Origin: Paludibacter sp.
GTDB taxonomy: Bacteria; Bacteroidota; Bacteroidia; Bacteroidales; Paludibacteraceae
DNA: 64,000 nucleotides
Reading direction: 5' to 3'
Assembly: GCA_029973975.1 (NCBI GenBank)
Contig: JARKQF010000354.1
Span: 1-64,000, forward strand
Shown: one piece after another, positions 1 through 64,000 of the stretch
How the letters are laid out: every line of letters begins with the position of its first letter
Numbering within the stretch: the first letter of the stretch is position 1
Position numbers and translations under genes: made by a program
The notes under the pieces: model-generated
The model's input: the letters and a program-made list of their open reading frames with translations, nothing else
Told to the model about the DNA's origin: nothing
Database searches by the model: none

Positions 1-3000
1 GTCGTAATATGGAGAACCGATATCACCGAACTGCCAGATTTCACGGGGAACGTTAGTGCCATGTGCCCTGAACAGAGGAGAGAAAGCTCCGAACTGAAAC
101 CAGCGGGTATATAATTCTTTATATTCATCATCTTTTAATCCCTCCGGGTAGTTGCCTCCACGTTCGGTCACAAAAAAACCTCCGATATCAGATGTCCAGT
201 AAGGAATCCCTGAAACTGATAAATTCAGTCCCGCAGTAATTTGTTTATGCATATTTTCCCATGATGCCGGTACATCGCCCGACCAAACTGCTGTGGCATA
301 GCGTTGCTGAGAAGCAAAGGCGGAGCGGGTTAAAATAAAGACTCTTTTTTCATCATTTTCTTTTCTGAGTTTCTCGGATAAAAATTTAGAAAGCTCCAAC
401 GAATACACATTTAAATAACGATGAAAAGATCCCATATAAGTTTGGCCTGCAGATTTTGTTTTTTCTTCCTGTTTTCGTTGCGTGAAACCTTCTTTGAAAG
501 AAGGTTCCGTCGCATCCATCCACCACGCATTCACCCCTTTGTCATATAATCCGTCTTTCAGGTGTTTCCAGAAAATTTCCCTGGCCTGAGGGTTGTAGGT
601 GTCAAAAACTTTATATCCGGCCCAGGTGGGTTCATCAAACAAAGCTCCTGCCTGTTCCAGTTCCTTGTAAACAGCCGTTTGAGGTCCGAATCCCGGCCAA
701 ACAGAAATCATGTACTTCACATGATAGTTATTCTGTAGTTTCTCAATCTCTTCACGGGCGTTCGGAAAAGTCAGGGAATCAAAATCCAATGCGTTCCAAT
801 GTGATTTGTCGCCCCAATATTCCCAGTCCTGCACGATATTATCCAGTGGTATATTTCTTTTGCGGTATTCGCTTACAACCTGTTCAACCTCCTGAAAAGA
901 TTTGTATCTTTCCTTCGATTGCCAGAAACCAAATGCCCATTTGGCAAACATTGGAACATCACCGGTAAGTTTCCGGTAGCCTCTGACGACCTCATCCATA
1001 TTTTTTCCATACACAAAATAATAGTCAGAAGCATCGCCTACTTCAGAATTAAAAGCATAACCATCACTGTCATCTTTAAATGTAGTAGAAGAATAATTAT
1101 CCCAAAGCAATCCGTACCGGTTGGTCGATATGAGGAAAGGATTTACAATATCCATGTTCGCCTGTAAAAGCAATGCCGTTTTATTGCGATAATTCATAAC
1201 GCCATCCTGATATTGTCCCAGTCCGTACAGGGCTTCCTGACTGGTAGGAATGAAACGCTGTATGACATTGAAACATGATTCGCCGGCTACTTCCGTTCTT
1301 CTGAAGAGTCTTGCCTGTTTAGGCTTTTCCCGCAATAATACAGCTCCGGTAAAGGTTTCATAGAAAGAGAACGCGTTATCCTTTTTGTTATAGCAAACGG
1401 TAATTGAGTCAGTCGTAAATGTGTACCCGTGTTTATCTTTAATGATTTTAAAATCCGGATAAGCAGGTTTGTCTTCGTCTACAACCAGTCGTTTGGTAGT
1501 CAGGGCTTCATGTTCGGGGTGAGATAAAACACGCACAATGCAGGGAGAGTAAAATTCCAGATTATACTGCACTCCTTTAACACAAAAAGCAACACCTTTT
1601 GCAGTTCTTCTTATTTCTTCTTTTCGGTTCTTTTGATTATATATTGCATAATCCAATGCAATATTTTTGATCGATCCATCTCCGGAGAATTTATAAGATG
1701 CCTTACCCTGCCTGTAGGATATATTTTCTTTGAAAAGCTTCACTCTTGCCGTTTTCCACTCTTTGGTATTGTTCTTTTTAATTGAGGCAATAACTTCGAA
1801 AAGATGCTTCGGTTTTCTATCAGTTTGAGAAGTCAACAGAATATTCTGAAAGCCATCATCAAAATATTCAAAGCTTATGTATCCTTCATAATAATTATGA
1901 TCTAACTTATCACATGTCGTCTGATCAAGGTAAATACTGACTCCTTTTTTCAGATTATATTGTCCCTGTTCATCAACGCCCTCAATTTTAATGTCGGATG
2001 CGTTTAACTCAATTTTTTCTTCACTTATCTTTCGATTGATCTTCTTTAATTTGCTTTCGATATTTTTGAGTCTGGCATTGGCATCTGCATATTTTCCTTT
2101 GCCGATTAATAATGCAGCATCATCCATTTCTTTTTGAGAAAACAAAGAAGTTTCAAAGCCACAGGCCAGCAAGAATTTCCATTGTTTTTTTGCCATAAAC
2201 AACCGAAGAGGCAAATCAAGTCCTTTTTCATCAGGGGTTTCATTTTTAAACTGAGCTGCATATTTCAGCGTAGTTTTTAATTCCCGGTTTCCATTTTCTA
2301 TTGTAGGTTCAATTTCGTGTCCTTCTGTGTAATCACTCCAGGAAGCAATAAAAACCATATCCAGTTTATCTTTGCTCTCTAAGTTAAACTCCCACATTTT
2401 CCGGTAAGTTTCACCTTCGGCCCGTGGTATGTAAAAGAAATGAGATCTTCCCCAACCGGCACAGCCTCTGTTGTCCATTCCCGGCATTACAAATCCCGAT
2501 TTAATCCGGTAGCCGGACTCTTCATTATTCCAGATAAGGTCTCGAAACGGTTTCATAAATTCTATCACATCATCTTGTGTAGCATAATGATCCCAGGAGG
2601 GATAAAGGTCATCGATCGGTCTTACGCGTGCAGGTAGCCAGGCGGTAGGAACAGCACCTAATTTTTTCCATTGATCAATTTCTTTGCTCTCTGTAAGTGG
2701 GATATAAACATCGTTTTCCAGTTTTCCCCATTCAGCCCAGCGTCGCAAAGGCACAGGCGTTTTCATTGATTCCGGTATGTCGAGCTGACGATAAATCCAT
2801 TCATACTCTTCAGGCGTAGCACCCGGTCCGAACAAATAAAAAACAGGTTGTCCTTTCACAATCGGTGCTGTGGCAGCTGAGAAAACGCTATCGATAAGAT
2901 ATTGATAGCATTGTACATAATATGCGGTTTTCTTTTCCCGTGTATTAATCTCAGGCTGACGTTTGGTAATCCAGTCGTAGTACAACCATCCATCGCACCA

Positions 3001-3435
3001 ATTCACTCCAATCTCAAAATCATACTTTGCTGCGACATGCTGCATTGCTTTCAACAACACATCATTCTCATGTCCTGTAAATCCCCATTCAATGAAGAAA
3101 CCGTCTATCTTGGCTGTTTTTGCCGATAATATCTGATACTCTATGTAATCCGGATCCAAATTAGAATACATCCCAACCTGGGGATAAGCTACAGATGCAA
3201 TCTCATGTCGGCCGTTATCTGATATATTATCAGCATTATAGCAGAGTGTTTTTTTCCCTGTTTTTGACCGGCCGGTATCAGCATAATAAGCCCATCTGCC
3301 AAGCATACCATCATGTTCTCTGGTATATCGTACACCATGGTAATCAGCATAAACCTTCTTCCCGTTACCTGCATAAAGAGAAATTGATGCAAGCAAGAAC
3401 AGAGAGGATAACATTATGAGATCATTTCTTTTCAT
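1..3435 (-). CDS. GH71/99-like module fused to GH31 alpha-xylosidase-type glycosidase (3' end off window)
   Basis: The frame is open from an ATG at 3435 to the window edge (1145 codons visible, no stop seen). A signal peptide (MKRNDLIMLSSLFLLASISL) precedes about 600 residues paralogous to the adjacent upstream gene: a GH71/99-like barrel (PQVGMYSNLDPDYIEYQILS, then GFFIEWG) and a beta-rich region. From about residue 640 it becomes GH31: an N-terminal mutarotase-like region, then the barrel with the nucleophile in WWMDATEP (Asp974) and the acid/base in WSGDVPASWE (Asp1054). Both catalytic residues are present. The WMDATEP form is common in Bacteroidetes GH31 enzymes such as alpha-xylosidases, and the xylose genes in the same unit support that activity (inference). 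It is the last visible gene of the operon, 13 bp after its paralogue. Whether it ends in a sorting domain cannot be seen. Confidence 0.85.
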   Translation of the reverse strand, partial: MKRNDLIMLSSLFLLASISLYAGNGKKVYADYHGVRYTREHDGMLGRWAYYADTGRSKTGKKTLCYNADNISDNGRHEIASVAYPQVGMYSNLDPDYIEYQILSAKTAKIDGFFIEWGFTGHENDVLLKAMQHVAAKYDFEIGVNWCDGWLYYDWITKRQPEINTREKKTAYYVQCYQYLIDSVFSAATAPIVKGQPVFYLFGPGATPEEYEWIYRQLDIPESMKTPVPLRRWAEWGKLENDVYIPLTESKEIDQWKKLGAVPTAWLPARVRPIDDLYPSWDHYATQDDVIEFMKPFRDLIWNNEESGYRIKSGFVMPGMDNRGCAGWGRSHFFYIPRAEGETYRKMWEFNLESKDKLDMVFIASWSDYTEGHEIEPTIENGNRELKTTLKYAAQFKNETPDEKGLDLPLRLFMAKKQWKFLLACGFETSLFSQKEMDDAALLIGKGKYADANARLKNIESKLKKINRKISEEKIELNASDIKIEGVDEQGQYNLKKGVSIYLDQTTCDKLDHNYYEGYISFEYFDDGFQNILLTSQTDRKPKHLFEVIASIKKNNTKEWKTARVKLFKENISYRQGKASYKFSGDGSIKNIALDYAIYNQKNRKEEIRRTAKGVAFCVKGVQYNLEFYSPCIVRVLSHPEHEALTTKRLVVDEDKPAYPDFKIIKDKHGYTFTTDSITVCYNKKDNAFSFYETFTGAVLLREKPKQARLFRRTEVAGESCFNVIQRFIPTSQEALYGLGQYQDGVMNYRNKTALLLQANMDIVNPFLISTNRYGLLWDNYSSTTFKDDSDGYAFNSEVGDASDYYFVYGKNMDEVVRGYRKLTGDVPMFAKWAFGFWQSKERYKSFQEVEQVVSEYRKRNIPLDNIVQDWEYWGDKSHWNALDFDSLTFPNAREEIEKLQNNYHVKYMISVWPGFGPQTAVYKELEQAGALFDEPTWAGYKVFDTYNPQAREIFWKHLKDGLYDKGVNAWWMDATEPSFKEGFTQRKQEEKTKSAGQTYMGSFHRYLNVYSLELSKFLSEKLRKENDEKRVFILTRSAFASQQRYATAVWSGDVPASWENMHKQITAGLNLSVSGIPYWTSDIGGFFVTERGGNYPEGLKDDEYKELYTRWFQFGAFSPLFRAHGTNVPREIWQFGDIGSPYYD

Positions 3436-3448
3436 TTATCAAATTAAA

Positions 3449-5545
3449 TCAGTGAATAAATTTTGATGTTTGACGGAAACTTTCACCGGTAACAGATATA
3501 ATATAGACTCCACGTTGCCAGCCGGATATATCCACTTCTGTTTTACCATCGGAAAAATTACCGATGAATACTTTTTTCCCACTTGCAGTGAATATCTGCA
3601 ATATCGCATCCTGATATAGAGGTTGCTTCACATCAACACATAAATTATTTCCTTTAAGATAACTTGTTATTTTATACTTATCGCTGAACAGTGCAGATTC
3701 CGAGTTTGGATCATCAGGGGTAAAAACCGTGAATTCAAAACTTATATTCCTTATTTTTGAAGATTGAGAACCATCTCCGTAGAATGAAATGTCACTATCC
3801 AAGGGCTGACCACTGTATTTCACATTTTGCTTATACAAGCGAATTTTCGCATTAGTCCATTGCTTTAAGCCTTTATCTTTAATTTGCGCTACGAACTTGA
3901 ATACATCGTATGGTTGACGGTCGGTACCCGACACAATGTTTGTATTGCGCCCCCAGGTATCATCCCAGTATTCATAGGTCATATATCCTTCATAGTTTTT
4001 TGAGGCTAACTCATTTTTTAAGTTTTCATTTTGAATGGTAATACCTGTCCGGCTACCGGATAAAATATACTCATTATTTTCATTCTTTAATCCGGTAATT
4101 GTTATCTGCGTACTGTCAATTGTATATTTATCCTTTCTTATGCTGCTTTCAATACTAATAAAATCTTGTTTTACCTGTTGAACCAGCGTATTTGCTTCGA
4201 CATATTTTTTATTGCCTATTTTTTGTGCAATTTCATCCAGAATAAGTTCCTTTCCCTGAGGATTAACTCCGCATTGTTGAAAAAAGAGAAGCTTTTTCCT
4301 CAATAAGAATAACTCATAACTGAGATTGATTCCCGATTCATCATAATTAGCTTCTCCTTTAAATTGAGATGTATACTGCAAAGTAGTGTTTAATTCCCGG
4401 AAACCATTTTCGACAGTCGGCTCAATTTCATGCCCTTCAGTATAGTCACTCCAGGAAGCTATATAAACCACATCCAGATTATGCTTGTTTTGTACATTGT
4501 ACTCCCACATTTGCCTGTAAGTATTCCCATTTTCTCTGGGGATAATATACAGGGTTCCGGTAGAACTCCAACCAGCGCAACCGTAATTATTCATACCCGG
4601 AGCGACAAAACCTGCAGAAGGAGTGAATCCCATGGTCCAGACATCGTCGTTAAAGGCTTTCAGAAATTTGACGCAATCATCAGCAGTTGCATATTTGTTG
4701 AATCCGGGGTATATTGTTCCGGCGCTCCGTATCCGTTCCGGCATCCAGGGAGTTGGTACCACACGGTTGTTATTTATCCACGATCCGGCTTGTGTAACCG
4801 GAGATTTAGGAGTATATACGCCACTCACGAGCGAAGGACTCAGTGTAGTACGCATAATAACCTGAGGAAACTTATTCCCGGCTGTTACCGGATAATTTTC
4901 AGGATAATTATACGTGTGATTTCTGACCGTGCTGTATTCACTTTCCGTAAAACCGTCGTGAAATAAATAAAACAAGGGTTTCCCGTTTACAAGAGGAGCT
5001 GTAGGACCCGAAAAAACATTGTCGATGAGATATTGCATGCAGGATAGAAAGTACTGTAACTTCTCGGCTCTGGTACCCGGATACCAGCTTTTATTCATTA
5101 ACCAGCCGTCACAAATATTCACACCCACCTCAAAATTATATTTTCGGGCTACTTCCTGTATTTTTTGTAAAAGCGCATTAGATCCATGATCCATATATCC
5201 CCACTCAACAAAAAAACCGTCGATTCCAGCAGATTTTGCACTTAATATTTGATATTCAATATAATCCGGGTCGAACTGCGAATGCATTCCAACTAACGGA
5301 TAATTTGCAGCAGCAATTTCATGTTGACCGTTGGGTAAAACAATGTCCGGGTTATAAGTAATTTGTTTAATACCGGTAGCATTATTGGTTAACTGTGAAT
5401 AGTATTTCCATTCCCCGAATTCGCCATCATGAACCCTGGTTTTTCTTATTCCATGATAATCAGCATACACTTTCTTTTGGGAAAAAGTAAATGGATTGCT
5501 CAATATCAATAAAACTAACAATATTATCTGCTGTAATCCTCTCAT
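3449..5545 (-). CDS. GH71/99-like (DUF5010-like) secreted protein with T9SS tail
   Basis: 698 residues. A signal peptide (MRGLQQIILLVLLILSNPFT) is followed by a barrel-like domain of about 400 residues with YADYHGIRKTRVHDG, a DPDYIEYQILSAKSAGIDG segment and FVEWG. This pattern resembles GH71/GH99-like proteins and DUF5010. A helical linker (residues ~420-470) and a beta-sandwich region (~480-620) follow. The last ~70 residues form a T9SS sorting domain (ASGKKVFIGNF, then GWQRGVYIISV), so surface attachment or secretion is predicted. It is 16 bp downstream of the lipoprotein gene and 13 bp upstream of its GH31-fused paralogue. The catalytic activity is not established; it may be a glycosidase or a binding protein that partners the GH31. 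Confidence 0.75.
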   Translation of the reverse strand: MRGLQQIILLVLLILSNPFTFSQKKVYADYHGIRKTRVHDGEFGEWKYYSQLTNNATGIKQITYNPDIVLPNGQHEIAAANYPLVGMHSQFDPDYIEYQILSAKSAGIDGFFVEWGYMDHGSNALLQKIQEVARKYNFEVGVNICDGWLMNKSWYPGTRAEKLQYFLSCMQYLIDNVFSGPTAPLVNGKPLFYLFHDGFTESEYSTVRNHTYNYPENYPVTAGNKFPQVIMRTTLSPSLVSGVYTPKSPVTQAGSWINNNRVVPTPWMPERIRSAGTIYPGFNKYATADDCVKFLKAFNDDVWTMGFTPSAGFVAPGMNNYGCAGWSSTGTLYIIPRENGNTYRQMWEYNVQNKHNLDVVYIASWSDYTEGHEIEPTVENGFRELNTTLQYTSQFKGEANYDESGINLSYELFLLRKKLLFFQQCGVNPQGKELILDEIAQKIGNKKYVEANTLVQQVKQDFISIESSIRKDKYTIDSTQITITGLKNENNEYILSGSRTGITIQNENLKNELASKNYEGYMTYEYWDDTWGRNTNIVSGTDRQPYDVFKFVAQIKDKGLKQWTNAKIRLYKQNVKYSGQPLDSDISFYGDGSQSSKIRNISFEFTVFTPDDPNSESALFSDKYKITSYLKGNNLCVDVKQPLYQDAILQIFTASGKKVFIGNFSDGKTEVDISGWQRGVYIISVTGESFRQTSKFIH

Positions 5546-5561
5546 GTTCTTATTTTATCAT

Positions 5562-7100
5562 CTATTGTTTCGGAAATTTAATTGCAACTTTTATAATCCG
5601 GGCGGTTGGATTGATTTCTATTACTTTTTCATCAGAAAGAATTTTCATTATACCGACTCTTCCTCCTCCGGCAGCAGATGTACTTCCTGTTTTAAAGGCC
5701 AGTACATCTCCCACATTAAATGGATTGACATTGTTGGATACAATATTGGACGCCGGGATATCGCGAGCGATAGATGCTGCAGTAGCATTATCAAAATCAA
5801 ATCCATCTAATTTCAACAGTTTGGTTTGGTTTTTCACACTTAAATCCATAACTGTTTTGCCTCCTGATCCTAGGAACTCGTTACTTTTAGTCCCTGTTCC
5901 GCCGTCGATTGAATACATGCGCAACACAGCGCTGCCGCCAAACACATAGAATTTAAGGTCTACATTCGAAGCGTTTGCGTCATTTTCCAGCGCATAGTCA
6001 ACCGGGTAGGTTTTTAAATCTTTCAGGGATATTAAAGCGTATACACCCGGATATGCAGCCAACCCGTTAGATAGAATGTGACTGCCTACCGACAAGGAGG
6101 CAATGTACTGCATATTAACAATTGCAGTGATGCTTGTTTCAGTAACTTTATCAACATGGTCGGTGACAACAAATTTGATTTTTGAGGTTTCGTTTGTAAA
6201 TGTTACATTAGGAGTAATATTTAATTCAAGAGGTTTGTCGGGATAATTCAAGGTGTTCACGAGAATCTCGTTGGCTCCCTCAATACGATAGATCTTTACC
6301 TCTTTGATACCCCTGAGCGATTCCATTTTCACCTGAACAGGTTTCATCTCATTTTTATCGGCAAAAACAGTATCTTTTGTGAAAGTCACTGTTGGAGGAG
6401 CGGGAGTCATGTAGCGTACGGGTAAGGTTTCGATACGCACGTTATCATAAATGTCCGTAACTTTTACTTTGAAACCTTTATCTCCTTCCTTGTAATTTAT
6501 TTGCTGCTCAAAAGTGTAAGTTTTCTCATTTTCAGTAAAATCAATTGGAAAACCATATTGAAGCTGTCCCTTTTCCGAAACCAAGTACATAACAAGGTTT
6601 TTCAATCCGGCTTCAGAATTTACGGTAAATTTGGTTAACGGCATCGGACCTCCGATCAATTCGTCGTAAATAATTATCGCGGGATCAAAAGTTACTGTAG
6701 GAGGTTCTTTGATCTCAACCACTCCCAATGGAATTGTCCCGGTTGTTTTTCTGTCCAGTTTGTCAATTGCCTCGACTATAAAGGACTTATAGCCGGGGTT
6801 ATAATTTAGTTTTTCGGCCAGACTGTATGATTTTTCATTGAAAAATTCCGTGACGGTTTTGTACTCGATAATTTCTTCATTTGTTTCTATTTTCATCACA
6901 ACTTTTTTCAAACCGGCTTCCGATTGAATAACAGCAACAACCGGAAGATTGTCAGCTTTATTAAGATCTGCCTCTATGCTGTCAAATGCGAATTTCACAA
7001 CCGGCGTACTCAATGAAGGATCTATAATTTCTATCGGATCTTTACATCCTGCCATAAACAGCCCGATAGAGAGGAACAAAATATATAGGTTCTTATTCAT
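5562..7100 (-). CDS. Surface lipoprotein with tandem Ig-like repeats (SusE/SGBP-position)
   Basis: 512 residues from the preferred start at 7100. An in-frame ATG at 7118 would add six residues before the signal. The lipobox is LFMAGC (Cys19). Three repeats of about 100 residues each carry a similar core (VIQSEAGLKKVVMKI, VNSEAGLKNLVMYL, MESLRGIKEVKIY), suggesting stacked Ig-like domains. A distinct C-terminal domain of about 180 residues follows, rich in Gly/Asp and beta-prone. In SusCD loci this gene position usually encodes a surface glycan-binding protein, so binding of the xylose-containing glycan is inferred. I do not recognise a named family for the C-terminal domain. Confidence 0.7.
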   Translation of the reverse strand: MNKNLYILFLSIGLFMAGCKDPIEIIDPSLSTPVVKFAFDSIEADLNKADNLPVVAVIQSEAGLKKVVMKIETNEEIIEYKTVTEFFNEKSYSLAEKLNYNPGYKSFIVEAIDKLDRKTTGTIPLGVVEIKEPPTVTFDPAIIIYDELIGGPMPLTKFTVNSEAGLKNLVMYLVSEKGQLQYGFPIDFTENEKTYTFEQQINYKEGDKGFKVKVTDIYDNVRIETLPVRYMTPAPPTVTFTKDTVFADKNEMKPVQVKMESLRGIKEVKIYRIEGANEILVNTLNYPDKPLELNITPNVTFTNETSKIKFVVTDHVDKVTETSITAIVNMQYIASLSVGSHILSNGLAAYPGVYALISLKDLKTYPVDYALENDANASNVDLKFYVFGGSAVLRMYSIDGGTGTKSNEFLGSGGKTVMDLSVKNQTKLLKLDGFDFDNATAASIARDIPASNIVSNNVNPFNVGDVLAFKTGSTSAAGGGRVGIMKILSDEKVIEINPTARIIKVAIKFPKQ

Positions 7101-7130
7101 AACATTCTTTTTTATCAAAGTTTCACTTAA

Positions 7131-7742
7131 TTACCTCTTATAATAGCAGAAAGCATCAAAAACATGAATTACGCCATTAAGGGGCATAATATTACTTGTA
7201 ACCGCCAGTCTCATGTAGGAGCTGCCATTGCTTCCGGTGTCGTTTACCACGACTTTTCCTGCATCTGCTTGCCATGGGTTTTTTCTCGTCAGCATGGTCA
7301 TCAATCCTTCTTCTCCCTTTAGCAGTGTTAAAACGTACATCGGTTCCACTTTTAGTTGGTGATAAGAGCTGTACTCTCCATCGACCAGATGATACAGTAA
7401 TAGCTTTTTAACTGAAGCTTTATCACATTCAGTAATATCAGTAGCACCCGGAAACCGGTCTTGCATATAACTTTTCATTGCCACATTCGTAAGCGCCAGG
7501 AATGTATATTTTTTCTCCGTTTGGGTGAAATATGCTTTCATATCAGTATACTCTATTGCGCTCATAAATATTGAGAACAAATCCGTACGGGTTTCAAAAT
7601 ACTCCCATGCGGTCATGTTAACATGCGGGTCGAGTACCGAACTTTCGTATTCGTAGTCTCTTTGCAATTCCAGAAAACATCCGGTCATTGTCAGGCCAAT
7701 AATAATGGTCAGTAAAACTTGTTTTATAAATGTCTTATACAT
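7131..7742 (-). CDS. Fasciclin-domain lipoprotein
   Basis: 203 residues with lipobox MTGC (Cys22). The mature part matches a fasciclin (FAS1) domain: YTFLALTNVAM (the usual 'tvFaPtN.Af' segment), LLYHLVDGEY (the usual 'lL.yHiv.g') and a terminal NGVIHVFDAF (the usual 'NGviHvid'). FAS1 lipoproteins often accompany SusCD pairs, and an analogous one lies after SusD in the second locus (51397-52872). The role is probably surface glycan binding or scaffolding. It lies between SusD and the Ig-repeat lipoprotein, 20 bp after SusD. Confidence 0.75.
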   Translation of the reverse strand: MYKTFIKQVLLTIIIGLTMTGCFLELQRDYEYESSVLDPHVNMTAWEYFETRTDLFSIFMSAIEYTDMKAYFTQTEKKYTFLALTNVAMKSYMQDRFPGATDITECDKASVKKLLLYHLVDGEYSSYHQLKVEPMYVLTLLKGEEGLMTMLTRKNPWQADAGKVVVNDTGSNGSSYMRLAVTSNIMPLNGVIHVFDAFCYYKR

Positions 7743-7762
7743 AATCTATTAGTTTGTGCGGG

Positions 7763-9214
7763 TTAATTACTGTAATATGAATTTTGCACTAATTTCGGAT
7801 TTTCGTAGATATGTGAAAAGTGAATCGGAAATAACTCGTTTCCGTCCTGTTCCATTCCGTTAATTGGTTTCATTGTTTCTTTCCAGCGGTTACTTCTCAG
7901 CAAGTCGAACCAGCGGCGGCCTTCGCCAACCAATTCTATTTGCCGTTCATCAAGAATGAAATTTATTATATCTTCCTCAGAACCAAAATCCATCGAGGTG
8001 GGAGTCGGTAATCCGGCTCTGTCTCTTACTTTCTTCACAAGATCCAGCGCTTCTTCCCATTTCCCCATGTATACTCTTGCTTCAGCCTGCAACAGGAGCA
8101 TGTCGGAGTAACGATAAACCGGATAAGCCACCTGGCAAGTTTTATTCAATGTAGTGCTGATGGTACCTCCGATAAATTTATTTAACTCCCATCCGTTTTG
8201 ATAATTCTGGGTGATCAGATTTTTACGTTTATCAGTGTCATCTAGTTTAGATAGAAACGCGTTTGATAATACACACGCTCTGTTTCCGGCTCCGGTAAAC
8301 CACTGGTACATATAGCTGTATCCATTAGCACCAACTTCATCCATATTGAAATGAATCAGGAAAATCAATTCTTTGGTGGTATATTCATCATTCTCGGGCG
8401 TGTTATCAGAGGCTTTCCCGTTTAATTCCTCAACAAACACTTTTCTCCAGGTAGCAATATCAGGATCGAAGCCAACAAAAACCGTGGTATTGTTATTCAC
8501 CTTATAATTGCTGATTTTTGAGATGGTCTGGTCAGCCATATTGTAATCTTCCAGCCACATATATACATCGGCCATAATTGCCCATACGCCACAGATGGAA
8601 ATACGTTTTCTTTCCAGGTTCTTAACTCTGTCCATCAGATTTTCAGCTTTCTTTAAATCTTCCAGAATGATGTTATACAGAATATAGTTTTTATCTGTAC
8701 GCTCTTTATATATTGCATCGCTGAACTTTTCATTAGGTTCTGTAAAAAGAGGAACATCTCCCCAAACTCTCACAGCATAAAAATACCCTAAAGCACGCAT
8801 AGCATAAGCTTGTCCCAGAAAATCGTTACGTTCAGCGATAGAAGGCATGTCGATACCCGGTAAATACTTGATTGCCAGATTTGCCTGGTTAATCATTTTA
8901 TACAAATCTGTCCATTGGGTTGATGGATGGTCAGTTGTCATCAGATTTTTAATGATGCGTTCCTGATTGGTAGCAGAAGGAGCGCCGGGCGATACATTAT
9001 CAGATCTGAATTCTCCCCAATAGAAATAATTTTCCCGCATTGTCTGGCGGAACAGGCCATATATTTCATTTATTCCGGCTTTCGCATCACGGGATGTTTT
9101 CCACATGTTTTTAGCAGGAATCTCACTAACAGGTTCTTCATCTAAAAAAGAGCTACACGAAATAAAAGAGCCGATTAGCAAATAAACACCTAATGATAGA
9201 ATTATTTTTTTCAT
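7763..9214 (-). CDS. SusD/RagB-family nutrient-binding lipoprotein
   Basis: 483 residues with lipobox FISC (Cys20). Family hallmarks are visible: an N-terminal SSFLDEEPVSEIP, TPR-like helices (FLGQAYAMRALGYFYAVRVW), LLLQAEARVYMGKWEEAL, and a C-terminal DERQIELVGEGRRWFDLLR. SusD proteins cap the SusC channel at the cell surface and deliver oligosaccharide to it. It starts 7 bp after the SusC stop, as is typical for the pair. Its substrate is inferred from the xylose genes in the same unit. Confidence 0.95.
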   Translation of the reverse strand: MKKIILSLGVYLLIGSFISCSSFLDEEPVSEIPAKNMWKTSRDAKAGINEIYGLFRQTMRENYFYWGEFRSDNVSPGAPSATNQERIIKNLMTTDHPSTQWTDLYKMINQANLAIKYLPGIDMPSIAERNDFLGQAYAMRALGYFYAVRVWGDVPLFTEPNEKFSDAIYKERTDKNYILYNIILEDLKKAENLMDRVKNLERKRISICGVWAIMADVYMWLEDYNMADQTISKISNYKVNNNTTVFVGFDPDIATWRKVFVEELNGKASDNTPENDEYTTKELIFLIHFNMDEVGANGYSYMYQWFTGAGNRACVLSNAFLSKLDDTDKRKNLITQNYQNGWELNKFIGGTISTTLNKTCQVAYPVYRYSDMLLLQAEARVYMGKWEEALDLVKKVRDRAGLPTPTSMDFGSEEDIINFILDERQIELVGEGRRWFDLLRSNRWKETMKPINGMEQDGNELFPIHFSHIYENPKLVQNSYYSN

Positions 9215-9221
9215 ACTTCAA

Positions 9222-12200
9222 TTAAAAATTAACTGTTAAACCTAAACCAAACTCTCTTTTTTTAGGATACCTGTATGTATCTTTTCCGATTTGTAATGGG
9301 TTGTCCGTTGAAAACTCAGGATCAAATCCTTTATAGTTTGTCCACGTCAGTGCGTTATTTATATATGCATATAGGTTTAATCCGCTCAATTTCATTTTAT
9401 TTACGAGTTGTTTCCGAACATCGTACGATACACGGATATTTTGCAACCGTATAAAAGAACCATCCTCCACATAAAAAGAGTTAGCATAGCGGGCATTATT
9501 AAATTCGTCGTTGTATGGCCGGGGATATAGAGCATTATCTCCCTGTTTTAGCCACATGTTACGGATCACATCAGGGGCGGGGGTTGTACCGGTAAACTTA
9601 AACTCATTACGGGTATGTTCAGCCGCATTATAGATTTCTCCTCCTAATGAATAATAGAAAGCAACAAACAAGCTCAGATTTTTGTATGAAACCTGTGTGT
9701 TCAGTCCTCCGGTAACAACAGGCATAGCGTTACCAATAACCATACGATCATTGTCATCAATAACACCATCTTTGTAACTCGCAGGTTCTTCCCAGTTGAT
9801 GTCACCTCCCCGGAATGCCTTGCCGTTAGGCAGTTTTTTCTGGTTCACATTACCCTGGTATTCTTCACCATTTAACAAATACTTATTCTGAAACACCCCA
9901 TCTTCAAAAACAGGAATTAGTTGCTCCCATTGTTCGGTAAAAGCATTGGATTCATTATACTGAAAAACTCCGAGGTTTTTATATCCATAAAAATCACCTA
10001 TTTTTCCGCCTTCCTGCATCCACCAGAGGTCTCCTTCGATATATGATTTCCCTTCCGACAATTTTTCTATTCTGTTTTCGTTGTTTGAGATATTGAAAGA
10101 AAGATTCCATTTTAAGTCTTTAGACCGGATGATGTCTCCTGATATCATCAGTTCAATTCCCCGGTTACTCATTTCGCCCACATTGGTTTTCATATATTCG
10201 AAACCGGATTCTTTGGGTAGCTGATAATTTGCCAGCAATCCGTCGGTATATTTGTAGTAATAGTCGGCTGTCACTGTCAGTCTGCTGTTGAAGAAGTTTA
10301 AGTCCAATCCCATATTAAACTGTTTGGTTTCTTCCCATTTCAGATTATCTTTTCCTATCCGGGAAGCAGATACACCACCTATACCATCATAAATCATACT
10401 TGGTACGTATGAATATATATAGTCATAATTACCAATCGATTCATTTCCTGTGATACCGTAACTTATCCTCAGTTTTCCATCTTCCAGAGCAGGTTTTACC
10501 ATGCTCATGAAATTTTCATCTGAGAAGCGCCATCCAACTGATAATGAAGGAAAGTTACCCCACTTGTTGTTTTCTGCGAAACGTGAAGATCCGTCGCGGC
10601 GGATATTGGCCGTAAACAAATATTTACTTTTGAAGTCATAAGTGGCACGTGCAAACAAGGAAGCAATCGAATGCCCGGTAGCCCAGGAACCCGTTGAACC
10701 TAAGTCGAGATTGGCAGAAAAAGCATTCATCGTATAAATAAAGTCAGTAGAAGAATTTCTTCCGATAAGAGTTTCTCCTTCAAATCCCCAGCGTTGGGCG
10801 CTTATACCTGCCATTGCAGTAAAGTTGTGATTGCCCCATTTTTCTGCATATGAGAAATAATTCTCATTCATCCAGTTCCAGTTGAGGTAATTATAAGATG
10901 CACCTTCATTATTTTTTTGCCATTCGTCTGTTATAATACTCGGAACCATTCGTTTTCTCTTATCCAGATAAAAGTTAGCATTCATATTGGTTCTGAATTT
11001 CAGTTGTTTAGTGATGCTAAGCTCGAAGAACTGGAAAAAGTTAGCTTTATATAAATCCGTAAAGTCGGTGAGATAATTAATCTGGGCAAGCGGGTTTTTT
11101 TGTCCGTTAAACACACCTACTAAAGTCCCGTCAGGGTAATAAGTAGAAAAATAGGGTCTTCTGCTAAGCATCCAGCGAAGTAAATCTCCTTCATTAGTCC
11201 CTTTCTTTTTAGAGTATGTTAATGAAATCCTGCTACCTACATTCAACCAGTTATTTGGATTGTAATCTGTATTCACACGGGTTGTCAGGCGATTAAAACT
11301 TGTATTGGGTATTATTCCGCTCTCATCATAATATCCGGTGTTTATAAAGTACTTTAATTTGCCTTCTCCACCACCAAAACTGACATCAACCTGGTCTTTC
11401 TGTCCTATTCCGGTAACCATGTCGATATAGTCATTGTCAACATTAAAGAACACACTTAATGAATCCCTGATCATCTGGATACTTTCATCTGCATTTCCCA
11501 TCATGTTATTGGAAAGGAAGTATTCTCTGCGCAGAGCGTCGTAGAGTCTTCGTTCCTCCCTGTTTGCTTGTGGAAGTTTATGTGATAATTTGCCCCACGA
11601 ATGATTATATTTTACATTGATGTGTGGTTTTCCCTTTTCTCCGCTCTTTGTAGTGATGATAATTACCCCGTTCGCTGAACGCGAACCATAAATCGCAGCA
11701 GAAGCCGCATCCTTTAGAACCTCCATTGATGCGATATCACTTGGATTTACACCGCCAATATCTTCCATTGGAATACCATCAACGATATACAGAGGTTTTA
11801 CACCTTCCGAGGAAAATGTTGATGTCCCCCTGATTCTGATAGAAGAGCTTTCACCGGGTTGTCCTGATCCTGAAACAATTTGTACTCCGGCAACCTGACC
11901 TTGTAGTGCATCGAAAACATTCGTTGGAATTTTTTGTTCAATTTCGTTACTCGACAAGGATGAAATAGCTCCTGTAACATCGCGTTTTCTCATCGTGCCG
12001 TATCCTACCACTACAACCTCATCCAGTTGTTTCGACGATTCAGTCAATGTAATTTTCAGGGATGTAAGATTTGCTTCGATTTCTTTTGTTACATAGCCTA
12101 AAAAAGAAACAGTAAGAACAGTTCCTTTTTTTGAAACAGTCAGATTGAATTTTCCATCAATATCAGCAATCGTTCCGACTGTTGTCCCTTTTTCGACAAT

Positions 12201-12344
12201 GTTGGCGCCGACCAGGGGTATTCCGGATTCATCTTCCACAACACCTCTCACAACAAAACCTGCTGTGTGCTGCGCAGTTAAAATAATTGGGAATACACAT
12301 AAACTCAGCAATATAAAAAATGCTTTTATTTTAAATATCTTCAT
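9222..12344 (-). CDS. SusC/RagA-family TonB-dependent outer-membrane transporter
   Basis: 1040 residues from the preferred ATG at 12344 (MKIFKIKAFFILLSLCV signal). An upstream in-frame ATG at 12368 would place a polar octapeptide before the signal. Domain order: a carboxypeptidase-regulatory-like domain (VRGVVEDESGIPLVGANIVE), TonB box (DEVVVVGYG), plug (SIRIRGTSTF, PLYIVDGIPMED, VLKDAASAAIYGSR) and a 22-strand-type barrel ending YPKKREFGLGLTVNF. It imports oligosaccharides across the outer membrane using TonB energy. It follows xylE by about 80 bp with no obvious promoter, so it is probably co-transcribed with the xyl genes. Confidence 0.95.
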   Translation of the reverse strand: MKIFKIKAFFILLSLCVFPIILTAQHTAGFVVRGVVEDESGIPLVGANIVEKGTTVGTIADIDGKFNLTVSKKGTVLTVSFLGYVTKEIEANLTSLKITLTESSKQLDEVVVVGYGTMRKRDVTGAISSLSSNEIEQKIPTNVFDALQGQVAGVQIVSGSGQPGESSSIRIRGTSTFSSEGVKPLYIVDGIPMEDIGGVNPSDIASMEVLKDAASAAIYGSRSANGVIIITTKSGEKGKPHINVKYNHSWGKLSHKLPQANREERRLYDALRREYFLSNNMMGNADESIQMIRDSLSVFFNVDNDYIDMVTGIGQKDQVDVSFGGGEGKLKYFINTGYYDESGIIPNTSFNRLTTRVNTDYNPNNWLNVGSRISLTYSKKKGTNEGDLLRWMLSRRPYFSTYYPDGTLVGVFNGQKNPLAQINYLTDFTDLYKANFFQFFELSITKQLKFRTNMNANFYLDKRKRMVPSIITDEWQKNNEGASYNYLNWNWMNENYFSYAEKWGNHNFTAMAGISAQRWGFEGETLIGRNSSTDFIYTMNAFSANLDLGSTGSWATGHSIASLFARATYDFKSKYLFTANIRRDGSSRFAENNKWGNFPSLSVGWRFSDENFMSMVKPALEDGKLRISYGITGNESIGNYDYIYSYVPSMIYDGIGGVSASRIGKDNLKWEETKQFNMGLDLNFFNSRLTVTADYYYKYTDGLLANYQLPKESGFEYMKTNVGEMSNRGIELMISGDIIRSKDLKWNLSFNISNNENRIEKLSEGKSYIEGDLWWMQEGGKIGDFYGYKNLGVFQYNESNAFTEQWEQLIPVFEDGVFQNKYLLNGEEYQGNVNQKKLPNGKAFRGGDINWEEPASYKDGVIDDNDRMVIGNAMPVVTGGLNTQVSYKNLSLFVAFYYSLGGEIYNAAEHTRNEFKFTGTTPAPDVIRNMWLKQGDNALYPRPYNDEFNNARYANSFYVEDGSFIRLQNIRVSYDVRKQLVNKMKLSGLNLYAYINNALTWTNYKGFDPEFSTDNPLQIGKDTYRYPKKREFGLGLTVNF

Positions 12345-12424
12345 AATGTGACTTTTATTATTACTCATGTCCGTACTGTATTTAATTCATTGTCAAAATG
12401 TATCTTGAATTGTTTTTTAGTGAG

Positions 12425-13822
12425 CTATTTCTTCCACATTCCGGAAATCTCTTCCAGCGTTTTCCCTTTTGTTTCAGGCACTATCTTCCATACAAATAAT
12501 GCCGATAGTATCGACATAATGCCATATAATATATAAGTGAACGGGACGCTGAAGGATGCCAGTGCGGGGAAAGTGGATGATACAATAAAATTGCTTATCC
12601 ACTGAGCAGCAACAGCAATTGCAACCGCTTTTCCCCGTATCGTATTGGGAAAAATCTCGGATATCAATACCCAACAAATTGGGCCCCATGACATCATAAA
12701 TGAAGCTGAATAAATTATGATGAATATAAGTGTTCCAATGCCTATCGTGTCGAAATAGGCCAACAATCCAATTGAGAACATACCAACAGCCATGCCGACA
12801 GACCCAATAATCAGGAGCGGTTTACGTCCGAATTTATCTACTGTAAAAATGGCAATCAGTGTAAAAATAATATTTACAAAACCCATGATTACAGTTTGCC
12901 ACATGGCTGCATCATTGCCGAATCCCAGACTTTTGAAAATAGTGGGAGCATAGTATAACACTACATTGATACCTACAGCCTGTTGAAATATAGATAACAG
13001 GATACCTACAATAAGTACTTTCCAGCCATAGGCCAGTAATTTGCTTTTTTTCTCATTCACTGTTTCCCTGATGTCTCTCAGCACTTCTTTTGCTTTGTCG
13101 AATCCGTTTATTTTAGTGAGGATGTGAAACGCTTTTTCTTCATGACCGGAAAGTGCCAGATAACGAGGTGTTTCCGGAACCAAAAACAGCATTATGCCGA
13201 ACAGAGCCGCAATAATTGATTCGGAAGCAAACATGTAGCGCCAGCCAATAGCGTTTATCCATTCGGCATCTCTACCTTTTACAATAAAAAAGTTAACGAA
13301 ATACACTACCAGCATACCAAATATAATAGCAAACTGATTCCAGGAAACTAATTTTCCTCTAATCTCAGCTGGTGCGATTTCTGCGATATACATCGGACAA
13401 ATGGCAGAAGCCAATCCTACACCCACGCCTCCGATGATTCTGTATATGTTAAAAGAAACCAACAGTGTTGAAACGGGAGTGTTTTCCGTGAAAAAAAATG
13501 TTTCCGGAAAAGCAGAACCAAGCGCAGATACTAAAAAAAGTAATGCTGCAAGCATCAATGACCTTTTACGTCCTAAACCAGATGCGAGTATCCCTGATAC
13601 AGCACTCCCGAGAATACAGCCCAATAATGCACTGGAGACTGTAGCTCCATGGTAAAAATTAGCTAAATCACCATAATTCATTTCATTGATATGAAAAAAT
13701 ACTTTTATTGGTTCTACGGCGCCTGAAATGACAGCTGTATCATATCCAAAAAGCAATCCTCCCAAAGTTGCTATCAATGTGATACCGAATATGTAAAATT
13801 TATTTGTGTTTTTTGAGATCAT
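12425..13822 (-). CDS. xylE: D-xylose:H+ symporter, MFS sugar porter family
   Basis: 465 residues with about 12 hydrophobic segments. Sugar-porter signatures include LLFGYDTAVISGAVEP near the N-terminus, GLGRKRSLM, GVGVGLASAICPMYIAE, PETPRYL, DKFGRKPLL and the terminal VPETKGKTLEEI. The adjacent xylA and xylB make xylose the likely substrate. It moves the monosaccharide from periplasm to cytoplasm after SusCD import and GH31 cleavage. It is 30 bp downstream of xylA. Other pentoses or hexoses cannot be excluded from sequence alone. Confidence 0.88.
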   Translation of the reverse strand: MISKNTNKFYIFGITLIATLGGLLFGYDTAVISGAVEPIKVFFHINEMNYGDLANFYHGATVSSALLGCILGSAVSGILASGLGRKRSLMLAALLFLVSALGSAFPETFFFTENTPVSTLLVSFNIYRIIGGVGVGLASAICPMYIAEIAPAEIRGKLVSWNQFAIIFGMLVVYFVNFFIVKGRDAEWINAIGWRYMFASESIIAALFGIMLFLVPETPRYLALSGHEEKAFHILTKINGFDKAKEVLRDIRETVNEKKSKLLAYGWKVLIVGILLSIFQQAVGINVVLYYAPTIFKSLGFGNDAAMWQTVIMGFVNIIFTLIAIFTVDKFGRKPLLIIGSVGMAVGMFSIGLLAYFDTIGIGTLIFIIIYSASFMMSWGPICWVLISEIFPNTIRGKAVAIAVAAQWISNFIVSSTFPALASFSVPFTYILYGIMSILSALFVWKIVPETKGKTLEEISGMWKK

Positions 13823-13852
13823 GATACCGTTGTTTATTATGTTTGGTTTACC

Positions 13853-15172
13853 TTAAATGTACATGTTCACAATTGCCTCGTATAGTTCCTGTTTACCACT
13901 AACCGGGTTAGGTTCTTTCCCTGATTTAATAGCATAATTACGCATATCTTCTAATGAAAGGTATCCTTGCTCGAATTTCTTCCCTTCTCCGCTGTCAAAC
14001 GAAGCATACCGTTCCTTGAGCATAGTCAGATAAGGAGATTTTTCCAGTATTTCTGCTGCGACTTCAAGGGCTCTTGCAAACGCATCCATACCTGCAATAT
14101 GCGCTATAAAGATGTCTTCCGGATCAGTCGAATTCCGGCGGGTTTTTGCGTCGAAGTTTGTTCCGCCTCCTTGCAAACCGCCACCTTTTAAAATCACCAA
14201 CATGGCTTGTGTAAGTTCGTAAACATCAACCGGAAACTGGTCTGTATCCCAACCATTCTGATAATCTCCTCTGTTTGCATCTATGGAGCCCAGCATTCCG
14301 GCATCAACAGCACATTGTAATTCATGTTCAAAAGAATGACCGGCCAGCGTAGCATGATTTACCTCTATATTCAATTTGAAGTCTTTGTCCAACTTATTGG
14401 CGCGTAAAAAACCAATAACAGTTTCTGCATCGTAGTCATATTGATGCTTTGTCGGCTCCATCGGCTTAGGCTCAATTAGAAAAGTACCTTTAAATCCTTT
14501 TGAGCGGGCATAATCACGCGCTTTTGTCAACATCATGGCCAGATGTTCTTTCTCCCGTTTCATGTCAGTATTCAAGAGGCTCATGTATCCTTCGCGTCCT
14601 CCCCAAAAGACATAATTTTCACCTGATAATTCGATAGTGGCATCCAGCGCATTTTTAATCTGAACAGCTGCGTAAGCTACACTGTCAAAATCAGGATTTG
14701 TTGCAGCTCCGTTCATATAACGCTTGTTGCTGAATACATTGGCAGTTCCCCAAAGGAGTTTAATGCCTGTTTTGGCCATTTTTTCCTTTGCATAAATAAC
14801 TATGGCTTTCATATTAGCTTCATATTCCTCAATTGAGTTGCCTGCATCAATAAGGTCTACATCATGAAAACAAAAATATTCTATCCCAACTTTTTGCATA
14901 AATTCAAAACCGGCATCTAATTTCTGTTTTGCACGTTCAAGAGCGTTATCACCACTGTTCCATTCGAAGTTTTTTGTTTCTTCACCGAATGGATCTGATG
15001 ATTCGCTGCAGAGGGTGTGCCAATATGCCATTGAGAATTTAAACCAGTCTTTCATTTTACGACCGTAAATTGTTTTTTCTGCGTCATAATAACGAAATGC
15101 CAATGGGTTTTTACTATCCTTTCCTTCAAAATTAATTTTTTCTATTTCAGGAAAATAAATCTTTGTTTTCAT
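13853..15172 (-). CDS. xylA: Xylose isomerase
   Basis: 439 residues, the usual length of the class II (Bacteroides/Piromyces-like) enzymes. It interconverts D-xylose and D-xylulose in the cytoplasm using two divalent metals. Visible motifs: FCFHDVD with the catalytic His103 and Asp106, WGGREGY, the metal-site segment [15 protein letters not shown], and [16 protein letters not shown]. It lies between xylB (37 bp upstream) and xylE (30 bp downstream) in the same unit. Confidence 0.97.
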
Positions 15173-15209
15173 TTAATTTTTTCTATTTATATTGTTGTTA
15201 GATTATGCT

Positions 15210-16691
15210 TTACATGTGTTTCAGCCAATGTCGATATGCTTTCAATGCAGGTTCTGTTTCTTCCGGTACAGGAACTATGTGTGCAACTTTTTTCAGCGAA
15301 GAAAATGCTTCCCGGGAGTCTTTATAAATGCCCAGTCCGATTCCGGCTCCCCGTGCAGCTCCGATCGAACCGTCTGTATTATAAAGTTCAATAGTTGCAC
15401 CTGTGATGTTTGCCAGGGTCTGACGAAAAACGGGACTCAAAAATAAATTTGCATTTCCAGCTCGGATGGTATGGGTCTCAATTCCAGACTCATTCATCAT
15501 ATCCATGCCGTATTTGAATGCAAACGCGATTCCTTCCTGTGCTGCACGAATCAGGTGTCCTCTGGTTGTCCGGTTGAAATCAACTCCATGAATGGAACAG
15601 CCGGATTCTTTATTCTTCAGCATCCTTTCGGCTCCATTACCAAATGGTAAGATACAAACACCTTCACTTCCGATGGGAATTGTCATTGCCAGTTCATTCA
15701 TTTGTTCGTAACTCATCTCAGCAGGAGCAACAATGTTTCGCATCCACTTATTTAGTATTGCAGTTCCATTGATACACAACAGTACGCCCACCCGTGTTTC
15801 ATCTTTTGTGTGATTTACATGTGCAAATGAATTAACCCGCTGTTCAGGGTCATATTTCAAATCAGAACTTATGCCGTATACCACTCCGGATGTACCTGCT
15901 GTAGCTGCGACTTCTCCGGGATTCAATACGTTCAGAGACAGTGCATTATTCGGTTGATCTCCGGCCCTGTATGTTACAGGAACTCCTTCGGGTAGTCCTA
16001 ACTCTGCGGCAATCTCCGGTTTCAGTCTTCCTTGCTCTCCGAAAACAGGAACAAGTCCCGGAACTATATCTTGATTGATTCCCCAGTAATCAAAGAGAAA
16101 TGTTGCTTGCATGTTTCGCTTAAAGTCCCAGGTAATTCCTTCCGATAAACCGGTTGTTGTGGTAGCAACCTTTCCGGTCATGCGCATGGCTATATAATCT
16201 CCTGGTAACATGTAATAACGTGTTTTACTGAAAACATCCGGTTCATGTTCTTTTACCCACGCTAATTTGGACAATGTGAAATTAGCAGGTGAATTTAACA
16301 GATGCTCCAGACAAGTTGATTTACCCAAATCCTGAAAAGCTTTATCCCCAAGAGAAACTGCTCTGCTATCGCACCAGATAATTGCATCACGGATTGCTTT
16401 TTGATTGCTGTCCACTAACACCAAACCATGCATCTGATATGAAATTCCAATTGCTTTTATATGAATAGGATTGATCTCTGTTTCAGACAAGATAGCTTTC
16501 GTTGCTTTTTTCAGATTTTCCCACCACATTTCAGGATCTTGTTCTGCCCATCCGGTTTTTCCCGATTTTATAACCATTTCTTGCCGGGGATAATAAGCTG
16601 ATGTAATGCATTCTCCGGTTAGAGCATTAAATAAACATGCTTTTATTGAGGAACTGCCCAGATCGTAGCCAATTAAATAGGATCCATTCAT
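15210..16691 (-). CDS. xylB: Xylulokinase (FGGY family)
   Basis: 493 residues. The FGGY-kinase nucleotide-binding start GYDLGSSSIKACLF, the substrate region (ISYQMHGLVLVD, WCDSRA), probable catalytic base Asp245 (YRAGDQPNNAL) and the ATP-site TAGTSG are present. It phosphorylates D-xylulose to xylulose-5-phosphate for the pentose phosphate pathway. Its position between the Nudix regulator (56 bp upstream) and xylA supports xylulose over other sugars. Confidence 0.95.
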   Translation of the reverse strand: MNGSYLIGYDLGSSSIKACLFNALTGECITSAYYPRQEMVIKSGKTGWAEQDPEMWWENLKKATKAILSETEINPIHIKAIGISYQMHGLVLVDSNQKAIRDAIIWCDSRAVSLGDKAFQDLGKSTCLEHLLNSPANFTLSKLAWVKEHEPDVFSKTRYYMLPGDYIAMRMTGKVATTTTGLSEGITWDFKRNMQATFLFDYWGINQDIVPGLVPVFGEQGRLKPEIAAELGLPEGVPVTYRAGDQPNNALSLNVLNPGEVAATAGTSGVVYGISSDLKYDPEQRVNSFAHVNHTKDETRVGVLLCINGTAILNKWMRNIVAPAEMSYEQMNELAMTIPIGSEGVCILPFGNGAERMLKNKESGCSIHGVDFNRTTRGHLIRAAQEGIAFAFKYGMDMMNESGIETHTIRAGNANLFLSPVFRQTLANITGATIELYNTDGSIGAARGAGIGLGIYKDSREAFSSLKKVAHIVPVPEETEPALKAYRHWLKHM

Positions 16692-16747
16692 GTGTTGAAA
16701 TTTATATAAGATTGTAATGTAAAAGAGAATACCGCCGGAGTTGTGTT

Positions 16748-17461
16748 CTACCAGGTTTTCTTTCTATCGAATTTGTAAAGTCTTGCAGCCCGGTGAGGTA
16801 CATTTTTTTCCAGTTCATCCAAAGCTACGACATAAGGCATCTGAGCAACTTTTTTATTGAAATTCCGGACATCAGAGCGAACTTGGTGAACTGTATCATG
16901 AAGTGTTCTTAATTGTGTAATGGTAAACTTACGGGGTAACAATTCAAAAAACAAGTATGGCTCTCTGTTTAAGTTATGTCGAATATGTTCAAGCCCTTTT
17001 TTTATAATTTCAGCATGATCAAAAGCCAGTCGCATTTTCTTTACATCCTTTAATTCATACCAGTTTGCCTCTGTGTTATCTGATTCAAGCTGTATTTTCC
17101 GGTTAATTTTAATTAATGCAACATATCCGACTGTCACGATTCTCTCAATTTTTAATTTCATTGTGTTTTCTAACCACAGGATGTCACGTGGGTTTTTTGT
17201 ACGTTGAGGATCTCCAAAACTATGAAATTGACTTAAATAGATGTTTTTTAGTCCGGTTAATTCATATAAAATCCTTATTGCCGCATCATCCAGATCTTCA
17301 TCTTTTAAAATAATGCTTCCTGGTAACTTCTTATCATTGTACCATTCATTTTGTTCTTTGATATTTCTTTCTATTAAAAGTAATTTCAACTTTTCTCCAT
17401 CAAAACCAAAAATGACACAGTCGACGGATACGTAAGGATTATAAATTGTGTTAGCATTCAT
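16748..17461 (-). CDS. Nudix-related (NrtR/AraR-type) transcriptional regulator, probable xylose repressor
   Basis: 237 residues: an N-terminal Nudix fold (SVDCVIFGFDGEKLKLLLIE) and a C-terminal winged helix (LLPRKFTITQLRTLHDTV, then RNFNKKV). The Nudix box at residues 48-71 is degenerate: the REUxEExGU positions read RILYELTGL, so the key glutamates are lost and hydrolase activity is unlikely. Loss of catalysis is typical of Nudix sugar regulators such as Bacteroides AraR. As the first gene of the unit with xylB, xylA and xylE, it is the probable xylose-responsive regulator and probably autoregulated (inference). Candidate sites lie immediately upstream. Confidence 0.88.
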   Translation of the reverse strand: MNANTIYNPYVSVDCVIFGFDGEKLKLLLIERNIKEQNEWYNDKKLPGSIILKDEDLDDAAIRILYELTGLKNIYLSQFHSFGDPQRTKNPRDILWLENTMKLKIERIVTVGYVALIKINRKIQLESDNTEANWYELKDVKKMRLAFDHAEIIKKGLEHIRHNLNREPYLFFELLPRKFTITQLRTLHDTVHQVRSDVRNFNKKVAQMPYVVALDELEKNVPHRAARLYKFDRKKTW

Positions 17462-17472
17462 TTTATTAGATT

Positions 17473-17532
17473 TTATATGACAAAAGTAATTTTATAATTT
17501 GAATAATAAAAATATTTTAGATTTATATGTCA
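17473..17532 (-). promoter_or_regulatory. Promoter region of the xyl/SusCD operon with a repeated 10-mer
   Basis: On the minus strand a TACTTTTG element (17488 to 17481) fits the Bacteroidetes -7 consensus TAnnTTTG, 20 bp before the regulator ATG. Two copies of TTATATG[A/T]CA lie at 17473-17482 and 17523-17532. The first overlaps the -7 element, where a repressor could block initiation. No clear -33 box was seen. The operator role is inferred from position only. Confidence 0.45.
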
Positions 17533-17779
17533 TTAAATCAGCATATTAGATATTGTAAAATGTACGGTAAATTGATTAAATCATATCGTATAATATACAA
17601 TAAGTGTTTTTGGTGTCAGAAATGGGAAAAATGATAAATCAAGCAGGTCGGCATGTTAATTAGAACTTTTATAAAGGTTTAAAAGCTACAATAAGCGATT
17701 GGTGAAATGGTGAGAATTTACCCTCGAAATATTAACAATAATTAACATGTATGTGTTGTGATTGACCTCTGAAAAAAGC

Positions 17780-17849
17780 AGAGACAGGGTATGTATATTT
17801 GTAGAGACAGGGCATGCCCTGTCTCTACAAATATACATACCCTGTCTCT
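17780..17849. repeat. 70-bp perfect palindrome built from nested 14-mers (REP/BIME-like)
   Basis: Two 35-nt arms meet without a spacer between 17814 and 17815. Each arm holds two copies of AGAGACAGGGYATG at 23-bp spacing (starts 17780 and 17803), mirrored in the other arm. The element lies 57 bp past the stop of the HEAT/DUF1080 gene. The transcript would fold into a long hairpin and could stop or protect transcripts. It resembles dispersed palindromic repeats. No transposase is nearby. Confidence 0.85.
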
Positions 17850-17906
17850 ACAAATAAAACCCACGATGTTTCTACATTGAAAAACATCGTAATTCAAAAA
17901 GACGGA

Positions 17907-20900
17907 TTACAATCTTTTCACCCTGATATTTCTGAACTTCACCTTCGATCCGTGTCCCAGGAAAGCAATGTGTCCTTTTTCATTGAATAGACCGGGATGT
18001 TTTTTATTATCCAGCGTTCCGTTTTTTGTGGCTTCCTTCAGGTTTCCTTCGAGGATAACAGTTCCGTTCAGGGTGATTTTGATGTTGTCACCGTTGGCGA
18101 TAACCTCCTGATAATTCCATTCGCCGTTAGGTTTCAGGTACCCGCGCTTAGCCGGAATGATGCCATATACAGAACCATGATATTGATATTCTTTCAGTTT
18201 GCTGTAGATAGGTGCGTCGTTGTCGAGGATTTGAAGTTCCATGCCCACGTAAGCTGCATCGCCTTCCATCGGTGTACGTATACCCAATCCGTTGTTAGCG
18301 CCGGGAGTAAGCTGGAATTCAAATCTGAATACAAAATTGCCATATTCTTCTTTGGTGTATAGATTTCCACCGAAACTTTTGCTCGGATACAGGACGATAT
18401 TACCATCTTCTGTTACATAATCAGTTGTATTGCCTGTCCACTTATGCATGTTTGTGCCATCAAATAAGATCTCATAACCCTCTTTTTCTTCTTCTTTTGA
18501 CAGTTTGAATGGCTCGGGACGTTCAATTTCACGGATGTAGATGTCGCGGTAAGCAACTTTGCTACCATGAGCCTGTAACTCAATCTGCTCAAACGGGAAG
18601 ATAGGTTGATTTCTGTCCCAGTAGTTTTCGAGGATGATATTGTCGGTTACCAACTCGCCGTTGAGATACACCGTTACCCGTTCGCCAATCATTTTGATGT
18701 GGAAGGTATTCCAGGTTCCTAATTTCAGATCTGCGACTTTCAGTGGTTTGCTTTGGTTGACTTTGTTGTTGTACAAACCGCCTGATCCTACCTGAGCGCC
18801 CACTTTTACGCGGGCAGTATCCCATATTTGTACCTGAGGCGTGCCACGCAGGTAAATACCGGCGTCCGGTTCGGCTCCGGGATAGAGTTTCCAGTCGACA
18901 TACATTTCAAAGTCGCCATACTGCTTCTCGGTACACAGGTTATTACCTTTACCGGTAAACAGCAATTCGCCTGCTCCAGGAATCCAATTCTCTACAGCTT
19001 CTTTATCAGCTTTTTCCTGTGCCAGTTTCAACTCGTTCGGAGTCATTTTTGCACGAGTGAGCGGATTGCCAACAAGTCCTTTCCAACCATTCAGGCTGTT
19101 GCCATCGAATAAAGCAACAAAACCACCTTTTTTCGGATTTTCATTCAGATACTTTTGAATGGCGTCACGTTGGTAACCGGCATCAGGATTATCAACTTCT
19201 TTCATTACTTTTTGTAGAATTTTTGTTGTAGAGGCGCCTGCCATTTCAGGTCTGTCAAGCACAATACTAATGATGGCCTGACAGGCAGCTTCCTTCAATT
19301 CCGGTTTCTCAAGATAGGTGGCAACAACATGCAATCCCTGGAATGTGCCGGCTTTTCCCAGCATACCAATAATGTTTTTCTGTTGTTGGATGTCTTGTGC
19401 AAAAGGCATTACGGTGCGCAGGAATACAGTTTGCACCTCTCCTGTTTTGCCGGAAGATGCAATTAATTTAAGGATGGCGTTAACAGCTTCTTTAGCATTG
19501 GCAGCAGGGGGATTAGCTTCCAAAATATCCAATAACAGATAGATGGTTTCGAAATCAGACGAAGTGATAAGCGCTTTAAATGCAGCCTCTTTGTCGTCTC
19601 CTGTGCTTTGTTTGTAGGTTTCGGCAATCATGTCGAATGAAGCTTTGGATCCTGTTTTGATTAACAAAGGATAGTACAAACGTTTTAATGAAGATGTTTC
19701 CATTTGTTTGTTGATGATTTCCATTTGCTTCTCTGCAGGAAGTTCGGACAATACCTGATTGATTGCTTCCTGTATAGGTGTAAGGTAGGGTTGTTTTGGT
19801 TTCTCCATCAGGATGAAGAGTTGACCGAGATTCTTTTCAGTCACCACGTTTTTCAGGATTTGTGCACTTTTTTGTTGAACGTTGAGACTACCTTTCTCCA
19901 TTTCATTTATAACAGAAGCGGCATATTGTGTGGCTTTCCTGTTGCTCAATACATTTAGGGCGACCAGTTTTCCTCCCTCACTGGCCTGATCATATACCGA
20001 CATCACTCCTGAGGTAACATCAGCTTTCGAAGACAGAAGTGTGCTTTCAACGAGTTTAAGGGTTTTGGGGGCATCTGTCTTCAATAGTTCCAATATGGCC
20101 TTCGTCGATTGAATGCCGCCGATACCGGATGCCGAACGAATAGCTGCAGTGCGGAGGTCTGTATTTTCGTTATTAAAATAAGATAATACGAGCGGGAGTT
20201 GTTTTTCCTGTTTTGTATTACCGAGCCAGTACAATATAACTTCCTGCGTAGCTATTTCTTTTTTGGAGATATTTTTAACAATACTGTTGGTAGTTTTCTC
20301 GTCAGGAGTGTTGTATAAACTTAAAGCATGACTGACATACGCTTTGTCTTTATCGCTGATTGCTTTTTTTACCAGTTTAGCTTTATCAACGGTAGGTATC
20401 TGCATCAGTATATTTAAAGCTGCGACACGGGCTTCAAAATTATTGCTTTTGGTTGCATTAGATAAGAGTTTTTGAGCTGCTTTTTGAGCTGAACTATTAT
20501 CTTTTCTTTCGGCCACTCTTTCAATCAGGTTGATATAAGCATCCAATGCACCTGATTTTTCATACTGATATTTTTTAGCAGCAGCTTTTTCTTCTAACGC
20601 TTTCAGTGAAAAACCAGTTCCACTTTTGCTGATAGCGGTCAGGATGATTTTATCACTTTCTTCGGATGTTGATTTTTTCAGTTTCTCCAGTAGAATGGGT
20701 TCTGCATCGGTATTGAAAGTTTGTCCCACTGCATTGACGATTGACAGTTCAGTCTCAGCATTAGCTCTACGCAAGGCTTCTAATAAGGCCTTTTTTGCCT
20801 CAGGAGTGTCCATGGCAACTAATGCCTGAGCTGCCGGGTTTACCAATTCAGCATCAGTAAGGTAACTGACTAATTTATCGATACTTTCTGCTTCTCCGAC

Positions 20901-21284
20901 CAGTTCCAATTGACGGATGATAAAGGCTTTATGAACTTTATTTTGGGTCATATCCAACGCTTTCAAATATGCTTTAGCAGTCATTTCTCTTAATGCTGCG
21001 TCAGTTGCAGAGAAATGAGTCCAGCCGCTCAGTGCGAATTCTACGGTTGCATTTTTTCCCACCTCAGGTGGGTTTAGCATACCGACTAATTGCAGCAGTC
21101 CCTCTTCGCCTGTTAATACCAGTTCAGAAATAACCTGATTGTATTTTTTGCCGTTTGAAGCCGGTAACTGACTGAGTGCATCGGCTATTACGGTTGCAGT
21201 AGTCCTGTTCTTGGGTAGTTGTGCCATTGATGGCTGAAGCATCAGCAGGCTGAACAGGCTTATCAAAAATATTATGCGTTTCAT
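17907..21284 (-). CDS. HEAT-repeat protein with two C-terminal DUF1080 (3-keto-disaccharide hydrolase) domains
   Basis: 1125 residues with a signal peptide ending near MLQPSMAQ. Residues ~30-690 are helical HEAT-like repeats (for example SALDAYIN-type and LLSNATKSNNFEARVAALNI segments). Two DUF1080 jelly rolls follow. The first starts FVALFDGNSLNGWKG (~700) and includes PDAGIYLRGTPQVQIWD; the second starts YEILFDGTNMHKWTG (~915) and includes ANNGLGIRTPMEG and MELQILD. DUF1080 enzymes act on 3-keto-glycosides made by Gfo/Idh/MocA oxidoreductases, two of which are encoded just upstream. A periplasmic or surface 3-keto-glycoside hydrolase or lyase is therefore likely. The HEAT array may be a scaffold. 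The double DUF1080 is unusual and one copy may be binding-only. Confidence 0.88.
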   Translation of the reverse strand: MKRIIFLISLFSLLMLQPSMAQLPKNRTTATVIADALSQLPASNGKKYNQVISELVLTGEEGLLQLVGMLNPPEVGKNATVEFALSGWTHFSATDAALREMTAKAYLKALDMTQNKVHKAFIIRQLELVGEAESIDKLVSYLTDAELVNPAAQALVAMDTPEAKKALLEALRRANAETELSIVNAVGQTFNTDAEPILLEKLKKSTSEESDKIILTAISKSGTGFSLKALEEKAAAKKYQYEKSGALDAYINLIERVAERKDNSSAQKAAQKLLSNATKSNNFEARVAALNILMQIPTVDKAKLVKKAISDKDKAYVSHALSLYNTPDEKTTNSIVKNISKKEIATQEVILYWLGNTKQEKQLPLVLSYFNNENTDLRTAAIRSASGIGGIQSTKAILELLKTDAPKTLKLVESTLLSSKADVTSGVMSVYDQASEGGKLVALNVLSNRKATQYAASVINEMEKGSLNVQQKSAQILKNVVTEKNLGQLFILMEKPKQPYLTPIQEAINQVLSELPAEKQMEIINKQMETSSLKRLYYPLLIKTGSKASFDMIAETYKQSTGDDKEAAFKALITSSDFETIYLLLDILEANPPAANAKEAVNAILKLIASSGKTGEVQTVFLRTVMPFAQDIQQQKNIIGMLGKAGTFQGLHVVATYLEKPELKEAACQAIISIVLDRPEMAGASTTKILQKVMKEVDNPDAGYQRDAIQKYLNENPKKGGFVALFDGNSLNGWKGLVGNPLTRAKMTPNELKLAQEKADKEAVENWIPGAGELLFTGKGNNLCTEKQYGDFEMYVDWKLYPGAEPDAGIYLRGTPQVQIWDTARVKVGAQVGSGGLYNNKVNQSKPLKVADLKLGTWNTFHIKMIGERVTVYLNGELVTDNIILENYWDRNQPIFPFEQIELQAHGSKVAYRDIYIREIERPEPFKLSKEEEKEGYEILFDGTNMHKWTGNTTDYVTEDGNIVLYPSKSFGGNLYTKEEYGNFVFRFEFQLTPGANNGLGIRTPMEGDAAYVGMELQILDNDAPIYSKLKEYQYHGSVYGIIPAKRGYLKPNGEWNYQEVIANGDNIKITLNGTVILEGNLKEATKNGTLDNKKHPGLFNEKGHIAFLGHGSKVKFRNIRVKRL

Positions 21285-21397
21285 TTGGATTGTTTAAGAG
21301 TTTAAAAAATTAAGAGTTTAAAGAGTTTCTTGTGGACATCCACATAATTGTGGTAGTTCTTCAGCTTTCTATGCTTCCCTTTTAGGGAGCTGGGAGC

Positions 21398-22654
21398 CTA
21401 TATACTCCACGGCGCCCGCATGGGTTGATCTAATAACCTGTTGGCTTCCGGGTCGTTGATGAATTCCTGTGTTACCGGGTTGAAATGCAGGGTGCGATTC
21501 AGGCGTAAAGCAATAACACCCAGATTTACAATGGTAGAAGAACGATGGCCGTTCATTTCATTCAATGCGAATTTCTGACGGGTTTTGATACATTCCAGGA
21601 AGTCGGTGTTTTGATCGGCCGGTTCCGGATAATCGGCCAGTTTGCGTTGCCAGTCAGGTATATCACAAACGAAGTTTTTGTAAACATTTCCTTTTGGACC
21701 AGCTATGTAAGGGGTGTTTGGCTGGCCATAGTCTTCTCCCCACAATACAATTTGACAACCATCCTCGTAGGTGTAGGTTATTGAATTCCAAACACCGACA
21801 GCATCCGGATGTTGTTGTGGTGCATCCACTTCGATTTTAACCGGACTGGTATAATCTTTATCTAGGATATATTGCACCGGGTCGATGTAGTGCTGTCCCA
21901 TATCACCGAGTCCACCACCATCATAATCCCAGTAACCTCGGAAAGTAGTTGCGGTGCGATGTTCGTTGTATGGCTTAAAAGGAGCCGGTCCGAGCCACAT
22001 GTTGTAATCCAGATCTTTGGGCGTGGGTTGCGGGAGTAGATCTGTTTTTCCTATCCAGAAGAATTTCCAGTTGAAGCCGGTATGTTTACTGATGGTCACT
22101 TTCAGCGGCCAACCTAACAATCCGCTTTGAACAAGCTTTTTCAATGGTTTAACCGGAGTGCCCAATCCGTAAAAAGGATCCTTGAAACGGAACCATGTGT
22201 TCAGACGGAAGATACGTCCGTATTGCTGCATGGCCTCAACGACCCTTTTCCCTTCACCAATGGTGCGGGTCATGGGTTTTTCACAAAAGATATCTTTCCC
22301 CGCTTTGGCAGCTTCTACAGCCATAAGCCCATGCCAGTGCGGCGGTGTGGCAATGTGTACGATGTCTACGTTTTTGTCCAGGAGCAAATCCCTGAAATCG
22401 TGGTATTGCTTTACTTCTTCTTTTAATCTGCCGGCAGCGTCGTTAAGATTTTTCTTGTTCACATCGCAAATAGCAACAACACGTGTGTTATCGTACCTGA
22501 AATGTGATTTACCCATATTACCAACACCAATTACACCTTTTGTAAGCTGGTCGCTGGGGGCAATGTATCCACGTCCCAATACATGGCGCGGAACTACGCT
22601 GAATAAGGCCAAACTCCCGGCAGTCTTGAGGAAAGTTCTTCTGTTTGTTTTCAT
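21398..22654 (-). CDS. Gfo/Idh/MocA-family oxidoreductase, Tat-type signal
   Basis: 418 residues. It starts with a twin-arginine signal (NRRTFLKTAGSLALFSVVP), so export of a folded, cofactor-loaded enzyme is predicted. The Rossmann domain has GVGNMG (43-48), VVAICDVN and the family catalytic EKP motif (Lys126). A C-terminal alpha/beta domain with GGGLGDMGQHYIDP follows. Exported members can oxidise sugars or glycosides, often at C3, with tightly bound nicotinamide cofactor. It is upstream of and probably co-transcribed with the DUF1080 gene (113 bp gap), consistent with an oxidation-then-cleavage pair. The substrate is not determinable from sequence. Confidence 0.9.
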   Translation of the reverse strand: MKTNRRTFLKTAGSLALFSVVPRHVLGRGYIAPSDQLTKGVIGVGNMGKSHFRYDNTRVVAICDVNKKNLNDAAGRLKEEVKQYHDFRDLLLDKNVDIVHIATPPHWHGLMAVEAAKAGKDIFCEKPMTRTIGEGKRVVEAMQQYGRIFRLNTWFRFKDPFYGLGTPVKPLKKLVQSGLLGWPLKVTISKHTGFNWKFFWIGKTDLLPQPTPKDLDYNMWLGPAPFKPYNEHRTATTFRGYWDYDGGGLGDMGQHYIDPVQYILDKDYTSPVKIEVDAPQQHPDAVGVWNSITYTYEDGCQIVLWGEDYGQPNTPYIAGPKGNVYKNFVCDIPDWQRKLADYPEPADQNTDFLECIKTRQKFALNEMNGHRSSTIVNLGVIALRLNRTLHFNPVTQEFINDPEANRLLDQPMRAPWSI

Positions 22655-22761
22655 GTATTTATTAGTTTTTATTGAATAAAGTGTTATATATTTGTCTAAT
22701 GTCTAAAGTCTAAATACTTACTATGTAATCTATATGGCTTATATGGTTTAATAAAAAATTT

Positions 22762-22806
22762 CCTTTTGTGTTTCCTTAGTCCATCTTTTGTACCTTTTGT
22801 GGTTTA
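22762..22806. repeat. Dispersed intergenic repeat, copy 1
   Basis: This segment (CTTTTGTGTTTCCTTAGTCC...) matches 27324-27366 with only a few differences. Each copy holds degenerate TTTTGT units followed by GTGGTT. The copies sit in opposite orientation relative to their downstream genes, which argues for a dispersed intergenic repeat over a promoter element. Confidence 0.65.
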
Positions 22807-22899
22807 AAGGTCGTATTCTGCTTTCCGTTGTTAGCTATTTCAAAAATGCAAATTTACTCATTCAGTTTTAAATATGAAATTTGTTGATCTATAATAGGT

Positions 22900-22940
22900 A
22901 AAAAAACGAGAAGCCAGGTGGATTGGTTCCACCTAACTTC
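22900..22940 (-). terminator. Rho-independent terminator of the 22984-24324 oxidoreductase
   Basis: Read on the minus strand, stem GAAG-GGTGGA / TCCACC-CTTC (22940 to 22910, with a small internal mismatch) is followed by a run of seven T (22906 to 22900). It lies 44 bp after the stop of the minus-strand oxidoreductase. Confidence 0.75.
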
Positions 22941-22983
22941 TTAGTTTGAATAGCCATTGAAAATGGGAATAATATTGAGAATT

Positions 22984-24324
22984 TTAAATTTTTAACTCCC
23001 ATCCTTTTTCGTAGCTGCGACTCCAAAGTTTCTCGGCTTTCTTGTCGTTGATTATTCTTCCGGTAACAGGATCAATATTCAGAGAACGTCCAACTCGCTG
23101 GGAGATGTTTCCAAGTTGTACGAGTTGGGTGCTGATACATCCATTTAATAAGTCGGAATTTAATTTGGCTCCAGTGCGAATTCCTTCAAACATATTGGTA
23201 AAGTGTAGCGCATCAAGCTGTTGTGATGGTCCCATTAAATTACCTTCTTCGAAGCCAACCGTGCTGTCAACCTGTTTAATTAATTTACTTTTCAGGTCGT
23301 AAACCTTATATTCATTTCCTCCGCTAATAACAATACTTCCCTTTTCTCCATAGAATATAACGCCTACACCATAATCTTCGATAGATTTCCCATTGCAACT
23401 GCGTCCTTCCCATACGAATGACTTTTTGTCTCCAAATTCATATCCAATAAGCTGAGTGTCCGGTGTTTCCCAGTCATCCTGGTAGCGGTATCTTCCTCCA
23501 ACTGAAGTTACTTTAGTCGGATAGTCCACTTCCATGCCCCAGCGTAACATATCTACAAAGTGAGTTCCGTTATTCAGAGCTTCCCCGGTTCCCCAATGCC
23601 AGAACCAGTGCCAATGATAATGTACGAAGTTATCTTTAAAGTTTTTTACACGTGGTGCGGGTCCTTGCCACAAATCCCAGTTCAACCAATCCGGTACCGG
23701 AACAACTTTCCCGATTCCGATTGAAGGCCTGTTGTTTGTATACCATCCTTTCCCATAATACACGTTACCGATTGTTCCGTTTTGTACTTCTTCGATACCT
23801 TTGATAACATTAGGCCAGGATCTGCGCTGATTACCAACCTGAACGATTTTGTTGTATTTGGCTGCAGCACGGATAAGTAATTCGTTTTCTGCAGGACTGT
23901 GGCTGGTTGGTTTTTCCAGGTAAACATGTTTTCCTGCCTGCATAGCCATAATGGCAGCCGGTGCATGCCAATGGTCGGGAGTGGCAACCACCAGGATGTC
24001 AAAATCCTCTTTGAGCATCTCACGGATATCTGCAAAGATTTTAGGAGTATTACCTGCCGCTTTTTTTACATTGCTAACAGCTTTTTCTGCAGCACGGGAA
24101 TCAACATCACAAATGTGGGTAACGATAGCATCCTTATGAATAGCGAGAGTCTTTGTAATAGCAAGTCCTCTCGAATTTACTCCCATAACACCGATCCTGA
24201 ATTTTTCGTTAGAACCTAAAATGCTGTTATAACTTTTTGCACTTACTCCGGGTATAATTCCCCCTACTGATAGTGCAGCTGTTCCTGTTGCCAGGTTTTT
24301 TAAAAAATCTCTTCTTGTTGTCAT
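22984..24324 (-). CDS. Gfo/Idh/MocA-family oxidoreductase, Tat-type signal
   Basis: 446 residues. A twin-arginine signal (TTRRDFLKNLATGTAALSVG) precedes a Rossmann domain with GVMGVNSRG, ICDVD and EKP (Lys138 as probable catalytic lysine), then a large C-terminal domain with HYHWHWFWHWGTGEALNNG. Exported members of this family oxidise sugars or glycosides with bound NAD(P). It is divergent from the XylR-type regulator at 24621 and has its own terminator, so it may be a single-gene unit partly regulated from the shared 296-bp interval. Confidence 0.9.
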   Translation of the reverse strand: MTTRRDFLKNLATGTAALSVGGIIPGVSAKSYNSILGSNEKFRIGVMGVNSRGLAITKTLAIHKDAIVTHICDVDSRAAEKAVSNVKKAAGNTPKIFADIREMLKEDFDILVVATPDHWHAPAAIMAMQAGKHVYLEKPTSHSPAENELLIRAAAKYNKIVQVGNQRRSWPNVIKGIEEVQNGTIGNVYYGKGWYTNNRPSIGIGKVVPVPDWLNWDLWQGPAPRVKNFKDNFVHYHWHWFWHWGTGEALNNGTHFVDMLRWGMEVDYPTKVTSVGGRYRYQDDWETPDTQLIGYEFGDKKSFVWEGRSCNGKSIEDYGVGVIFYGEKGSIVISGGNEYKVYDLKSKLIKQVDSTVGFEEGNLMGPSQQLDALHFTNMFEGIRTGAKLNSDLLNGCISTQLVQLGNISQRVGRSLNIDPVTGRIINDKKAEKLWSRSYEKGWELKI

Positions 24325-24528
24325 GTTTATGTGTTTATGAATTGAGTATTAAATGTTACAGGTACCTACATAAATGTATGTTCGTGTTTTGTCTGTTTGA
24401 AAAACTGGTCAAAGATGCGATTTTTTTTGGTATATATGTCCGTGTTTTTCGTTTTATTATCCTCAAAAAACGTAAAATTAATTTTCCGGGGCATAAACTG
24501 AACAACCAATGCATTGAAAAAAAATTAA

Positions 24529-24536
24529 TATATTTG
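24529..24536 (+). promoter_or_regulatory. -7 promoter element of the XylR/AraC-type regulator gene
   Basis: TATATTTG matches TAnnTTTG exactly, 84 bp before the regulator ATG. No good -33 box is seen at the expected distance. The 24325-24620 interval separates divergent genes and shows no coding sequence. Confidence 0.4.
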
Positions 24537-24620
24537 TGCATCATTTGAATCAACAGATGAGAATACCTTCTATTTGCAGATTTTTATTGAATATTTAGCC
24601 ATTGAGAAACAAAATTCATC

Positions 24621-25775
24621 ATGATACGGGTACTTTTATTGATTGATTATTCAAGTGAGTTCAGCCGGGGCTTACTTCAGGGTGTTATAAACTATTCCAA
24701 AGAATATGGATATTGGATATTTTACCGACTGCCATCCTATTATAAATCATTGTATGGAAAAGAGGGTATTGTTAAATGGGCAAGAGAATGGAAGGCTGAT
24801 GCGATTATAGCACAATGGGATACCGAAGGTAAAACATTGCTCAAAGATTTAAATATCCCGGTTGTGCTTCAGAATTACCGGGAGCGGAGTGATTATTTTT
24901 CAAATCTTACCGGAAGTTATGTTGAAACGGGTGAGATGGCAGCCAGATATTTCATTGAAAAGAGATTCAGGAATTTTGCTTTCTATGGCAACAGAGGGGT
25001 CATCTGGTCTGAGGAACGTGCATTCGGATTTAAAAATGAAGTGGAAAAACAGGGAGGATCTTTCTTTTTGTTTGAAACAGAAAGTCTTAGCGACGAACAA
25101 TGGGAGGCAAGTCATATTGAATTGGAAAAATGGTTGCTTTCGTTGCCAAAGCCGGTCGCTGTTTTTGCCTGTGACGATAGTTTTGCGTTACAAATATCCC
25201 AGTTGTGTAAAATTAATAATATAAGGATTCCGGATGATATTGCCTTATTGGGGGTAGATAATGACGAGATGATATGTAATTTATCAGATCCTCCTATTTC
25301 TTCTATTGTACTTGATGTTGAGAAAGGGGGGTATGAGGCAGCCAGGTTGTTGCATCAGATGGTGAAAGAGAGAAGAAATGTTCCATTCAATATTGTAGTT
25401 AAGCCTTTACGTATTGTTGTGCGGAAGTCGACCGAAAAAATTGTGATTCACAATACGCATGTGAAAGTAGTTGTGGATTACATCGAAAAGAATTATATCA
25501 CATTGAAGTCGATTGACGAATTAGTGGGGTTAGTGCCTCTTTCACGCAGGATTCTTGAAATTAAATTTAAGGATGAAATGGGAATATCCATTTATCAATA
25601 TATCATTCGGAGACGGATTGATCATGTGGCTAATTTGCTGATAACCACAGATAAGCCTTTAATTGATATTGTTTTGCAATCCGGATTTAATGATAGCAAA
25701 AATATCTCCAGAATTTTTAAGAAATATAAGGAATATACTCCGAACGAATTTCGCAAACAGTTTTCTGGGATATAA
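24621..25775 (+). CDS. XylR-type transcriptional regulator (LacI-like sensor domain plus AraC HTH)
   Basis: 384 residues. The N-terminal ~270 form a periplasmic-binding-protein-like sensor (MIRVLLLIDYSSEFSRGLLQ, AVFACDDSFALQISQLC, DIALLGVDNDEMICN). The last ~105 form an AraC-type double helix-turn-helix (SIDELVGLVPLSRRILEIKF and IVLQSGFNDSKNISRIFKKY, ending TPNEFRKQF). This is the architecture of E. coli XylR. It lies between divergent oxidoreductase genes and the transporter/nag-like operon, so it probably activates one or both in response to a sugar ligand. A direct repeat at 25798-25835 is a candidate site. Confidence 0.92.
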   Translation: MIRVLLLIDYSSEFSRGLLQGVINYSKEYGYWIFYRLPSYYKSLYGKEGIVKWAREWKADAIIAQWDTEGKTLLKDLNIPVVLQNYRERSDYFSNLTGSYVETGEMAARYFIEKRFRNFAFYGNRGVIWSEERAFGFKNEVEKQGGSFFLFETESLSDEQWEASHIELEKWLLSLPKPVAVFACDDSFALQISQLCKINNIRIPDDIALLGVDNDEMICNLSDPPISSIVLDVEKGGYEAARLLHQMVKERRNVPFNIVVKPLRIVVRKSTEKIVIHNTHVKVVVDYIEKNYITLKSIDELVGLVPLSRRILEIKFKDEMGISIYQYIIRRRIDHVANLLITTDKPLIDIVLQSGFNDSKNISRIFKKYKEYTPNEFRKQFSGI

Positions 25776-25797
25776 AAAAACGCTTTTTGAAGATAGT

Positions 25798-25843
25798 ATT
25801 ACGTTTTTAGGGTGTTTTTATTACGTTCTAAGGTGTAAATTTG
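25798..25843 (+). promoter_or_regulatory. Transporter promoter: direct-repeat activator site abutting the -7 element
   Basis: Repeat 1 ATTACGTTTTTAGGGTG (25798-25814) and repeat 2 ATTACGTTCTAAGGTG (25820-25835) share their first eight bases and are 22 bp apart start to start. Repeat 2 touches an exact -7 element TAAATTTG (25836-25843). AraC-family activators commonly bind ~17-bp direct repeats about 21 bp apart next to the promoter, and the gene for one ends 22 bp upstream. The assignment is inferred. Confidence 0.55.
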
Positions 25844-25853
25844 CAACGTTCAA

Positions 25854-25888
25854 CCTGATTTTAGTGAAAATGATATACGAAAATCAGG
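25854..25888 (+). repeat. Inverted repeat in the transporter 5' leader
   Basis: CCTGATTTT (25854-25862) and AAAATCAGG (25880-25888) are perfect 9-nt complements around a 17-nt loop. They lie about 10 bp after the -7 element and 39 bp before the transporter start. There is no T-run, so it is not a typical terminator. It could be an operator or a leader hairpin. Confidence 0.5.
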
Positions 25889-25927
25889 GCTAATTGCGTA
25901 ATTTATAAACTCTTAAACGTATATATC

Positions 25928-27289
25928 ATGAGCAAGACCGCGCCTGCTGTCGCTTCCGAGAAGCGTACCCGTTTTTTTTCGATGTTGATTTTGGCTACCT
26001 TATTTTTCATTTTTGGATTGGTTTCCTGGGTCAATACGATTTTAATACCTTATTTTAAGCTGACCTGTGAACTCACCATCGTACAGTCTTATCTGGTTAC
26101 TTTTGCTTTTTTTATTGCTTATCTGGTGATGGCCATTCCTTCCTCTTTCTTGTTGAATAAGGTGGGTTACAAGCGTGGTATCATGTACGGGTTGTGGTTT
26201 ATGGCTCTGGGTGCCTTGTTGTTTGTGCCTGCCGCTTACTGGCGTACTTACGAGATATTCCTGATAGGTCTGTTTATGCTTGGTATTGGTCTGGCCATTC
26301 TTCAGTCGGCTGCTAATCCTTATGTTACGATTATCGGTCCGCGTGAGAGCGCCGCCAAACGGTTGAGTATCGTGGGTACAGGGAACAAGTTGGCCGGAAT
26401 TATAGCCAATCTGGTTTTTGCTGCCGTTGTTATAAAGGAATCGGACAAGGTACTGATGCAGCAGATCAAGGAAGGTGTGTTTTCAGGAGCAGAACTTGAA
26501 ACTGCACTGGATACACTGATTCGCGGGGTGATGACTCCGTATTTAATACTGGGTATTTTCCTTTTTATCTTCGGTATTGTTGTTCGTTATTCGATGCTGC
26601 CGGAACTGGATGCTAAGGATGTCAACAAGAGTACTTCAGGCAAAGTTGATACCCGTACTTCGATATTCCAGTACCCCTGGTTAATCCTTGGTGCTCTGGC
26701 AATTTTTTTCCATGTTGGTTCCCAGATGATATCTTTGGCAACAATTATTGATTATGCGGGAACGATGGGATTGCCGCTGGAAGGCAATGCGAAGAACTTT
26801 CCTTCTTTCACTATGTTCTTTACTTTCCTGGGCTATTTGTCAGGAATTGTACTCATCCCCAAGTATCTGAATCAAAAGAATGCTCTGCTGATATGTTCCT
26901 CACTTGGCCTGTTGTTCTCTCTGCTTACTATTTTCACTACAGGTAAAGTTAATATACTCGGACTGGAGACGGATATTTCTATTTGGTTTCTGGTTTTGAT
27001 GGGATATTCAAATGCGTTAATCTATACGGGTATCTGGCCGTTGGCAATCCGTGATCTGGGAAAATATACCAATTTGGGTTCATCTTTCCTTGTAATGGGA
27101 TTGTGTGGTAGTGCCATCCTTCCTCTGGTGTTCAGTTATGTGGTTGATTTAAATAGTGCACTGCCTCTGTTTGACGCGTACAAAGTTGCCTATTGGGTGC
27201 TTGTTCCATGCTTCTTGTATCTGATTTTCTTTGCTACGATTGGGCATAAGATTGAGTATTGGAGAAAAGCAAAATCAGTGGTTAGTTGA
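25928..27289 (+). CDS. FHS-family MFS sugar transporter (fucose/glucose/galactose type)
   Basis: 453 residues with about 12 membrane segments. FHS features: FFIFGLVSWVNTILIPYFK, LNKVGYKRGIMYGLWFMALG, ILQSAANPYVTIIGP and the C-terminal SNALIYTGIWPLAIRDLGK. It takes up a monosaccharide by proton symport. It is the first gene of the unit with nagA-like and nagB-like genes, so an amino sugar or a modified hexose from the oxidative pathway is a plausible substrate (inference). Confidence 0.9.
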   Translation: MSKTAPAVASEKRTRFFSMLILATLFFIFGLVSWVNTILIPYFKLTCELTIVQSYLVTFAFFIAYLVMAIPSSFLLNKVGYKRGIMYGLWFMALGALLFVPAAYWRTYEIFLIGLFMLGIGLAILQSAANPYVTIIGPRESAAKRLSIVGTGNKLAGIIANLVFAAVVIKESDKVLMQQIKEGVFSGAELETALDTLIRGVMTPYLILGIFLFIFGIVVRYSMLPELDAKDVNKSTSGKVDTRTSIFQYPWLILGALAIFFHVGSQMISLATIIDYAGTMGLPLEGNAKNFPSFTMFFTFLGYLSGIVLIPKYLNQKNALLICSSLGLLFSLLTIFTTGKVNILGLETDISIWFLVLMGYSNALIYTGIWPLAIRDLGKYTNLGSSFLVMGLCGSAILPLVFSYVVDLNSALPLFDAYKVAYWVLVPCFLYLIFFATIGHKIEYWRKAKSVVS

Positions 27290-27323
27290 TAGTGGTTAGT
27301 AGTTAATTGGTTTAAGAGTTTAT

Positions 27324-27366
27324 CTTTTGTGTTCCCTTAGTTTATCTTTTGTTCCTTTTGTGGTTA
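27324..27366. repeat. Dispersed intergenic repeat, copy 2
   Basis: This copy begins CTTTTGTGTTCCCTTAGTTT and ends in TTTTGTGGTT. It matches the segment at 22762-22806 closely. It lies between the transporter gene and the nagA-like gene. Confidence 0.65.
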
Positions 27367-27387
27367 TAGAAATAAAATAGTTATATA

Positions 27388-28566
27388 ATGAAGAAACTGA
27401 TAATAAAAAACGGAAGAATTCTGACTCCCTTCAGGGATATAGGGATTGGGTCGGTTGTGATAGAGGATAGTATCATTACGGCTATAGAGACTGGTGATGT
27501 GAATATTGAAGGTGCTGAAGTAATCGATGCGGGTGGTAATTATGTTTCCCCGGGGTTTATTGATTTGCACACACATGGGGCTGGTAACCATGATTTTATG
27601 GATGCTACCATGGAAGCTTATCTGGGTGCGGCTGAAATGCATGCCAAACACGGTACAACCTATCTGTTGCCTACCACCCTGACCAGTACCAACGAAGGAC
27701 TTTACGATACCTTTGAACTGTTCAGAAAGGCACAGAAAGCAAATAAGAAAGGTGCCATATTGGGTGGACTTCACCTGGAGGGACCTTATTTTGCCTTTAA
27801 CCAGAAAGGCGCACAGGACCCTCGTTACCTGCGTAACCCCGATCCGAAGGAGTATATGGAGATTTTAGAAAAGGGCGGTGATATTATTAAACGCTGGAGT
27901 ATGGCGCCTGAGTTGCCCGGAGCATTGGAATTTGCAACCGAACTAAAAAAACGGGGTATCATGCTTTCGATGGCTCATACCGATGCAACGTTCGAGGAAG
28001 CTATGGAGGCTTATGAATACGGTTTTCGCCATATTACCCATTTCTATTCCTGTACAGCGAGTATTACCCGTCGTAATGCTTTTCGTTATGCAGGTGTTGT
28101 GGAAGCGGGCTATTATAATGACGGCATCGTGTTAGAAGTGATTTCCGATGGCATTCACGTTCCTCAACCATTACTGAAATTACTCTATAAAATTAAAGGT
28201 CCAAACAGGCTTATGTTGTGTACAGATTGTATGCGTGCAGCTGGTATGGGCGATGGTGACAGTATTCTGGGAAGTCTGAAGGATGGACAAAGGGTATTGG
28301 TAGAAGATGGAGTTGCCAAGTTGCCGGACCGTACTGCTTTTGCAGGCAGTGTTGCAACGGGTGACCGTTGTGTGCGTACCATGCGCGATTTGGCTGAAAT
28401 ACCATTGGTAGAAGCAGTTAGCATGATGACAGAATCTCCAGCCCGTGTGTTGGGTATTGATGATCGTAAAGGATCCATTCAGGTTGGTAAAGATGCTGAT
28501 ATCGTAATTTTTGATAACAATATTAATATTAAACATACAATTATTCAGGGAAATGTCATATTCTGA
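27388..28566 (+). CDS. nagA: N-acetylglucosamine-6-phosphate deacetylase family protein
   Basis: 392 residues of the amidohydrolase superfamily. Visible: the metal motif HTHGAG (FIDLHTHGAGNHDFMD), GLHLEGPYFA with the metal-binding Glu, LSMAHTDATFEEA, THFYSC, SDGIHVP and the catalytic Asp in LCTDCMRAAG. The family removes the acetyl group from GlcNAc-6-phosphate in the cytoplasm. The substrate loop differs from E. coli NagA (KGAQDP, THFYSC), and the NagB-like partner is atypical, so the true substrate may be a related acetamido sugar phosphate. It overlaps nagB by 14 bp, so translation is probably coupled. Confidence 0.85.
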   Translation: MKKLIIKNGRILTPFRDIGIGSVVIEDSIITAIETGDVNIEGAEVIDAGGNYVSPGFIDLHTHGAGNHDFMDATMEAYLGAAEMHAKHGTTYLLPTTLTSTNEGLYDTFELFRKAQKANKKGAILGGLHLEGPYFAFNQKGAQDPRYLRNPDPKEYMEILEKGGDIIKRWSMAPELPGALEFATELKKRGIMLSMAHTDATFEEAMEAYEYGFRHITHFYSCTASITRRNAFRYAGVVEAGYYNDGIVLEVISDGIHVPQPLLKLLYKIKGPNRLMLCTDCMRAAGMGDGDSILGSLKDGQRVLVEDGVAKLPDRTAFAGSVATGDRCVRTMRDLAEIPLVEAVSMMTESPARVLGIDDRKGSIQVGKDADIVIFDNNINIKHTIIQGNVIF

Positions 28567-29347
28567 AACTAAAACGGCTGCTACGGCTTCTTTTGCTAAA
28601 GATAAATTACAAATTAAAGCTTTCTCCACAAGAGATGAAATGGGTAAAAGAGCAGCGTCGGATATTGCCGAAGCCATTAAAGGTTTGCTACAAAACAAAC
28701 CGGTAATTAACATTATTTTTGCTGCGGCGCCTTCACAACAAGATTGTTTGCGTTATCTCACAGAAAACAAATCTATCGATTGGTCTCGCATCAATGCTTT
28801 CCACATGGATGAATACATCGGTCTTCCGGATGGGGCGCCTCAAAGTTTTGGGAATTTTTTGAAAAACCATATCTTTGCTAAAGTGCCGTTCCGGACTGTA
28901 AATTATATTAACGGCAGCAATCCTGATTATGAACAGGAATGTGACCGCTATGCAAAATTGCTGGCAGATAACCCGGTGGATATTGTTTGTCTGGGTATCG
29001 GGGAGAACGGCCATATTGCATTTAACGACCCTCCGGTGGCCGACTTTAATGATCCGAAAGCGATAAAAGTTGTGGAGCTGGATTTGGTTTGCCGCCAGCA
29101 GCAGGTAAATGACAAATGTTTTGAGGAATTGAAACAGGTGCCTGCACGTGCTTTTACGCTGACGATTCCTTCTTTGATGAAGGCTGAATATATGTTTTGC
29201 GTTGTGCCTGCAATTAATAAGGCTGAAGCAGTTTACAGGACGTTGAATGAGGATATCTCAGAAAAATGTCCGGCAACCATATTAAGAACAAAGGATAATG
29301 TGATATTATATCTGGATAATGAAAGTTCTAAAAAATTAAATTTATAA
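28553..29347 (+). CDS. NagB-like sugar-phosphate deaminase/isomerase with altered phosphate loop
   Basis: 264 residues from the preferred ATG at 28553 (MSYSETKTAATASF), which has CAGGG just upstream and follows the usual 14-bp overlap with nagA. An ATG at 28511 would add an unlikely 14 residues. The fold matches NagB: MDEYIGL (Asp86), GIGENGHIAFNDP (His154) and IPSLMKAEYMF. The LPTGGTP loop that binds substrate phosphate in E. coli NagB is replaced by FAAAPSQ (56-62). The Asp and Glu that flank the catalytic His in E. coli NagB correspond here to Glu151 and Asp159. It may therefore act on a different sugar or on a non-phosphorylated one. Confidence 0.82.
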   Translation: MSYSETKTAATASFAKDKLQIKAFSTRDEMGKRAASDIAEAIKGLLQNKPVINIIFAAAPSQQDCLRYLTENKSIDWSRINAFHMDEYIGLPDGAPQSFGNFLKNHIFAKVPFRTVNYINGSNPDYEQECDRYAKLLADNPVDIVCLGIGENGHIAFNDPPVADFNDPKAIKVVELDLVCRQQQVNDKCFEELKQVPARAFTLTIPSLMKAEYMFCVVPAINKAEAVYRTLNEDISEKCPATILRTKDNVILYLDNESSKKLNL

Positions 29348-29349
29348 TA

Positions 29350-30360
29350 ATGGCCATGAAAAAAATCGTATTTAATATTTTTATCGCTTTGATGCTTGTA
29401 GGAACTTCCTTGCAAGCTCAGATAAAGGTTGGTATTATAGGGCTTGATACATCACACTCTCCGGCATTTGTAAAAGCATTTAATACAGAGGATCCAAAAC
29501 CTGAGTATGCTGGTTTTAGAGTAGTTGCTGCATATCCTTATGGTTCGAAAACGATAAAGACCAGCTTAGATCGCATTCCAAAATATATTGATGAAGTAAA
29601 AAAATATGGAGTAAAAATTTCAGATTCAATTGAGGATATGTTGAAAGAAGTGGATTGTGTGATGCTGGAAACAAACGACGGAAATTTACATCCCGAGCAG
29701 GCTTTGTTGGTTTTTAAAGCAGGAAAACCGGTTTTTATTGACAAACCGATCGGAGCAAACCTGGCACAGGCAATTGCTATCTTTGAAATGGCCGAGAAAT
29801 ATAATGTGCCCTTATTTTCGTCGTCTGCTCTCAGATATTCTCCCGATAATCAAAAGTTGAGAAAGGGAGAGCTGGGTAAAGTGTTTGGAGCAGATGCTTT
29901 TTCGCCGGCAACAATGGAACCATCACATGCTGATTTAGCCTGGTATGCGATACATGGTGTCGAAACTATGTATACCATTATGGGGCAGGGATGTGAATCT
30001 GTTCAGAGAACCTATACAGAAGGTTCTGATCTGATAGTTGGGAAGTGGAGTGACGGAAGAATAGGAACTGTTCGTGGAATAAGAGACGGAAAACTGTCAT
30101 ATGGCGGTTCGGCGCTAACCGATAAAGGTGTTGTCCCTGCAGGAGGTTACAAAGGTTACGATCCTTTATTAGTGGAAGTTGTTCAGTTTTTTAAAACCAA
30201 AGTAGTACCGGTTTCAAAAGAAGAAACACTGGAAATATTTGCGTTTATTGAGGCAGCTGATATGAGTCGGGAAAAAGGCGGTAAAGTTGTAACAATTGCT
30301 GATGCCATGAAAAAAGGTCAGAAAGAGGCTAAGAAGTTGATCAAAAAAATGAAAATATAA
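29350..30360 (+). CDS. Secreted Gfo/Idh/MocA-family oxidoreductase (short form)
   Basis: 336 residues. A Sec-type signal (MKKIVFNIFIALMLVGTSLQ, from ATG 29350 or 29356) ends at QAQ. The Rossmann motif is GIIGLDTSHSPAF, the usual catalytic lysine is in DKP (Lys132), and a shortened C-terminal domain includes AWYAIHGVETMY. Unlike the two minus-strand family members it lacks a twin-arginine motif. It starts 2 bp after nagB, in the same operon. Sugar oxidation in the periplasm is inferred from the family and context. Confidence 0.85.
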   Translation: MAMKKIVFNIFIALMLVGTSLQAQIKVGIIGLDTSHSPAFVKAFNTEDPKPEYAGFRVVAAYPYGSKTIKTSLDRIPKYIDEVKKYGVKISDSIEDMLKEVDCVMLETNDGNLHPEQALLVFKAGKPVFIDKPIGANLAQAIAIFEMAEKYNVPLFSSSALRYSPDNQKLRKGELGKVFGADAFSPATMEPSHADLAWYAIHGVETMYTIMGQGCESVQRTYTEGSDLIVGKWSDGRIGTVRGIRDGKLSYGGSALTDKGVVPAGGYKGYDPLLVEVVQFFKTKVVPVSKEETLEIFAFIEAADMSREKGGKVVTIADAMKKGQKEAKKLIKKMKI

Positions 30361-30377
30361 GATACAAAGCAGATTAA

Positions 30378-31772
30378 ATGAATTATTGGAATAAAATAAC
30401 AGTTTTGGGAGTCCTTGTTACGTCACTTTTAGGCTGCCGGTCGGGGGATAAGGCACCTCAGTTTACAGGAAAAGATGGTGAGGTGCGATTGATGGTGGTT
30501 GATCCCGGTCATTTTCACGCCGATTTACTGTTGAAACAACAGAATGCCAGTATAAGCCGGGACGTCTTTGTATATGCTCCGAAAGGTGTCGGTTTGACCC
30601 AACATCTGGAAAGAATTCAATCCTTCAATACACGGCCCGAAAATCCTACCGACTGGAATCCGGTCGTATATGATGGAGCTGATTTCTTGGAGCAAATGCT
30701 CCGGCATCCGGCAGGAAATGTGGTCGTACTGGCAGGCAACAACCGGATGAAGACGGACTATCTGTATAAATCAGTATCTTCAGGTTTGCATGTGTTGGCA
30801 GATAAACCTTTGGCAATTAATCCGGAAAATTTTGAATTGCTATTGAAAGCAGTTCATAAAGCAGAAAAAGAGAAGGTGATGATTTACGATATGATGACCG
30901 AAAGGTTTGCTGTCTTGAATGTACTGCAACGTGTTATCATGTCCGATAAATCATTGTTTGGAGTGTTACGTGCTGATTCACCGGAAGATCCGGCAGTCAG
31001 ACTCGAGAGTGTTCATCATTTTTTCAAGGAAGTCGCCGGTAAACCGTTGATTCGTCCTGCCTGGTACTATGATGTGAATCAACAGGGAGAAGGTTTGGTG
31101 GATGTGACAACGCATCTTATCGATATTGTTCACTGGAAATGTTATCCTGAAGTGGCGTTGGATTATAAAAAAGATATTCAGGTACTCGGTGCAACACATT
31201 GGCCTACGGTGATATCTTTTGAAGAGTTTGCAAAATCAACTCAAATGACTCAATTCCCGGATTATCTGCTTCAATATGTAAGGGATGGTAAATTAGAAGT
31301 TTATGCCAATGGAAATATTCTCTATAAAGTAAAAGACACTCATGTGGCACTGAATGTTAAATGGAACTTCGAAGCTCCTGCAGGTTCAGGTGACACCCAC
31401 ACTTCTGTCATTAAGGGTACCCGTGCTGTTGTAGAGGTAGTTCAGGATGAAAGTACCGGTTTCATACCGGAATTATTTTTATCTCCGGCACAAGGAGTTG
31501 AAGTTGCTGATTTTATGCAAGCGTTGGATATGTTTAAAAACACTTTGGCACAGACTTACCCGAATGTCAGCTTTCAAACAGAAAACGATAAAGTCCGTGT
31601 GGTTGTACCAGAAGAGTATAAAAAGGCACATGAAGCGCATTTTGCGCAGGTAGCTGAGACTTTTTTCCGGTATTTGGTTCAGGGTGAAATGCCGGCATGG
31701 GAAATTCCCAACATGCTTGCAAAGTATTACATAACAACCACTGCGTTTAAATTAGCCAATGTAACAAAGTAA
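30378..31772 (+). CDS. Lipoprotein of the putative oxidoreductase family (Gfo/Idh/MocA-like N-terminus)
   Basis: 464 residues with lipobox SLLGC (Cys20). The N-terminal nucleotide-binding-like part starts VRLMVVDPGHFHADLLLKQQ and has a DKP motif with Lys143. The C-terminal part (GEGLVDVTTHLIDIVHW, GTRAVVEVVQDE) fits the 'putative oxidoreductase C-terminal domain' family of Bacteroidetes. DPGHFHADL replaces the glycine-rich GxGxxG, so cofactor binding may differ. It starts 17 bp after the preceding oxidoreductase. A membrane-anchored periplasmic partner in sugar oxidation is the likely role. Confidence 0.8.
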   Translation: MNYWNKITVLGVLVTSLLGCRSGDKAPQFTGKDGEVRLMVVDPGHFHADLLLKQQNASISRDVFVYAPKGVGLTQHLERIQSFNTRPENPTDWNPVVYDGADFLEQMLRHPAGNVVVLAGNNRMKTDYLYKSVSSGLHVLADKPLAINPENFELLLKAVHKAEKEKVMIYDMMTERFAVLNVLQRVIMSDKSLFGVLRADSPEDPAVRLESVHHFFKEVAGKPLIRPAWYYDVNQQGEGLVDVTTHLIDIVHWKCYPEVALDYKKDIQVLGATHWPTVISFEEFAKSTQMTQFPDYLLQYVRDGKLEVYANGNILYKVKDTHVALNVKWNFEAPAGSGDTHTSVIKGTRAVVEVVQDESTGFIPELFLSPAQGVEVADFMQALDMFKNTLAQTYPNVSFQTENDKVRVVVPEEYKKAHEAHFAQVAETFFRYLVQGEMPAWEIPNMLAKYYITTTAFKLANVTK

Positions 31773-31824
31773 GTTGATACGTAATTCTTTGAAAAATTGA
31801 TGTGTTTTTAATAATTTCGACTTT

Positions 31825-31879
31825 TTTTCGTTTTGATTGCAGATAAATATTTACCTGCAATCAAAACGAAAAGTTTTTT
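31825..31879 (+). terminator. Long hairpin with T-run just upstream of the doxX-like gene
   Basis: Perfect 18-nt arms (TTTTCGTTTTGATTGCAG at 31825-31842; its complement at 31855-31872) with a 12-nt loop are followed by TTTTTT (31874-31879). It ends 12 bp before the DoxX start codon, so it may attenuate the downstream genes as well as terminate the upstream operon. Confidence 0.75.
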
Positions 31880-31891
31880 ATAATTTACTCT

Positions 31892-32413
31892 ATGACAAAA
31901 AATACTAATAGCTATACCTCATTGCAATTAATATTATTGCTCCTGTTGAGGTTTTTGATAGGTTGGCATATCCTTTACGAAGGAATTTCAAAAGCGATAA
32001 TTCCGGATTGGACTGCTGCGGAGTATTTAAAAAACTCACAGTGGATTTTAACCGATTTTTTTCAGTGGATTGTGTCAAATCCATCCGTAATGTCGTTTGT
32101 CGACTTCATGAATGTATGGGGATTGATTCTAATCGGGACCGGCATAATATTGGGTTGCTGTTTTAAAATAGCAGCAGTTAGCGGCTTTGTGTTGTTGCTG
32201 TTGTATTACCTGGCAACACCTCCCATGATTGGATTGGCATATCAGGTGCCTGTGGAAGGCTCTAATCTGATTGTAAATAAGACCCTTATTGAGGCGGTAG
32301 TATTATTGTTGTTAGCTGTATTTCCTACCAATAAGTTTTATGGTTTAGATTATTTTTTGTGTAAATCTTTTAATAACAGAAAAGGCGATGGCAGACCAGG
32401 ATCAAATAAATAA
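31892..32413 (+). CDS. DoxX-family membrane protein
   Basis: 173 residues with four hydrophobic segments (LQLILLLLLRFLIGWHILYE, FMNVWGLILIGTGIILGC, AAVSGFVLLLLYYLA, ALVLLLLAVF-like). The EGISKA segment after the first helix is typical of DoxX. DoxX proteins are linked to quinone or thiol redox chemistry. It overlaps the next oxidoreductase gene by 26 bp, so the two are translationally coupled. A role in re-oxidising an exported oxidoreductase is attractive but inferred. Confidence 0.85.
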   Translation: MTKNTNSYTSLQLILLLLLRFLIGWHILYEGISKAIIPDWTAAEYLKNSQWILTDFFQWIVSNPSVMSFVDFMNVWGLILIGTGIILGCCFKIAAVSGFVLLLLYYLATPPMIGLAYQVPVEGSNLIVNKTLIEAVVLLLLAVFPTNKFYGLDYFLCKSFNNRKGDGRPGSNK

Positions 32414-33968
32414 TAAAGAAAAGGAAACTACTAAGAAGATATCACGCAGGAGTGCCCTGAAAGCGCTTGCAGGAGTCCCCGTTGCCGGATTTTTAGGTAT
32501 TAAGGTTTTTGATAAATTAAATTACGATAAAGATCAAAAGTTAAGATTGGTAAGGGAACTGGGATTGCATGACCTGGAACTGCCGGTTTCGGATTTTGGT
32601 AAAAAAGAAGCTTCCGGTGAACTAATTCGCATCGGGATTATCGGATTTGGAACCAGGGGTACGCAATTGGCAAGCGCATTAGGCTTTTTACATCCCGATG
32701 CTGTAGAGCAGCGTAAGAAAAATAATACTCTGAAAGATATTGTAAATCAGGAATACCTGAATGTTGCCATTACCGGTGTATGTGATGTTTTTGATATGAA
32801 TGCAGAAAAGGGGATGATTATAGCGAAAAATCCGGTACATCCGGACAAAGTAACACATCATCTTCCTGTGAAACGATACCGGACTTATCATGAGATGTTG
32901 GCTGACAAAGATATCGATGCTGTGATTATTTCTACTCCGGATCATCAGCATGGACATATGGCAATAGAGGCTACAAAAGCCGGTAAGCACATCTATCTGG
33001 AAAAAAGCGTAGCACATACAGAAGAAGAATTGAATGAATTGTACCGGCTTGTTAAACAGAGTGATATAACTTTCCAATTAGGACATCAGATTACGCAGAG
33101 TACTGTTTTTCAGCAAGCTAAAGAGATTATTCGCAAGAATGTACTGGGGAAAATCACCCTTATTGAAACTACAAGTAATCGCAATACAGCTTCAGGAGCC
33201 TGGATTCGTCATCTGGATGCAAACGGAAATCCGAAACCGGGCGATGAGCGGACTATCGACTGGAAGCAGTGGCTCGGGCCGGCTCCTTATGTACCTTTTA
33301 GTATCGATCGGTTTTATAACTGGACGAAATGGTTCGACTATGATACCGGGCTGATAGGACAGTTATTTACACATGAATTTGATGCGGTCAATCAATTGTT
33401 GCGTATTGGAATTCCAACAACTGTTATGTCTTCAGGAGGTATTTATTACTGGAAGGATAACCGGGAAATGCCTGATTCGTTACATTGTGTTTTTGAATAT
33501 CCGGATAAGGATTTGACTTTGATGTACAGCGGAAACTTAGCTTCCAGCAGAAGTCGCGGGAGGGTGTTTATGGGACATGATGCTTCCATGGAGTTGGGTA
33601 ATGATATTAAAATTACGATTGATAAAGATTCGACTCAGTTTAAAGGAGGTATTGCATCCGGCATTATTGACCCGTCTGCACCGGCATTATCGTTTAATCC
33701 TAATGCAGGTCAGATCGATGCGGTAAGTTCTGCATCTGAAAAGTACTTTGCCTCCAGGGGACTGTCGAATACGAAAATAAACGGATATAACATAGATGTA
33801 ACTCACCTCCATTTGCGGGAATGGGTAAACTGTATCAGAGAGCAAAAAACGCCAAGTGCAAATATCGACATGGCTTATGAAGAAGGAATTGCTTGTATCA
33901 TGGCACACAGATCTTATGTTGAAAAGAGGTTAGTCCGTTGGGATAAGGAAAAGAAAAAAATTATTTAA
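32388..33968 (+). CDS. Gfo/Idh/MocA-family oxidoreductase, long form with Tat-type signal
   Basis: 526 residues. The twin-arginine signal is internal to a charged N-terminus (KKISRRSALKALAGVPVAGF). The Rossmann motif is GIIGFGTRGTQLA, VCDVFD lies on the second strand, and the usual EKP is EKS (Lys206 kept, Pro to Ser). A large C-terminal domain includes TIDWKQWLGPAPYVPF and DYDTGLIGQLFTHEFDAV. The start at 32388 follows AAAGG and overlaps doxX. Exported sugar or glycoside oxidation is the likely role, coupled to DoxX. Confidence 0.88.
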   Translation: MADQDQINNKEKETTKKISRRSALKALAGVPVAGFLGIKVFDKLNYDKDQKLRLVRELGLHDLELPVSDFGKKEASGELIRIGIIGFGTRGTQLASALGFLHPDAVEQRKKNNTLKDIVNQEYLNVAITGVCDVFDMNAEKGMIIAKNPVHPDKVTHHLPVKRYRTYHEMLADKDIDAVIISTPDHQHGHMAIEATKAGKHIYLEKSVAHTEEELNELYRLVKQSDITFQLGHQITQSTVFQQAKEIIRKNVLGKITLIETTSNRNTASGAWIRHLDANGNPKPGDERTIDWKQWLGPAPYVPFSIDRFYNWTKWFDYDTGLIGQLFTHEFDAVNQLLRIGIPTTVMSSGGIYYWKDNREMPDSLHCVFEYPDKDLTLMYSGNLASSRSRGRVFMGHDASMELGNDIKITIDKDSTQFKGGIASGIIDPSAPALSFNPNAGQIDAVSSASEKYFASRGLSNTKINGYNIDVTHLHLREWVNCIREQKTPSANIDMAYEEGIACIMAHRSYVEKRLVRWDKEKKKII

Positions 33969-33986
33969 TATGTAAATGCCGGGGAT

Positions 33987-35147
33987 ATGAGAAGTAAAAT
34001 TTCATACAATTTATTGTTTATCGTGTGTGCTGTTTTATCTTTACAATTATCGTGTGCTCATGCATCGCGGTTACAGAAAAAGGAGGCAGGTGTTGCATGG
34101 GGAAAAATAGAATCTTATTTTACTCCCCCCGCAGACTATATCAATAATTATGGAAATTTTCGTTCCCCGTTAAAATTTTATAATGGTGATACTGTGGCAA
34201 CCAGAGAAGACTGGTTGTTACGCAGAAAAGAAATAAAAGATACCTGGATGGGGTTGATGGGTATGTGGCCTCCGGTTCTGACTGACCAGAAGTTTGAAAT
34301 AATAGAAACGGTTGAGAAGGATACTTATCTGCAACATAAGGTACGTTTTTACTGGACTCCTAATGAACAAACAGAAGGTTATTTGCTGATACCCCGTAAC
34401 AAAGGGAAGAAGCCTGCTGTAATTACTGTGTTCTATGAGCCCGAAACTGCTGTGGGTATGGGAAACAAGCCAAATCGGGATTTTGCTTTGCAACTTACTA
34501 AAAGGGGATTCGTTACTTTGTCATTAGGTACTACCCGGACTTCATTGGAAAAAAACTATTCCATTTATTATCCCGGCAGGGAATATGCCAGTATACAGCC
34601 TTTGTCTGTGTTAGCCTATGCTGCTGCAAATGCATTGGAAGCATTGTCGAAAGTAAAGGAAGTCGATGCCGACCGTATTGGTATTGTCGGACATTCTTAT
34701 GGAGGTAAATGGTCTATGTTTGCTTCATGTCTGTATGATAAGTTTGCCTGTGCGGCTTGGATTGACCCTGGAATTGTTTTTGATGAAACCAAAGCGGGTG
34801 GGGTAAATTACTGGGAACCCTGGTACTTGGGTTATTATCCGCCACCATGGACAAACACATGGAGAAAAACAGGTATGATTGAGGATGCAAAAGGTTTATA
34901 TCCCTATTTGATGAATAACAATTACGATCTGCACGAGCTACATGCTCTGATGGCTCCGCGTCCTTTTCTTGTGTCCGGAGGTTCTTCCGATCCGGTGGAA
35001 AGATGGATTCCGTTGAACCATTCAATTGCTGTAAACCGATTGCTGGGCTACAAAAACCGGGTTGCCATGACCAACCGCCCCAAACATGAACCGAACCCGG
35101 AGTCAAATGAAATTGTATACTCGTTTTTTGAGTGTTTTCTTAAATAG
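33987..35147 (+). CDS. Secreted alpha/beta-hydrolase (acyl esterase or peptidase-like)
   Basis: 386 residues with an N-terminal signal, possibly a lipoprotein (LQLSCAHAS). An accessory N-terminal region leads into an alpha/beta-hydrolase fold: GYLLIPRNKGKKPAVITVF, nucleophile elbow GIVGHSYGG (Ser237), an acid candidate in GGSSDPVERW and a late His in KHEPNPES. It resembles acetylxylan-esterase or dienelactone-hydrolase-like proteins. Removal of an ester substituent from a carbohydrate is probable. It is 18 bp after the long oxidoreductase and ends the region-3 plus-strand unit. Confidence 0.8.
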   Translation: MRSKISYNLLFIVCAVLSLQLSCAHASRLQKKEAGVAWGKIESYFTPPADYINNYGNFRSPLKFYNGDTVATREDWLLRRKEIKDTWMGLMGMWPPVLTDQKFEIIETVEKDTYLQHKVRFYWTPNEQTEGYLLIPRNKGKKPAVITVFYEPETAVGMGNKPNRDFALQLTKRGFVTLSLGTTRTSLEKNYSIYYPGREYASIQPLSVLAYAAANALEALSKVKEVDADRIGIVGHSYGGKWSMFASCLYDKFACAAWIDPGIVFDETKAGGVNYWEPWYLGYYPPPWTNTWRKTGMIEDAKGLYPYLMNNNYDLHELHALMAPRPFLVSGGSSDPVERWIPLNHSIAVNRLLGYKNRVAMTNRPKHEPNPESNEIVYSFFECFLK

Positions 35148-35239
35148 TGATGGGTTGGAGTTTGATGATGTTAGCTATAAGTAATCAATTAGACGTTACA
35201 TAATCATCAATTTACAAGTATAAACGGTATTGTTAATTC

Positions 35240-35255
35240 ATTACATGCATGTAAT
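35240..35255. promoter_or_regulatory. 16-bp perfect palindrome upstream of the 1236-residue gene
   Basis: ATTACATGCATGTAAT is a perfect palindrome lying 55 bp upstream of the -7 element at 35311. That position suits an activator or repressor site. No protein can be assigned. Confidence 0.4.
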
Positions 35256-35290
35256 CGCTTTTTGAGGGTAAAAATACGCAATTAGGTGTT

Positions 35291-35318
35291 TTTGTTCGTG
35301 ACAATTAATCTATTTTTG
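35291..35318 (+). promoter_or_regulatory. Promoter of the LRR/esterase gene series
   Basis: An exact -7 element TATTTTTG (35311-35318) is preceded by TTTG (35291-35294) with a 16-bp gap, slightly short for the usual -33 spacing. It lies 23 bp before the ATG of the 1236-residue gene and follows a 194-bp gene-free interval. Confidence 0.5.
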
Positions 35319-35341
35319 CAACAAACACTTATTTTAATACC

Positions 35342-38300
35342 ATGAAAAAAAGCTTTGCAACAAAGTTAATAACCTTTGCAGGTATCCTTCTTATTCTATT
35401 TGTTCTCGTACTTGATTTACAAGCACAAAGACAAAAAAAAACTACACAGAAGAAAACAGCACAAACCGAATATTACGACCTGTATCAGCATGTTGGACAG
35501 TCTAATCAGCCGCAGCACAACCAACGGGCCGTGCTGGGTGATGTAATGGTTTATGGTGATGTATTTTCTGGTTCAACAACTTTTCAGCAACAAATTGAAA
35601 ATAATGGGTTTTCGGTCAGGAAGATTGAAAACAATGAAATTGACTTAATTAATACTGCTACTGCCCGAAACCTTATCATATCAGGGGAGAAAACCGTTCA
35701 TCCCAATGTACGTAAAAAAACAGATGACTTTGTAAAACAAGGTGGCAATGTCTTTATGGTTGGAACAAAAGCGTTTGATTATGCGCCTGTTCCCGTAAAT
35801 CCTGTTCCTATAGTCGACTTTGCCAATCAGCAATCTTATAGTGTTGTGAAGCAGGAGAGAAAGGAAAGAGCTTTGTCGCTTGACGAACCAACCATCCGGG
35901 TAGGTAAAGATGATATGGGTAATAATGCCCTGGAAATATTTACTGTCGTACGTGCGATGCCTGATTATATGGCTAAAATCTCCATTGCAGACAAAAAATC
36001 TGCAACCCGTTCGGTTATTACTTTTTCTGCCAAAGGTAATGCATATATGGATCTGCTGGCTCTTGAAATTGTGGATATGGATAATGTGAAATGGTTTGCT
36101 TTTGTTCCATTAAGTTATCAGTGGGAAAATTACGCGATATCCATGGCCGATTTTATTCCCGAAAACTGGAGTGATGCTCAAACGTCCTATCCACTATTAG
36201 ATCCCAATAAAGTTGAAACCTTGTATCTGGGTGTAAATTTGATGACTTTGTGGAAAGAGAAAGTGATGTACCTGGGTTTGAGTAATGTTGCTTTGGCCGA
36301 AAACAGTCAAACCTATTACACTCCTACTTCGGCTCTGAATGCATTAAGATTACCTTTTTCTGAAATTGACATCACGATTCCCGACTGGACATTCAATCCG
36401 ATGGGGCAGGCAAAAGCATTGCAGGGTAGTCACACGCTCGTACGCAAGGAAACTTATCCGTTTGGACAGACACAGGTTGTAAATGAACCCAATGTCTATA
36501 CAATTCCACGATCCCTTGTAATTCATAAGGGAGTTTCAACCGGTACAGACACTAAGAAAGAATTTGATTTCAGAGATGAGAGAGAAAAGCGTATCATAAC
36601 GTTGTTTGAAACGGGTAATTCTTATCCAGCCTTACAGATAGCACGACTGGAAATTCCAACAGGAGGTATGTATGCAGGTTCTACGCAGACACTTTTCGGT
36701 ATTCAACCAACTTCATTTGTGAATAATCAGATTTATGTCAAATCTTTGACAGACGCCCTCATGTTTGTAAATACTAAGCCTGTTGTTGCGGCTGTAATGA
36801 TTAATACCTCTTCTTCAACATCCGCGGGTACAATGGTTACGCCCAAATTGAAAGTAACATTGAAGAATCCGTTAAGTCAATCGGTAAGTGGTCAATTGCG
36901 GGTAGATATCGCACAGGGTTCCATCGTCAAAGAAATACCGGTTGCCATAGGTGCTCAAAAAAACACGGCAGTGGAAGTGCTACTTCCGGAAGTTCCCGTT
37001 GACTTCCCAATGAGCAAATTTAACTGGAATGTTACTTTTAATAGTGGCAGTCAGCAAGATTATTTTGAAGATAAGGTAGATATCGAAAGGTCGATGTTAG
37101 TAGCCTTCAGACATTTAATCAATGCTCAAAATCATTTTCCCGATGGCAGATACAGTAATCACTATTTCGGAGATGCATACGGTGTAAGGGCTATGTTTGC
37201 TTTTTTGGAGTATGTTAAAAAAAATCCGGATTGTTTACAACGAAACACAGATATTTGGCAGTCTATTTCATTACAGGATATTGAAAATAGTGCTTATCGT
37301 TTTTATGATATGCTCGTTGAGCGACAATTAGAAAACGGGGCGCTTCCCATGGGATATGAAGAACATGCAAGAGGTTATAATGTCGCGGATGGCGGACAAA
37401 TTGTGCTTTCGATTGCTCAATCATTGCGCTATATTGAAGACGAAGCTAAAAAAAACAGTTATCTGAACCTGATTTATAAATTTGCTGACTGGACTGAAAC
37501 TTATTACATTGATAGTGCCAGGTCGGAAGAGGTTAAGAGATTATATCCGGAAGAATATCTCAAGGGAAATGGAACTGTCGGTCATTATGGGTTGAAACAA
37601 AGTGGTTCAAAACAAATTATTTACGGACCTTCGTGGGTGGGTTCATGTATTTTACCTGTACATGTCTACCTTGCCTGCTGGAATAAGCGCCAGGATGACA
37701 CTAAACAGAGAAGCTATGAATCAATTGCTGCCAGAAATATAGATTTCTACATCAATTCCATGTCGGCAAGAGGCTATTATCAGGCAGAAGCATTGTTCTG
37801 GACCTATGTGTCGGTACAGGACCCGGTATTGAAAAATACAATGAAAAAATCGCTTGATGAGACACTGATACCGTATTTGACAAGAGGAACTGAGAATGAT
37901 ATGTTCGGTGTGGGAGGAAGAAATACCCTGTATGCATTGTCGATGATGTATTATCGACGATTCGTAAATGAACAGTCCAGTCTTCGGGCTACGCAGTTGA
38001 AATATCTCTGGACATTTGCTTCTGAAAGTTCATGTAACGGGATGGGACGTATTTCTGAAGCTTTGCCGAAACCTGGGCATGGGGAGTCGCTGGCTGCAAC
38101 AAAATATGCTGCATTAAGTGCTCTCTGGTGCATGGAATTGCTGGAACCCGCATCAACATTATTTAAAGGTCTTATCGTTGAAGAAGAAAAGCCTTCTGTG
38201 TCATTAACAACTGATAAAACTGCCGGGAGCACAATATCATTGTCAATCAGGGCTTCCAATAATCAGCCGGAAAATGAAGACAAAGTATGGATTGATTTGA

Positions 38301-39052
38301 ACAACGATAAAAAAAAAACTCCTGACGAGAAAGTAGTAACTTTTGGTGAAAAGGTTTCATATACCATTTCATCTCCGGAGATTGGAATTTACGGACCGGT
38401 ATGGACACTGGATTGTTCTGATAACGAGTTGACAAAGTTAAATGTGCAGGGAGCTGCAAAAACATTGAATCAATTATCCTGCTATAAAAACAAGTTAGAT
38501 ACTCTTGACATCAGCAATTGCTCAATCTTATCTTCTGTGTCATGTCAGAATAACCTTTTGAAATTGATAGTTACCGGAAATAATCAAAATCTCTCCAGTC
38601 TGAATATGTATAGCAATAGAGTAGGGGTAGATGATATGCGAGAATTAATGTTAGGTTTGCCTGACAGGACAAACACAGCCCCAGGTAAATTGACATTGTA
38701 CTATTCTATGAATAGCCTGTCACAACCGAATCAAAATCAATTTACTCAGGATCATGCCGATATTGCAGTAGAAAAAAACTGGAAAACTTATGTTGCTATT
38801 CCTGGTGGCACTGAATTTAATGGACCATATTATACAACGTCTAATGTTAAATTGGTTATGCCACTTAATTTAAGAATATATAGCTTGAACAGAGAATTAA
38901 TTGTTGAAACAGATTCTATTCAGCAGTTTTCAATCTATGATATGGAGGGGCAATTAATGATCAGACAGAATGGCAGTGGAAAATTTATGCTGCCTGTTGG
39001 TATGTATGTAGTACAAACAAATGAATATAATACTAAAATTACACACAAATGA
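35342..39052 (+). CDS. Large secreted protein: toroid-like domain, LRR module and T9SS tail; function unknown
   Basis: 1236 residues with a signal peptide (KLITFAGILLILFVLVLDLQ). Residues ~50-140 resemble a class-I-amidotransferase-like fold (LGDVMVYGDVFSG, FVKQGGNVFMVG). Residues ~140-570 are beta-rich. Residues ~580-940 are helical with repeated hairpins (NHYFGDAYGVRAMFAFLEY, YEEHARGYNVADGGQIVLS, GPSWVGSCILPVHVYL), suggesting an alpha/alpha toroid as in polysaccharide lyases and some glycosidases. Residues ~946-1156 carry the WIDLN...DEKV / IYGPVW / LRR module shared with the next four genes. The C-terminus is a T9SS tail (FSIYDMEGQLMIRQ). I do not recognise the family. It starts the region-4 operon and overlaps the next gene by 4 bp. 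Confidence 0.8.
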   Translation: MKKSFATKLITFAGILLILFVLVLDLQAQRQKKTTQKKTAQTEYYDLYQHVGQSNQPQHNQRAVLGDVMVYGDVFSGSTTFQQQIENNGFSVRKIENNEIDLINTATARNLIISGEKTVHPNVRKKTDDFVKQGGNVFMVGTKAFDYAPVPVNPVPIVDFANQQSYSVVKQERKERALSLDEPTIRVGKDDMGNNALEIFTVVRAMPDYMAKISIADKKSATRSVITFSAKGNAYMDLLALEIVDMDNVKWFAFVPLSYQWENYAISMADFIPENWSDAQTSYPLLDPNKVETLYLGVNLMTLWKEKVMYLGLSNVALAENSQTYYTPTSALNALRLPFSEIDITIPDWTFNPMGQAKALQGSHTLVRKETYPFGQTQVVNEPNVYTIPRSLVIHKGVSTGTDTKKEFDFRDEREKRIITLFETGNSYPALQIARLEIPTGGMYAGSTQTLFGIQPTSFVNNQIYVKSLTDALMFVNTKPVVAAVMINTSSSTSAGTMVTPKLKVTLKNPLSQSVSGQLRVDIAQGSIVKEIPVAIGAQKNTAVEVLLPEVPVDFPMSKFNWNVTFNSGSQQDYFEDKVDIERSMLVAFRHLINAQNHFPDGRYSNHYFGDAYGVRAMFAFLEYVKKNPDCLQRNTDIWQSISLQDIENSAYRFYDMLVERQLENGALPMGYEEHARGYNVADGGQIVLSIAQSLRYIEDEAKKNSYLNLIYKFADWTETYYIDSARSEEVKRLYPEEYLKGNGTVGHYGLKQSGSKQIIYGPSWVGSCILPVHVYLACWNKRQDDTKQRSYESIAARNIDFYINSMSARGYYQAEALFWTYVSVQDPVLKNTMKKSLDETLIPYLTRGTENDMFGVGGRNTLYALSMMYYRRFVNEQSSLRATQLKYLWTFASESSCNGMGRISEALPKPGHGESLAATKYAALSALWCMELLEPASTLFKGLIVEEEKPSVSLTTDKTAGSTISLSIRASNNQPENEDKVWIDLNNDKKKTPDEKVVTFGEKVSYTISSPEIGIYGPVWTLDCSDNELTKLNVQGAAKTLNQLSCYKNKLDTLDISNCSILSSVSCQNNLLKLIVTGNNQNLSSLNMYSNRVGVDDMRELMLGLPDRTNTAPGKLTLYYSMNSLSQPNQNQFTQDHADIAVEKNWKTYVAIPGGTEFNGPYYTTSNVKLVMPLNLRIYSLNRELIVETDSIQQFSIYDMEGQLMIRQNGSGKFMLPVGMYVVQTNEYNTKITHK

Positions 39053-39726
39053 AAAAAACTATTCTTATCGCGCTTATCGCATTTATTACTACTAATATCT
39101 GGGCGCAAGAACCAGTAATCAAGTTGATAACAGAAAAAAAAACAGGTGAAAACCTGTCGTTGAAAATTAAAGTAAGCAAACCTGAATTTCAGAGTAAGGT
39201 GTGGATTGATTTAAATGGAAATAATATACAAGATCAGGGTGAGCAGGTAACTGTTTTTGATGAATCGGTAAATTATACTGTACAGGCTAAAGAAATAAAT
39301 ATTTACGGTCCGGTTTGGGTGTTGGGATGTATTCAAAATAATATCTCACGCATTGATATCAGTAGAAATACACAGTATTTAAGTCAATTGTATTGTGGAT
39401 ATAATCTGATAAATGAGCTCGACCTTAGTGCAAATCAAAAACTCTCCTTGTTGAGTTGCTTCAATAATAGGTTGAAATTTATTAAGTTAAGTGATAGTCC
39501 GAAGTTGAAAACCATCAATGTCAGTGGCAATTGTATTGATGAAAATAACATGCTCGAGATTGTTACTTCTCTGAAGACGCATGATAAAAACAAACCGGGA
39601 GAAATAATTATAACCAACAGCAATAAAAAAGAGCAAAATGTTATTACAGACCAGATGGTGCAGGTGCTGAAAGAAAAAGGATGGAAAGTTTACAAGCTTG
39701 TTAAAAACAAGAAAGAAGTAATGTAG
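39049..39726 (+). CDS. Secreted LRR-module protein without T9SS tail (cassette 1, gene a)
   Basis: 225 residues: signal peptide (MKKTILIALIAFITTNIWAQ) and one copy of the module only. The module has a calcium-loop-like segment (VWIDLNGNNIQDQGEQVTVF), IYGPVWVLGC, then three to four LRR strands (LSQLYCGYNLINELDLS, LSLLSCFNNRLKF) and a closing EKGWKVYK. It ends without the sorting domain of its paralogue at 41583, and no tail remnant is visible in any frame after the stop. It is therefore predicted to be periplasmic. Its ATG overlaps the stop of the preceding gene. Confidence 0.75.
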   Translation: MKKTILIALIAFITTNIWAQEPVIKLITEKKTGENLSLKIKVSKPEFQSKVWIDLNGNNIQDQGEQVTVFDESVNYTVQAKEINIYGPVWVLGCIQNNISRIDISRNTQYLSQLYCGYNLINELDLSANQKLSLLSCFNNRLKFIKLSDSPKLKTINVSGNCIDENNMLEIVTSLKTHDKNKPGEIIITNSNKKEQNVITDQMVQVLKEKGWKVYKLVKNKKEVM

Positions 39727-39781
39727 GAAACGCATAAGTGTTTAAAAACAAATAAGTGTTTTAATTTTTGATATTTTAGAT

Positions 39782-41527
39782 ATGAAAAGCAAAATAATAT
39801 ACCTGTTTTTTCTTTTACTGATTTCATCTGTTATTCATGCTCAGGATACAGAACCATATATTTCAATCAGATCAAATAAAAAAATAGGAGAAACCTTGTC
39901 GTTAAGTATGAAAGCCTCCAATGCAACCAATGAACAGTTGATTTGGATTGATTTGAATGGTAATGGTCAGAAAGATGATGGTGAGCAAGTTACAAGTTTT
40001 GGTGTGAGTACCCCCTATGTAAAGAATGCCGATGAAATCCGTATTTATGGTCCTGTATGGACTTTTAGTGTAGCATACCAGCAACTGACACATTTAGAGT
40101 TAAGTCCCAATCATCCCAATTTAAATCAAATGTGGTGTTCTTATAACTCAATAGGGGAAATAGACCTGAGTGATAATCTCAATTTATCTTATTTGTCTTG
40201 CCAGTCTAACGACTTAAAAAGGTTGGTTTTCAACCCGGGTTCAAAGATAAAAACAATTAGTTGCAGGGAAAATGAACTTGGAAGTGATGCGGTAACTGAA
40301 TTAATCAATTCTTTACCCACGAAAAATCAAGGTGATGGAGCGGAAATAATTGCAGTTGATATTGCCGCTAAATCAGAGCGAAATATTGTAAACCGAGAGC
40401 ATGTTAATCTGGCAAATGCTAAAAACTGGGCTTTAATCAATTACAATAAAGGAGCTCCGGAGCCCTATAACCCAACCGATATCACGAAAGAAGTTTTACG
40501 GGAAGGTTTATATACCTATTTCGGATGGGGTAAAACTTATCCTCAAAATAATATCACTGATCAGGAAGTAACAATACTGAGTAAAACCCAAACAGAGGCA
40601 TACGAATATTGGCATATCAAATATTTAGTTGATGTGGTGGGGGATGTCAAAGAATACTCATATGGTTATTTGCTGTTGCCGGCGAACAGAGGGAGTAAAC
40701 CTCTGCCATTGGTTTTAGCATTACATCCTACGGGTGCAGGACTTGGAAAGGACAGAGTAATGGGGATTTATGAATCAGAAGCTGTTGATGTTGCAGAAGA
40801 GAAAAAACGAATTGCCAGTCAATATGCCCACGAATTGGGGCTTAAAGGTGATTTTATAGTCTTTGCGCCAGACAGAGCAGGCTATGGTGAAAGAAGACTA
40901 TTGGATGAAAGCATTGATTATTCAGAACAAATGACCGAATATCAAAATTACTTACGTACTTTCCGCCCCGGTTGGAGGCTAACTTCCGGTAAAAATGTAT
41001 GGGATATACAACGGGCTCTCGATTTTTTGTTGGAATATGACTTTGTAGACCGGGGGAAAGTGGGTGCAATTGGGTATTCTCTTGGAGCTGCTGATGCGCT
41101 TATGTCGATAGCTTGCGATGACAGGATTAAAACAGCTGTGGTTAATTCAGGTTCCAATTTACATTACAGAGAAGACTTATGGAATCAGGATCAGACATTG
41201 CGGTCATTTCTTAGCAATGCCAGCTCTCAGAATTTGGGAGAAATTGTCAATTTAATGGTCATGCTCACTGCTGGAAAATCGATGGTTTACCTGTGGTCGA
41301 CAGCTGATCCCTATGATGCTGGCGGCCCTCATTTTTTGGAAGGTTTCCGCAATATTTATAATGTCATTAACCTAAAGTGGAGGCAATATGGTGTTACAGA
41401 TCTGTCTCTTTACATGCATTCGCAGGGCCATGATTTTCCTGCAGAGGCAAGAGCACACGCGTATCAGTGGCTGAAAGATAAATTGTATGGATCAGGCTTG
41501 GTCGATCCTTCAACTGTTGAGGATTAG
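39782..41527 (+). CDS. LRR-module alpha/beta-hydrolase esterase without T9SS tail (cassette 1, gene b)
   Basis: 581 residues: signal peptide (MKSKIIYLFFLLLISSVIHA), LRR module (~22-230; WIDLNGNGQKDDGEQVTSFG, IYGPVWTFSVAY, SYLSCQSNDLKRLVF), then an alpha/beta-hydrolase (~235-575). The hydrolase has GYLLLPANRG, ALHPTGAG, FAPDRAGYGERR, nucleophile elbow GYSLGAAD (Ser433) and HSQGHDFP (His550), like acyl or acetylxylan esterases. It ends right after the hydrolase, while the close paralogue at 42545 continues into a T9SS tail. A periplasmic deacylase is predicted. It lies 55 bp after gene a. Confidence 0.85.
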   Translation: MKSKIIYLFFLLLISSVIHAQDTEPYISIRSNKKIGETLSLSMKASNATNEQLIWIDLNGNGQKDDGEQVTSFGVSTPYVKNADEIRIYGPVWTFSVAYQQLTHLELSPNHPNLNQMWCSYNSIGEIDLSDNLNLSYLSCQSNDLKRLVFNPGSKIKTISCRENELGSDAVTELINSLPTKNQGDGAEIIAVDIAAKSERNIVNREHVNLANAKNWALINYNKGAPEPYNPTDITKEVLREGLYTYFGWGKTYPQNNITDQEVTILSKTQTEAYEYWHIKYLVDVVGDVKEYSYGYLLLPANRGSKPLPLVLALHPTGAGLGKDRVMGIYESEAVDVAEEKKRIASQYAHELGLKGDFIVFAPDRAGYGERRLLDESIDYSEQMTEYQNYLRTFRPGWRLTSGKNVWDIQRALDFLLEYDFVDRGKVGAIGYSLGAADALMSIACDDRIKTAVVNSGSNLHYREDLWNQDQTLRSFLSNASSQNLGEIVNLMVMLTAGKSMVYLWSTADPYDAGGPHFLEGFRNIYNVINLKWRQYGVTDLSLYMHSQGHDFPAEARAHAYQWLKDKLYGSGLVDPSTVED

Positions 41528-41582
41528 ACGGTAAATAATTTGTGACAATATACAAAAAATTAACAATGTAAATACTAAGAAA

Positions 41583-42491
41583 ATGAAGAAAAAAATCACA
41601 CTTATTTTGACACTCTTTTTGACCATAAACATTTTGTTGGGTCAGGACGGTCCTGCTATTGTTTTTGAAACTTCAAAAGCAAGTGTTTCTCTTTCAATTA
41701 AAGTCAGCAAAACTGAATATGAGGACCAGGTTTGGATTGATTTGAATGGAAATGGTGACCAAGATGCAGGTGAAAAAGTGACAACGTTCAATGCACAGGT
41801 TGTATATCCACTTGAATCTTCAACCGTACGAATTTTTGGTCCCATCTGGACATTCAATTGTGTGAGTAATGAAATCACCAGTTTGGATGTTAGTGGTGCC
41901 GCTGGTACTTTAAATGTGCTTTCCTGTGGTTCGAATTTGCTTACTAGCTTAGATCTCAGTACTTGTGAAAAGCTGGCAACGGTAGCTTGCGAAAAAAACT
42001 TGCTTACCAGTATTATCCCGAGTAGTTATCTTACCTCAGTTAATATGTACAGTAACCGCCTGGATGAAGTTGCTATGACAGAGTTCGTAAATGGTTTGCA
42101 GGACAGGACAGGTAAAACAGCAGGTTCATTAACCTTGTATTATGGTGTATCCTCGGTTTCTCAACCCAATCAGAACTTTTTCACGCAGGCTCATGCTGAT
42201 ATTGTTTCACCAAAGAACTGGATAACCTATGTTGCTTCTCCATCCAAAACAGTGTTTACAGGACCTTACTCACAACTGGCAAGTATAGGGAATGTGGCAA
42301 ATGACGATGGACTGAAGATTATCCCGGAAGAAAACGGTATTCTTGTTGAAACTGAAAAACCAATGTCGGTTTCTGTGCATAATCTGACAGGTCAATTGTT
42401 GTATTCATCTCTGATCGTAAACGGTCAGTTGTTTATTCCATTGAAAAAGAGCATCTATATTGTAAACAATAAGAAAGTAACTCTAATTTAA
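41583..42491 (+). CDS. Secreted LRR-module protein with T9SS tail (cassette 2, gene a)
   Basis: 302 residues: signal peptide (MKKKITLILTLFLTINILLG), module ~24-225 (VWIDLNGNGDQDAGEKVTTF, IFGPIWTFNC, LNVLSCGSNLLTSLDLS, ending SPKNWITYV), then a T9SS-type tail (VSVHNLTGQLLYSS, then SIYIVNNKKVTL). It is the tailed paralogue of the 39049 gene and most like the module of the 1236-residue protein (both have LTLYYxxxSxSQPNQN). A surface binding role is inferred; no catalytic domain is present. Confidence 0.75.
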   Translation: MKKKITLILTLFLTINILLGQDGPAIVFETSKASVSLSIKVSKTEYEDQVWIDLNGNGDQDAGEKVTTFNAQVVYPLESSTVRIFGPIWTFNCVSNEITSLDVSGAAGTLNVLSCGSNLLTSLDLSTCEKLATVACEKNLLTSIIPSSYLTSVNMYSNRLDEVAMTEFVNGLQDRTGKTAGSLTLYYGVSSVSQPNQNFFTQAHADIVSPKNWITYVASPSKTVFTGPYSQLASIGNVANDDGLKIIPEENGILVETEKPMSVSVHNLTGQLLYSSLIVNGQLFIPLKKSIYIVNNKKVTLI

Positions 42492-42544
42492 ACTGTTCAT
42501 TTATAGATGTTTTTGCTTTAAAATAATTATATGAATTTTTTATA

Positions 42545-44521
42545 ATGAGAAATCGAATATCATACATCATATTACTTTTGTTGTCATCCTTCATCCTGCA
42601 TGCGCAAGTGACAACACCCTATATCGCGGTTAAAACAAATAAGCAACCTGGCGAAAATATTTCATTGAGCATCAAAGCCTCAAATGCTGCCAATGAACAA
42701 TTAATCTGGATTGATCTTAATGGTAATGGACAGCAAGATATGGGTGAGCAGGTAACAGTTTTTGGTAAAAGTGTCAATTATGTAAAAAATGCAGAAGAGA
42801 TTCGTATTTATGGCCCGGTTTGGACTTTCAGTGCTGCATATAACCAACTGACCAGTTTGTTTGTAAGTGCCGATCATAATTTCCTGACTCAGATATGGTG
42901 TGCTTATAACGCGATTGAGGAAATTGACTTGTCTAACAACACAAGTGTATCCTATCTATCCTGCCAGTCGAATAAACTGAAAAGACTGGTGTTCAATAAT
43001 GCTTCAAATATCAAGACTATAAGTTGCAGGAACAATGAACTGGGCAATGCCGCCATGACGGAATTAATCAATTCATTGCCGGTCAGAAATGCTACTGATG
43101 GTGCTGAATTAAGTGCTGTTGACGTAGCTTCCAAGTCAGAACTGAATATCGTGAACCGTGAACATATTGTTCTTGCAAGTGCTAAAAACTGGGTAATTAT
43201 CAATCACAATAATGGGACACCGGAAGTATATAACCCAACTGAAATAACCAAAGAAGTACTGCGGGAAGGCTTATATTCTTATTTTGGATGGGGAAAGACT
43301 TATCCGCAAAACAACATAACCGACCCGGAGGTAACTATTTTGAGTAAAACACAAAAAGAAGGGTATGAGTATTGGCATCTTAAATATTTGGTAGATGTGG
43401 TGGGTGACCTCAAAGAGTATGCTTATGGTTATTTATTGATACCTGCTAACAGAGGTGATAAACCCTTACCCCTGATTTTAGCCCTTCATCCTACGTCAGA
43501 CATTGGTAAAGATCGGGTGATGGGAATATACGCTTCTGAACCTAAAGACGAAGCTGACGCTAAAGCTCGTATTGCACGACAATATGCCCATGATTTGGGA
43601 GTAGATGGTAACTTCATCGTGTTTGCACCAGACAGGGCAGGATATGGTGAAAGAAGATTGTTGGATGATAGTATTGCATATACTGAACAGATGTCGGCCT
43701 ATCAAGCTTACTTGCGTACTTTCCGTCCCGGATGGCGTTTAACTTCCGGTAAGAATGTGTGGGATATCCAGCGGGCACTGGACTTCCTGCTGGAATATGA
43801 TTTCGTTGACAGGGAAAATGTCGGGGCAATCGGTCATTCGCTTGGTGCTGCCGATGCCATAATGATCATTGCTTCCGACGACAGGGTTAAGACCTCAGTT
43901 GTAAACTCGGGTTCGAATCTGCATTATCGTGAAGATTTATGGACACAGGATAACGCCTTGCGTGCATTTTTAAACAATGCCAGTTCGCAGGCATTGGGTG
44001 AATTGGTGAATGTGATGGTTATGGCAACAGCCGGTAAGTCGTTGTTATACAATTGGTCTATCCTTGATCCTTACGATTCTGGGAATCCAAATTTCATTGA
44101 AGGATATCGTATGATTTGTGATGTGGTAAATTTAAAATGGCGGCAATACGGCGCTACTGATATTGCCCTTTATTTGCACAGCAATGGTCATGATTTTCCT
44201 AATGAAGCAAGAGCGCTTTCCTATCAATGGCTGAAAGAAAAATTAAAATTTACTGGCATTGTTAATCCACCTTCGTCAGTAGATGTACTAAAAAAAAACA
44301 CAGAGGAAGATGATTTCAAGGTGTGGGGAGCAAGAGCTTGTATTCATGTTCAGCGAAATACAGAGGAAGTAAATCCTACAGATTTGTTTGTCTTTAACAC
44401 CTTGGGGCAAACTGTTTCACACCGGGTGATTAAAGAAAATGAAGTTATTATTAAAAACTTACCGAAAGGTGTTTATGTAGTCAGAATTGGTTTATTCAAC
44501 GAGAAGGTTGAGATAAAATAA
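42545..44521 (+). CDS. LRR-module alpha/beta-hydrolase esterase with T9SS tail (cassette 2, gene b)
   Basis: 658 residues: signal peptide (ISYIILLLLSSFILHAQ), LRR module (~22-230; WIDLNGNGQQDMGEQVTVFG), alpha/beta-hydrolase (~235-575; FAPDRAGYGERRLLDDSI, GHSLGAAD with Ser432, HSNGHDFP) and a T9SS tail (LFVFNTLGQTVSHRVI, LPKGVYVVRIG). It aligns with the 39782 product almost throughout until the latter stops. It is predicted to be a surface-exposed acyl esterase on a substituted polysaccharide. Confidence 0.85.
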   Translation: MRNRISYIILLLLSSFILHAQVTTPYIAVKTNKQPGENISLSIKASNAANEQLIWIDLNGNGQQDMGEQVTVFGKSVNYVKNAEEIRIYGPVWTFSAAYNQLTSLFVSADHNFLTQIWCAYNAIEEIDLSNNTSVSYLSCQSNKLKRLVFNNASNIKTISCRNNELGNAAMTELINSLPVRNATDGAELSAVDVASKSELNIVNREHIVLASAKNWVIINHNNGTPEVYNPTEITKEVLREGLYSYFGWGKTYPQNNITDPEVTILSKTQKEGYEYWHLKYLVDVVGDLKEYAYGYLLIPANRGDKPLPLILALHPTSDIGKDRVMGIYASEPKDEADAKARIARQYAHDLGVDGNFIVFAPDRAGYGERRLLDDSIAYTEQMSAYQAYLRTFRPGWRLTSGKNVWDIQRALDFLLEYDFVDRENVGAIGHSLGAADAIMIIASDDRVKTSVVNSGSNLHYREDLWTQDNALRAFLNNASSQALGELVNVMVMATAGKSLLYNWSILDPYDSGNPNFIEGYRMICDVVNLKWRQYGATDIALYLHSNGHDFPNEARALSYQWLKEKLKFTGIVNPPSSVDVLKKNTEEDDFKVWGARACIHVQRNTEEVNPTDLFVFNTLGQTVSHRVIKENEVIIKNLPKGVYVVRIGLFNEKVEIK

Positions 44522-44576
44522 GAAAATTTCATATTGAAAACAAAATTATTTATGTTGAATTAATAAATTTAATATT

Positions 44577-46487
44577 ATGAAAAAGCTAGTCATTAACCTT
44601 ATAAAGCTAAGGGATTTCGGGAATAAACAGGTAACAATGCACTTATATAAATTCGTTACAGTATTATTTATGTTGACTTTTGCCGTACAGGTAGAAGGAC
44701 AATCAACAACCGTGTTTTACGATAATTTTAACCGATCTACTGCTAATCTTTTTGAGGGCGGTGAACCGGTTATAACCTGGACTCCGGTAACTACCAATGG
44801 AGCAGGAACATTAACTACTTATAACAATGTGTTCAGAATTATGTCGGGAATTGGGACTGCAAACACAGGATCCCCGGGAAGGACTTACATGACAGGCCCA
44901 TTGTCGTCATATCATCCTGCGTTCAATAATGCATTGACAGAAAACACCGGAGATATTACCTGGACTTTTAATGTTAGAAATTTTAAAACACAGCTCAATG
45001 AATTTGCACTCGGAAATGATAACTATGGTACAGCAGTAGTATTAGCTGCAAACAATGCAGATTTACTGGCGGAAGGTACACATGGTTACGCGTTGGTTTT
45101 CTTGCAGATTTCAACAACGAACAGACCAAATCCGCGGTTAGTCAGATTTACAAATGGTTTGGGTGCGAATGCTAATTTTACAAATATTGTAGGGCCGGAT
45201 GCAACTTTTTATTCTGCCAATCACTATTTAAGCTATAAAGTTGTGTATTCACCTGTAGATGATTCTTGGAAATTATTTTACAGGTTCGATGGATTAACAA
45301 CCGTTCCAGCTACACCGGGTGCTTCTTTTAAAGATCCTGCAGTTGAAGATGAGGCAACGGGTTATTATACACAACTTGGAACATCAGTAGTTGACAACAC
45401 CTATACGGATTTGGAAATGGCAGTTTGCGGTTTTTTCTATAATCATGGAAATACTGCAACCAGTGCTAATTCTGTTCAGCAATTTGACAATTTTAAGGTA
45501 GAGGTAGCTGCAGAGGCTCAGTCCATTGACGCAACACTTTCTGACTTACAGGTGAGTTTGGATGGAACAAATTTTGAGACTCTAACCATGTTCAACTCAA
45601 CAACTAAAACGTATCAATATTATCTGACTAAAGGGCATGCAATACCAACTGTATCAGCCACAAAAAATGACCCTGCTGCTTCTGATCCGATAATTGTTCA
45701 GGCGACAAATTTAAATGGAACACAAGCTGAACGGACCGCTACGGTAACTGTTACTGCCGAAGATAATTCGTTTGTTGAAGTCTATTCTATTGAGTTTATC
45801 GAAACCGATTATATTTTCATTAGTGGATTGGGTAACCGGGACGGTGGAGTTGATGGCTTTGTCCACAATAACTTATATTTTTATGCCAATGCTGCTTTCG
45901 GAAACAATAAGTTTCAAGGTAAAACTTATACCAGATTAGCAACAAACAGCACATATTCGTCATTGCAACTTCCTCAAATGACTGAAATAGGAACCTTGGA
46001 CTTCTATATCAGAAAAAACAATGTGGATGTTGAGGGCAACATCAAGGTGTCGTATAAAAAAGACGACAATGACTGGACTGTGGTAACTGATCTCGGAGAT
46101 GAAAACAGCCTGGAGTTTGTGAAGAAGTCGGTCTTTATCAATCAGCGTGCAGATATAGCATTACTGGTAAGAATCGAGATAACGAAGAATGGTGATGTGG
46201 TTAGTGACGCCGGATACTACCTGGATGATTTTGCTTACACTGCATCAGATATTGGAACTGCAAATTCGGACATCTACATAAAGGATTTTAAGGTAAGGAG
46301 TATTGAGGGTGGTATTGCAGTTGAAGCTCGAGAAGGCCAGGTAGATGTTTATACGGCTTCAGGTTTGCTATTACAAAGTGCACGTGTTCAAGGAATGCAT
46401 GAATTCAAGAACCTACATCCGGGTGTTTACTTTATTCAGGTTCTCGATGGTGAACAGCGCAAAATAGTTAAATATTTGATGCATTAA
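44577..46487 (+). CDS. Modular secreted protein: jelly-roll module, cadherin-like domain, T9SS tail
   Basis: 636 residues from the ATG at 44577. An ATG at 44637 (MHLYKFVTVLFMLTFAVQVE) gives a cleaner signal peptide and may be the true start. The jelly-roll-like module (~42-305) has VFYDNFNRST, ITWTFNVRNF, GTAVVLA, PRLVRFTNGLG and QFDNFKVEV, shared with four later genes. A cadherin-like beta-sandwich (~312-405; LSDLQVSLDG to VYSIEFIE), another beta domain (~410-555) and a T9SS tail (VDVYTASGLLLQSARV, LHPGVYFIQV) follow. No catalytic motif was recognised, so carbohydrate binding is the likeliest role. Confidence 0.75.
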   Translation: MKKLVINLIKLRDFGNKQVTMHLYKFVTVLFMLTFAVQVEGQSTTVFYDNFNRSTANLFEGGEPVITWTPVTTNGAGTLTTYNNVFRIMSGIGTANTGSPGRTYMTGPLSSYHPAFNNALTENTGDITWTFNVRNFKTQLNEFALGNDNYGTAVVLAANNADLLAEGTHGYALVFLQISTTNRPNPRLVRFTNGLGANANFTNIVGPDATFYSANHYLSYKVVYSPVDDSWKLFYRFDGLTTVPATPGASFKDPAVEDEATGYYTQLGTSVVDNTYTDLEMAVCGFFYNHGNTATSANSVQQFDNFKVEVAAEAQSIDATLSDLQVSLDGTNFETLTMFNSTTKTYQYYLTKGHAIPTVSATKNDPAASDPIIVQATNLNGTQAERTATVTVTAEDNSFVEVYSIEFIETDYIFISGLGNRDGGVDGFVHNNLYFYANAAFGNNKFQGKTYTRLATNSTYSSLQLPQMTEIGTLDFYIRKNNVDVEGNIKVSYKKDDNDWTVVTDLGDENSLEFVKKSVFINQRADIALLVRIEITKNGDVVSDAGYYLDDFAYTASDIGTANSDIYIKDFKVRSIEGGIAVEAREGQVDVYTASGLLLQSARVQGMHEFKNLHPGVYFIQVLDGEQRKIVKYLMH

Positions 46488-46492
46488 GCAGG

Positions 46493-46545
46493 TTGTTCGC
46501 ATTGCTCGACTTGTTCGCATCGTTCGGTTCGACTCGTTCGAAATT
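46493..46545. repeat. Short TTCG-rich tandem repeat
   Basis: TTGTTCGCAT occurs at 46493 and again 18 bp later at 46511, each followed by degenerate TCG units (CTCGAC, GTTCGGTTCGACTCGTTCG). It lies just after the stop of the preceding gene in a 252-bp interval before SusC. Its function is unknown. Confidence 0.5.
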
Positions 46546-46612
46546 GGCATATTGATAAAAAAACTGATAAAACTTTTCATGAAAGAATAGTTCGCAAATT
46601 TTCATGTCATTC

Positions 46613-46679
46613 TTGTATTGGTTTGGTATAAAACTGAATTATATTTTTATTTAAATTTTAAACTTCTTTGTACGTTTGT
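46613..46679 (+). promoter_or_regulatory. SusC promoter with upstream box (conserved copy A)
   Basis: An exact -7 element TACGTTTG (46671-46678) has TTTTTATT 19 bp upstream as a weak -33. Upstream, TTGTATTGGTTTGGTATAA gives a partial inverted repeat, followed by AACTGAATTAT. The 67-bp block matches 53981-54047 at about 50 of 67 positions with no gap. It lies 60 bp before the SusC ATG. Confidence 0.6.
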
Positions 46680-46739
46680 TTGATAAATCAGGGAATCACA
46701 TTAAAAAACACTAAAGTAACTTACAAATCATAAACAACC

Positions 46740-49700
46740 ATGAATTCAGTAAAATTAATCTCTTTAAGAGTTCTTACAATTTCTTTTTTTCTTTTTCTTT
46801 ATTCGGGATTGTTTGCACAGGTGAATACCATAACGGTCAGTGGACGTGTGGTGTATGCCGACAGCAGGGATCCGATGCCGGGAGTAAGTGTTATTATTAA
46901 AAACACGAATAAAGGTTCTATTACTAACATAGACGGCAAATACAGTATATCCGATGTACCGGCAGAAGGTACGCTTGTGTTTACTTTTATCGGGATGCAG
47001 GAAGTTGAGATACCGGTAAAAGGAAAAACAAAAATTGATGTTGAAATGGAAGAAAAACTCAATATCCTCGACGATGTGGTGGTGGTAGGATATGGCTCGC
47101 AGATGAAACGCGACATATCAGGTGCAATCACTTCTTTTTCAGGAGAAGATGTGAGTAAAAGTTCCGGTGGGAGTATCAATTCTGCATTGCAGGGGAAAAT
47201 CCCGGGGATGAATATTACAGCTTCGTCAGGAGAGCCCAGTGCCGGTGCAACCATCACAATCCGGGGAGCAGCCTCTTTGAGCGGTGGTAGTGAGCCTTTA
47301 TATATAGTTGATGGCGTACCAATCGAATCGGGTAATATTTCGTCTATCGAAGGGGATGCTACTTTTAGTCCCTTGTCGAGCCTCAATGCGAACGATATTG
47401 AGTCTGTGGAAGTGCTCAGAGATGCTGCTTCGGCAGCGATTTATGGTTCACGTGCTGCAAACGGTGTGGTTATCATTACAACAAAAGGAGGTGAGAAGTT
47501 TGATATTGTAAAACCTCAGGTACAGTTTAACCATGTCTCCAGTATTGTGACTGCACCCAGAAAGCTCGATGTGATGAATGGCTGGCAATTCAGGACCGCC
47601 TATAAAGAAGCACGTGAGAAAAATGGTATGGTGGTAGACCAGCAGTGGGTGTTAAATCCGTTCCACCCCTATTACAACAGAACAACCGACTGGCAGGATG
47701 AATTGTTTAGAACCGCTTATCAAACAGACAACTACATTAACTTGAATGGAAGTACAAAAGGATTTTCTTACGGTGTATCTTTAGGTTATAAAAATTTACA
47801 GCCAATTGTTATTCATACCAATTACGAGCAGCTTAATTTCCGTTCCAATTTTTCCTATAAGCTGACTGAAAATATAAAAGGAAGTACGCGGGTATCTTAT
47901 AGTAATAGTGACTATACACGTATTCTCTCGTCATCCAGTAATTATTACAGTGCGTTAAGGGCAGCTGTTTTTACGAATCCCTGTTTTAGTCCGTATGATC
48001 CTGAAACCGGAGAAATGGTGGATTGGCTGGGTCAGCGTGAACAAAGAAATCCATTGGCCCTGGCGGAAAAGGTTCCACATTCATTCAATCAACATAATTA
48101 TACCATCAATCAGACCTTAAGCGCTACAATTGCCAAAAGATTCACTTTGAATACCAGGGTTTCGATTGATACAAGAGGTACAGAGCAGTCAAGTTATCAG
48201 CCCAAGTTTTTTGACTCAAACAACCCACCCAGAGATGTTGGTAAGTTTTACACATCAGACCGGCGAACGTTGATGAATGAAAATACATTACAATACACAC
48301 GAGCTATAAAAAAACACAGGATAAATGCTTTAGTCGGTCAGTCTATCCAGGCCGATTTATCAGAGGATATCTATTTGAACGGAGAAAATTATGTCGATCC
48401 AATCATCACTCCTATACAGGCAGCTGCTAAATATACGCGTATTTCACGGAATGAGAGTGAACGAATGATGCTGTCTTATTTTGGAAGGTTGAATTACTCT
48501 TATGCGCAACGATATATTATATCACTGGTACTTCGTAATGATGCTTCTTCCAGATTTGGTCCGGATAAACGTTCTGGTTATTTTCCTTCTGCTTCTTTTG
48601 CCTGGAGGTTTTCGGACGAACCTTTTATGAAATTTACCAAAAGCTTTCTTGAAGATGCAAAATGGCGTGCAAGTTATGGGGTAACAGGTAATCAGGCTAC
48701 ATCCAATTACGGCTGGCAGGGTTTGTATGCTGCGTCATCATCTAAATATGATGGAAATGTCGCAATCAGACATGATGATTTGTCAAACTCAAAGCTGGGA
48801 TGGGAAACAACGACTCAATACAATACCGGGTTGGATTTGACTTTCCTGAATAGCAGGATATTCTTCAGTGTGGATGCCTATATGAAAAACAGTGATGACT
48901 TGTTGTTCGACTTCCCTTTGAGTTATTACACCGGCTTTAGTTCTACTGCCATGAACTTTGGCAGCATTAGTAACAGTGGGATTGAGTTTCTACTGGAGAC
49001 GGTAAATATCCTCAGACCGTTTAAATGGAAAACGTCGTTTAATATCTCTTTTAACAGAAATAAAATCACTGCTTTGCCCAATGATGAAGATGTAATTATT
49101 GGTGAATTTTCACTTGGAAGGATAGGTGAACCAATTGGTGCATTTTATGCATTTGAAGCCCTGGGTGTTTATGCCAGTGACGAGGATAATGTGTACGTTT
49201 CTCCAGAAGGAGTTGTCGGGCAATACAGAAAAGGAGCTGCTACCGGTGAGGTATTCAAGGGTGGTGATATGATTTGGCGCGATGTTGACGGAAACGGGGT
49301 AATTGATGATTCGGATCGTCAGGTAATCGGCAATCCTCATCCTTTATTCATTGGAGGGTTAACGAATGATTTTTCATACAAAGGTGTTTCTCTGAATGTT
49401 TTTATAACATGGTCGTATGGGAACAAAATTATGAATGAAATCAGAAGAAGACGAAATCAAATGTTGACGACCAACAACCTGGGGCAGGATGCATTGGACA
49501 GATGGAGTAATCCGGGTGATGTTACCGATTTCCCCATGATCAGATATGGCGACACAATGGAAAACTTCAGAGCTTCATCATTCAGTATGGAGGATGGTTC
49601 ATTCCTGCGTTTGAAAGAAATTACATTAAAATATGAACTGCCGAGAAAAATGTTAAGTAAAACTCCTATAGATAATTTAAGTGTTTATGTGTCGGGAGCA

Positions 49701-49838
49701 AACTTGCTGACGTGGAGTAAATATTCTGGTTATGATCCGGAAGTGAATTCTTCTACCAACCCCTTTATCCAGGGTGTCGACAATGGTAGTTTACCTGTAA
49801 GTCGTTCTGTGAATTTTGGGCTTTCTGTTAAATTTTAA
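46740..49838 (+). CDS. SusC/RagA-family TonB-dependent outer-membrane transporter
   Basis: 1032 residues with a signal peptide (LTISFFLFLYSGLFAQ). A carboxypeptidase-regulatory-like domain (VSGRVVYADSRDPMPGVSVI), TonB box (LDDVVVVGYGS), plug (TITIRGAASL, PLYIVDGVPIES, VLRDAASAAIYGSR) and a barrel ending SRSVNFGLSVKF are in order. It imports the glycan fragments targeted by the region-4 enzymes. The SusD gene starts 15 bp downstream. A promoter conserved with another gene of the locus precedes it. Confidence 0.95.
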   Translation: MNSVKLISLRVLTISFFLFLYSGLFAQVNTITVSGRVVYADSRDPMPGVSVIIKNTNKGSITNIDGKYSISDVPAEGTLVFTFIGMQEVEIPVKGKTKIDVEMEEKLNILDDVVVVGYGSQMKRDISGAITSFSGEDVSKSSGGSINSALQGKIPGMNITASSGEPSAGATITIRGAASLSGGSEPLYIVDGVPIESGNISSIEGDATFSPLSSLNANDIESVEVLRDAASAAIYGSRAANGVVIITTKGGEKFDIVKPQVQFNHVSSIVTAPRKLDVMNGWQFRTAYKEAREKNGMVVDQQWVLNPFHPYYNRTTDWQDELFRTAYQTDNYINLNGSTKGFSYGVSLGYKNLQPIVIHTNYEQLNFRSNFSYKLTENIKGSTRVSYSNSDYTRILSSSSNYYSALRAAVFTNPCFSPYDPETGEMVDWLGQREQRNPLALAEKVPHSFNQHNYTINQTLSATIAKRFTLNTRVSIDTRGTEQSSYQPKFFDSNNPPRDVGKFYTSDRRTLMNENTLQYTRAIKKHRINALVGQSIQADLSEDIYLNGENYVDPIITPIQAAAKYTRISRNESERMMLSYFGRLNYSYAQRYIISLVLRNDASSRFGPDKRSGYFPSASFAWRFSDEPFMKFTKSFLEDAKWRASYGVTGNQATSNYGWQGLYAASSSKYDGNVAIRHDDLSNSKLGWETTTQYNTGLDLTFLNSRIFFSVDAYMKNSDDLLFDFPLSYYTGFSSTAMNFGSISNSGIEFLLETVNILRPFKWKTSFNISFNRNKITALPNDEDVIIGEFSLGRIGEPIGAFYAFEALGVYASDEDNVYVSPEGVVGQYRKGAATGEVFKGGDMIWRDVDGNGVIDDSDRQVIGNPHPLFIGGLTNDFSYKGVSLNVFITWSYGNKIMNEIRRRRNQMLTTNNLGQDALDRWSNPGDVTDFPMIRYGDTMENFRASSFSMEDGSFLRLKEITLKYELPRKMLSKTPIDNLSVYVSGANLLTWSKYSGYDPEVNSSTNPFIQGVDNGSLPVSRSVNFGLSVKF

Positions 49839-49853
49839 AAACTCAGTTGAAAA

Positions 49854-51299
49854 ATGAAAAAGATATTTTTATTGCTATTAGCCGTAAGTTTTATCACAAT
49901 TTCCTGTGATGATATGCTGAATATTACCCCGTCAACATCTTGGTCGGGATTGAATTTTCCAACAGAAGAAACTCATTTGGATGGATTGCTCTATGGAGGA
50001 TATGAACAAATGCAAAATGCGTTGGCAAGTGGTTTTTTATATTATGGCGAAATGAGGGCAGATGTGTTTTATATCAACGCTTTCAATGTTACAAACGATA
50101 AAATTGTTAATAATAAATTGGAATATGGTATGAGTCAGGCTTCCTGGGCAGGCTTTTATCAAATAATAAAACAAGCGAATCTGGTGCTGGAATACACTCC
50201 GAAATTACTGGAGAAAAACAAGACAACAGAAGCCAAAGCAAATCAATTGATGGGAGAAGCATATTGTATGAGAGCATTAAGCTACTTTTATATTATTCGG
50301 ACCTGGGGTGATGCCCCTCTTGTCAAAAAGCCGTTTCTGACAAAAGATGATTTGAAAAGCCTTTCACGTGACCCGGTTGACACTATCTTGGTCACAATAC
50401 ACGACGATTTGGATAAAGGTTCAAAGTTAATTCCGAGCAATAAAGTGACTCGTACAGAATTTACCAGGGCAGCTGCTTATACTATTGATGCACATGTTTA
50501 TGCATGGGAGCATAACTATGAAAAAGTGATTGAAAAAGCAGATAAAGTGCTGGAAAATACAGAATATTCATTGGCCTCACTGTATGATCCGAACTTAGAT
50601 ATCAACGCTGCAAATTTTGTTGCCAATGTGCAAAGTACAGCTTACGCGCAGATATTTAATGTGGGTAAAACGAAAGAATCAATTTTTGAACTGGCATTCA
50701 GCATTCAGGATGGTGACGATAGCCGGAGACTGAGTTCGTTTTTTACATCTTCCTGGCCTTATTTAAGACCACATAACAATTACTGTGATTCTTTCGACCC
50801 TCTTGACTGGAGAGCTATTGTTGCTAATAAATATAATACGACCGGTAAATACACGACTATAAAATTTACAATTGGATTTAATATGGTCGAAGATTCCAGA
50901 AACATTGTGTTGTACAGACTTGCAGATTTATATCTGTTAAAAGCAGAGGCTCTTGCCAATATAGGTGATACGGATGATAACAGAAAAAATGCAATGAAAT
51001 TAGTCAATGATATCAGAAGGAGAGCGGGAGGTACTTCAATGGAAATAACCGAAGAAGTGTTTTTGGATAGAAACACATATCCTTATGAAGCATTTAAAGA
51101 TTTAATTCTCGAGGAAAGAAAATTTGAATTATGTTATGAGGGGCACCGTTGGTTTGACCTGATCAGATGCGGAAAGGCTGTCGAAATCTTAAAAAACAGG
51201 GTGAATATTGATCTTGATCCGGCAGCTCTGGTTTGGCCGATTTACATTGAGGAGATCAGAAGAAGTCCCAATATTGAGCAAAACGAGTATTATAAATAA
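49854..51299 (+). CDS. SusD/RagB-family nutrient-binding lipoprotein
   Basis: 481 residues with lipobox TISC (Cys18). Family motifs: LMGEAYCMRALSYFYIIRTW, LYLLKAEALANIG and LEERKFELCYEGHRWFDLIR, ending SPNIEQNEYYK. It pairs with the upstream SusC as the surface lid for oligosaccharide capture. Confidence 0.95.
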   Translation: MKKIFLLLLAVSFITISCDDMLNITPSTSWSGLNFPTEETHLDGLLYGGYEQMQNALASGFLYYGEMRADVFYINAFNVTNDKIVNNKLEYGMSQASWAGFYQIIKQANLVLEYTPKLLEKNKTTEAKANQLMGEAYCMRALSYFYIIRTWGDAPLVKKPFLTKDDLKSLSRDPVDTILVTIHDDLDKGSKLIPSNKVTRTEFTRAAAYTIDAHVYAWEHNYEKVIEKADKVLENTEYSLASLYDPNLDINAANFVANVQSTAYAQIFNVGKTKESIFELAFSIQDGDDSRRLSSFFTSSWPYLRPHNNYCDSFDPLDWRAIVANKYNTTGKYTTIKFTIGFNMVEDSRNIVLYRLADLYLLKAEALANIGDTDDNRKNAMKLVNDIRRRAGGTSMEITEEVFLDRNTYPYEAFKDLILEERKFELCYEGHRWFDLIRCGKAVEILKNRVNIDLDPAALVWPIYIEEIRRSPNIEQNEYYK

Positions 51300-51396
51300 T
51301 TGAAAAAATGAATCAGTTTAATGTAAAACCAACTTGATCATTAAATGCTGTGATGTTGTGTTGTTAAAATATACATTGGATAAAAAAAATATACGT

Positions 51397-52872
51397 ATGA
51401 AATTCAACATGTTTTATATAAAAATAGTGGTTGTTGCGGCAACCATGTTGTTCTTGGGATGTGATAGTCTTATCAGAGATTATGAACTGGATGTCGACCC
51501 TGATTTGTTGAGAGATTTAACGTTACTTCAGTACATAGAAGAAGGTAATGATACCACCTTAACGATGTATTATGATGCGGTTAAACATGCTCAAATGGAG
51601 TCATTATTTTCCGGAAGGGAAAGAACATATATAGTTCCAACCAATAATGCCCTGAGGAATCTGTTAAACACAGCCGGAGTTTCAGCCGTTACAGATTTGG
51701 ATCCGGGGGTGGTTAAAAACCTGTTTCTTTATTTGTTCGTTTCCGGTGAAATCAAATCAATGGGTATTGAAGCGGATAAAATTACCGGATTTAAAACACT
51801 TGCCGGCGACAGCATCTATGTAACCAGGAATTCATCTGTTAACGATCCCTACAGAATGAATCTGAATACCACAGGAGGTTTTATTCCGTCTTCCATACAG
51901 ATAGTTAAACAGGATTATGTGTTTAAAGATGGTGTAATGCAGATTGTGGATGTATTGCCTGTTTATAGAAAACAAGTGAGAGATACAGATCCTGTCCCAG
52001 ATGGAGTAGATTATTCAAGTGCTGATAAGGATACCATTTGGATTAGTGAAGATGTGGCTGTTTACCAAGGGAATAAGACCAGGAATTATGATAATGACGT
52101 CTGTCGCCTGGTATCAAGATCGGGTCAGGTTCGTTATACTTTTATGAAGTTCGGCGTGAAGCCCATAACGTTTGCCGAAAATCTGGTTTCTGCAAAACTT
52201 CACATGAATGTTAAGAAAATTAGTGGATCAAACTATGTGCCCAATTGTGGTGTGTTTAAAACACATACTTCATGGAATCAAACAACGCTGGTGTGGAATA
52301 ATATGCCGGAATTCGGTGCTGAGATTTCAAGTGCGAATTTGAGTTTCGGTTGGAATGCAATTGATGTGACGGCTTCATTGAAAGATTTGTATGATTCACA
52401 ATCAGATACGGCTTCTTATGGATTGAAGTCCTTAAATGGTTCTGATATTCCTTCTTCTGCTGTCGAAATATACAATAAGGAAAACAGCGCTAATTTTCCA
52501 CCGTATATTAGTTTAATGAGCGCCATCGATAGCGAATTGCAGCTAAACGTAAGCCTTCCTGTTACAATTACCGGATCAGATGGCGTGGCTCTTTTGAAAA
52601 AAGACCAACTTTCATTGTCAGGTAATTCTTCAACATATAATTATACAGATAACAATATTATATATGTGTTATTTACCCCACCAACGGATGGTACGCTGAC
52701 GTTCTACGGTTTACCTATGAAAAAGAACAGCCAGTTTACACAGGAAGATATGGCAATGGGAGCAGTTAAGTACATCGGAAAATCGGCAAGTTTATCCGAC
52801 TCTTTTGAGTTGAAAGTACAAGACTATATCGGGGGAGTTTATCCTGAACATATACAGATTTTGGTAAGATAA
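51397..52872 (+). CDS. Lipoprotein with fasciclin-like and DNRLRE (CBM96-like) domains
   Basis: 491 residues from the preferred ATG at 51397, which gives a proper lipoprotein signal (MKFNMFYIKIVVVAATMLFL, then GC, Cys22). The ORF extends upstream to 51334 but without a signal. The N-terminal ~170 residues look FAS1-like (YIVPTNNALRNLL, VVKNLFLYLFVSGEI). A DNRLRE-type domain (~210-370; DVAVYQGNKTRNYDND, YTFMKFGV, SAKLHMNV) and a beta-rich C-terminus follow. It probably binds glycan at the surface in the third-gene position after SusD. DNRLRE domains are known in carbohydrate-active proteins. Confidence 0.75.
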   Translation: MKFNMFYIKIVVVAATMLFLGCDSLIRDYELDVDPDLLRDLTLLQYIEEGNDTTLTMYYDAVKHAQMESLFSGRERTYIVPTNNALRNLLNTAGVSAVTDLDPGVVKNLFLYLFVSGEIKSMGIEADKITGFKTLAGDSIYVTRNSSVNDPYRMNLNTTGGFIPSSIQIVKQDYVFKDGVMQIVDVLPVYRKQVRDTDPVPDGVDYSSADKDTIWISEDVAVYQGNKTRNYDNDVCRLVSRSGQVRYTFMKFGVKPITFAENLVSAKLHMNVKKISGSNYVPNCGVFKTHTSWNQTTLVWNNMPEFGAEISSANLSFGWNAIDVTASLKDLYDSQSDTASYGLKSLNGSDIPSSAVEIYNKENSANFPPYISLMSAIDSELQLNVSLPVTITGSDGVALLKKDQLSLSGNSSTYNYTDNNIIYVLFTPPTDGTLTFYGLPMKKNSQFTQEDMAMGAVKYIGKSASLSDSFELKVQDYIGGVYPEHIQILVR

Positions 52873-52903
52873 AATATTCATTTTTAATATTAATATTAAT
52901 ATT

Positions 52904-53956
52904 ATGAAAACAAACTTGAAAACCGTGCTATCTCTCAGCATGTTCTTGTTGAGTGCAATCTTTGTATTTGCTCAATCACCGGTGGAAACAACCGTTTTTA
53001 TGGACGATTTCGAGGGAACGTTTCCAACCAGTGGGAATCCTGAAACTACCTATACAATAGTTAGACAAACAATTTCCGGTGATGCTCCTGACGATCCGTC
53101 TTATCAAAGTGGGATGTTGCGTTTCAATGCTCCGAAAAGTTCAGCGACAAGAAATGGTGTGTTCGGTAATTTATCTGATTTTGCTGCTCCATTTGCATCA
53201 AAGCTGAATGAAATAAATGCAGACTCGGTTGTGTGGACGTTCAATATGAGGGCTAACAGAGAAACTACTTCTGGATTTAGCGATGATAAATTCGGAATAG
53301 CGACAGTGTTATTGTCTGATGTTGCTAACTATAACACAGCTAATGGATATGCTGTAATTTCAATGGGGGCAAATGCTTCCAGCAGAAGTTTTCGGTTGGC
53401 CAAATTCTCTAATGGCCTGGATGCAGATACAAAATTTACAGATCTTATTATTGGTTTGCCGGGCAGTGCTATGACCTATGCTGCTTTGAAAGTGGTTTTC
53501 GTAAAAAACACCAATACCTGGAGCTTTTACGGGAGAGCGGATTCTGGAGCTTTTTCGGATCCATCACAAGGTTCCTATACTTTTTTTGGTTCTGTAGTTG
53601 ATGACACATTCATAAATACATCCATGTCGAACTTTGGTTTTTTTATGATGTGTAAATCATACACTACATCTACAACGTATAATATAGACAATTTTGCTGT
53701 GAAAACTTATATTACAGCTTCAGGTGTGTCTCAATACGAAGTTGATAAGTTATTTAAAACCCACTTGCTCCCCGGAGCCATTGAAGTTGAAACGACATCA
53801 GCAATAGCAACTTTGCATGATATTACTGGAGCTGTTCAACATAGAGTATTTGTGAATGGTAAAACTGCCATCAAAGTACCTAACAAAGGATTGTATATAC
53901 TGAAGATTGAATTATCGGATGGGCGGACCGGAGCAAAGAAGATTACCATTGATTAA
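52904..53956 (+). CDS. Secreted jelly-roll-module protein with T9SS tail
   Basis: 350 residues: signal peptide (LSLSMFLLSAIFVFAQ), one jelly-roll-like module (~27-265; TTVFMDDFEGTF, VVWTFNMRANRE, FGIATVLLSD, SFRLAKFSNGLD, YNIDNFAVKTY) and a T9SS tail (ATLHDITGAVQHRVF, VPNKGLYILKIEL). There is no catalytic domain. It is a near-duplicate of the following gene (54112) and shares the module with 44577, 55319 and 58250. A surface glycan-binding role is inferred. Confidence 0.78.
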   Translation: MKTNLKTVLSLSMFLLSAIFVFAQSPVETTVFMDDFEGTFPTSGNPETTYTIVRQTISGDAPDDPSYQSGMLRFNAPKSSATRNGVFGNLSDFAAPFASKLNEINADSVVWTFNMRANRETTSGFSDDKFGIATVLLSDVANYNTANGYAVISMGANASSRSFRLAKFSNGLDADTKFTDLIIGLPGSAMTYAALKVVFVKNTNTWSFYGRADSGAFSDPSQGSYTFFGSVVDDTFINTSMSNFGFFMMCKSYTTSTTYNIDNFAVKTYITASGVSQYEVDKLFKTHLLPGAIEVETTSAIATLHDITGAVQHRVFVNGKTAIKVPNKGLYILKIELSDGRTGAKKITID

Positions 53957-53980
53957 GGGTGATCTCATCGTGCCGGCTTT

Positions 53981-54047
53981 TTGTATTAATTCGATACAAA
54001 ACTGAATTATCTTTTTATTCTGCAGTATTTCTTCTTTGTATGTTTGT
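53981..54047 (+). promoter_or_regulatory. Promoter with upstream box (conserved copy B)
   Basis: TTGTAT-N7-ATACAA (53981-53999) is a perfect inverted repeat, followed by AACTGAATTAT, TTTTTATT and an exact -7 element TATGTTTG (54039-54046). Spacing is identical to copy A upstream of SusC. It lies 65 bp before the 54112 start and marks a second transcription unit with the same regulator. Confidence 0.6.
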
Positions 54048-54111
54048 ACTTCATTGCCGAAATTAATACAAACAATTATTGAAATATTTTACACACTCAA
54101 AAACAAGTATT

Positions 54112-55194
54112 ATGAAAACAATCTACTTTTTAAAAAAATTAATGAGAGCCTCCTTCCTGGTAGCTTTAATGTGCTTTACATTTTCACTCTCAGCCGGAGA
54201 GACGCTGGTTGAAACCACTGTTTTTGCGGATGATTTTAGTGGTGAAAACCTCTCTGGAGGTACTCCGGCTACTACTTATACTTTTTTAAAACAGAATATT
54301 TCCGGAACAGCAGCAGCAGATCCTTCGTATAATAATAATATGATGCGTGTGCCTGCACCTAAGTCTTCTGCAAACAGAAATGCTGTATTGGGTGGTTTGT
54401 CGGTTTATTCTGCACCGTTTGCCTCAAAATTAAGTGAAATAGATGCCGACTCGGTGGTTTGGACGTTTAATTTTAAAGCTAACAGAAATACAACTTCCGG
54501 TTTTACAGATGCAGATTTTGGAATTGCAACTATACTTTTAGCTGATGCCGCAGATTACACTTCTGCCAATGGTTATGCTGTTGTTTCCTATAATAAGAAC
54601 AGTAGTACCACACGAAGTTTCCGACTGGTAAAATTTACCAATGGGCTAAATGACAATACTAAATTTACTGACTTAGTTATAGGTATAGTTGGTGATGCAA
54701 ATTTATATTGCAGTTTCAGAGTTACCTATATTAAAAGTTCAAATATCTGGAAGTTTTATTGTAGAAATGATGCAGGTGTTTTTGCTGATCCTGCTCAGGG
54801 AACTTTCACTACTTCAGGTTCAGCTATAGATGATACTTTCGTAAATACGCCAATGTCGTACTTCGGCTTTCATATCATGTGTAAATCTTATACTACTGAC
54901 ACTAATTTAGATGCAGACAACTATACCGTAAGAACATATAAAACGGATATTCTTCAATCCAATGAAAATTTACAGGCTAATACCGGTTTATTTAAAACCC
55001 GCACTTTGTCTGGGGCTGTTGAAATTGAAACAGTATCAGCACAAGCCACTTTGTGTTCGCTTACCGGTGCAGTACAGCAAATTGTAAACATTAAGGGTAA
55101 GGCTACAATCAAGGTGCCGAATAAAGGATTGTATATTTTAAAGGTTGCATTACCTGATGGACGTTCGGGTATCGAAAAAGTTTTAATTCAATAG
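54112..55194 (+). CDS. Secreted jelly-roll-module protein with T9SS tail (duplicate)
   Basis: 360 residues from the preferred ATG at 54112 (MKTIYFLKKLMRASFLVALM signal). An ATG at 54079 adds 11 polar residues. The module (~35-275) repeats TTVFADDFSGEN, VVWTFNFKAN, FGIATILLAD, FRLVKFTNGLN and DADNYTVRTY. The T9SS tail is ATLCSLTGAVQQIV and VPNKGLYILKVAL. It is closely similar to the preceding protein along its length, so a recent duplication is likely. It has its own promoter (copy B) and a terminator after it. Confidence 0.78.
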   Translation: MKTIYFLKKLMRASFLVALMCFTFSLSAGETLVETTVFADDFSGENLSGGTPATTYTFLKQNISGTAAADPSYNNNMMRVPAPKSSANRNAVLGGLSVYSAPFASKLSEIDADSVVWTFNFKANRNTTSGFTDADFGIATILLADAADYTSANGYAVVSYNKNSSTTRSFRLVKFTNGLNDNTKFTDLVIGIVGDANLYCSFRVTYIKSSNIWKFYCRNDAGVFADPAQGTFTTSGSAIDDTFVNTPMSYFGFHIMCKSYTTDTNLDADNYTVRTYKTDILQSNENLQANTGLFKTRTLSGAVEIETVSAQATLCSLTGAVQQIVNIKGKATIKVPNKGLYILKVALPDGRSGIEKVLIQ

Positions 55195-55212
55195 TTTGGT
55201 TAACGTGTGATT

Positions 55213-55269
55213 CGTTGCAATACATTTGAATAATTTAATATTTTAATGTGTTGCAACGTTTTCTTTTTT
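55213..55269 (+). terminator. Rho-independent terminator after the 54112-55194 gene
   Basis: Arms CGTTGCAATACATT (55213-55226) and AATGTGTTGCAACG (55245-55258) pair except one G-T position, around an 18-nt AT loop, followed by TTTTCTTTTTT. It lies 18 bp after the stop codon. Confidence 0.75.
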
Positions 55270-55318
55270 ATCTGTTGTTTTGTACATCAACTAACAAAAT
55301 AGTTAAATTCGTATTAAT

Positions 55319-58171
55319 ATGAGAAAGTTATTTACCAGTATCGTCTTTGTTCTACTTATTTCATTTGGTCTTGTTGCTCAAACAGCAGTAGGCACCATTG
55401 TGTTTTCGGATGATTTTGAAGGTTCCAATCTCTCAGGAGGAACACCAACCACAACTTACACTTTTTTAAAACAGACCATTTCAGGCACTACACCTGTTGA
55501 TGCAAAGTATAATTCAGGTAAAATGCGGGTGACGACACCCAAAAGCTCTGTTACCAGAAATGGAGTGTTCGGTGATTTGTCGGTTTACGCTGCCCCTTTT
55601 GCATCAAAACTAAACGAATCGGATGCTGATTCAGTGGTGTGGACTTTCAATATGAGAACAAACAGGTCTTATATTGCCGGGTTTGATGATGGTTCGTATG
55701 GTATGGCAACGGTACTTTTGGCAGATGCGGCTGACTACGCCTCAGCTAATGGATATGCCATAATATGTCGTGGCGTTAGTGGTACCAGAAGTTTCTGTTT
55801 GGCAAAATTTACAAACGGACTGGATGCTGATGCCAAGTTCACAGACATTATTAATGGTTTACCCGGTGATGCAAATACCTATCCGAGTATTCGTGTAACC
55901 TATATTAAAAGTTCCAACACCTGGAAGTTATACGGTAGAAATGATGGGACCGCTTTTGCTGATCCGGCACAGGGCGCATTTACATTTTCGGGCTCTGCAG
56001 TTGATGATACTTATGTCAATACTTCCATGTCCTATTTTGGTTTTTTCATAAATAGTAAATCTTACAGTGCTGACACGAATATGGATGTTGATAATTTTAT
56101 GGTAAGAACCTATCAAAATACAGATAAACGAATTGTTCCGACAGATGATACCTATATTTATGGAAATGGAGGTGTTAATGTGATGAGGGGTATGGAACAT
56201 TTATTTTATTCATACCATTCTACAAGTTCAGTTTATCAGCGTGTTTCTTATTTGAAATTTGATCTGACTTATCTGTCTCCTTTTATTGAAACAGTTAAGT
56301 TAAGGCTTTTTACAAATGGTTTCCCTGCTGGTGGCGATCAGGATCATATATTTGATCTTTACCCGGTGCAGTTGAATTCATGGTCGGAAGATGACATAAC
56401 TTATGATAATCTTTCAGAACGATTGGGACCAGAAATCAGTTCCCCGGTTTTGGCAAGTGTTGTTGTACCCGCCGGAGAGGCTTTGTCTGCTCGCTACATT
56501 GAGTTCTCAGGAGAAAATCTCACAAAATATCTAACGGATTCACTGTCTGCAGGAAAAAAATATATCTCTTTCAGGTTGCAGGAAAGAAATTCAGTGAAAG
56601 CTGGTACTTCCGGAGTAATTGTAGAATTTCACTCAAAAGAGAATGAAAGTGGTTTTTCTCCCGATCTGCTTGTTAAAGAAAAGAATATGGAATCGCTCAA
56701 AGCCTCGGATATAAAGGTAAATGGCGTATCAGTTATCAACTTCTCAGAAACATCTTATCGCTATGTATACAAATTTCCGTCCAGTATAGGTGAGATTCCG
56801 GTTGTGAGCGCAAGTTCAAAATACAACGATGTTTCCATGAACATCATTCAGGCAACGAGTCTGACGGGCAGTGAAGAAGAAAGAACTGCTAAAGTAATCA
56901 TCAGCAAAGATGTGGATGTATTAACATATTCGATTATTTTTGAGATGCTTCCTCCTCCAAATGACGCACGTTTAGCCGACATCCTATTAAATGAAAGTTC
57001 ATTAGAGTTTTTTGACAAGGAAAAAACAGATTATGTGATTTATTTACCTTATACTGAAGTTGCTGTTCCGCAAGTGCGGGTGGATGTAAATGAACCAACA
57101 GCTGTTGCAAACATCGTGAATGCAACTTCAATTGATCCGGCTGACCCTGTGGTGAATCGTACAACTATCATCAACGTAACCTCGGGTGACGGGGTTAATA
57201 CAAAGACTTATCGGGTTGAATTTATCCGTTTACCTGAGTTGGATTTGGTGTTGGCAATCGGTCAGTCGAATATGGCCGGACGTGCTCCTTATGATGCTTA
57301 CGCCGCTCCGATGGACAATGTATATTTGTTAACGCCTGCAGGAGGGATGGAGATTGCTGCCAATCCATTGAATAAATATTCGAATATTCGTAAGGACATC
57401 AGTATTCAAAAACTGGGACCTTCGTATGCCTGTGCTTTAAATGTTCAGAAACATACGGGTAAACCCATTGCGTTTGTTGTTAATGCGCAGGGAGGTTCAG
57501 CTTTGTCAACCTGGTATCAACCCGGAAAATCTAATTACGATGGAACCATCAAGCGAGCAAAAGAGGCGCAAAAATTCGGGAAATTCCGTGCAATCATTTG
57601 GCATCAGGGGGAAGGGGATAGTAGTTATCCGGCCAGTTATCTGACCCGGTTGAAAATCATGGTTGAAAGTTTTAGGAGTGATCTCAAAGAACCTGACTTG
57701 TTTTTTGTCGCCGGTGAAATTGCCTACTGGCGTGGCGGAGGAACCGGTTCTACCGTTTTTAATGACTCTATTCGAACTATTTCCGGTCGTATTCAAAACA
57801 GTGACTGGATCTCGGCTGAAGGTTGTACTCCTCTTATAAATGAATCAGATCCGCATTTTGATGCTCCAAGTGCGATTTTGTTGGGAGAGCGCTATGCTGA
57901 AAAATTGATTAATAAAGTATTCACGACATCTTCAACAGGTAAAATAAATCAAACAGATAGTCCTACAGTTTTATCTCGACCACAAGGAATGAGTATTATC
58001 AATAAGGATAAAAGCTTGTTGTTTTATCTGACAGACATGATTGGACATATTAGGTGTCATGGAAAACTGGATGCCTTTCAGTCGGTTGATATTCAGGCAG
58101 AGAAAGGAATCTACTTACTTTCTTTTGTTCAGCAGGATCAAAATGTAACACATAAAATTCTCGTACAGTAA
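55319..58171 (+). CDS. Modular SGNH esterase: jelly-roll, DNRLRE, cadherin-like domains, SASA-type esterase, T9SS tail
   Basis: 950 residues with a signal peptide (FTSIVFVLLISFGLVAQ). Domain order: jelly-roll module (~22-265; IVFSDDFEGSN, VVWTFNMRTNR, MDVDNFMVRTY), DNRLRE/CBM96-like (~270-455; TDDTYIYGNGG, YLKFDLTYLS), two cadherin-like beta-sandwiches (~456-635), and a SASA-type (sialate-O-acetylesterase-like) SGNH hydrolase (~640-865). The esterase has the nucleophile in AIGQSNMAGR (Ser650), WHQGEGDSS, and His846 in DPHFDAPS. A T9SS tail (FYLTDMIGHIRCHG, KGIYLLSFV) ends it. A surface deacetylase for substituted polysaccharide is predicted. Confidence 0.85.
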   Translation: MRKLFTSIVFVLLISFGLVAQTAVGTIVFSDDFEGSNLSGGTPTTTYTFLKQTISGTTPVDAKYNSGKMRVTTPKSSVTRNGVFGDLSVYAAPFASKLNESDADSVVWTFNMRTNRSYIAGFDDGSYGMATVLLADAADYASANGYAIICRGVSGTRSFCLAKFTNGLDADAKFTDIINGLPGDANTYPSIRVTYIKSSNTWKLYGRNDGTAFADPAQGAFTFSGSAVDDTYVNTSMSYFGFFINSKSYSADTNMDVDNFMVRTYQNTDKRIVPTDDTYIYGNGGVNVMRGMEHLFYSYHSTSSVYQRVSYLKFDLTYLSPFIETVKLRLFTNGFPAGGDQDHIFDLYPVQLNSWSEDDITYDNLSERLGPEISSPVLASVVVPAGEALSARYIEFSGENLTKYLTDSLSAGKKYISFRLQERNSVKAGTSGVIVEFHSKENESGFSPDLLVKEKNMESLKASDIKVNGVSVINFSETSYRYVYKFPSSIGEIPVVSASSKYNDVSMNIIQATSLTGSEEERTAKVIISKDVDVLTYSIIFEMLPPPNDARLADILLNESSLEFFDKEKTDYVIYLPYTEVAVPQVRVDVNEPTAVANIVNATSIDPADPVVNRTTIINVTSGDGVNTKTYRVEFIRLPELDLVLAIGQSNMAGRAPYDAYAAPMDNVYLLTPAGGMEIAANPLNKYSNIRKDISIQKLGPSYACALNVQKHTGKPIAFVVNAQGGSALSTWYQPGKSNYDGTIKRAKEAQKFGKFRAIIWHQGEGDSSYPASYLTRLKIMVESFRSDLKEPDLFFVAGEIAYWRGGGTGSTVFNDSIRTISGRIQNSDWISAEGCTPLINESDPHFDAPSAILLGERYAEKLINKVFTTSSTGKINQTDSPTVLSRPQGMSIINKDKSLLFYLTDMIGHIRCHGKLDAFQSVDIQAEKGIYLLSFVQQDQNVTHKILVQ

Positions 58172-58189
58172 AATTCGATAAAAGAGTAT

Positions 58190-58233
58190 AGATTCAGAAC
58201 ATGACAGTAATTTTTAATGCATGTTCTGAATCT
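58190..58233 (+). repeat. Intercistronic perfect inverted repeat (14-nt arms)
   Basis: AGATTCAGAACATG (58190-58203) pairs perfectly with CATGTTCTGAATCT (58220-58233) around a 16-nt loop. It lies between the SGNH esterase and NAGPA genes, ending 16 bp before the preferred start. No T-run follows. It may tune stability or translation of the downstream gene. Confidence 0.6.
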
Positions 58234-58249
58234 TAATGGATATAGAACC

Positions 58250-60676
58250 ATGAAAAAGATACTATTCCTGTGTTTCTTTATAGTTTTAGTCAATGGATTA
58301 CAGTCAACAAAACTTTTGATTGATGGAACAATGTATCGTATTGATACCATAGCCAATTTTACAGCAGGTCCGGGTACTCAGTATGTAAAACTAAAATTGA
58401 CTGCTGCTAACAGACTGGATGTGTATTTCTTAAAAGTAGATACTTCAAACCCATACGTATCATTTAAGGCTGCCTTAGGACGTGATTCCATCTATGGAGG
58501 TGAACGACCATCTTCATTAGCAGCACGCAAGTCGGGAGCGGGCGCGGTTTATTTTGCCGGTACTAATGCGGATTTTTATAATGTAAGTGATTACATTGGT
58601 TATCCACTCGGAGGTTGTGTGGTGGAGGATGAGGTTGTAAAAGTGCCCGTGTCAGACAGAAAAATCATTGCTTTTGAGGATGATAAAGTCCCGGTTATTG
58701 GTGTGATGACATATAATGGAAGTGTAAAATACGGTGATCAAACCTGGACAATTGATGGGGTTAATCACTTGCGGGAAACAGATCAGCTTATTCTATACAA
58801 TCAATATAATGGTAAAACGACCCGGACAAATCAGTTTGGCACTGAAGTAGTGGTGAAGTTAAAATCCGGAGAAAGCTGGGCTGTTAGTAAAGCGATAAGG
58901 GCAGAAGTACAAGTCATTCATCAAAATAAAGGAGGAACAGCTATTCCTGCCGGATATGCAGTATTATCCGGACATGGTACCGCAGCTACCAAACTAAACA
59001 GCTTGTCGGTGAACGATGAAATTCAAATTTCACTGGATATGGAAATGGGAGATCGTAAGTATAATGTTTCTCAAATGGTTGGTGGTGATTATCGTAAAGT
59101 CTTATTAAATGAAGGGGTCATTGAAACCGGACAGGTGTGGTCCGACCTGCATCCACGAACAGCAATCGGATATTCAGCCGATAAAAGCGAAGTGATTTTT
59201 TGTGTGGTCGACGGTCGTGGTGTTTCCGCAGGCGCAACTACCAAACAATTAGCTTACCTGATGAGAAGTGCCGGTGCTTACACTGCCTTTAATATGGATG
59301 GTGGTGGCTCAAGCTCCATGTATATTAAAGAGTTTGGTCCGGTGAATGATTATAGTGATCCGACGGAACGTGCTGTTGCCAACAGTTTGTTTGCAGTTTC
59401 CTCCGCTCCGTCTTCCGATATTATTACAAGCATACAGCCTTATAATCCTTGTCTCTACATTTATCCTGGCGAGACAGTTACACCCTTTTTTATTGCTTAT
59501 GATCAATATGGAAACATCCTGAACAAAAACTTGCAACAGGTGGTACTGTCGGGTTCATCTTCGATTGGTACGCTTACCGGAGGTACATTTAAAGCTACAG
59601 CAACCGGAACAGATGTGATTACGGCACAATATAATAACATGAGTACCCAGATCAGGGTGACCGTGTTGGATCCTGATCAGCAGGAAGAAGAGATAACAGT
59701 TTTTACTGATAATTTCAACCGTGCAGGTTTATCTCCCGGTGGGAATCCGGCGACAAACTACAACATTACCGGTTCTGGTACGGCAACACCGTTTATTGAT
59801 GGTGACTTGTTGAAATTACCGATTGTTACAGGCGAGAATGCCCGGTCTCAGGTAATGGGAAGTACGGCTGTATTTTCGGCGCCGTTTAATCCGGTTTTAG
59901 CATCTACGGATGCAGATTCCGTGGTATGGACATTCAATATGCGCCATAATTACAATGGACGATTATCTGGTATAGATGATGCTTCGACAAGAGGAATTGC
60001 CACAATTCTGGCGGCAAGCTCATCAGATCTGTCAACTGCCGATGGTTATGCGATTATCAACGGAGGAGCCTCACCGATGAATTACAGGTTGGTACGATTT
60101 ACCGGTGGAATAACCAAGGCTTCCAATATTACAGTGCTTCAGCATGGTCAAACCTTAAGTGATAACAGGGTATATGCGAGTATAAAGGTTGTTTTTGTCC
60201 CCGGGACAAACTCTTGGAAGTTATACGACAGAATCGACTTTGGTGCGGTATCGAACGGTGCTTTTGAAGAACCGCTGGATGAGACTTTACCATATTCTTT
60301 TGCCGGCATGATTACGGATGATATTCATACCCGTACTTCAATGGGATTTTTTGGTTTTTCTCATAAATATTCTGGTTCTCTTCAGTTTAATTTTTGGACA
60401 GATAATTTCTCAGTGAGGGTTTTTCAGTCAAATAAAAGCACTGGTATTAATACGATAAAAAAGAATCCACCTTATAAGTTAATACCTGTAGAAGGAGGAA
60501 TTATGATAACAACAGAAACTGCTGAGGTGATTATTTACAACATGCAAGGGATAACCCAAGGGGTTGTTAATGTAAATAAGCAGGCTAAAATAAATATTAA
60601 TACAAAAGGATTTTATTTACTCAGAATTCAATTTCCAGATTCGGCATCCATTGTTGAGAAGGTACTAATTCATTAA
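58250..60676 (+). CDS. Phosphodiester glycosidase (NAGPA) domain protein with Ig-like and jelly-roll modules and T9SS tail
   Basis: 808 residues from the preferred ATG at 58250 (MKKILFLCFFIVLVNGLQ signal). The ATG at 58217 lies inside a hairpin and adds 11 residues before the signal. The NAGPA-family domain (~50-375) shows GYSADKSEVIFCVVDGRG and the signature FNMDGGGSSSMY. The family includes the enzyme that uncovers mannose-6-phosphate by cleaving GlcNAc-phosphodiesters. A bacterial Ig-like domain (~390-480), the jelly-roll module (~485-725; FTDNFNRAGL, VVWTFNMRHN, FWTDNFSVRV) and a T9SS tail (VIIYNMQGITQGVV, TKGFYLLRIQF) follow. The substrate is unknown; cleavage of a sugar phosphodiester or exolytic glycosidase activity are both possible. 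Confidence 0.82.
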   Translation: MKKILFLCFFIVLVNGLQSTKLLIDGTMYRIDTIANFTAGPGTQYVKLKLTAANRLDVYFLKVDTSNPYVSFKAALGRDSIYGGERPSSLAARKSGAGAVYFAGTNADFYNVSDYIGYPLGGCVVEDEVVKVPVSDRKIIAFEDDKVPVIGVMTYNGSVKYGDQTWTIDGVNHLRETDQLILYNQYNGKTTRTNQFGTEVVVKLKSGESWAVSKAIRAEVQVIHQNKGGTAIPAGYAVLSGHGTAATKLNSLSVNDEIQISLDMEMGDRKYNVSQMVGGDYRKVLLNEGVIETGQVWSDLHPRTAIGYSADKSEVIFCVVDGRGVSAGATTKQLAYLMRSAGAYTAFNMDGGGSSSMYIKEFGPVNDYSDPTERAVANSLFAVSSAPSSDIITSIQPYNPCLYIYPGETVTPFFIAYDQYGNILNKNLQQVVLSGSSSIGTLTGGTFKATATGTDVITAQYNNMSTQIRVTVLDPDQQEEEITVFTDNFNRAGLSPGGNPATNYNITGSGTATPFIDGDLLKLPIVTGENARSQVMGSTAVFSAPFNPVLASTDADSVVWTFNMRHNYNGRLSGIDDASTRGIATILAASSSDLSTADGYAIINGGASPMNYRLVRFTGGITKASNITVLQHGQTLSDNRVYASIKVVFVPGTNSWKLYDRIDFGAVSNGAFEEPLDETLPYSFAGMITDDIHTRTSMGFFGFSHKYSGSLQFNFWTDNFSVRVFQSNKSTGINTIKKNPPYKLIPVEGGIMITTETAEVIIYNMQGITQGVVNVNKQAKININTKGFYLLRIQFPDSASIVEKVLIH

Positions 60677-60682
60677 AAAATC

Positions 60683-62710
60683 ATGAAGACAGATTTAAAT
60701 GTATTAAAAGTATTGTTGTTTATTTTTATATTAATGAGTATTAATCAGACAGTACAGGCGATAACAGTCCGTTATTTGGAGTTACCTGTGTTTTTTAGCT
60801 CAAACATGGTTCTCCAGCGTGATGTGCCGCTTAAGTTTTGGGGTTGGGCAACTCCCGGAGATACCGTGATGATTGAGTTTAGTAGTCAAAACAAAAAATA
60901 TCAAACAAAGGTTGGTGTTGATGCAGACAGTACGTGGACGACCTGCCTGCCTGCTCAACAGGTTGCCATCGAACCTTGTGAGTTGAGATTTAGTTTGCAG
61001 GAGTATCCGGAAACTTTGCATATTTTAAAAAATGTTTTGGTTGGTGATGTCTGGTTTGCTGCAGGCCAGTCAAATATGGAAAAGAAAGTTAATCATTTGC
61101 TGGAAGCAGATCAATATATCCGGGAAGCCAACAACTATCCTCTGATTCGTTCTTTTAAAACAAGTTATAATGCAGCAACAGAACCACAAGAAAAGGTCAA
61201 TAAAACATCTTTACCCTGGTTCGTATGTAACAGTCAATTTGTTGGAGATAATGTTTCCGCCGTGGCTTATGTATTTGCACGTTATATTCAGGAAGAGACA
61301 CAAATTCCCATCGGAATCATCCAATCATATAGAGGAGGAACCGAAATCGAAACATGGATCAGTCCGTGGAAGTTTACCGAACCACAGTACTGCAAGGTCG
61401 CAGGCAGAAAAGATTACCTGGAAGAATTGGACAGATTGAATTCTCACTCGGTGAATTACAATGGTCAGATCAATCCGCTAAAAGGGATTCCACTAAAAGG
61501 ATTTGTTTGGTATCAGGGAGAAAGTAACACAAAACGGGCAAAAGAATACCGGTACATGATGAAAATGCTGATCGAGGATTGGCGTTCGTTATGGAATCAG
61601 GGCGATTTACCATTTTACTATGTTCAGATGTATAATTATTCGACACCAGCTTTTTATGATGAATATAATTGGGTGGACATAAGGGAACAGCAGGAGTTCT
61701 TATTGTACGATAAAACGGTTGCCAATACGGGTATGGCTGTAATCATTGATACCAACGAAGAGGCAACTAATCCAGATGCCAATGTCCGTGCACATCCCCG
61801 TAACAAGAAACCGGTTGGTGAACGGCTGGCCAGGATAGCACTGAAACAAACTTATGGTAAAAAAATATTGTCGGAAGGACCCGTAATCAATCAATATAAG
61901 TTTAAAAACGATTCTGTTTATCTGTATTTTAGAAATTATGGGGATGGGTTGAAAATAAAATCCGGAGAAACTGCCTTGAATGGTTTCATTTTAAGTGGTA
62001 TTGATAAGAGTTTTAAATCAGCAAAAGCTGAAATAATTAATGACAGTACAGTTGTAGTTACAAGTAGCGTAGTTACAAAACCGGTTGCTGTTCGGTATGC
62101 CTGGGCCCGAAATCCAATCTGTAATTTGTATAATTCAGCTGATATGCCGGCAATGCCTTTCAGATCTGATATGTGGGAATCTAAAGCTGCATATTCTCAA
62201 TTCAAGACTTCCTGTAACACGCCTGATGATGATGTATCATTGGTTTCAATCCGGCTGAATGGTGTCCAGATTGAAAACTTTAACCCGAATCAATTTAGTT
62301 ATCATGTTGCATTCAATGCTAATAATAACTTTCCTGTTGTTAATGCAATACCCAATAGCCCCTGGGCAAAACTTACCATCACGGAAAATCATACAACACA
62401 AGAAATTATCATTACCGTAACAGCAGAAAGCGGCCGTAAACAGGTTTATGAAATAAACTTTCAACCTGTTTCATCAGTTGGTAAAGCGGCTGAACCAGAT
62501 CCTTTTTCTTTTATCCAGCAAAATTCATCCTTGATTATTCAGCAAAATAATGCTGAAAAAGCGGATGTGAAAATCTTTAACACGTATGGTCAATGTATAT
62601 TCAAGGACGAATTGGAACAGTATGAACAACGGACATTACAAGCCATACCCGGAATATATCTGATGAGTATGCTTCTCGGAAAACACAACCGTAAGTTTCT
62701 GATGAAGTAA
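60683..62710 (+). CDS. Sialate-O-acetylesterase-type carbohydrate esterase with T9SS tail
   Basis: 675 residues with a signal peptide (KVLLFIFILMSINQTVQA). A beta-sandwich (~30-115; FFSSNMVLQRDVPLKFWGWA) precedes an SGNH esterase with AAGQSNME (Ser130), GVIQS-like IGIIQSYRGGTEIETWIS, VWYQGESN and a late His371 in RAHPRNKKPVGERLA. A second sandwich region, a cadherin-like domain (~515-600; VSIRLNGVQIENFNP) and a T9SS tail (VKIFNTYGQCIFKD, AIPGIYLMSML) complete it. This is the SASA/CE20-like architecture of surface deacetylases. It starts 6 bp after the NAGPA gene and is the last plus-strand gene of the locus. Confidence 0.88.
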   Translation: MKTDLNVLKVLLFIFILMSINQTVQAITVRYLELPVFFSSNMVLQRDVPLKFWGWATPGDTVMIEFSSQNKKYQTKVGVDADSTWTTCLPAQQVAIEPCELRFSLQEYPETLHILKNVLVGDVWFAAGQSNMEKKVNHLLEADQYIREANNYPLIRSFKTSYNAATEPQEKVNKTSLPWFVCNSQFVGDNVSAVAYVFARYIQEETQIPIGIIQSYRGGTEIETWISPWKFTEPQYCKVAGRKDYLEELDRLNSHSVNYNGQINPLKGIPLKGFVWYQGESNTKRAKEYRYMMKMLIEDWRSLWNQGDLPFYYVQMYNYSTPAFYDEYNWVDIREQQEFLLYDKTVANTGMAVIIDTNEEATNPDANVRAHPRNKKPVGERLARIALKQTYGKKILSEGPVINQYKFKNDSVYLYFRNYGDGLKIKSGETALNGFILSGIDKSFKSAKAEIINDSTVVVTSSVVTKPVAVRYAWARNPICNLYNSADMPAMPFRSDMWESKAAYSQFKTSCNTPDDDVSLVSIRLNGVQIENFNPNQFSYHVAFNANNNFPVVNAIPNSPWAKLTITENHTTQEIIITVTAESGRKQVYEINFQPVSSVGKAAEPDPFSFIQQNSSLIIQQNNAEKADVKIFNTYGQCIFKDELEQYEQRTLQAIPGIYLMSMLLGKHNRKFLMK

Positions 62711-62735
62711 TCTTGAGTTTAAAGCAGATGTAGTC

Positions 62736-64000
62736 TTATGCGTGTTGTTTCCTGTAATTTGCAGGTGTTGTACCAAACTGGTCGCTGAATTTTTTAATAT
62801 AATAGCTGGTTGAATTAAATCCTACTTTATAAGCAATATCGGCTACCGAATATTCAGGCATATTCAGTAAATAATAAATGCTTTTCTTTAACCGGATGTT
62901 GATTATAAAATCATTTGGTGTCTGACCGGTTACTCCTTTTATCTTATTGAATAAATTAGTACGGCTGAGGCACAACTCGGAAGCAAACACATGTATATCG
63001 AAAGAAGTGTTGTCGATATGCTGTTCAACAATAGCTGTTGCTTTTTCAATCAATTGTTGATCGATGGAATTTGTAGCAATAATTAAAGGATTGAGTTCTT
63101 GTTGTTGTGCATATTTTTTTTGCAATAGTCTTCTCGAGTTAACCAGGTTGTTACATCTGGTAATTAATACTTTCTGATTGAATGGTTTAACAATATAGTC
63201 ATCGGCGCCAATGAGTAAACCCTGAACAACATAATCGGCTGCAGTCTGCGCAGTTAATAAAACTACAGGAATATGAGATGTATCAAAATTGGCTTTGAGT
63301 TTTGAACACATCTCAACCCCCGAAAGCCTTGGCATCATTACATCACTTAAAATAATATCAGGTTGAAATTTTACTGCTTTTTCAAATCCATCGATGCCAT
63401 CTACCGCAGTGATAACCTTATAAATAGGTTCAAATAGATTTGCCAGTAGCCCTAGTAATTCTTCATTATCCTCGATGATGAGGATGGTTGAATTGAGTGA
63501 TTCTGATTCCTGTTGAGAAAAAAGAATTTCATTCATAAACGTTTTGTCGGGAATAGATAATTCAATGATCGATTCTTCGTCTTTGTGGTAATGCTTTATT
63601 TTTTGATCGGCGGTAAAGTGATTGTCTCCTTTTTGTAATTTAACCCAGAATCTACTACCATATTGCGGTTCGCTGTTTACTCCGATTTCACCATGATGTA
63701 AATTAACAATGCCTTTAGCCAGTGACAGCCCAATACCTGATCCTTGTCTGCTTATCATGTCCTGTACACTGTTTTCCACCTGATAAAATCTTTCGAAAAT
63801 CTGGTCGAGTACCTTTTTATCAATTCCAACCCCGTCATCAATCACGGAGATTACAACAAAGAAATCGATTTCCTCAACCCGTATGGTTATATTTCCTTTT
63901 AGTGGTGTATGTTTAAATGCATTTGATAATAAATTATAGAAAACTTTTTCCATTTGATTTACATCAAACCATATTTTTATGTCCGGTTGTTTGTATTCAA
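62736..64000 (-). CDS. Hybrid two-component system regulator, C-terminal part (5' end off window)
   Basis: The frame stays open to the right edge (residues FDVNQMEKVFYN span 63953, so that ATG is internal). Visible order: histidine-kinase ATPase domain (N box NLLSNAFKHT, G1 DDGVGID, G2 GSGIGLSLAKG), receiver domain (ILIIEDNEELL, phospho-acceptor Asp in LSDVMMP at codon 63342-63344, Lys in IVKPF) and AraC-type HTH (ASELCLSRTNLFNKIK, VADIAYKVGFNSTSYYIKKF). The kinase/receiver/HTH chain is the HTCS class that senses glycan fragments in the periplasm. It is convergent with the region-4 locus (25-bp gap) and is the probable activator of that locus, perhaps through the conserved promoter block. Confidence 0.93.
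   Translation of the reverse strand, partial: EYKQPDIKIWFDVNQMEKVFYNLLSNAFKHTPLKGNITIRVEEIDFFVVISVIDDGVGIDKKVLDQIFERFYQVENSVQDMISRQGSGIGLSLAKGIVNLHHGEIGVNSEPQYGSRFWVKLQKGDNHFTADQKIKHYHKDEESIIELSIPDKTFMNEILFSQQESESLNSTILIIEDNEELLGLLANLFEPIYKVITAVDGIDGFEKAVKFQPDIILSDVMMPRLSGVEMCSKLKANFDTSHIPVVLLTAQTAADYVVQGLLIGADDYIVKPFNQKVLITRCNNLVNSRRLLQKKYAQQQELNPLIIATNSIDQQLIEKATAIVEQHIDNTSFDIHVFASELCLSRTNLFNKIKGVTGQTPNDFIINIRLKKSIYYLLNMPEYSVADIAYKVGFNSTSYYIKKFSDQFGTTPANYRKQHA

Follow-up and report, generated by a model that had tools for sequence, protein, structure and literature searches.

A paralogous LRR-hydrolase pair with a T9SS tail on one member only, in a probable polysaccharide utilization locus of Paludibacter sp.

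Genes 39782 and 42545 (named, like all genes here, by their first position in the window, the whole 64-kb stretch of DNA analysed) encode true paralogues: an ancient LRR-hydrolase pair in which 42545 alone carries a T9SS tail. The simplest reading would be a surface/periplasm split of the two putative esterases, with location predicted from the sequence. As an overall explanation we consider it rather probable that the members of this ancient pair, encoded in a polysaccharide utilization locus, reach different compartments because one has the tail and the other lacks it. Each esterase gene follows a gene for an LRR-only protein, and the four genes are arranged head to tail in the following setting, their start positions being those of the preliminary description:

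35342 to 39052, + strand: exported protein, 1236 aa, with an LRR module from ~38183 and a T9SS tail (match 38900-39049) at the C-terminus
39049 to 39726, + strand: LRR-only protein, 225 aa, without tail, mature pI 8.9
39782 to 41527, + strand: LRR plus alpha/beta-hydrolase (probable esterase), 581 aa, without tail; probable triad Ser433-Asp509-His550
41486 to 41524, + strand: 13-residue stub past the last hydrolase helix of 39782, aligning with the start of the 42545 linker
41583 to 42491, + strand: LRR-only protein, 302 aa, mature pI 4.8, with a candidate T9SS-like tail at ~42300-42488
42545 to 44521, + strand: LRR plus alpha/beta-hydrolase (probable esterase), 658 aa, with a T9SS type A tail (linker plus tail ~44285-44518); probable triad Ser432-Asp508-His549
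44577 to 46487, + strand: next exported protein after 42545, tailed

One LRR module is common to the first five of these proteins. It makes up the C-terminal end of 35342, the N-terminal portion of the two esterases and, ahead of any tail, almost the whole of the LRR-only proteins. The start codon of 39049 overlaps the stop codon of 35342 (ATGA), while the four genes are separated by gaps of 55, 55 and 53 bp, as previously reported, with another 55 bp before 44577. No pair of gaps was clearly more alike than shuffles (34 of 500 shuffles were as good as the best pair), and a sigma-70 scan gave no excess over shuffles (37 vs 40.4). Terminator-like sites exceed shuffles (17 vs 8.2), none of them within the four short gaps.

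The two esterases are 73% identical over 581 residues, and their LRR parts group together in the tree with support of 100/99. Their codons differ at 0.23 of first, 0.13 of second and 0.52 of third positions, and the pair is therefore old and constrained. For the LRR part, NG86 gives a dN/dS of 0.10 with a dS of 2.2; dS is undefined for the whole pair and for the hydrolase part. The branch of the LRR module is longer in 39782 than in 42545 (0.35 vs 0.15), with unique changes of 12 vs 4 (p 0.08), 14 vs 6 (p 0.12) and 10 vs 11 (p 1.0) against three outgroups; in the hydrolase domain, 39782 showed no faster change with any of four outgroups (p 0.21-0.69). A serine, an aspartate and a histidine are invariant in all six aligned hydrolases, are present in both esterases and are taken as the probable catalytic triad. 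The hydrolase parts weakly match the Pfam models for dienelactone hydrolase, BAAT_C and Abhydrolase_6, and no Pfam hydrolase family reaches its cut-off for either protein; esterase activity and substrate are putative assignments from such matches below cut-off.

All four proteins, 39049, 39782, 41583 and 42545, start with a hydrophobic leader ending in A or G just before Q (read by eye), in agreement with the Q-rule that a passage of PMC5837995 describes for substrates of Bacteroidetes signal peptidase I. The N-terminus of 39049 also matched the NCBIfam Stx B-subunit model at 14.1 bits (cut-off 201), which we take as a chance match of the leader. Of the T9SS machinery, the two components searched, SprA/Sov (2759 bits) and PorU (1191 bits), are both present in the genome with scores over cut-off.

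Tails were sought with curated models and with a profile built from 23 tails of the same genome (from 30 fetched tail loci), none of them from the window. This profile divides the 36 window proteins into ten tailed ones (at least 12.6 bits) and the rest (at most 4.5 bits). The tail of 42545 passes TIGR04183 in NCBIfam (23.7 bits, cut-off 23) and scores 22.2 bits with the own-genome profile and 19 bits, below the cut-off of 27, with the Pfam tail model (PF18962). Among the neighbours, 35342 scores 17.8 bits in the protein scan, below the cut-off of 23, and slightly exceeds that cut-off, with 23.1 bits, in the genome search with neighbours, whereas 44577 stays under it in both (19.8 and 22.3 bits) with 21.1 bits in the own-genome profile. 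For 41583 neither Pfam (E up to 0.1) nor NCBIfam (E up to 0.5) gives a tail match, and the protein is absent from the 95 TIGR04183 matches that the whole genome yields at E 0.001; with the own-genome profile it reaches 14.3 bits, equalled by none of 2000 shuffles. Its structure model (mean pLDDT 76; tail blocks 59-74; last dozen residues 39-45) has seven strands in the tail. Foldseek with this model gave no match at E 0.001, the RgpB CTD (7pq4) appearing at rank 34 (probability 0.85, E 0.35) below several internalins. The profile and the predicted fold thus weakly indicate a T9SS-like tail in 41583. The model of 42545 (pLDDT 44) was too poor for use. The earlier claim that both proteins of the second cassette end in T9SS tails accordingly stands for 42545 on a curated model, while 41583 has a candidate tail on the own-genome profile.

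The first cassette, on the other hand, was rightly described as tail-less. Neither 39049 nor 39782 has a tail in Pfam at E 0.1, in NCBIfam at E 0.5 or by the own-genome profile, where both behave like shuffles (4.5 bits and 343 of 2000 shuffles as good for 39049; 806 of 2000 for 39782), and no remnant was found in six frames of the stretches 39600-39900 and 41400-41700. A tail concealed by sequencing error was rejected: there is no remnant, and a single base error cannot explain the missing tails because ~60-75 residues, the length of a tail, would not fit into 55 bp. A type B tail or a lipoprotein was likewise rejected for both proteins, with no Pfam or NCBIfam tail family matched and a cleavage site without Cys (by eye).

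The surrounding genes encode a regulator, Gfo/Idh oxidoreductases, SusC-like and SusD proteins, CBM96 domains, two SASA esterases and an NAGPA-type phosphodiester glycosidase. Amino-sugar genes lie at 25928-29347, with NagA over cut-off and a NagB-like protein and an MFS transporter resembling NagP under cut-off. The locus is probably a polysaccharide utilization locus for a GlcNAc-containing glycan, the substrate being suggested by its gene content. Among the 14 same-strand ORFs of at least 150 aa from 35342 to 62710, nine are tailed, one is SusC-like and two (49854 and 51334) show a lipobox-like cysteine on inspection by eye, leaving 39049 and 39782 as the only ones with nothing beyond a plain leader. 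In the same gene run the tandem pair 52904/54079 is 55.7% identical and carries a tail on both members (15.5 and 12.6 bits); this pair is more diverged yet both its members are tailed, and the tail difference is therefore not the rule here.

Mechanistically, 42545 and the LRR adhesin 41583 would be exported by the T9SS, to remain at the surface or be released, and 42545 would deacylate the polymer outside the cell. The two tail-less proteins, the esterase 39782 and the basic LRR-only 39049, would cross the inner membrane only; their periplasmic targets would be fragments imported through SusC/SusD (46740, 49854), whose amino sugar could then be processed via the NagP/NagA/NagB-like genes. A passage of PMC10202324 describes the T9SS CTD as necessary and sufficient for export, and a plain leader therefore predicts the periplasm. 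However, the Sporocytophaga cellulase MYP_327, which has no CTD, is reported in the part of PMC6247017 consulted to be abundant in the extracellular fraction as well as in the periplasmic one, and a missing tail is therefore no proof of a periplasmic location. The proposal of a surface and a periplasmic set thus holds for the esterases as the simplest reading, judged from SprA/PorU, the leaders and a 39782 triad kept without a tail or a cleavage-site Cys; the derivation of both sets from one cassette duplication does not.

Export of the tail-less 39049 and 39782 by another route, in outer-membrane vesicles or with a tailed LRR partner, so that all four proteins act outside, is in our judgement unlikely. 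The example of MYP_327, for which the authors suggest vesicles in the same portion of PMC6247017, speaks for it, as do the overlap of 39049 with 35342 and the LRR module common to all five proteins; no sequence signal for such export was found. We give still less credit to a reading in which the shared LRR module would be the common docking part of one enzyme system on both sides of the outer membrane: the tailed 35342, 41583 and 42545 would assemble on the surface and the tail-less 39049 and 39782 would form the matching periplasmic set, the basic 39049 partnering acidic LRRs. That 39782 and 39049 are decaying leftovers is hardly credible. Both do lack the tail that most neighbours carry, and the LRR module of 39782 has the longer branch and, with two of three outgroups, exceeds that of 42545 in unique changes, but the frames are intact, the triad residues are retained, a third-position difference of 52% goes with a protein identity of 73%, and the hydrolase domain of 39782 showed no faster change.

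As to the direction of the change, no outgroup with the LRR-hydrolase architecture was found to polarise it. Single-domain hydrolase relatives L019 and L022 end right after the helix that closes the hydrolase of 39782, while relatives L018 and L021 continue beyond it into an unrelated-looking end. The protein 39782 itself continues for 13 residues, four of them identical to the start of the 42545 linker. A motif resembling this end precedes 5 of 24 tails, and 25 of 292 other blocks contain it (p 0.06); for a stricter form the counts are 2 of 24 and 3 of 292. The stub may possibly be a trace of a lost tail, and this weak evidence makes loss in 39782 appear more likely than gain in 42545.

The source genome is 85.7% complete and 5.7% contaminated, in 358 contigs. 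No orthologues were found in 47 same-genus genomes at E 1e-10, and no hydrolase relative of the pair closer than ~32% among 99 other nearby genomes (including those 47) or in draws of 393 (order), 395 (phylum) and 395 (class) genomes, which overlap and include the own genome. Apart from the own genome, the order draw and the phylum draw gave hydrolase-only matches of 28-32% in two genomes each, and the class draw gave none. Of 393 genomes, only the own one contained the core of 35342, and a scan of the genome contigs returned one chance-like match of 15 residues (L016). Two further genomes within the genus encode tail-less proteins that end in a similar LRR cap (L024 in G038, L032 in G010), and a tail-less LRR protein is therefore not unusual by itself.

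The two-gene cassette that had been described as a tandem duplicate is confirmed in its esterase half only, 39049 and 41583 not being sisters. They are 36% identical, against 45% (tail included) or 52% (module) between 41583 and the C-terminal module of 35342 (35342C). A tree that includes seven outside modules places 41583 with 35342C (90/90) and 39049 with the esterase LRRs (86/86), supports that fall short of the tree tool's mark of 95/80; forcing 39049 and 41583 as sisters carries a cost of 15.7 log units (AU p 0.026). When only the five window modules are used, three alignments give AU 0.994-0.996 for the split of 41583 with 35342C and AU 0.0066-0.0093 for the pairing of 39049 with 41583. 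The p-values of all these tests are somewhat favourable because the module groups were named after the identities had been seen. By part, the 39049/41583 pairing gives AU 0.043 for the LRR part, 0.045 for the C-cap and 0.46 for the N-cap, where 41583 does not discriminate 39049 from 35342C (AU 0.67); without the C-cap it is borderline (AU 0.052). Rapid evolution of 39049 was rejected as the reason for its distance, since its relative-rate counts of unique changes show no excess (27 vs 23 and 22 vs 25), and the counts do not mark 41583 as fast either. From these comparisons, 39049 is best described as a basic tail-less LRR protein of separate origin.

A single cassette duplication splitting both pairs, as originally proposed, thus fails on the different nearest relatives of the LRR-only proteins and on the lack of a rate excess in the counts for 39049. 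In the explanation we favour, the LRR-only genes would have come into the two sets independently: 41583 would share a parent with the LRR-plus-tail end of 35342, and 39049 would share one with the esterase LRRs. A single tandem duplication of an LRR-only/LRR-esterase unit, followed by loss of both tails in the first cassette, is very improbable: gene order and gap lengths suit it, as do the undecided N-cap and the borderline result without the C-cap, but the pairing is rejected over the whole module and over the LRR part alone, the identities are uneven (36% vs 73%) and 39049 shows no rate excess; its rescue would require recombination inside 41583 masking the history. Possible, if doubtful, is an ancestral unit of LRR-plus-tail followed by LRR-esterase that was duplicated once, the LRR-plus-tail copies being the C-terminus of 35342 and 41583, with 39049 inserted later and only the esterases differing in tails. 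The gene order, 35342(C-term)-39049-39782 and 41583-42545, and the 41583/35342C grouping agree with it; the unequal divergence (path length 1.25 for 35342C-41583 vs 0.50 for the esterase LRRs) and the gaps without visible homology argue against it. This history is compatible with the sorting account.

Among the papers listed by literature searches, none described such a tail-split paralogue pair in its title or abstract opening. Two enzymes 73% identical, one tailed and one not, constitute a natural experiment on the T9SS tail and a clean pair for asking whether the tail alone decides location. If localization follows the tail, a paralogue would have moved across the outer membrane by loss or gain of one domain.

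Compared with known systems, the T9SS type A cargo (TIGR04183/PF18962) is matched by the 42545 tail, which passes the NCBIfam cut-off. The candidate tail of 41583 has seven predicted strands, with the RgpB CTD among the listed fold matches, but 41583 fails the curated models, and 39049 and 39782 have no tail. All five LRR proteins match the InlJ model NF033187 (E 1.1e-4 to 9.9e-9), with scores of 20.7-34 bits against a cut-off of 1700, and the first ten Foldseek rows for 41583 are internalins, none at E 0.001. Two cysteines (C115 and C136 of 41583) are invariant across the five modules, and Listeria InlJ has a cysteine ladder; P. gingivalis InlJ is described as a surface adhesin in a passage of PMC5915736. 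Unlike InlJ, the LRR modules here are short and two are fused to a hydrolase. With alpha/beta-hydrolase esterases the pair shares GxSxG and Ser-Asp-His, and weak PDB matches include MHETase-like and acetyl xylan esterases; the N-terminal LRR module and the failure to reach any family cut-off set it apart. Polysaccharide utilization loci have surface and periplasmic enzymes of the SusG/SusA kind. According to the same portion of PMC6247017, MYP_327 of Sporocytophaga myxococcoides and its homologue CHU_1280 both occur in periplasm and medium. Both systems place the same enzyme class on the two sides of the outer membrane, as proposed here, and the tail-split esterase pair is neat, not unprecedented; it differs from both in consisting of close paralogues in one gene run, distinguished by a T9SS tail.

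The mature LRR protein 39049-39726 has a calculated pI of 8.9, against 4.5-5.6 for the remaining four LRR modules, and this basic protein may bind to an anionic partner. Elsewhere in the genus, two large proteins, L024 (genome G038) and L032 (G010), have an LRR C-cap as their C-terminus, without a T9SS tail.

Between 34900 and 47000, the scan returned 17 terminator-like stem-loops, about twice the 8.2 found in shuffled sequences; none lies within the four short gaps that separate the genes starting at 39049, 39782, 41583 and 42545 (55, 55 and 53 bp) and precede 44577 (55 bp). The exported protein encoded at 44577 is about 30% identical to that at 52904, itself one member of a tandem pair (52904-53956 and 54079-55194, 55.7% identity) in which each protein bears a T9SS tail.

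With regard to the secretion system, the window's own genome contains PorU-like loci that score above the family cut-off on three contigs, C308, C275 and C336, of which one is complete. The other two are partial, with the front part on C275 and the rear on C336, and may represent one further copy split across contigs, a paralogue or contamination.

The hydrolase 33987-35147, with a lipobox-like cysteine (judged by eye), exceeds the cut-offs of the fungal glucuronyl esterase, Peptidase_S9 and Abhydrolase_7 models, and a short part of it resembles the probable LRR-esterase 42545 (31% over 64 residues). A 3-keto route is possible in the window: it would combine the 3-keto-disaccharide hydrolase-domain protein 17907-21284 with the oxidoreductase 32388-33968, which is similar to the glycoside 3-dehydrogenase model BT_2158_fam at 118 bits versus a cut-off of 750.
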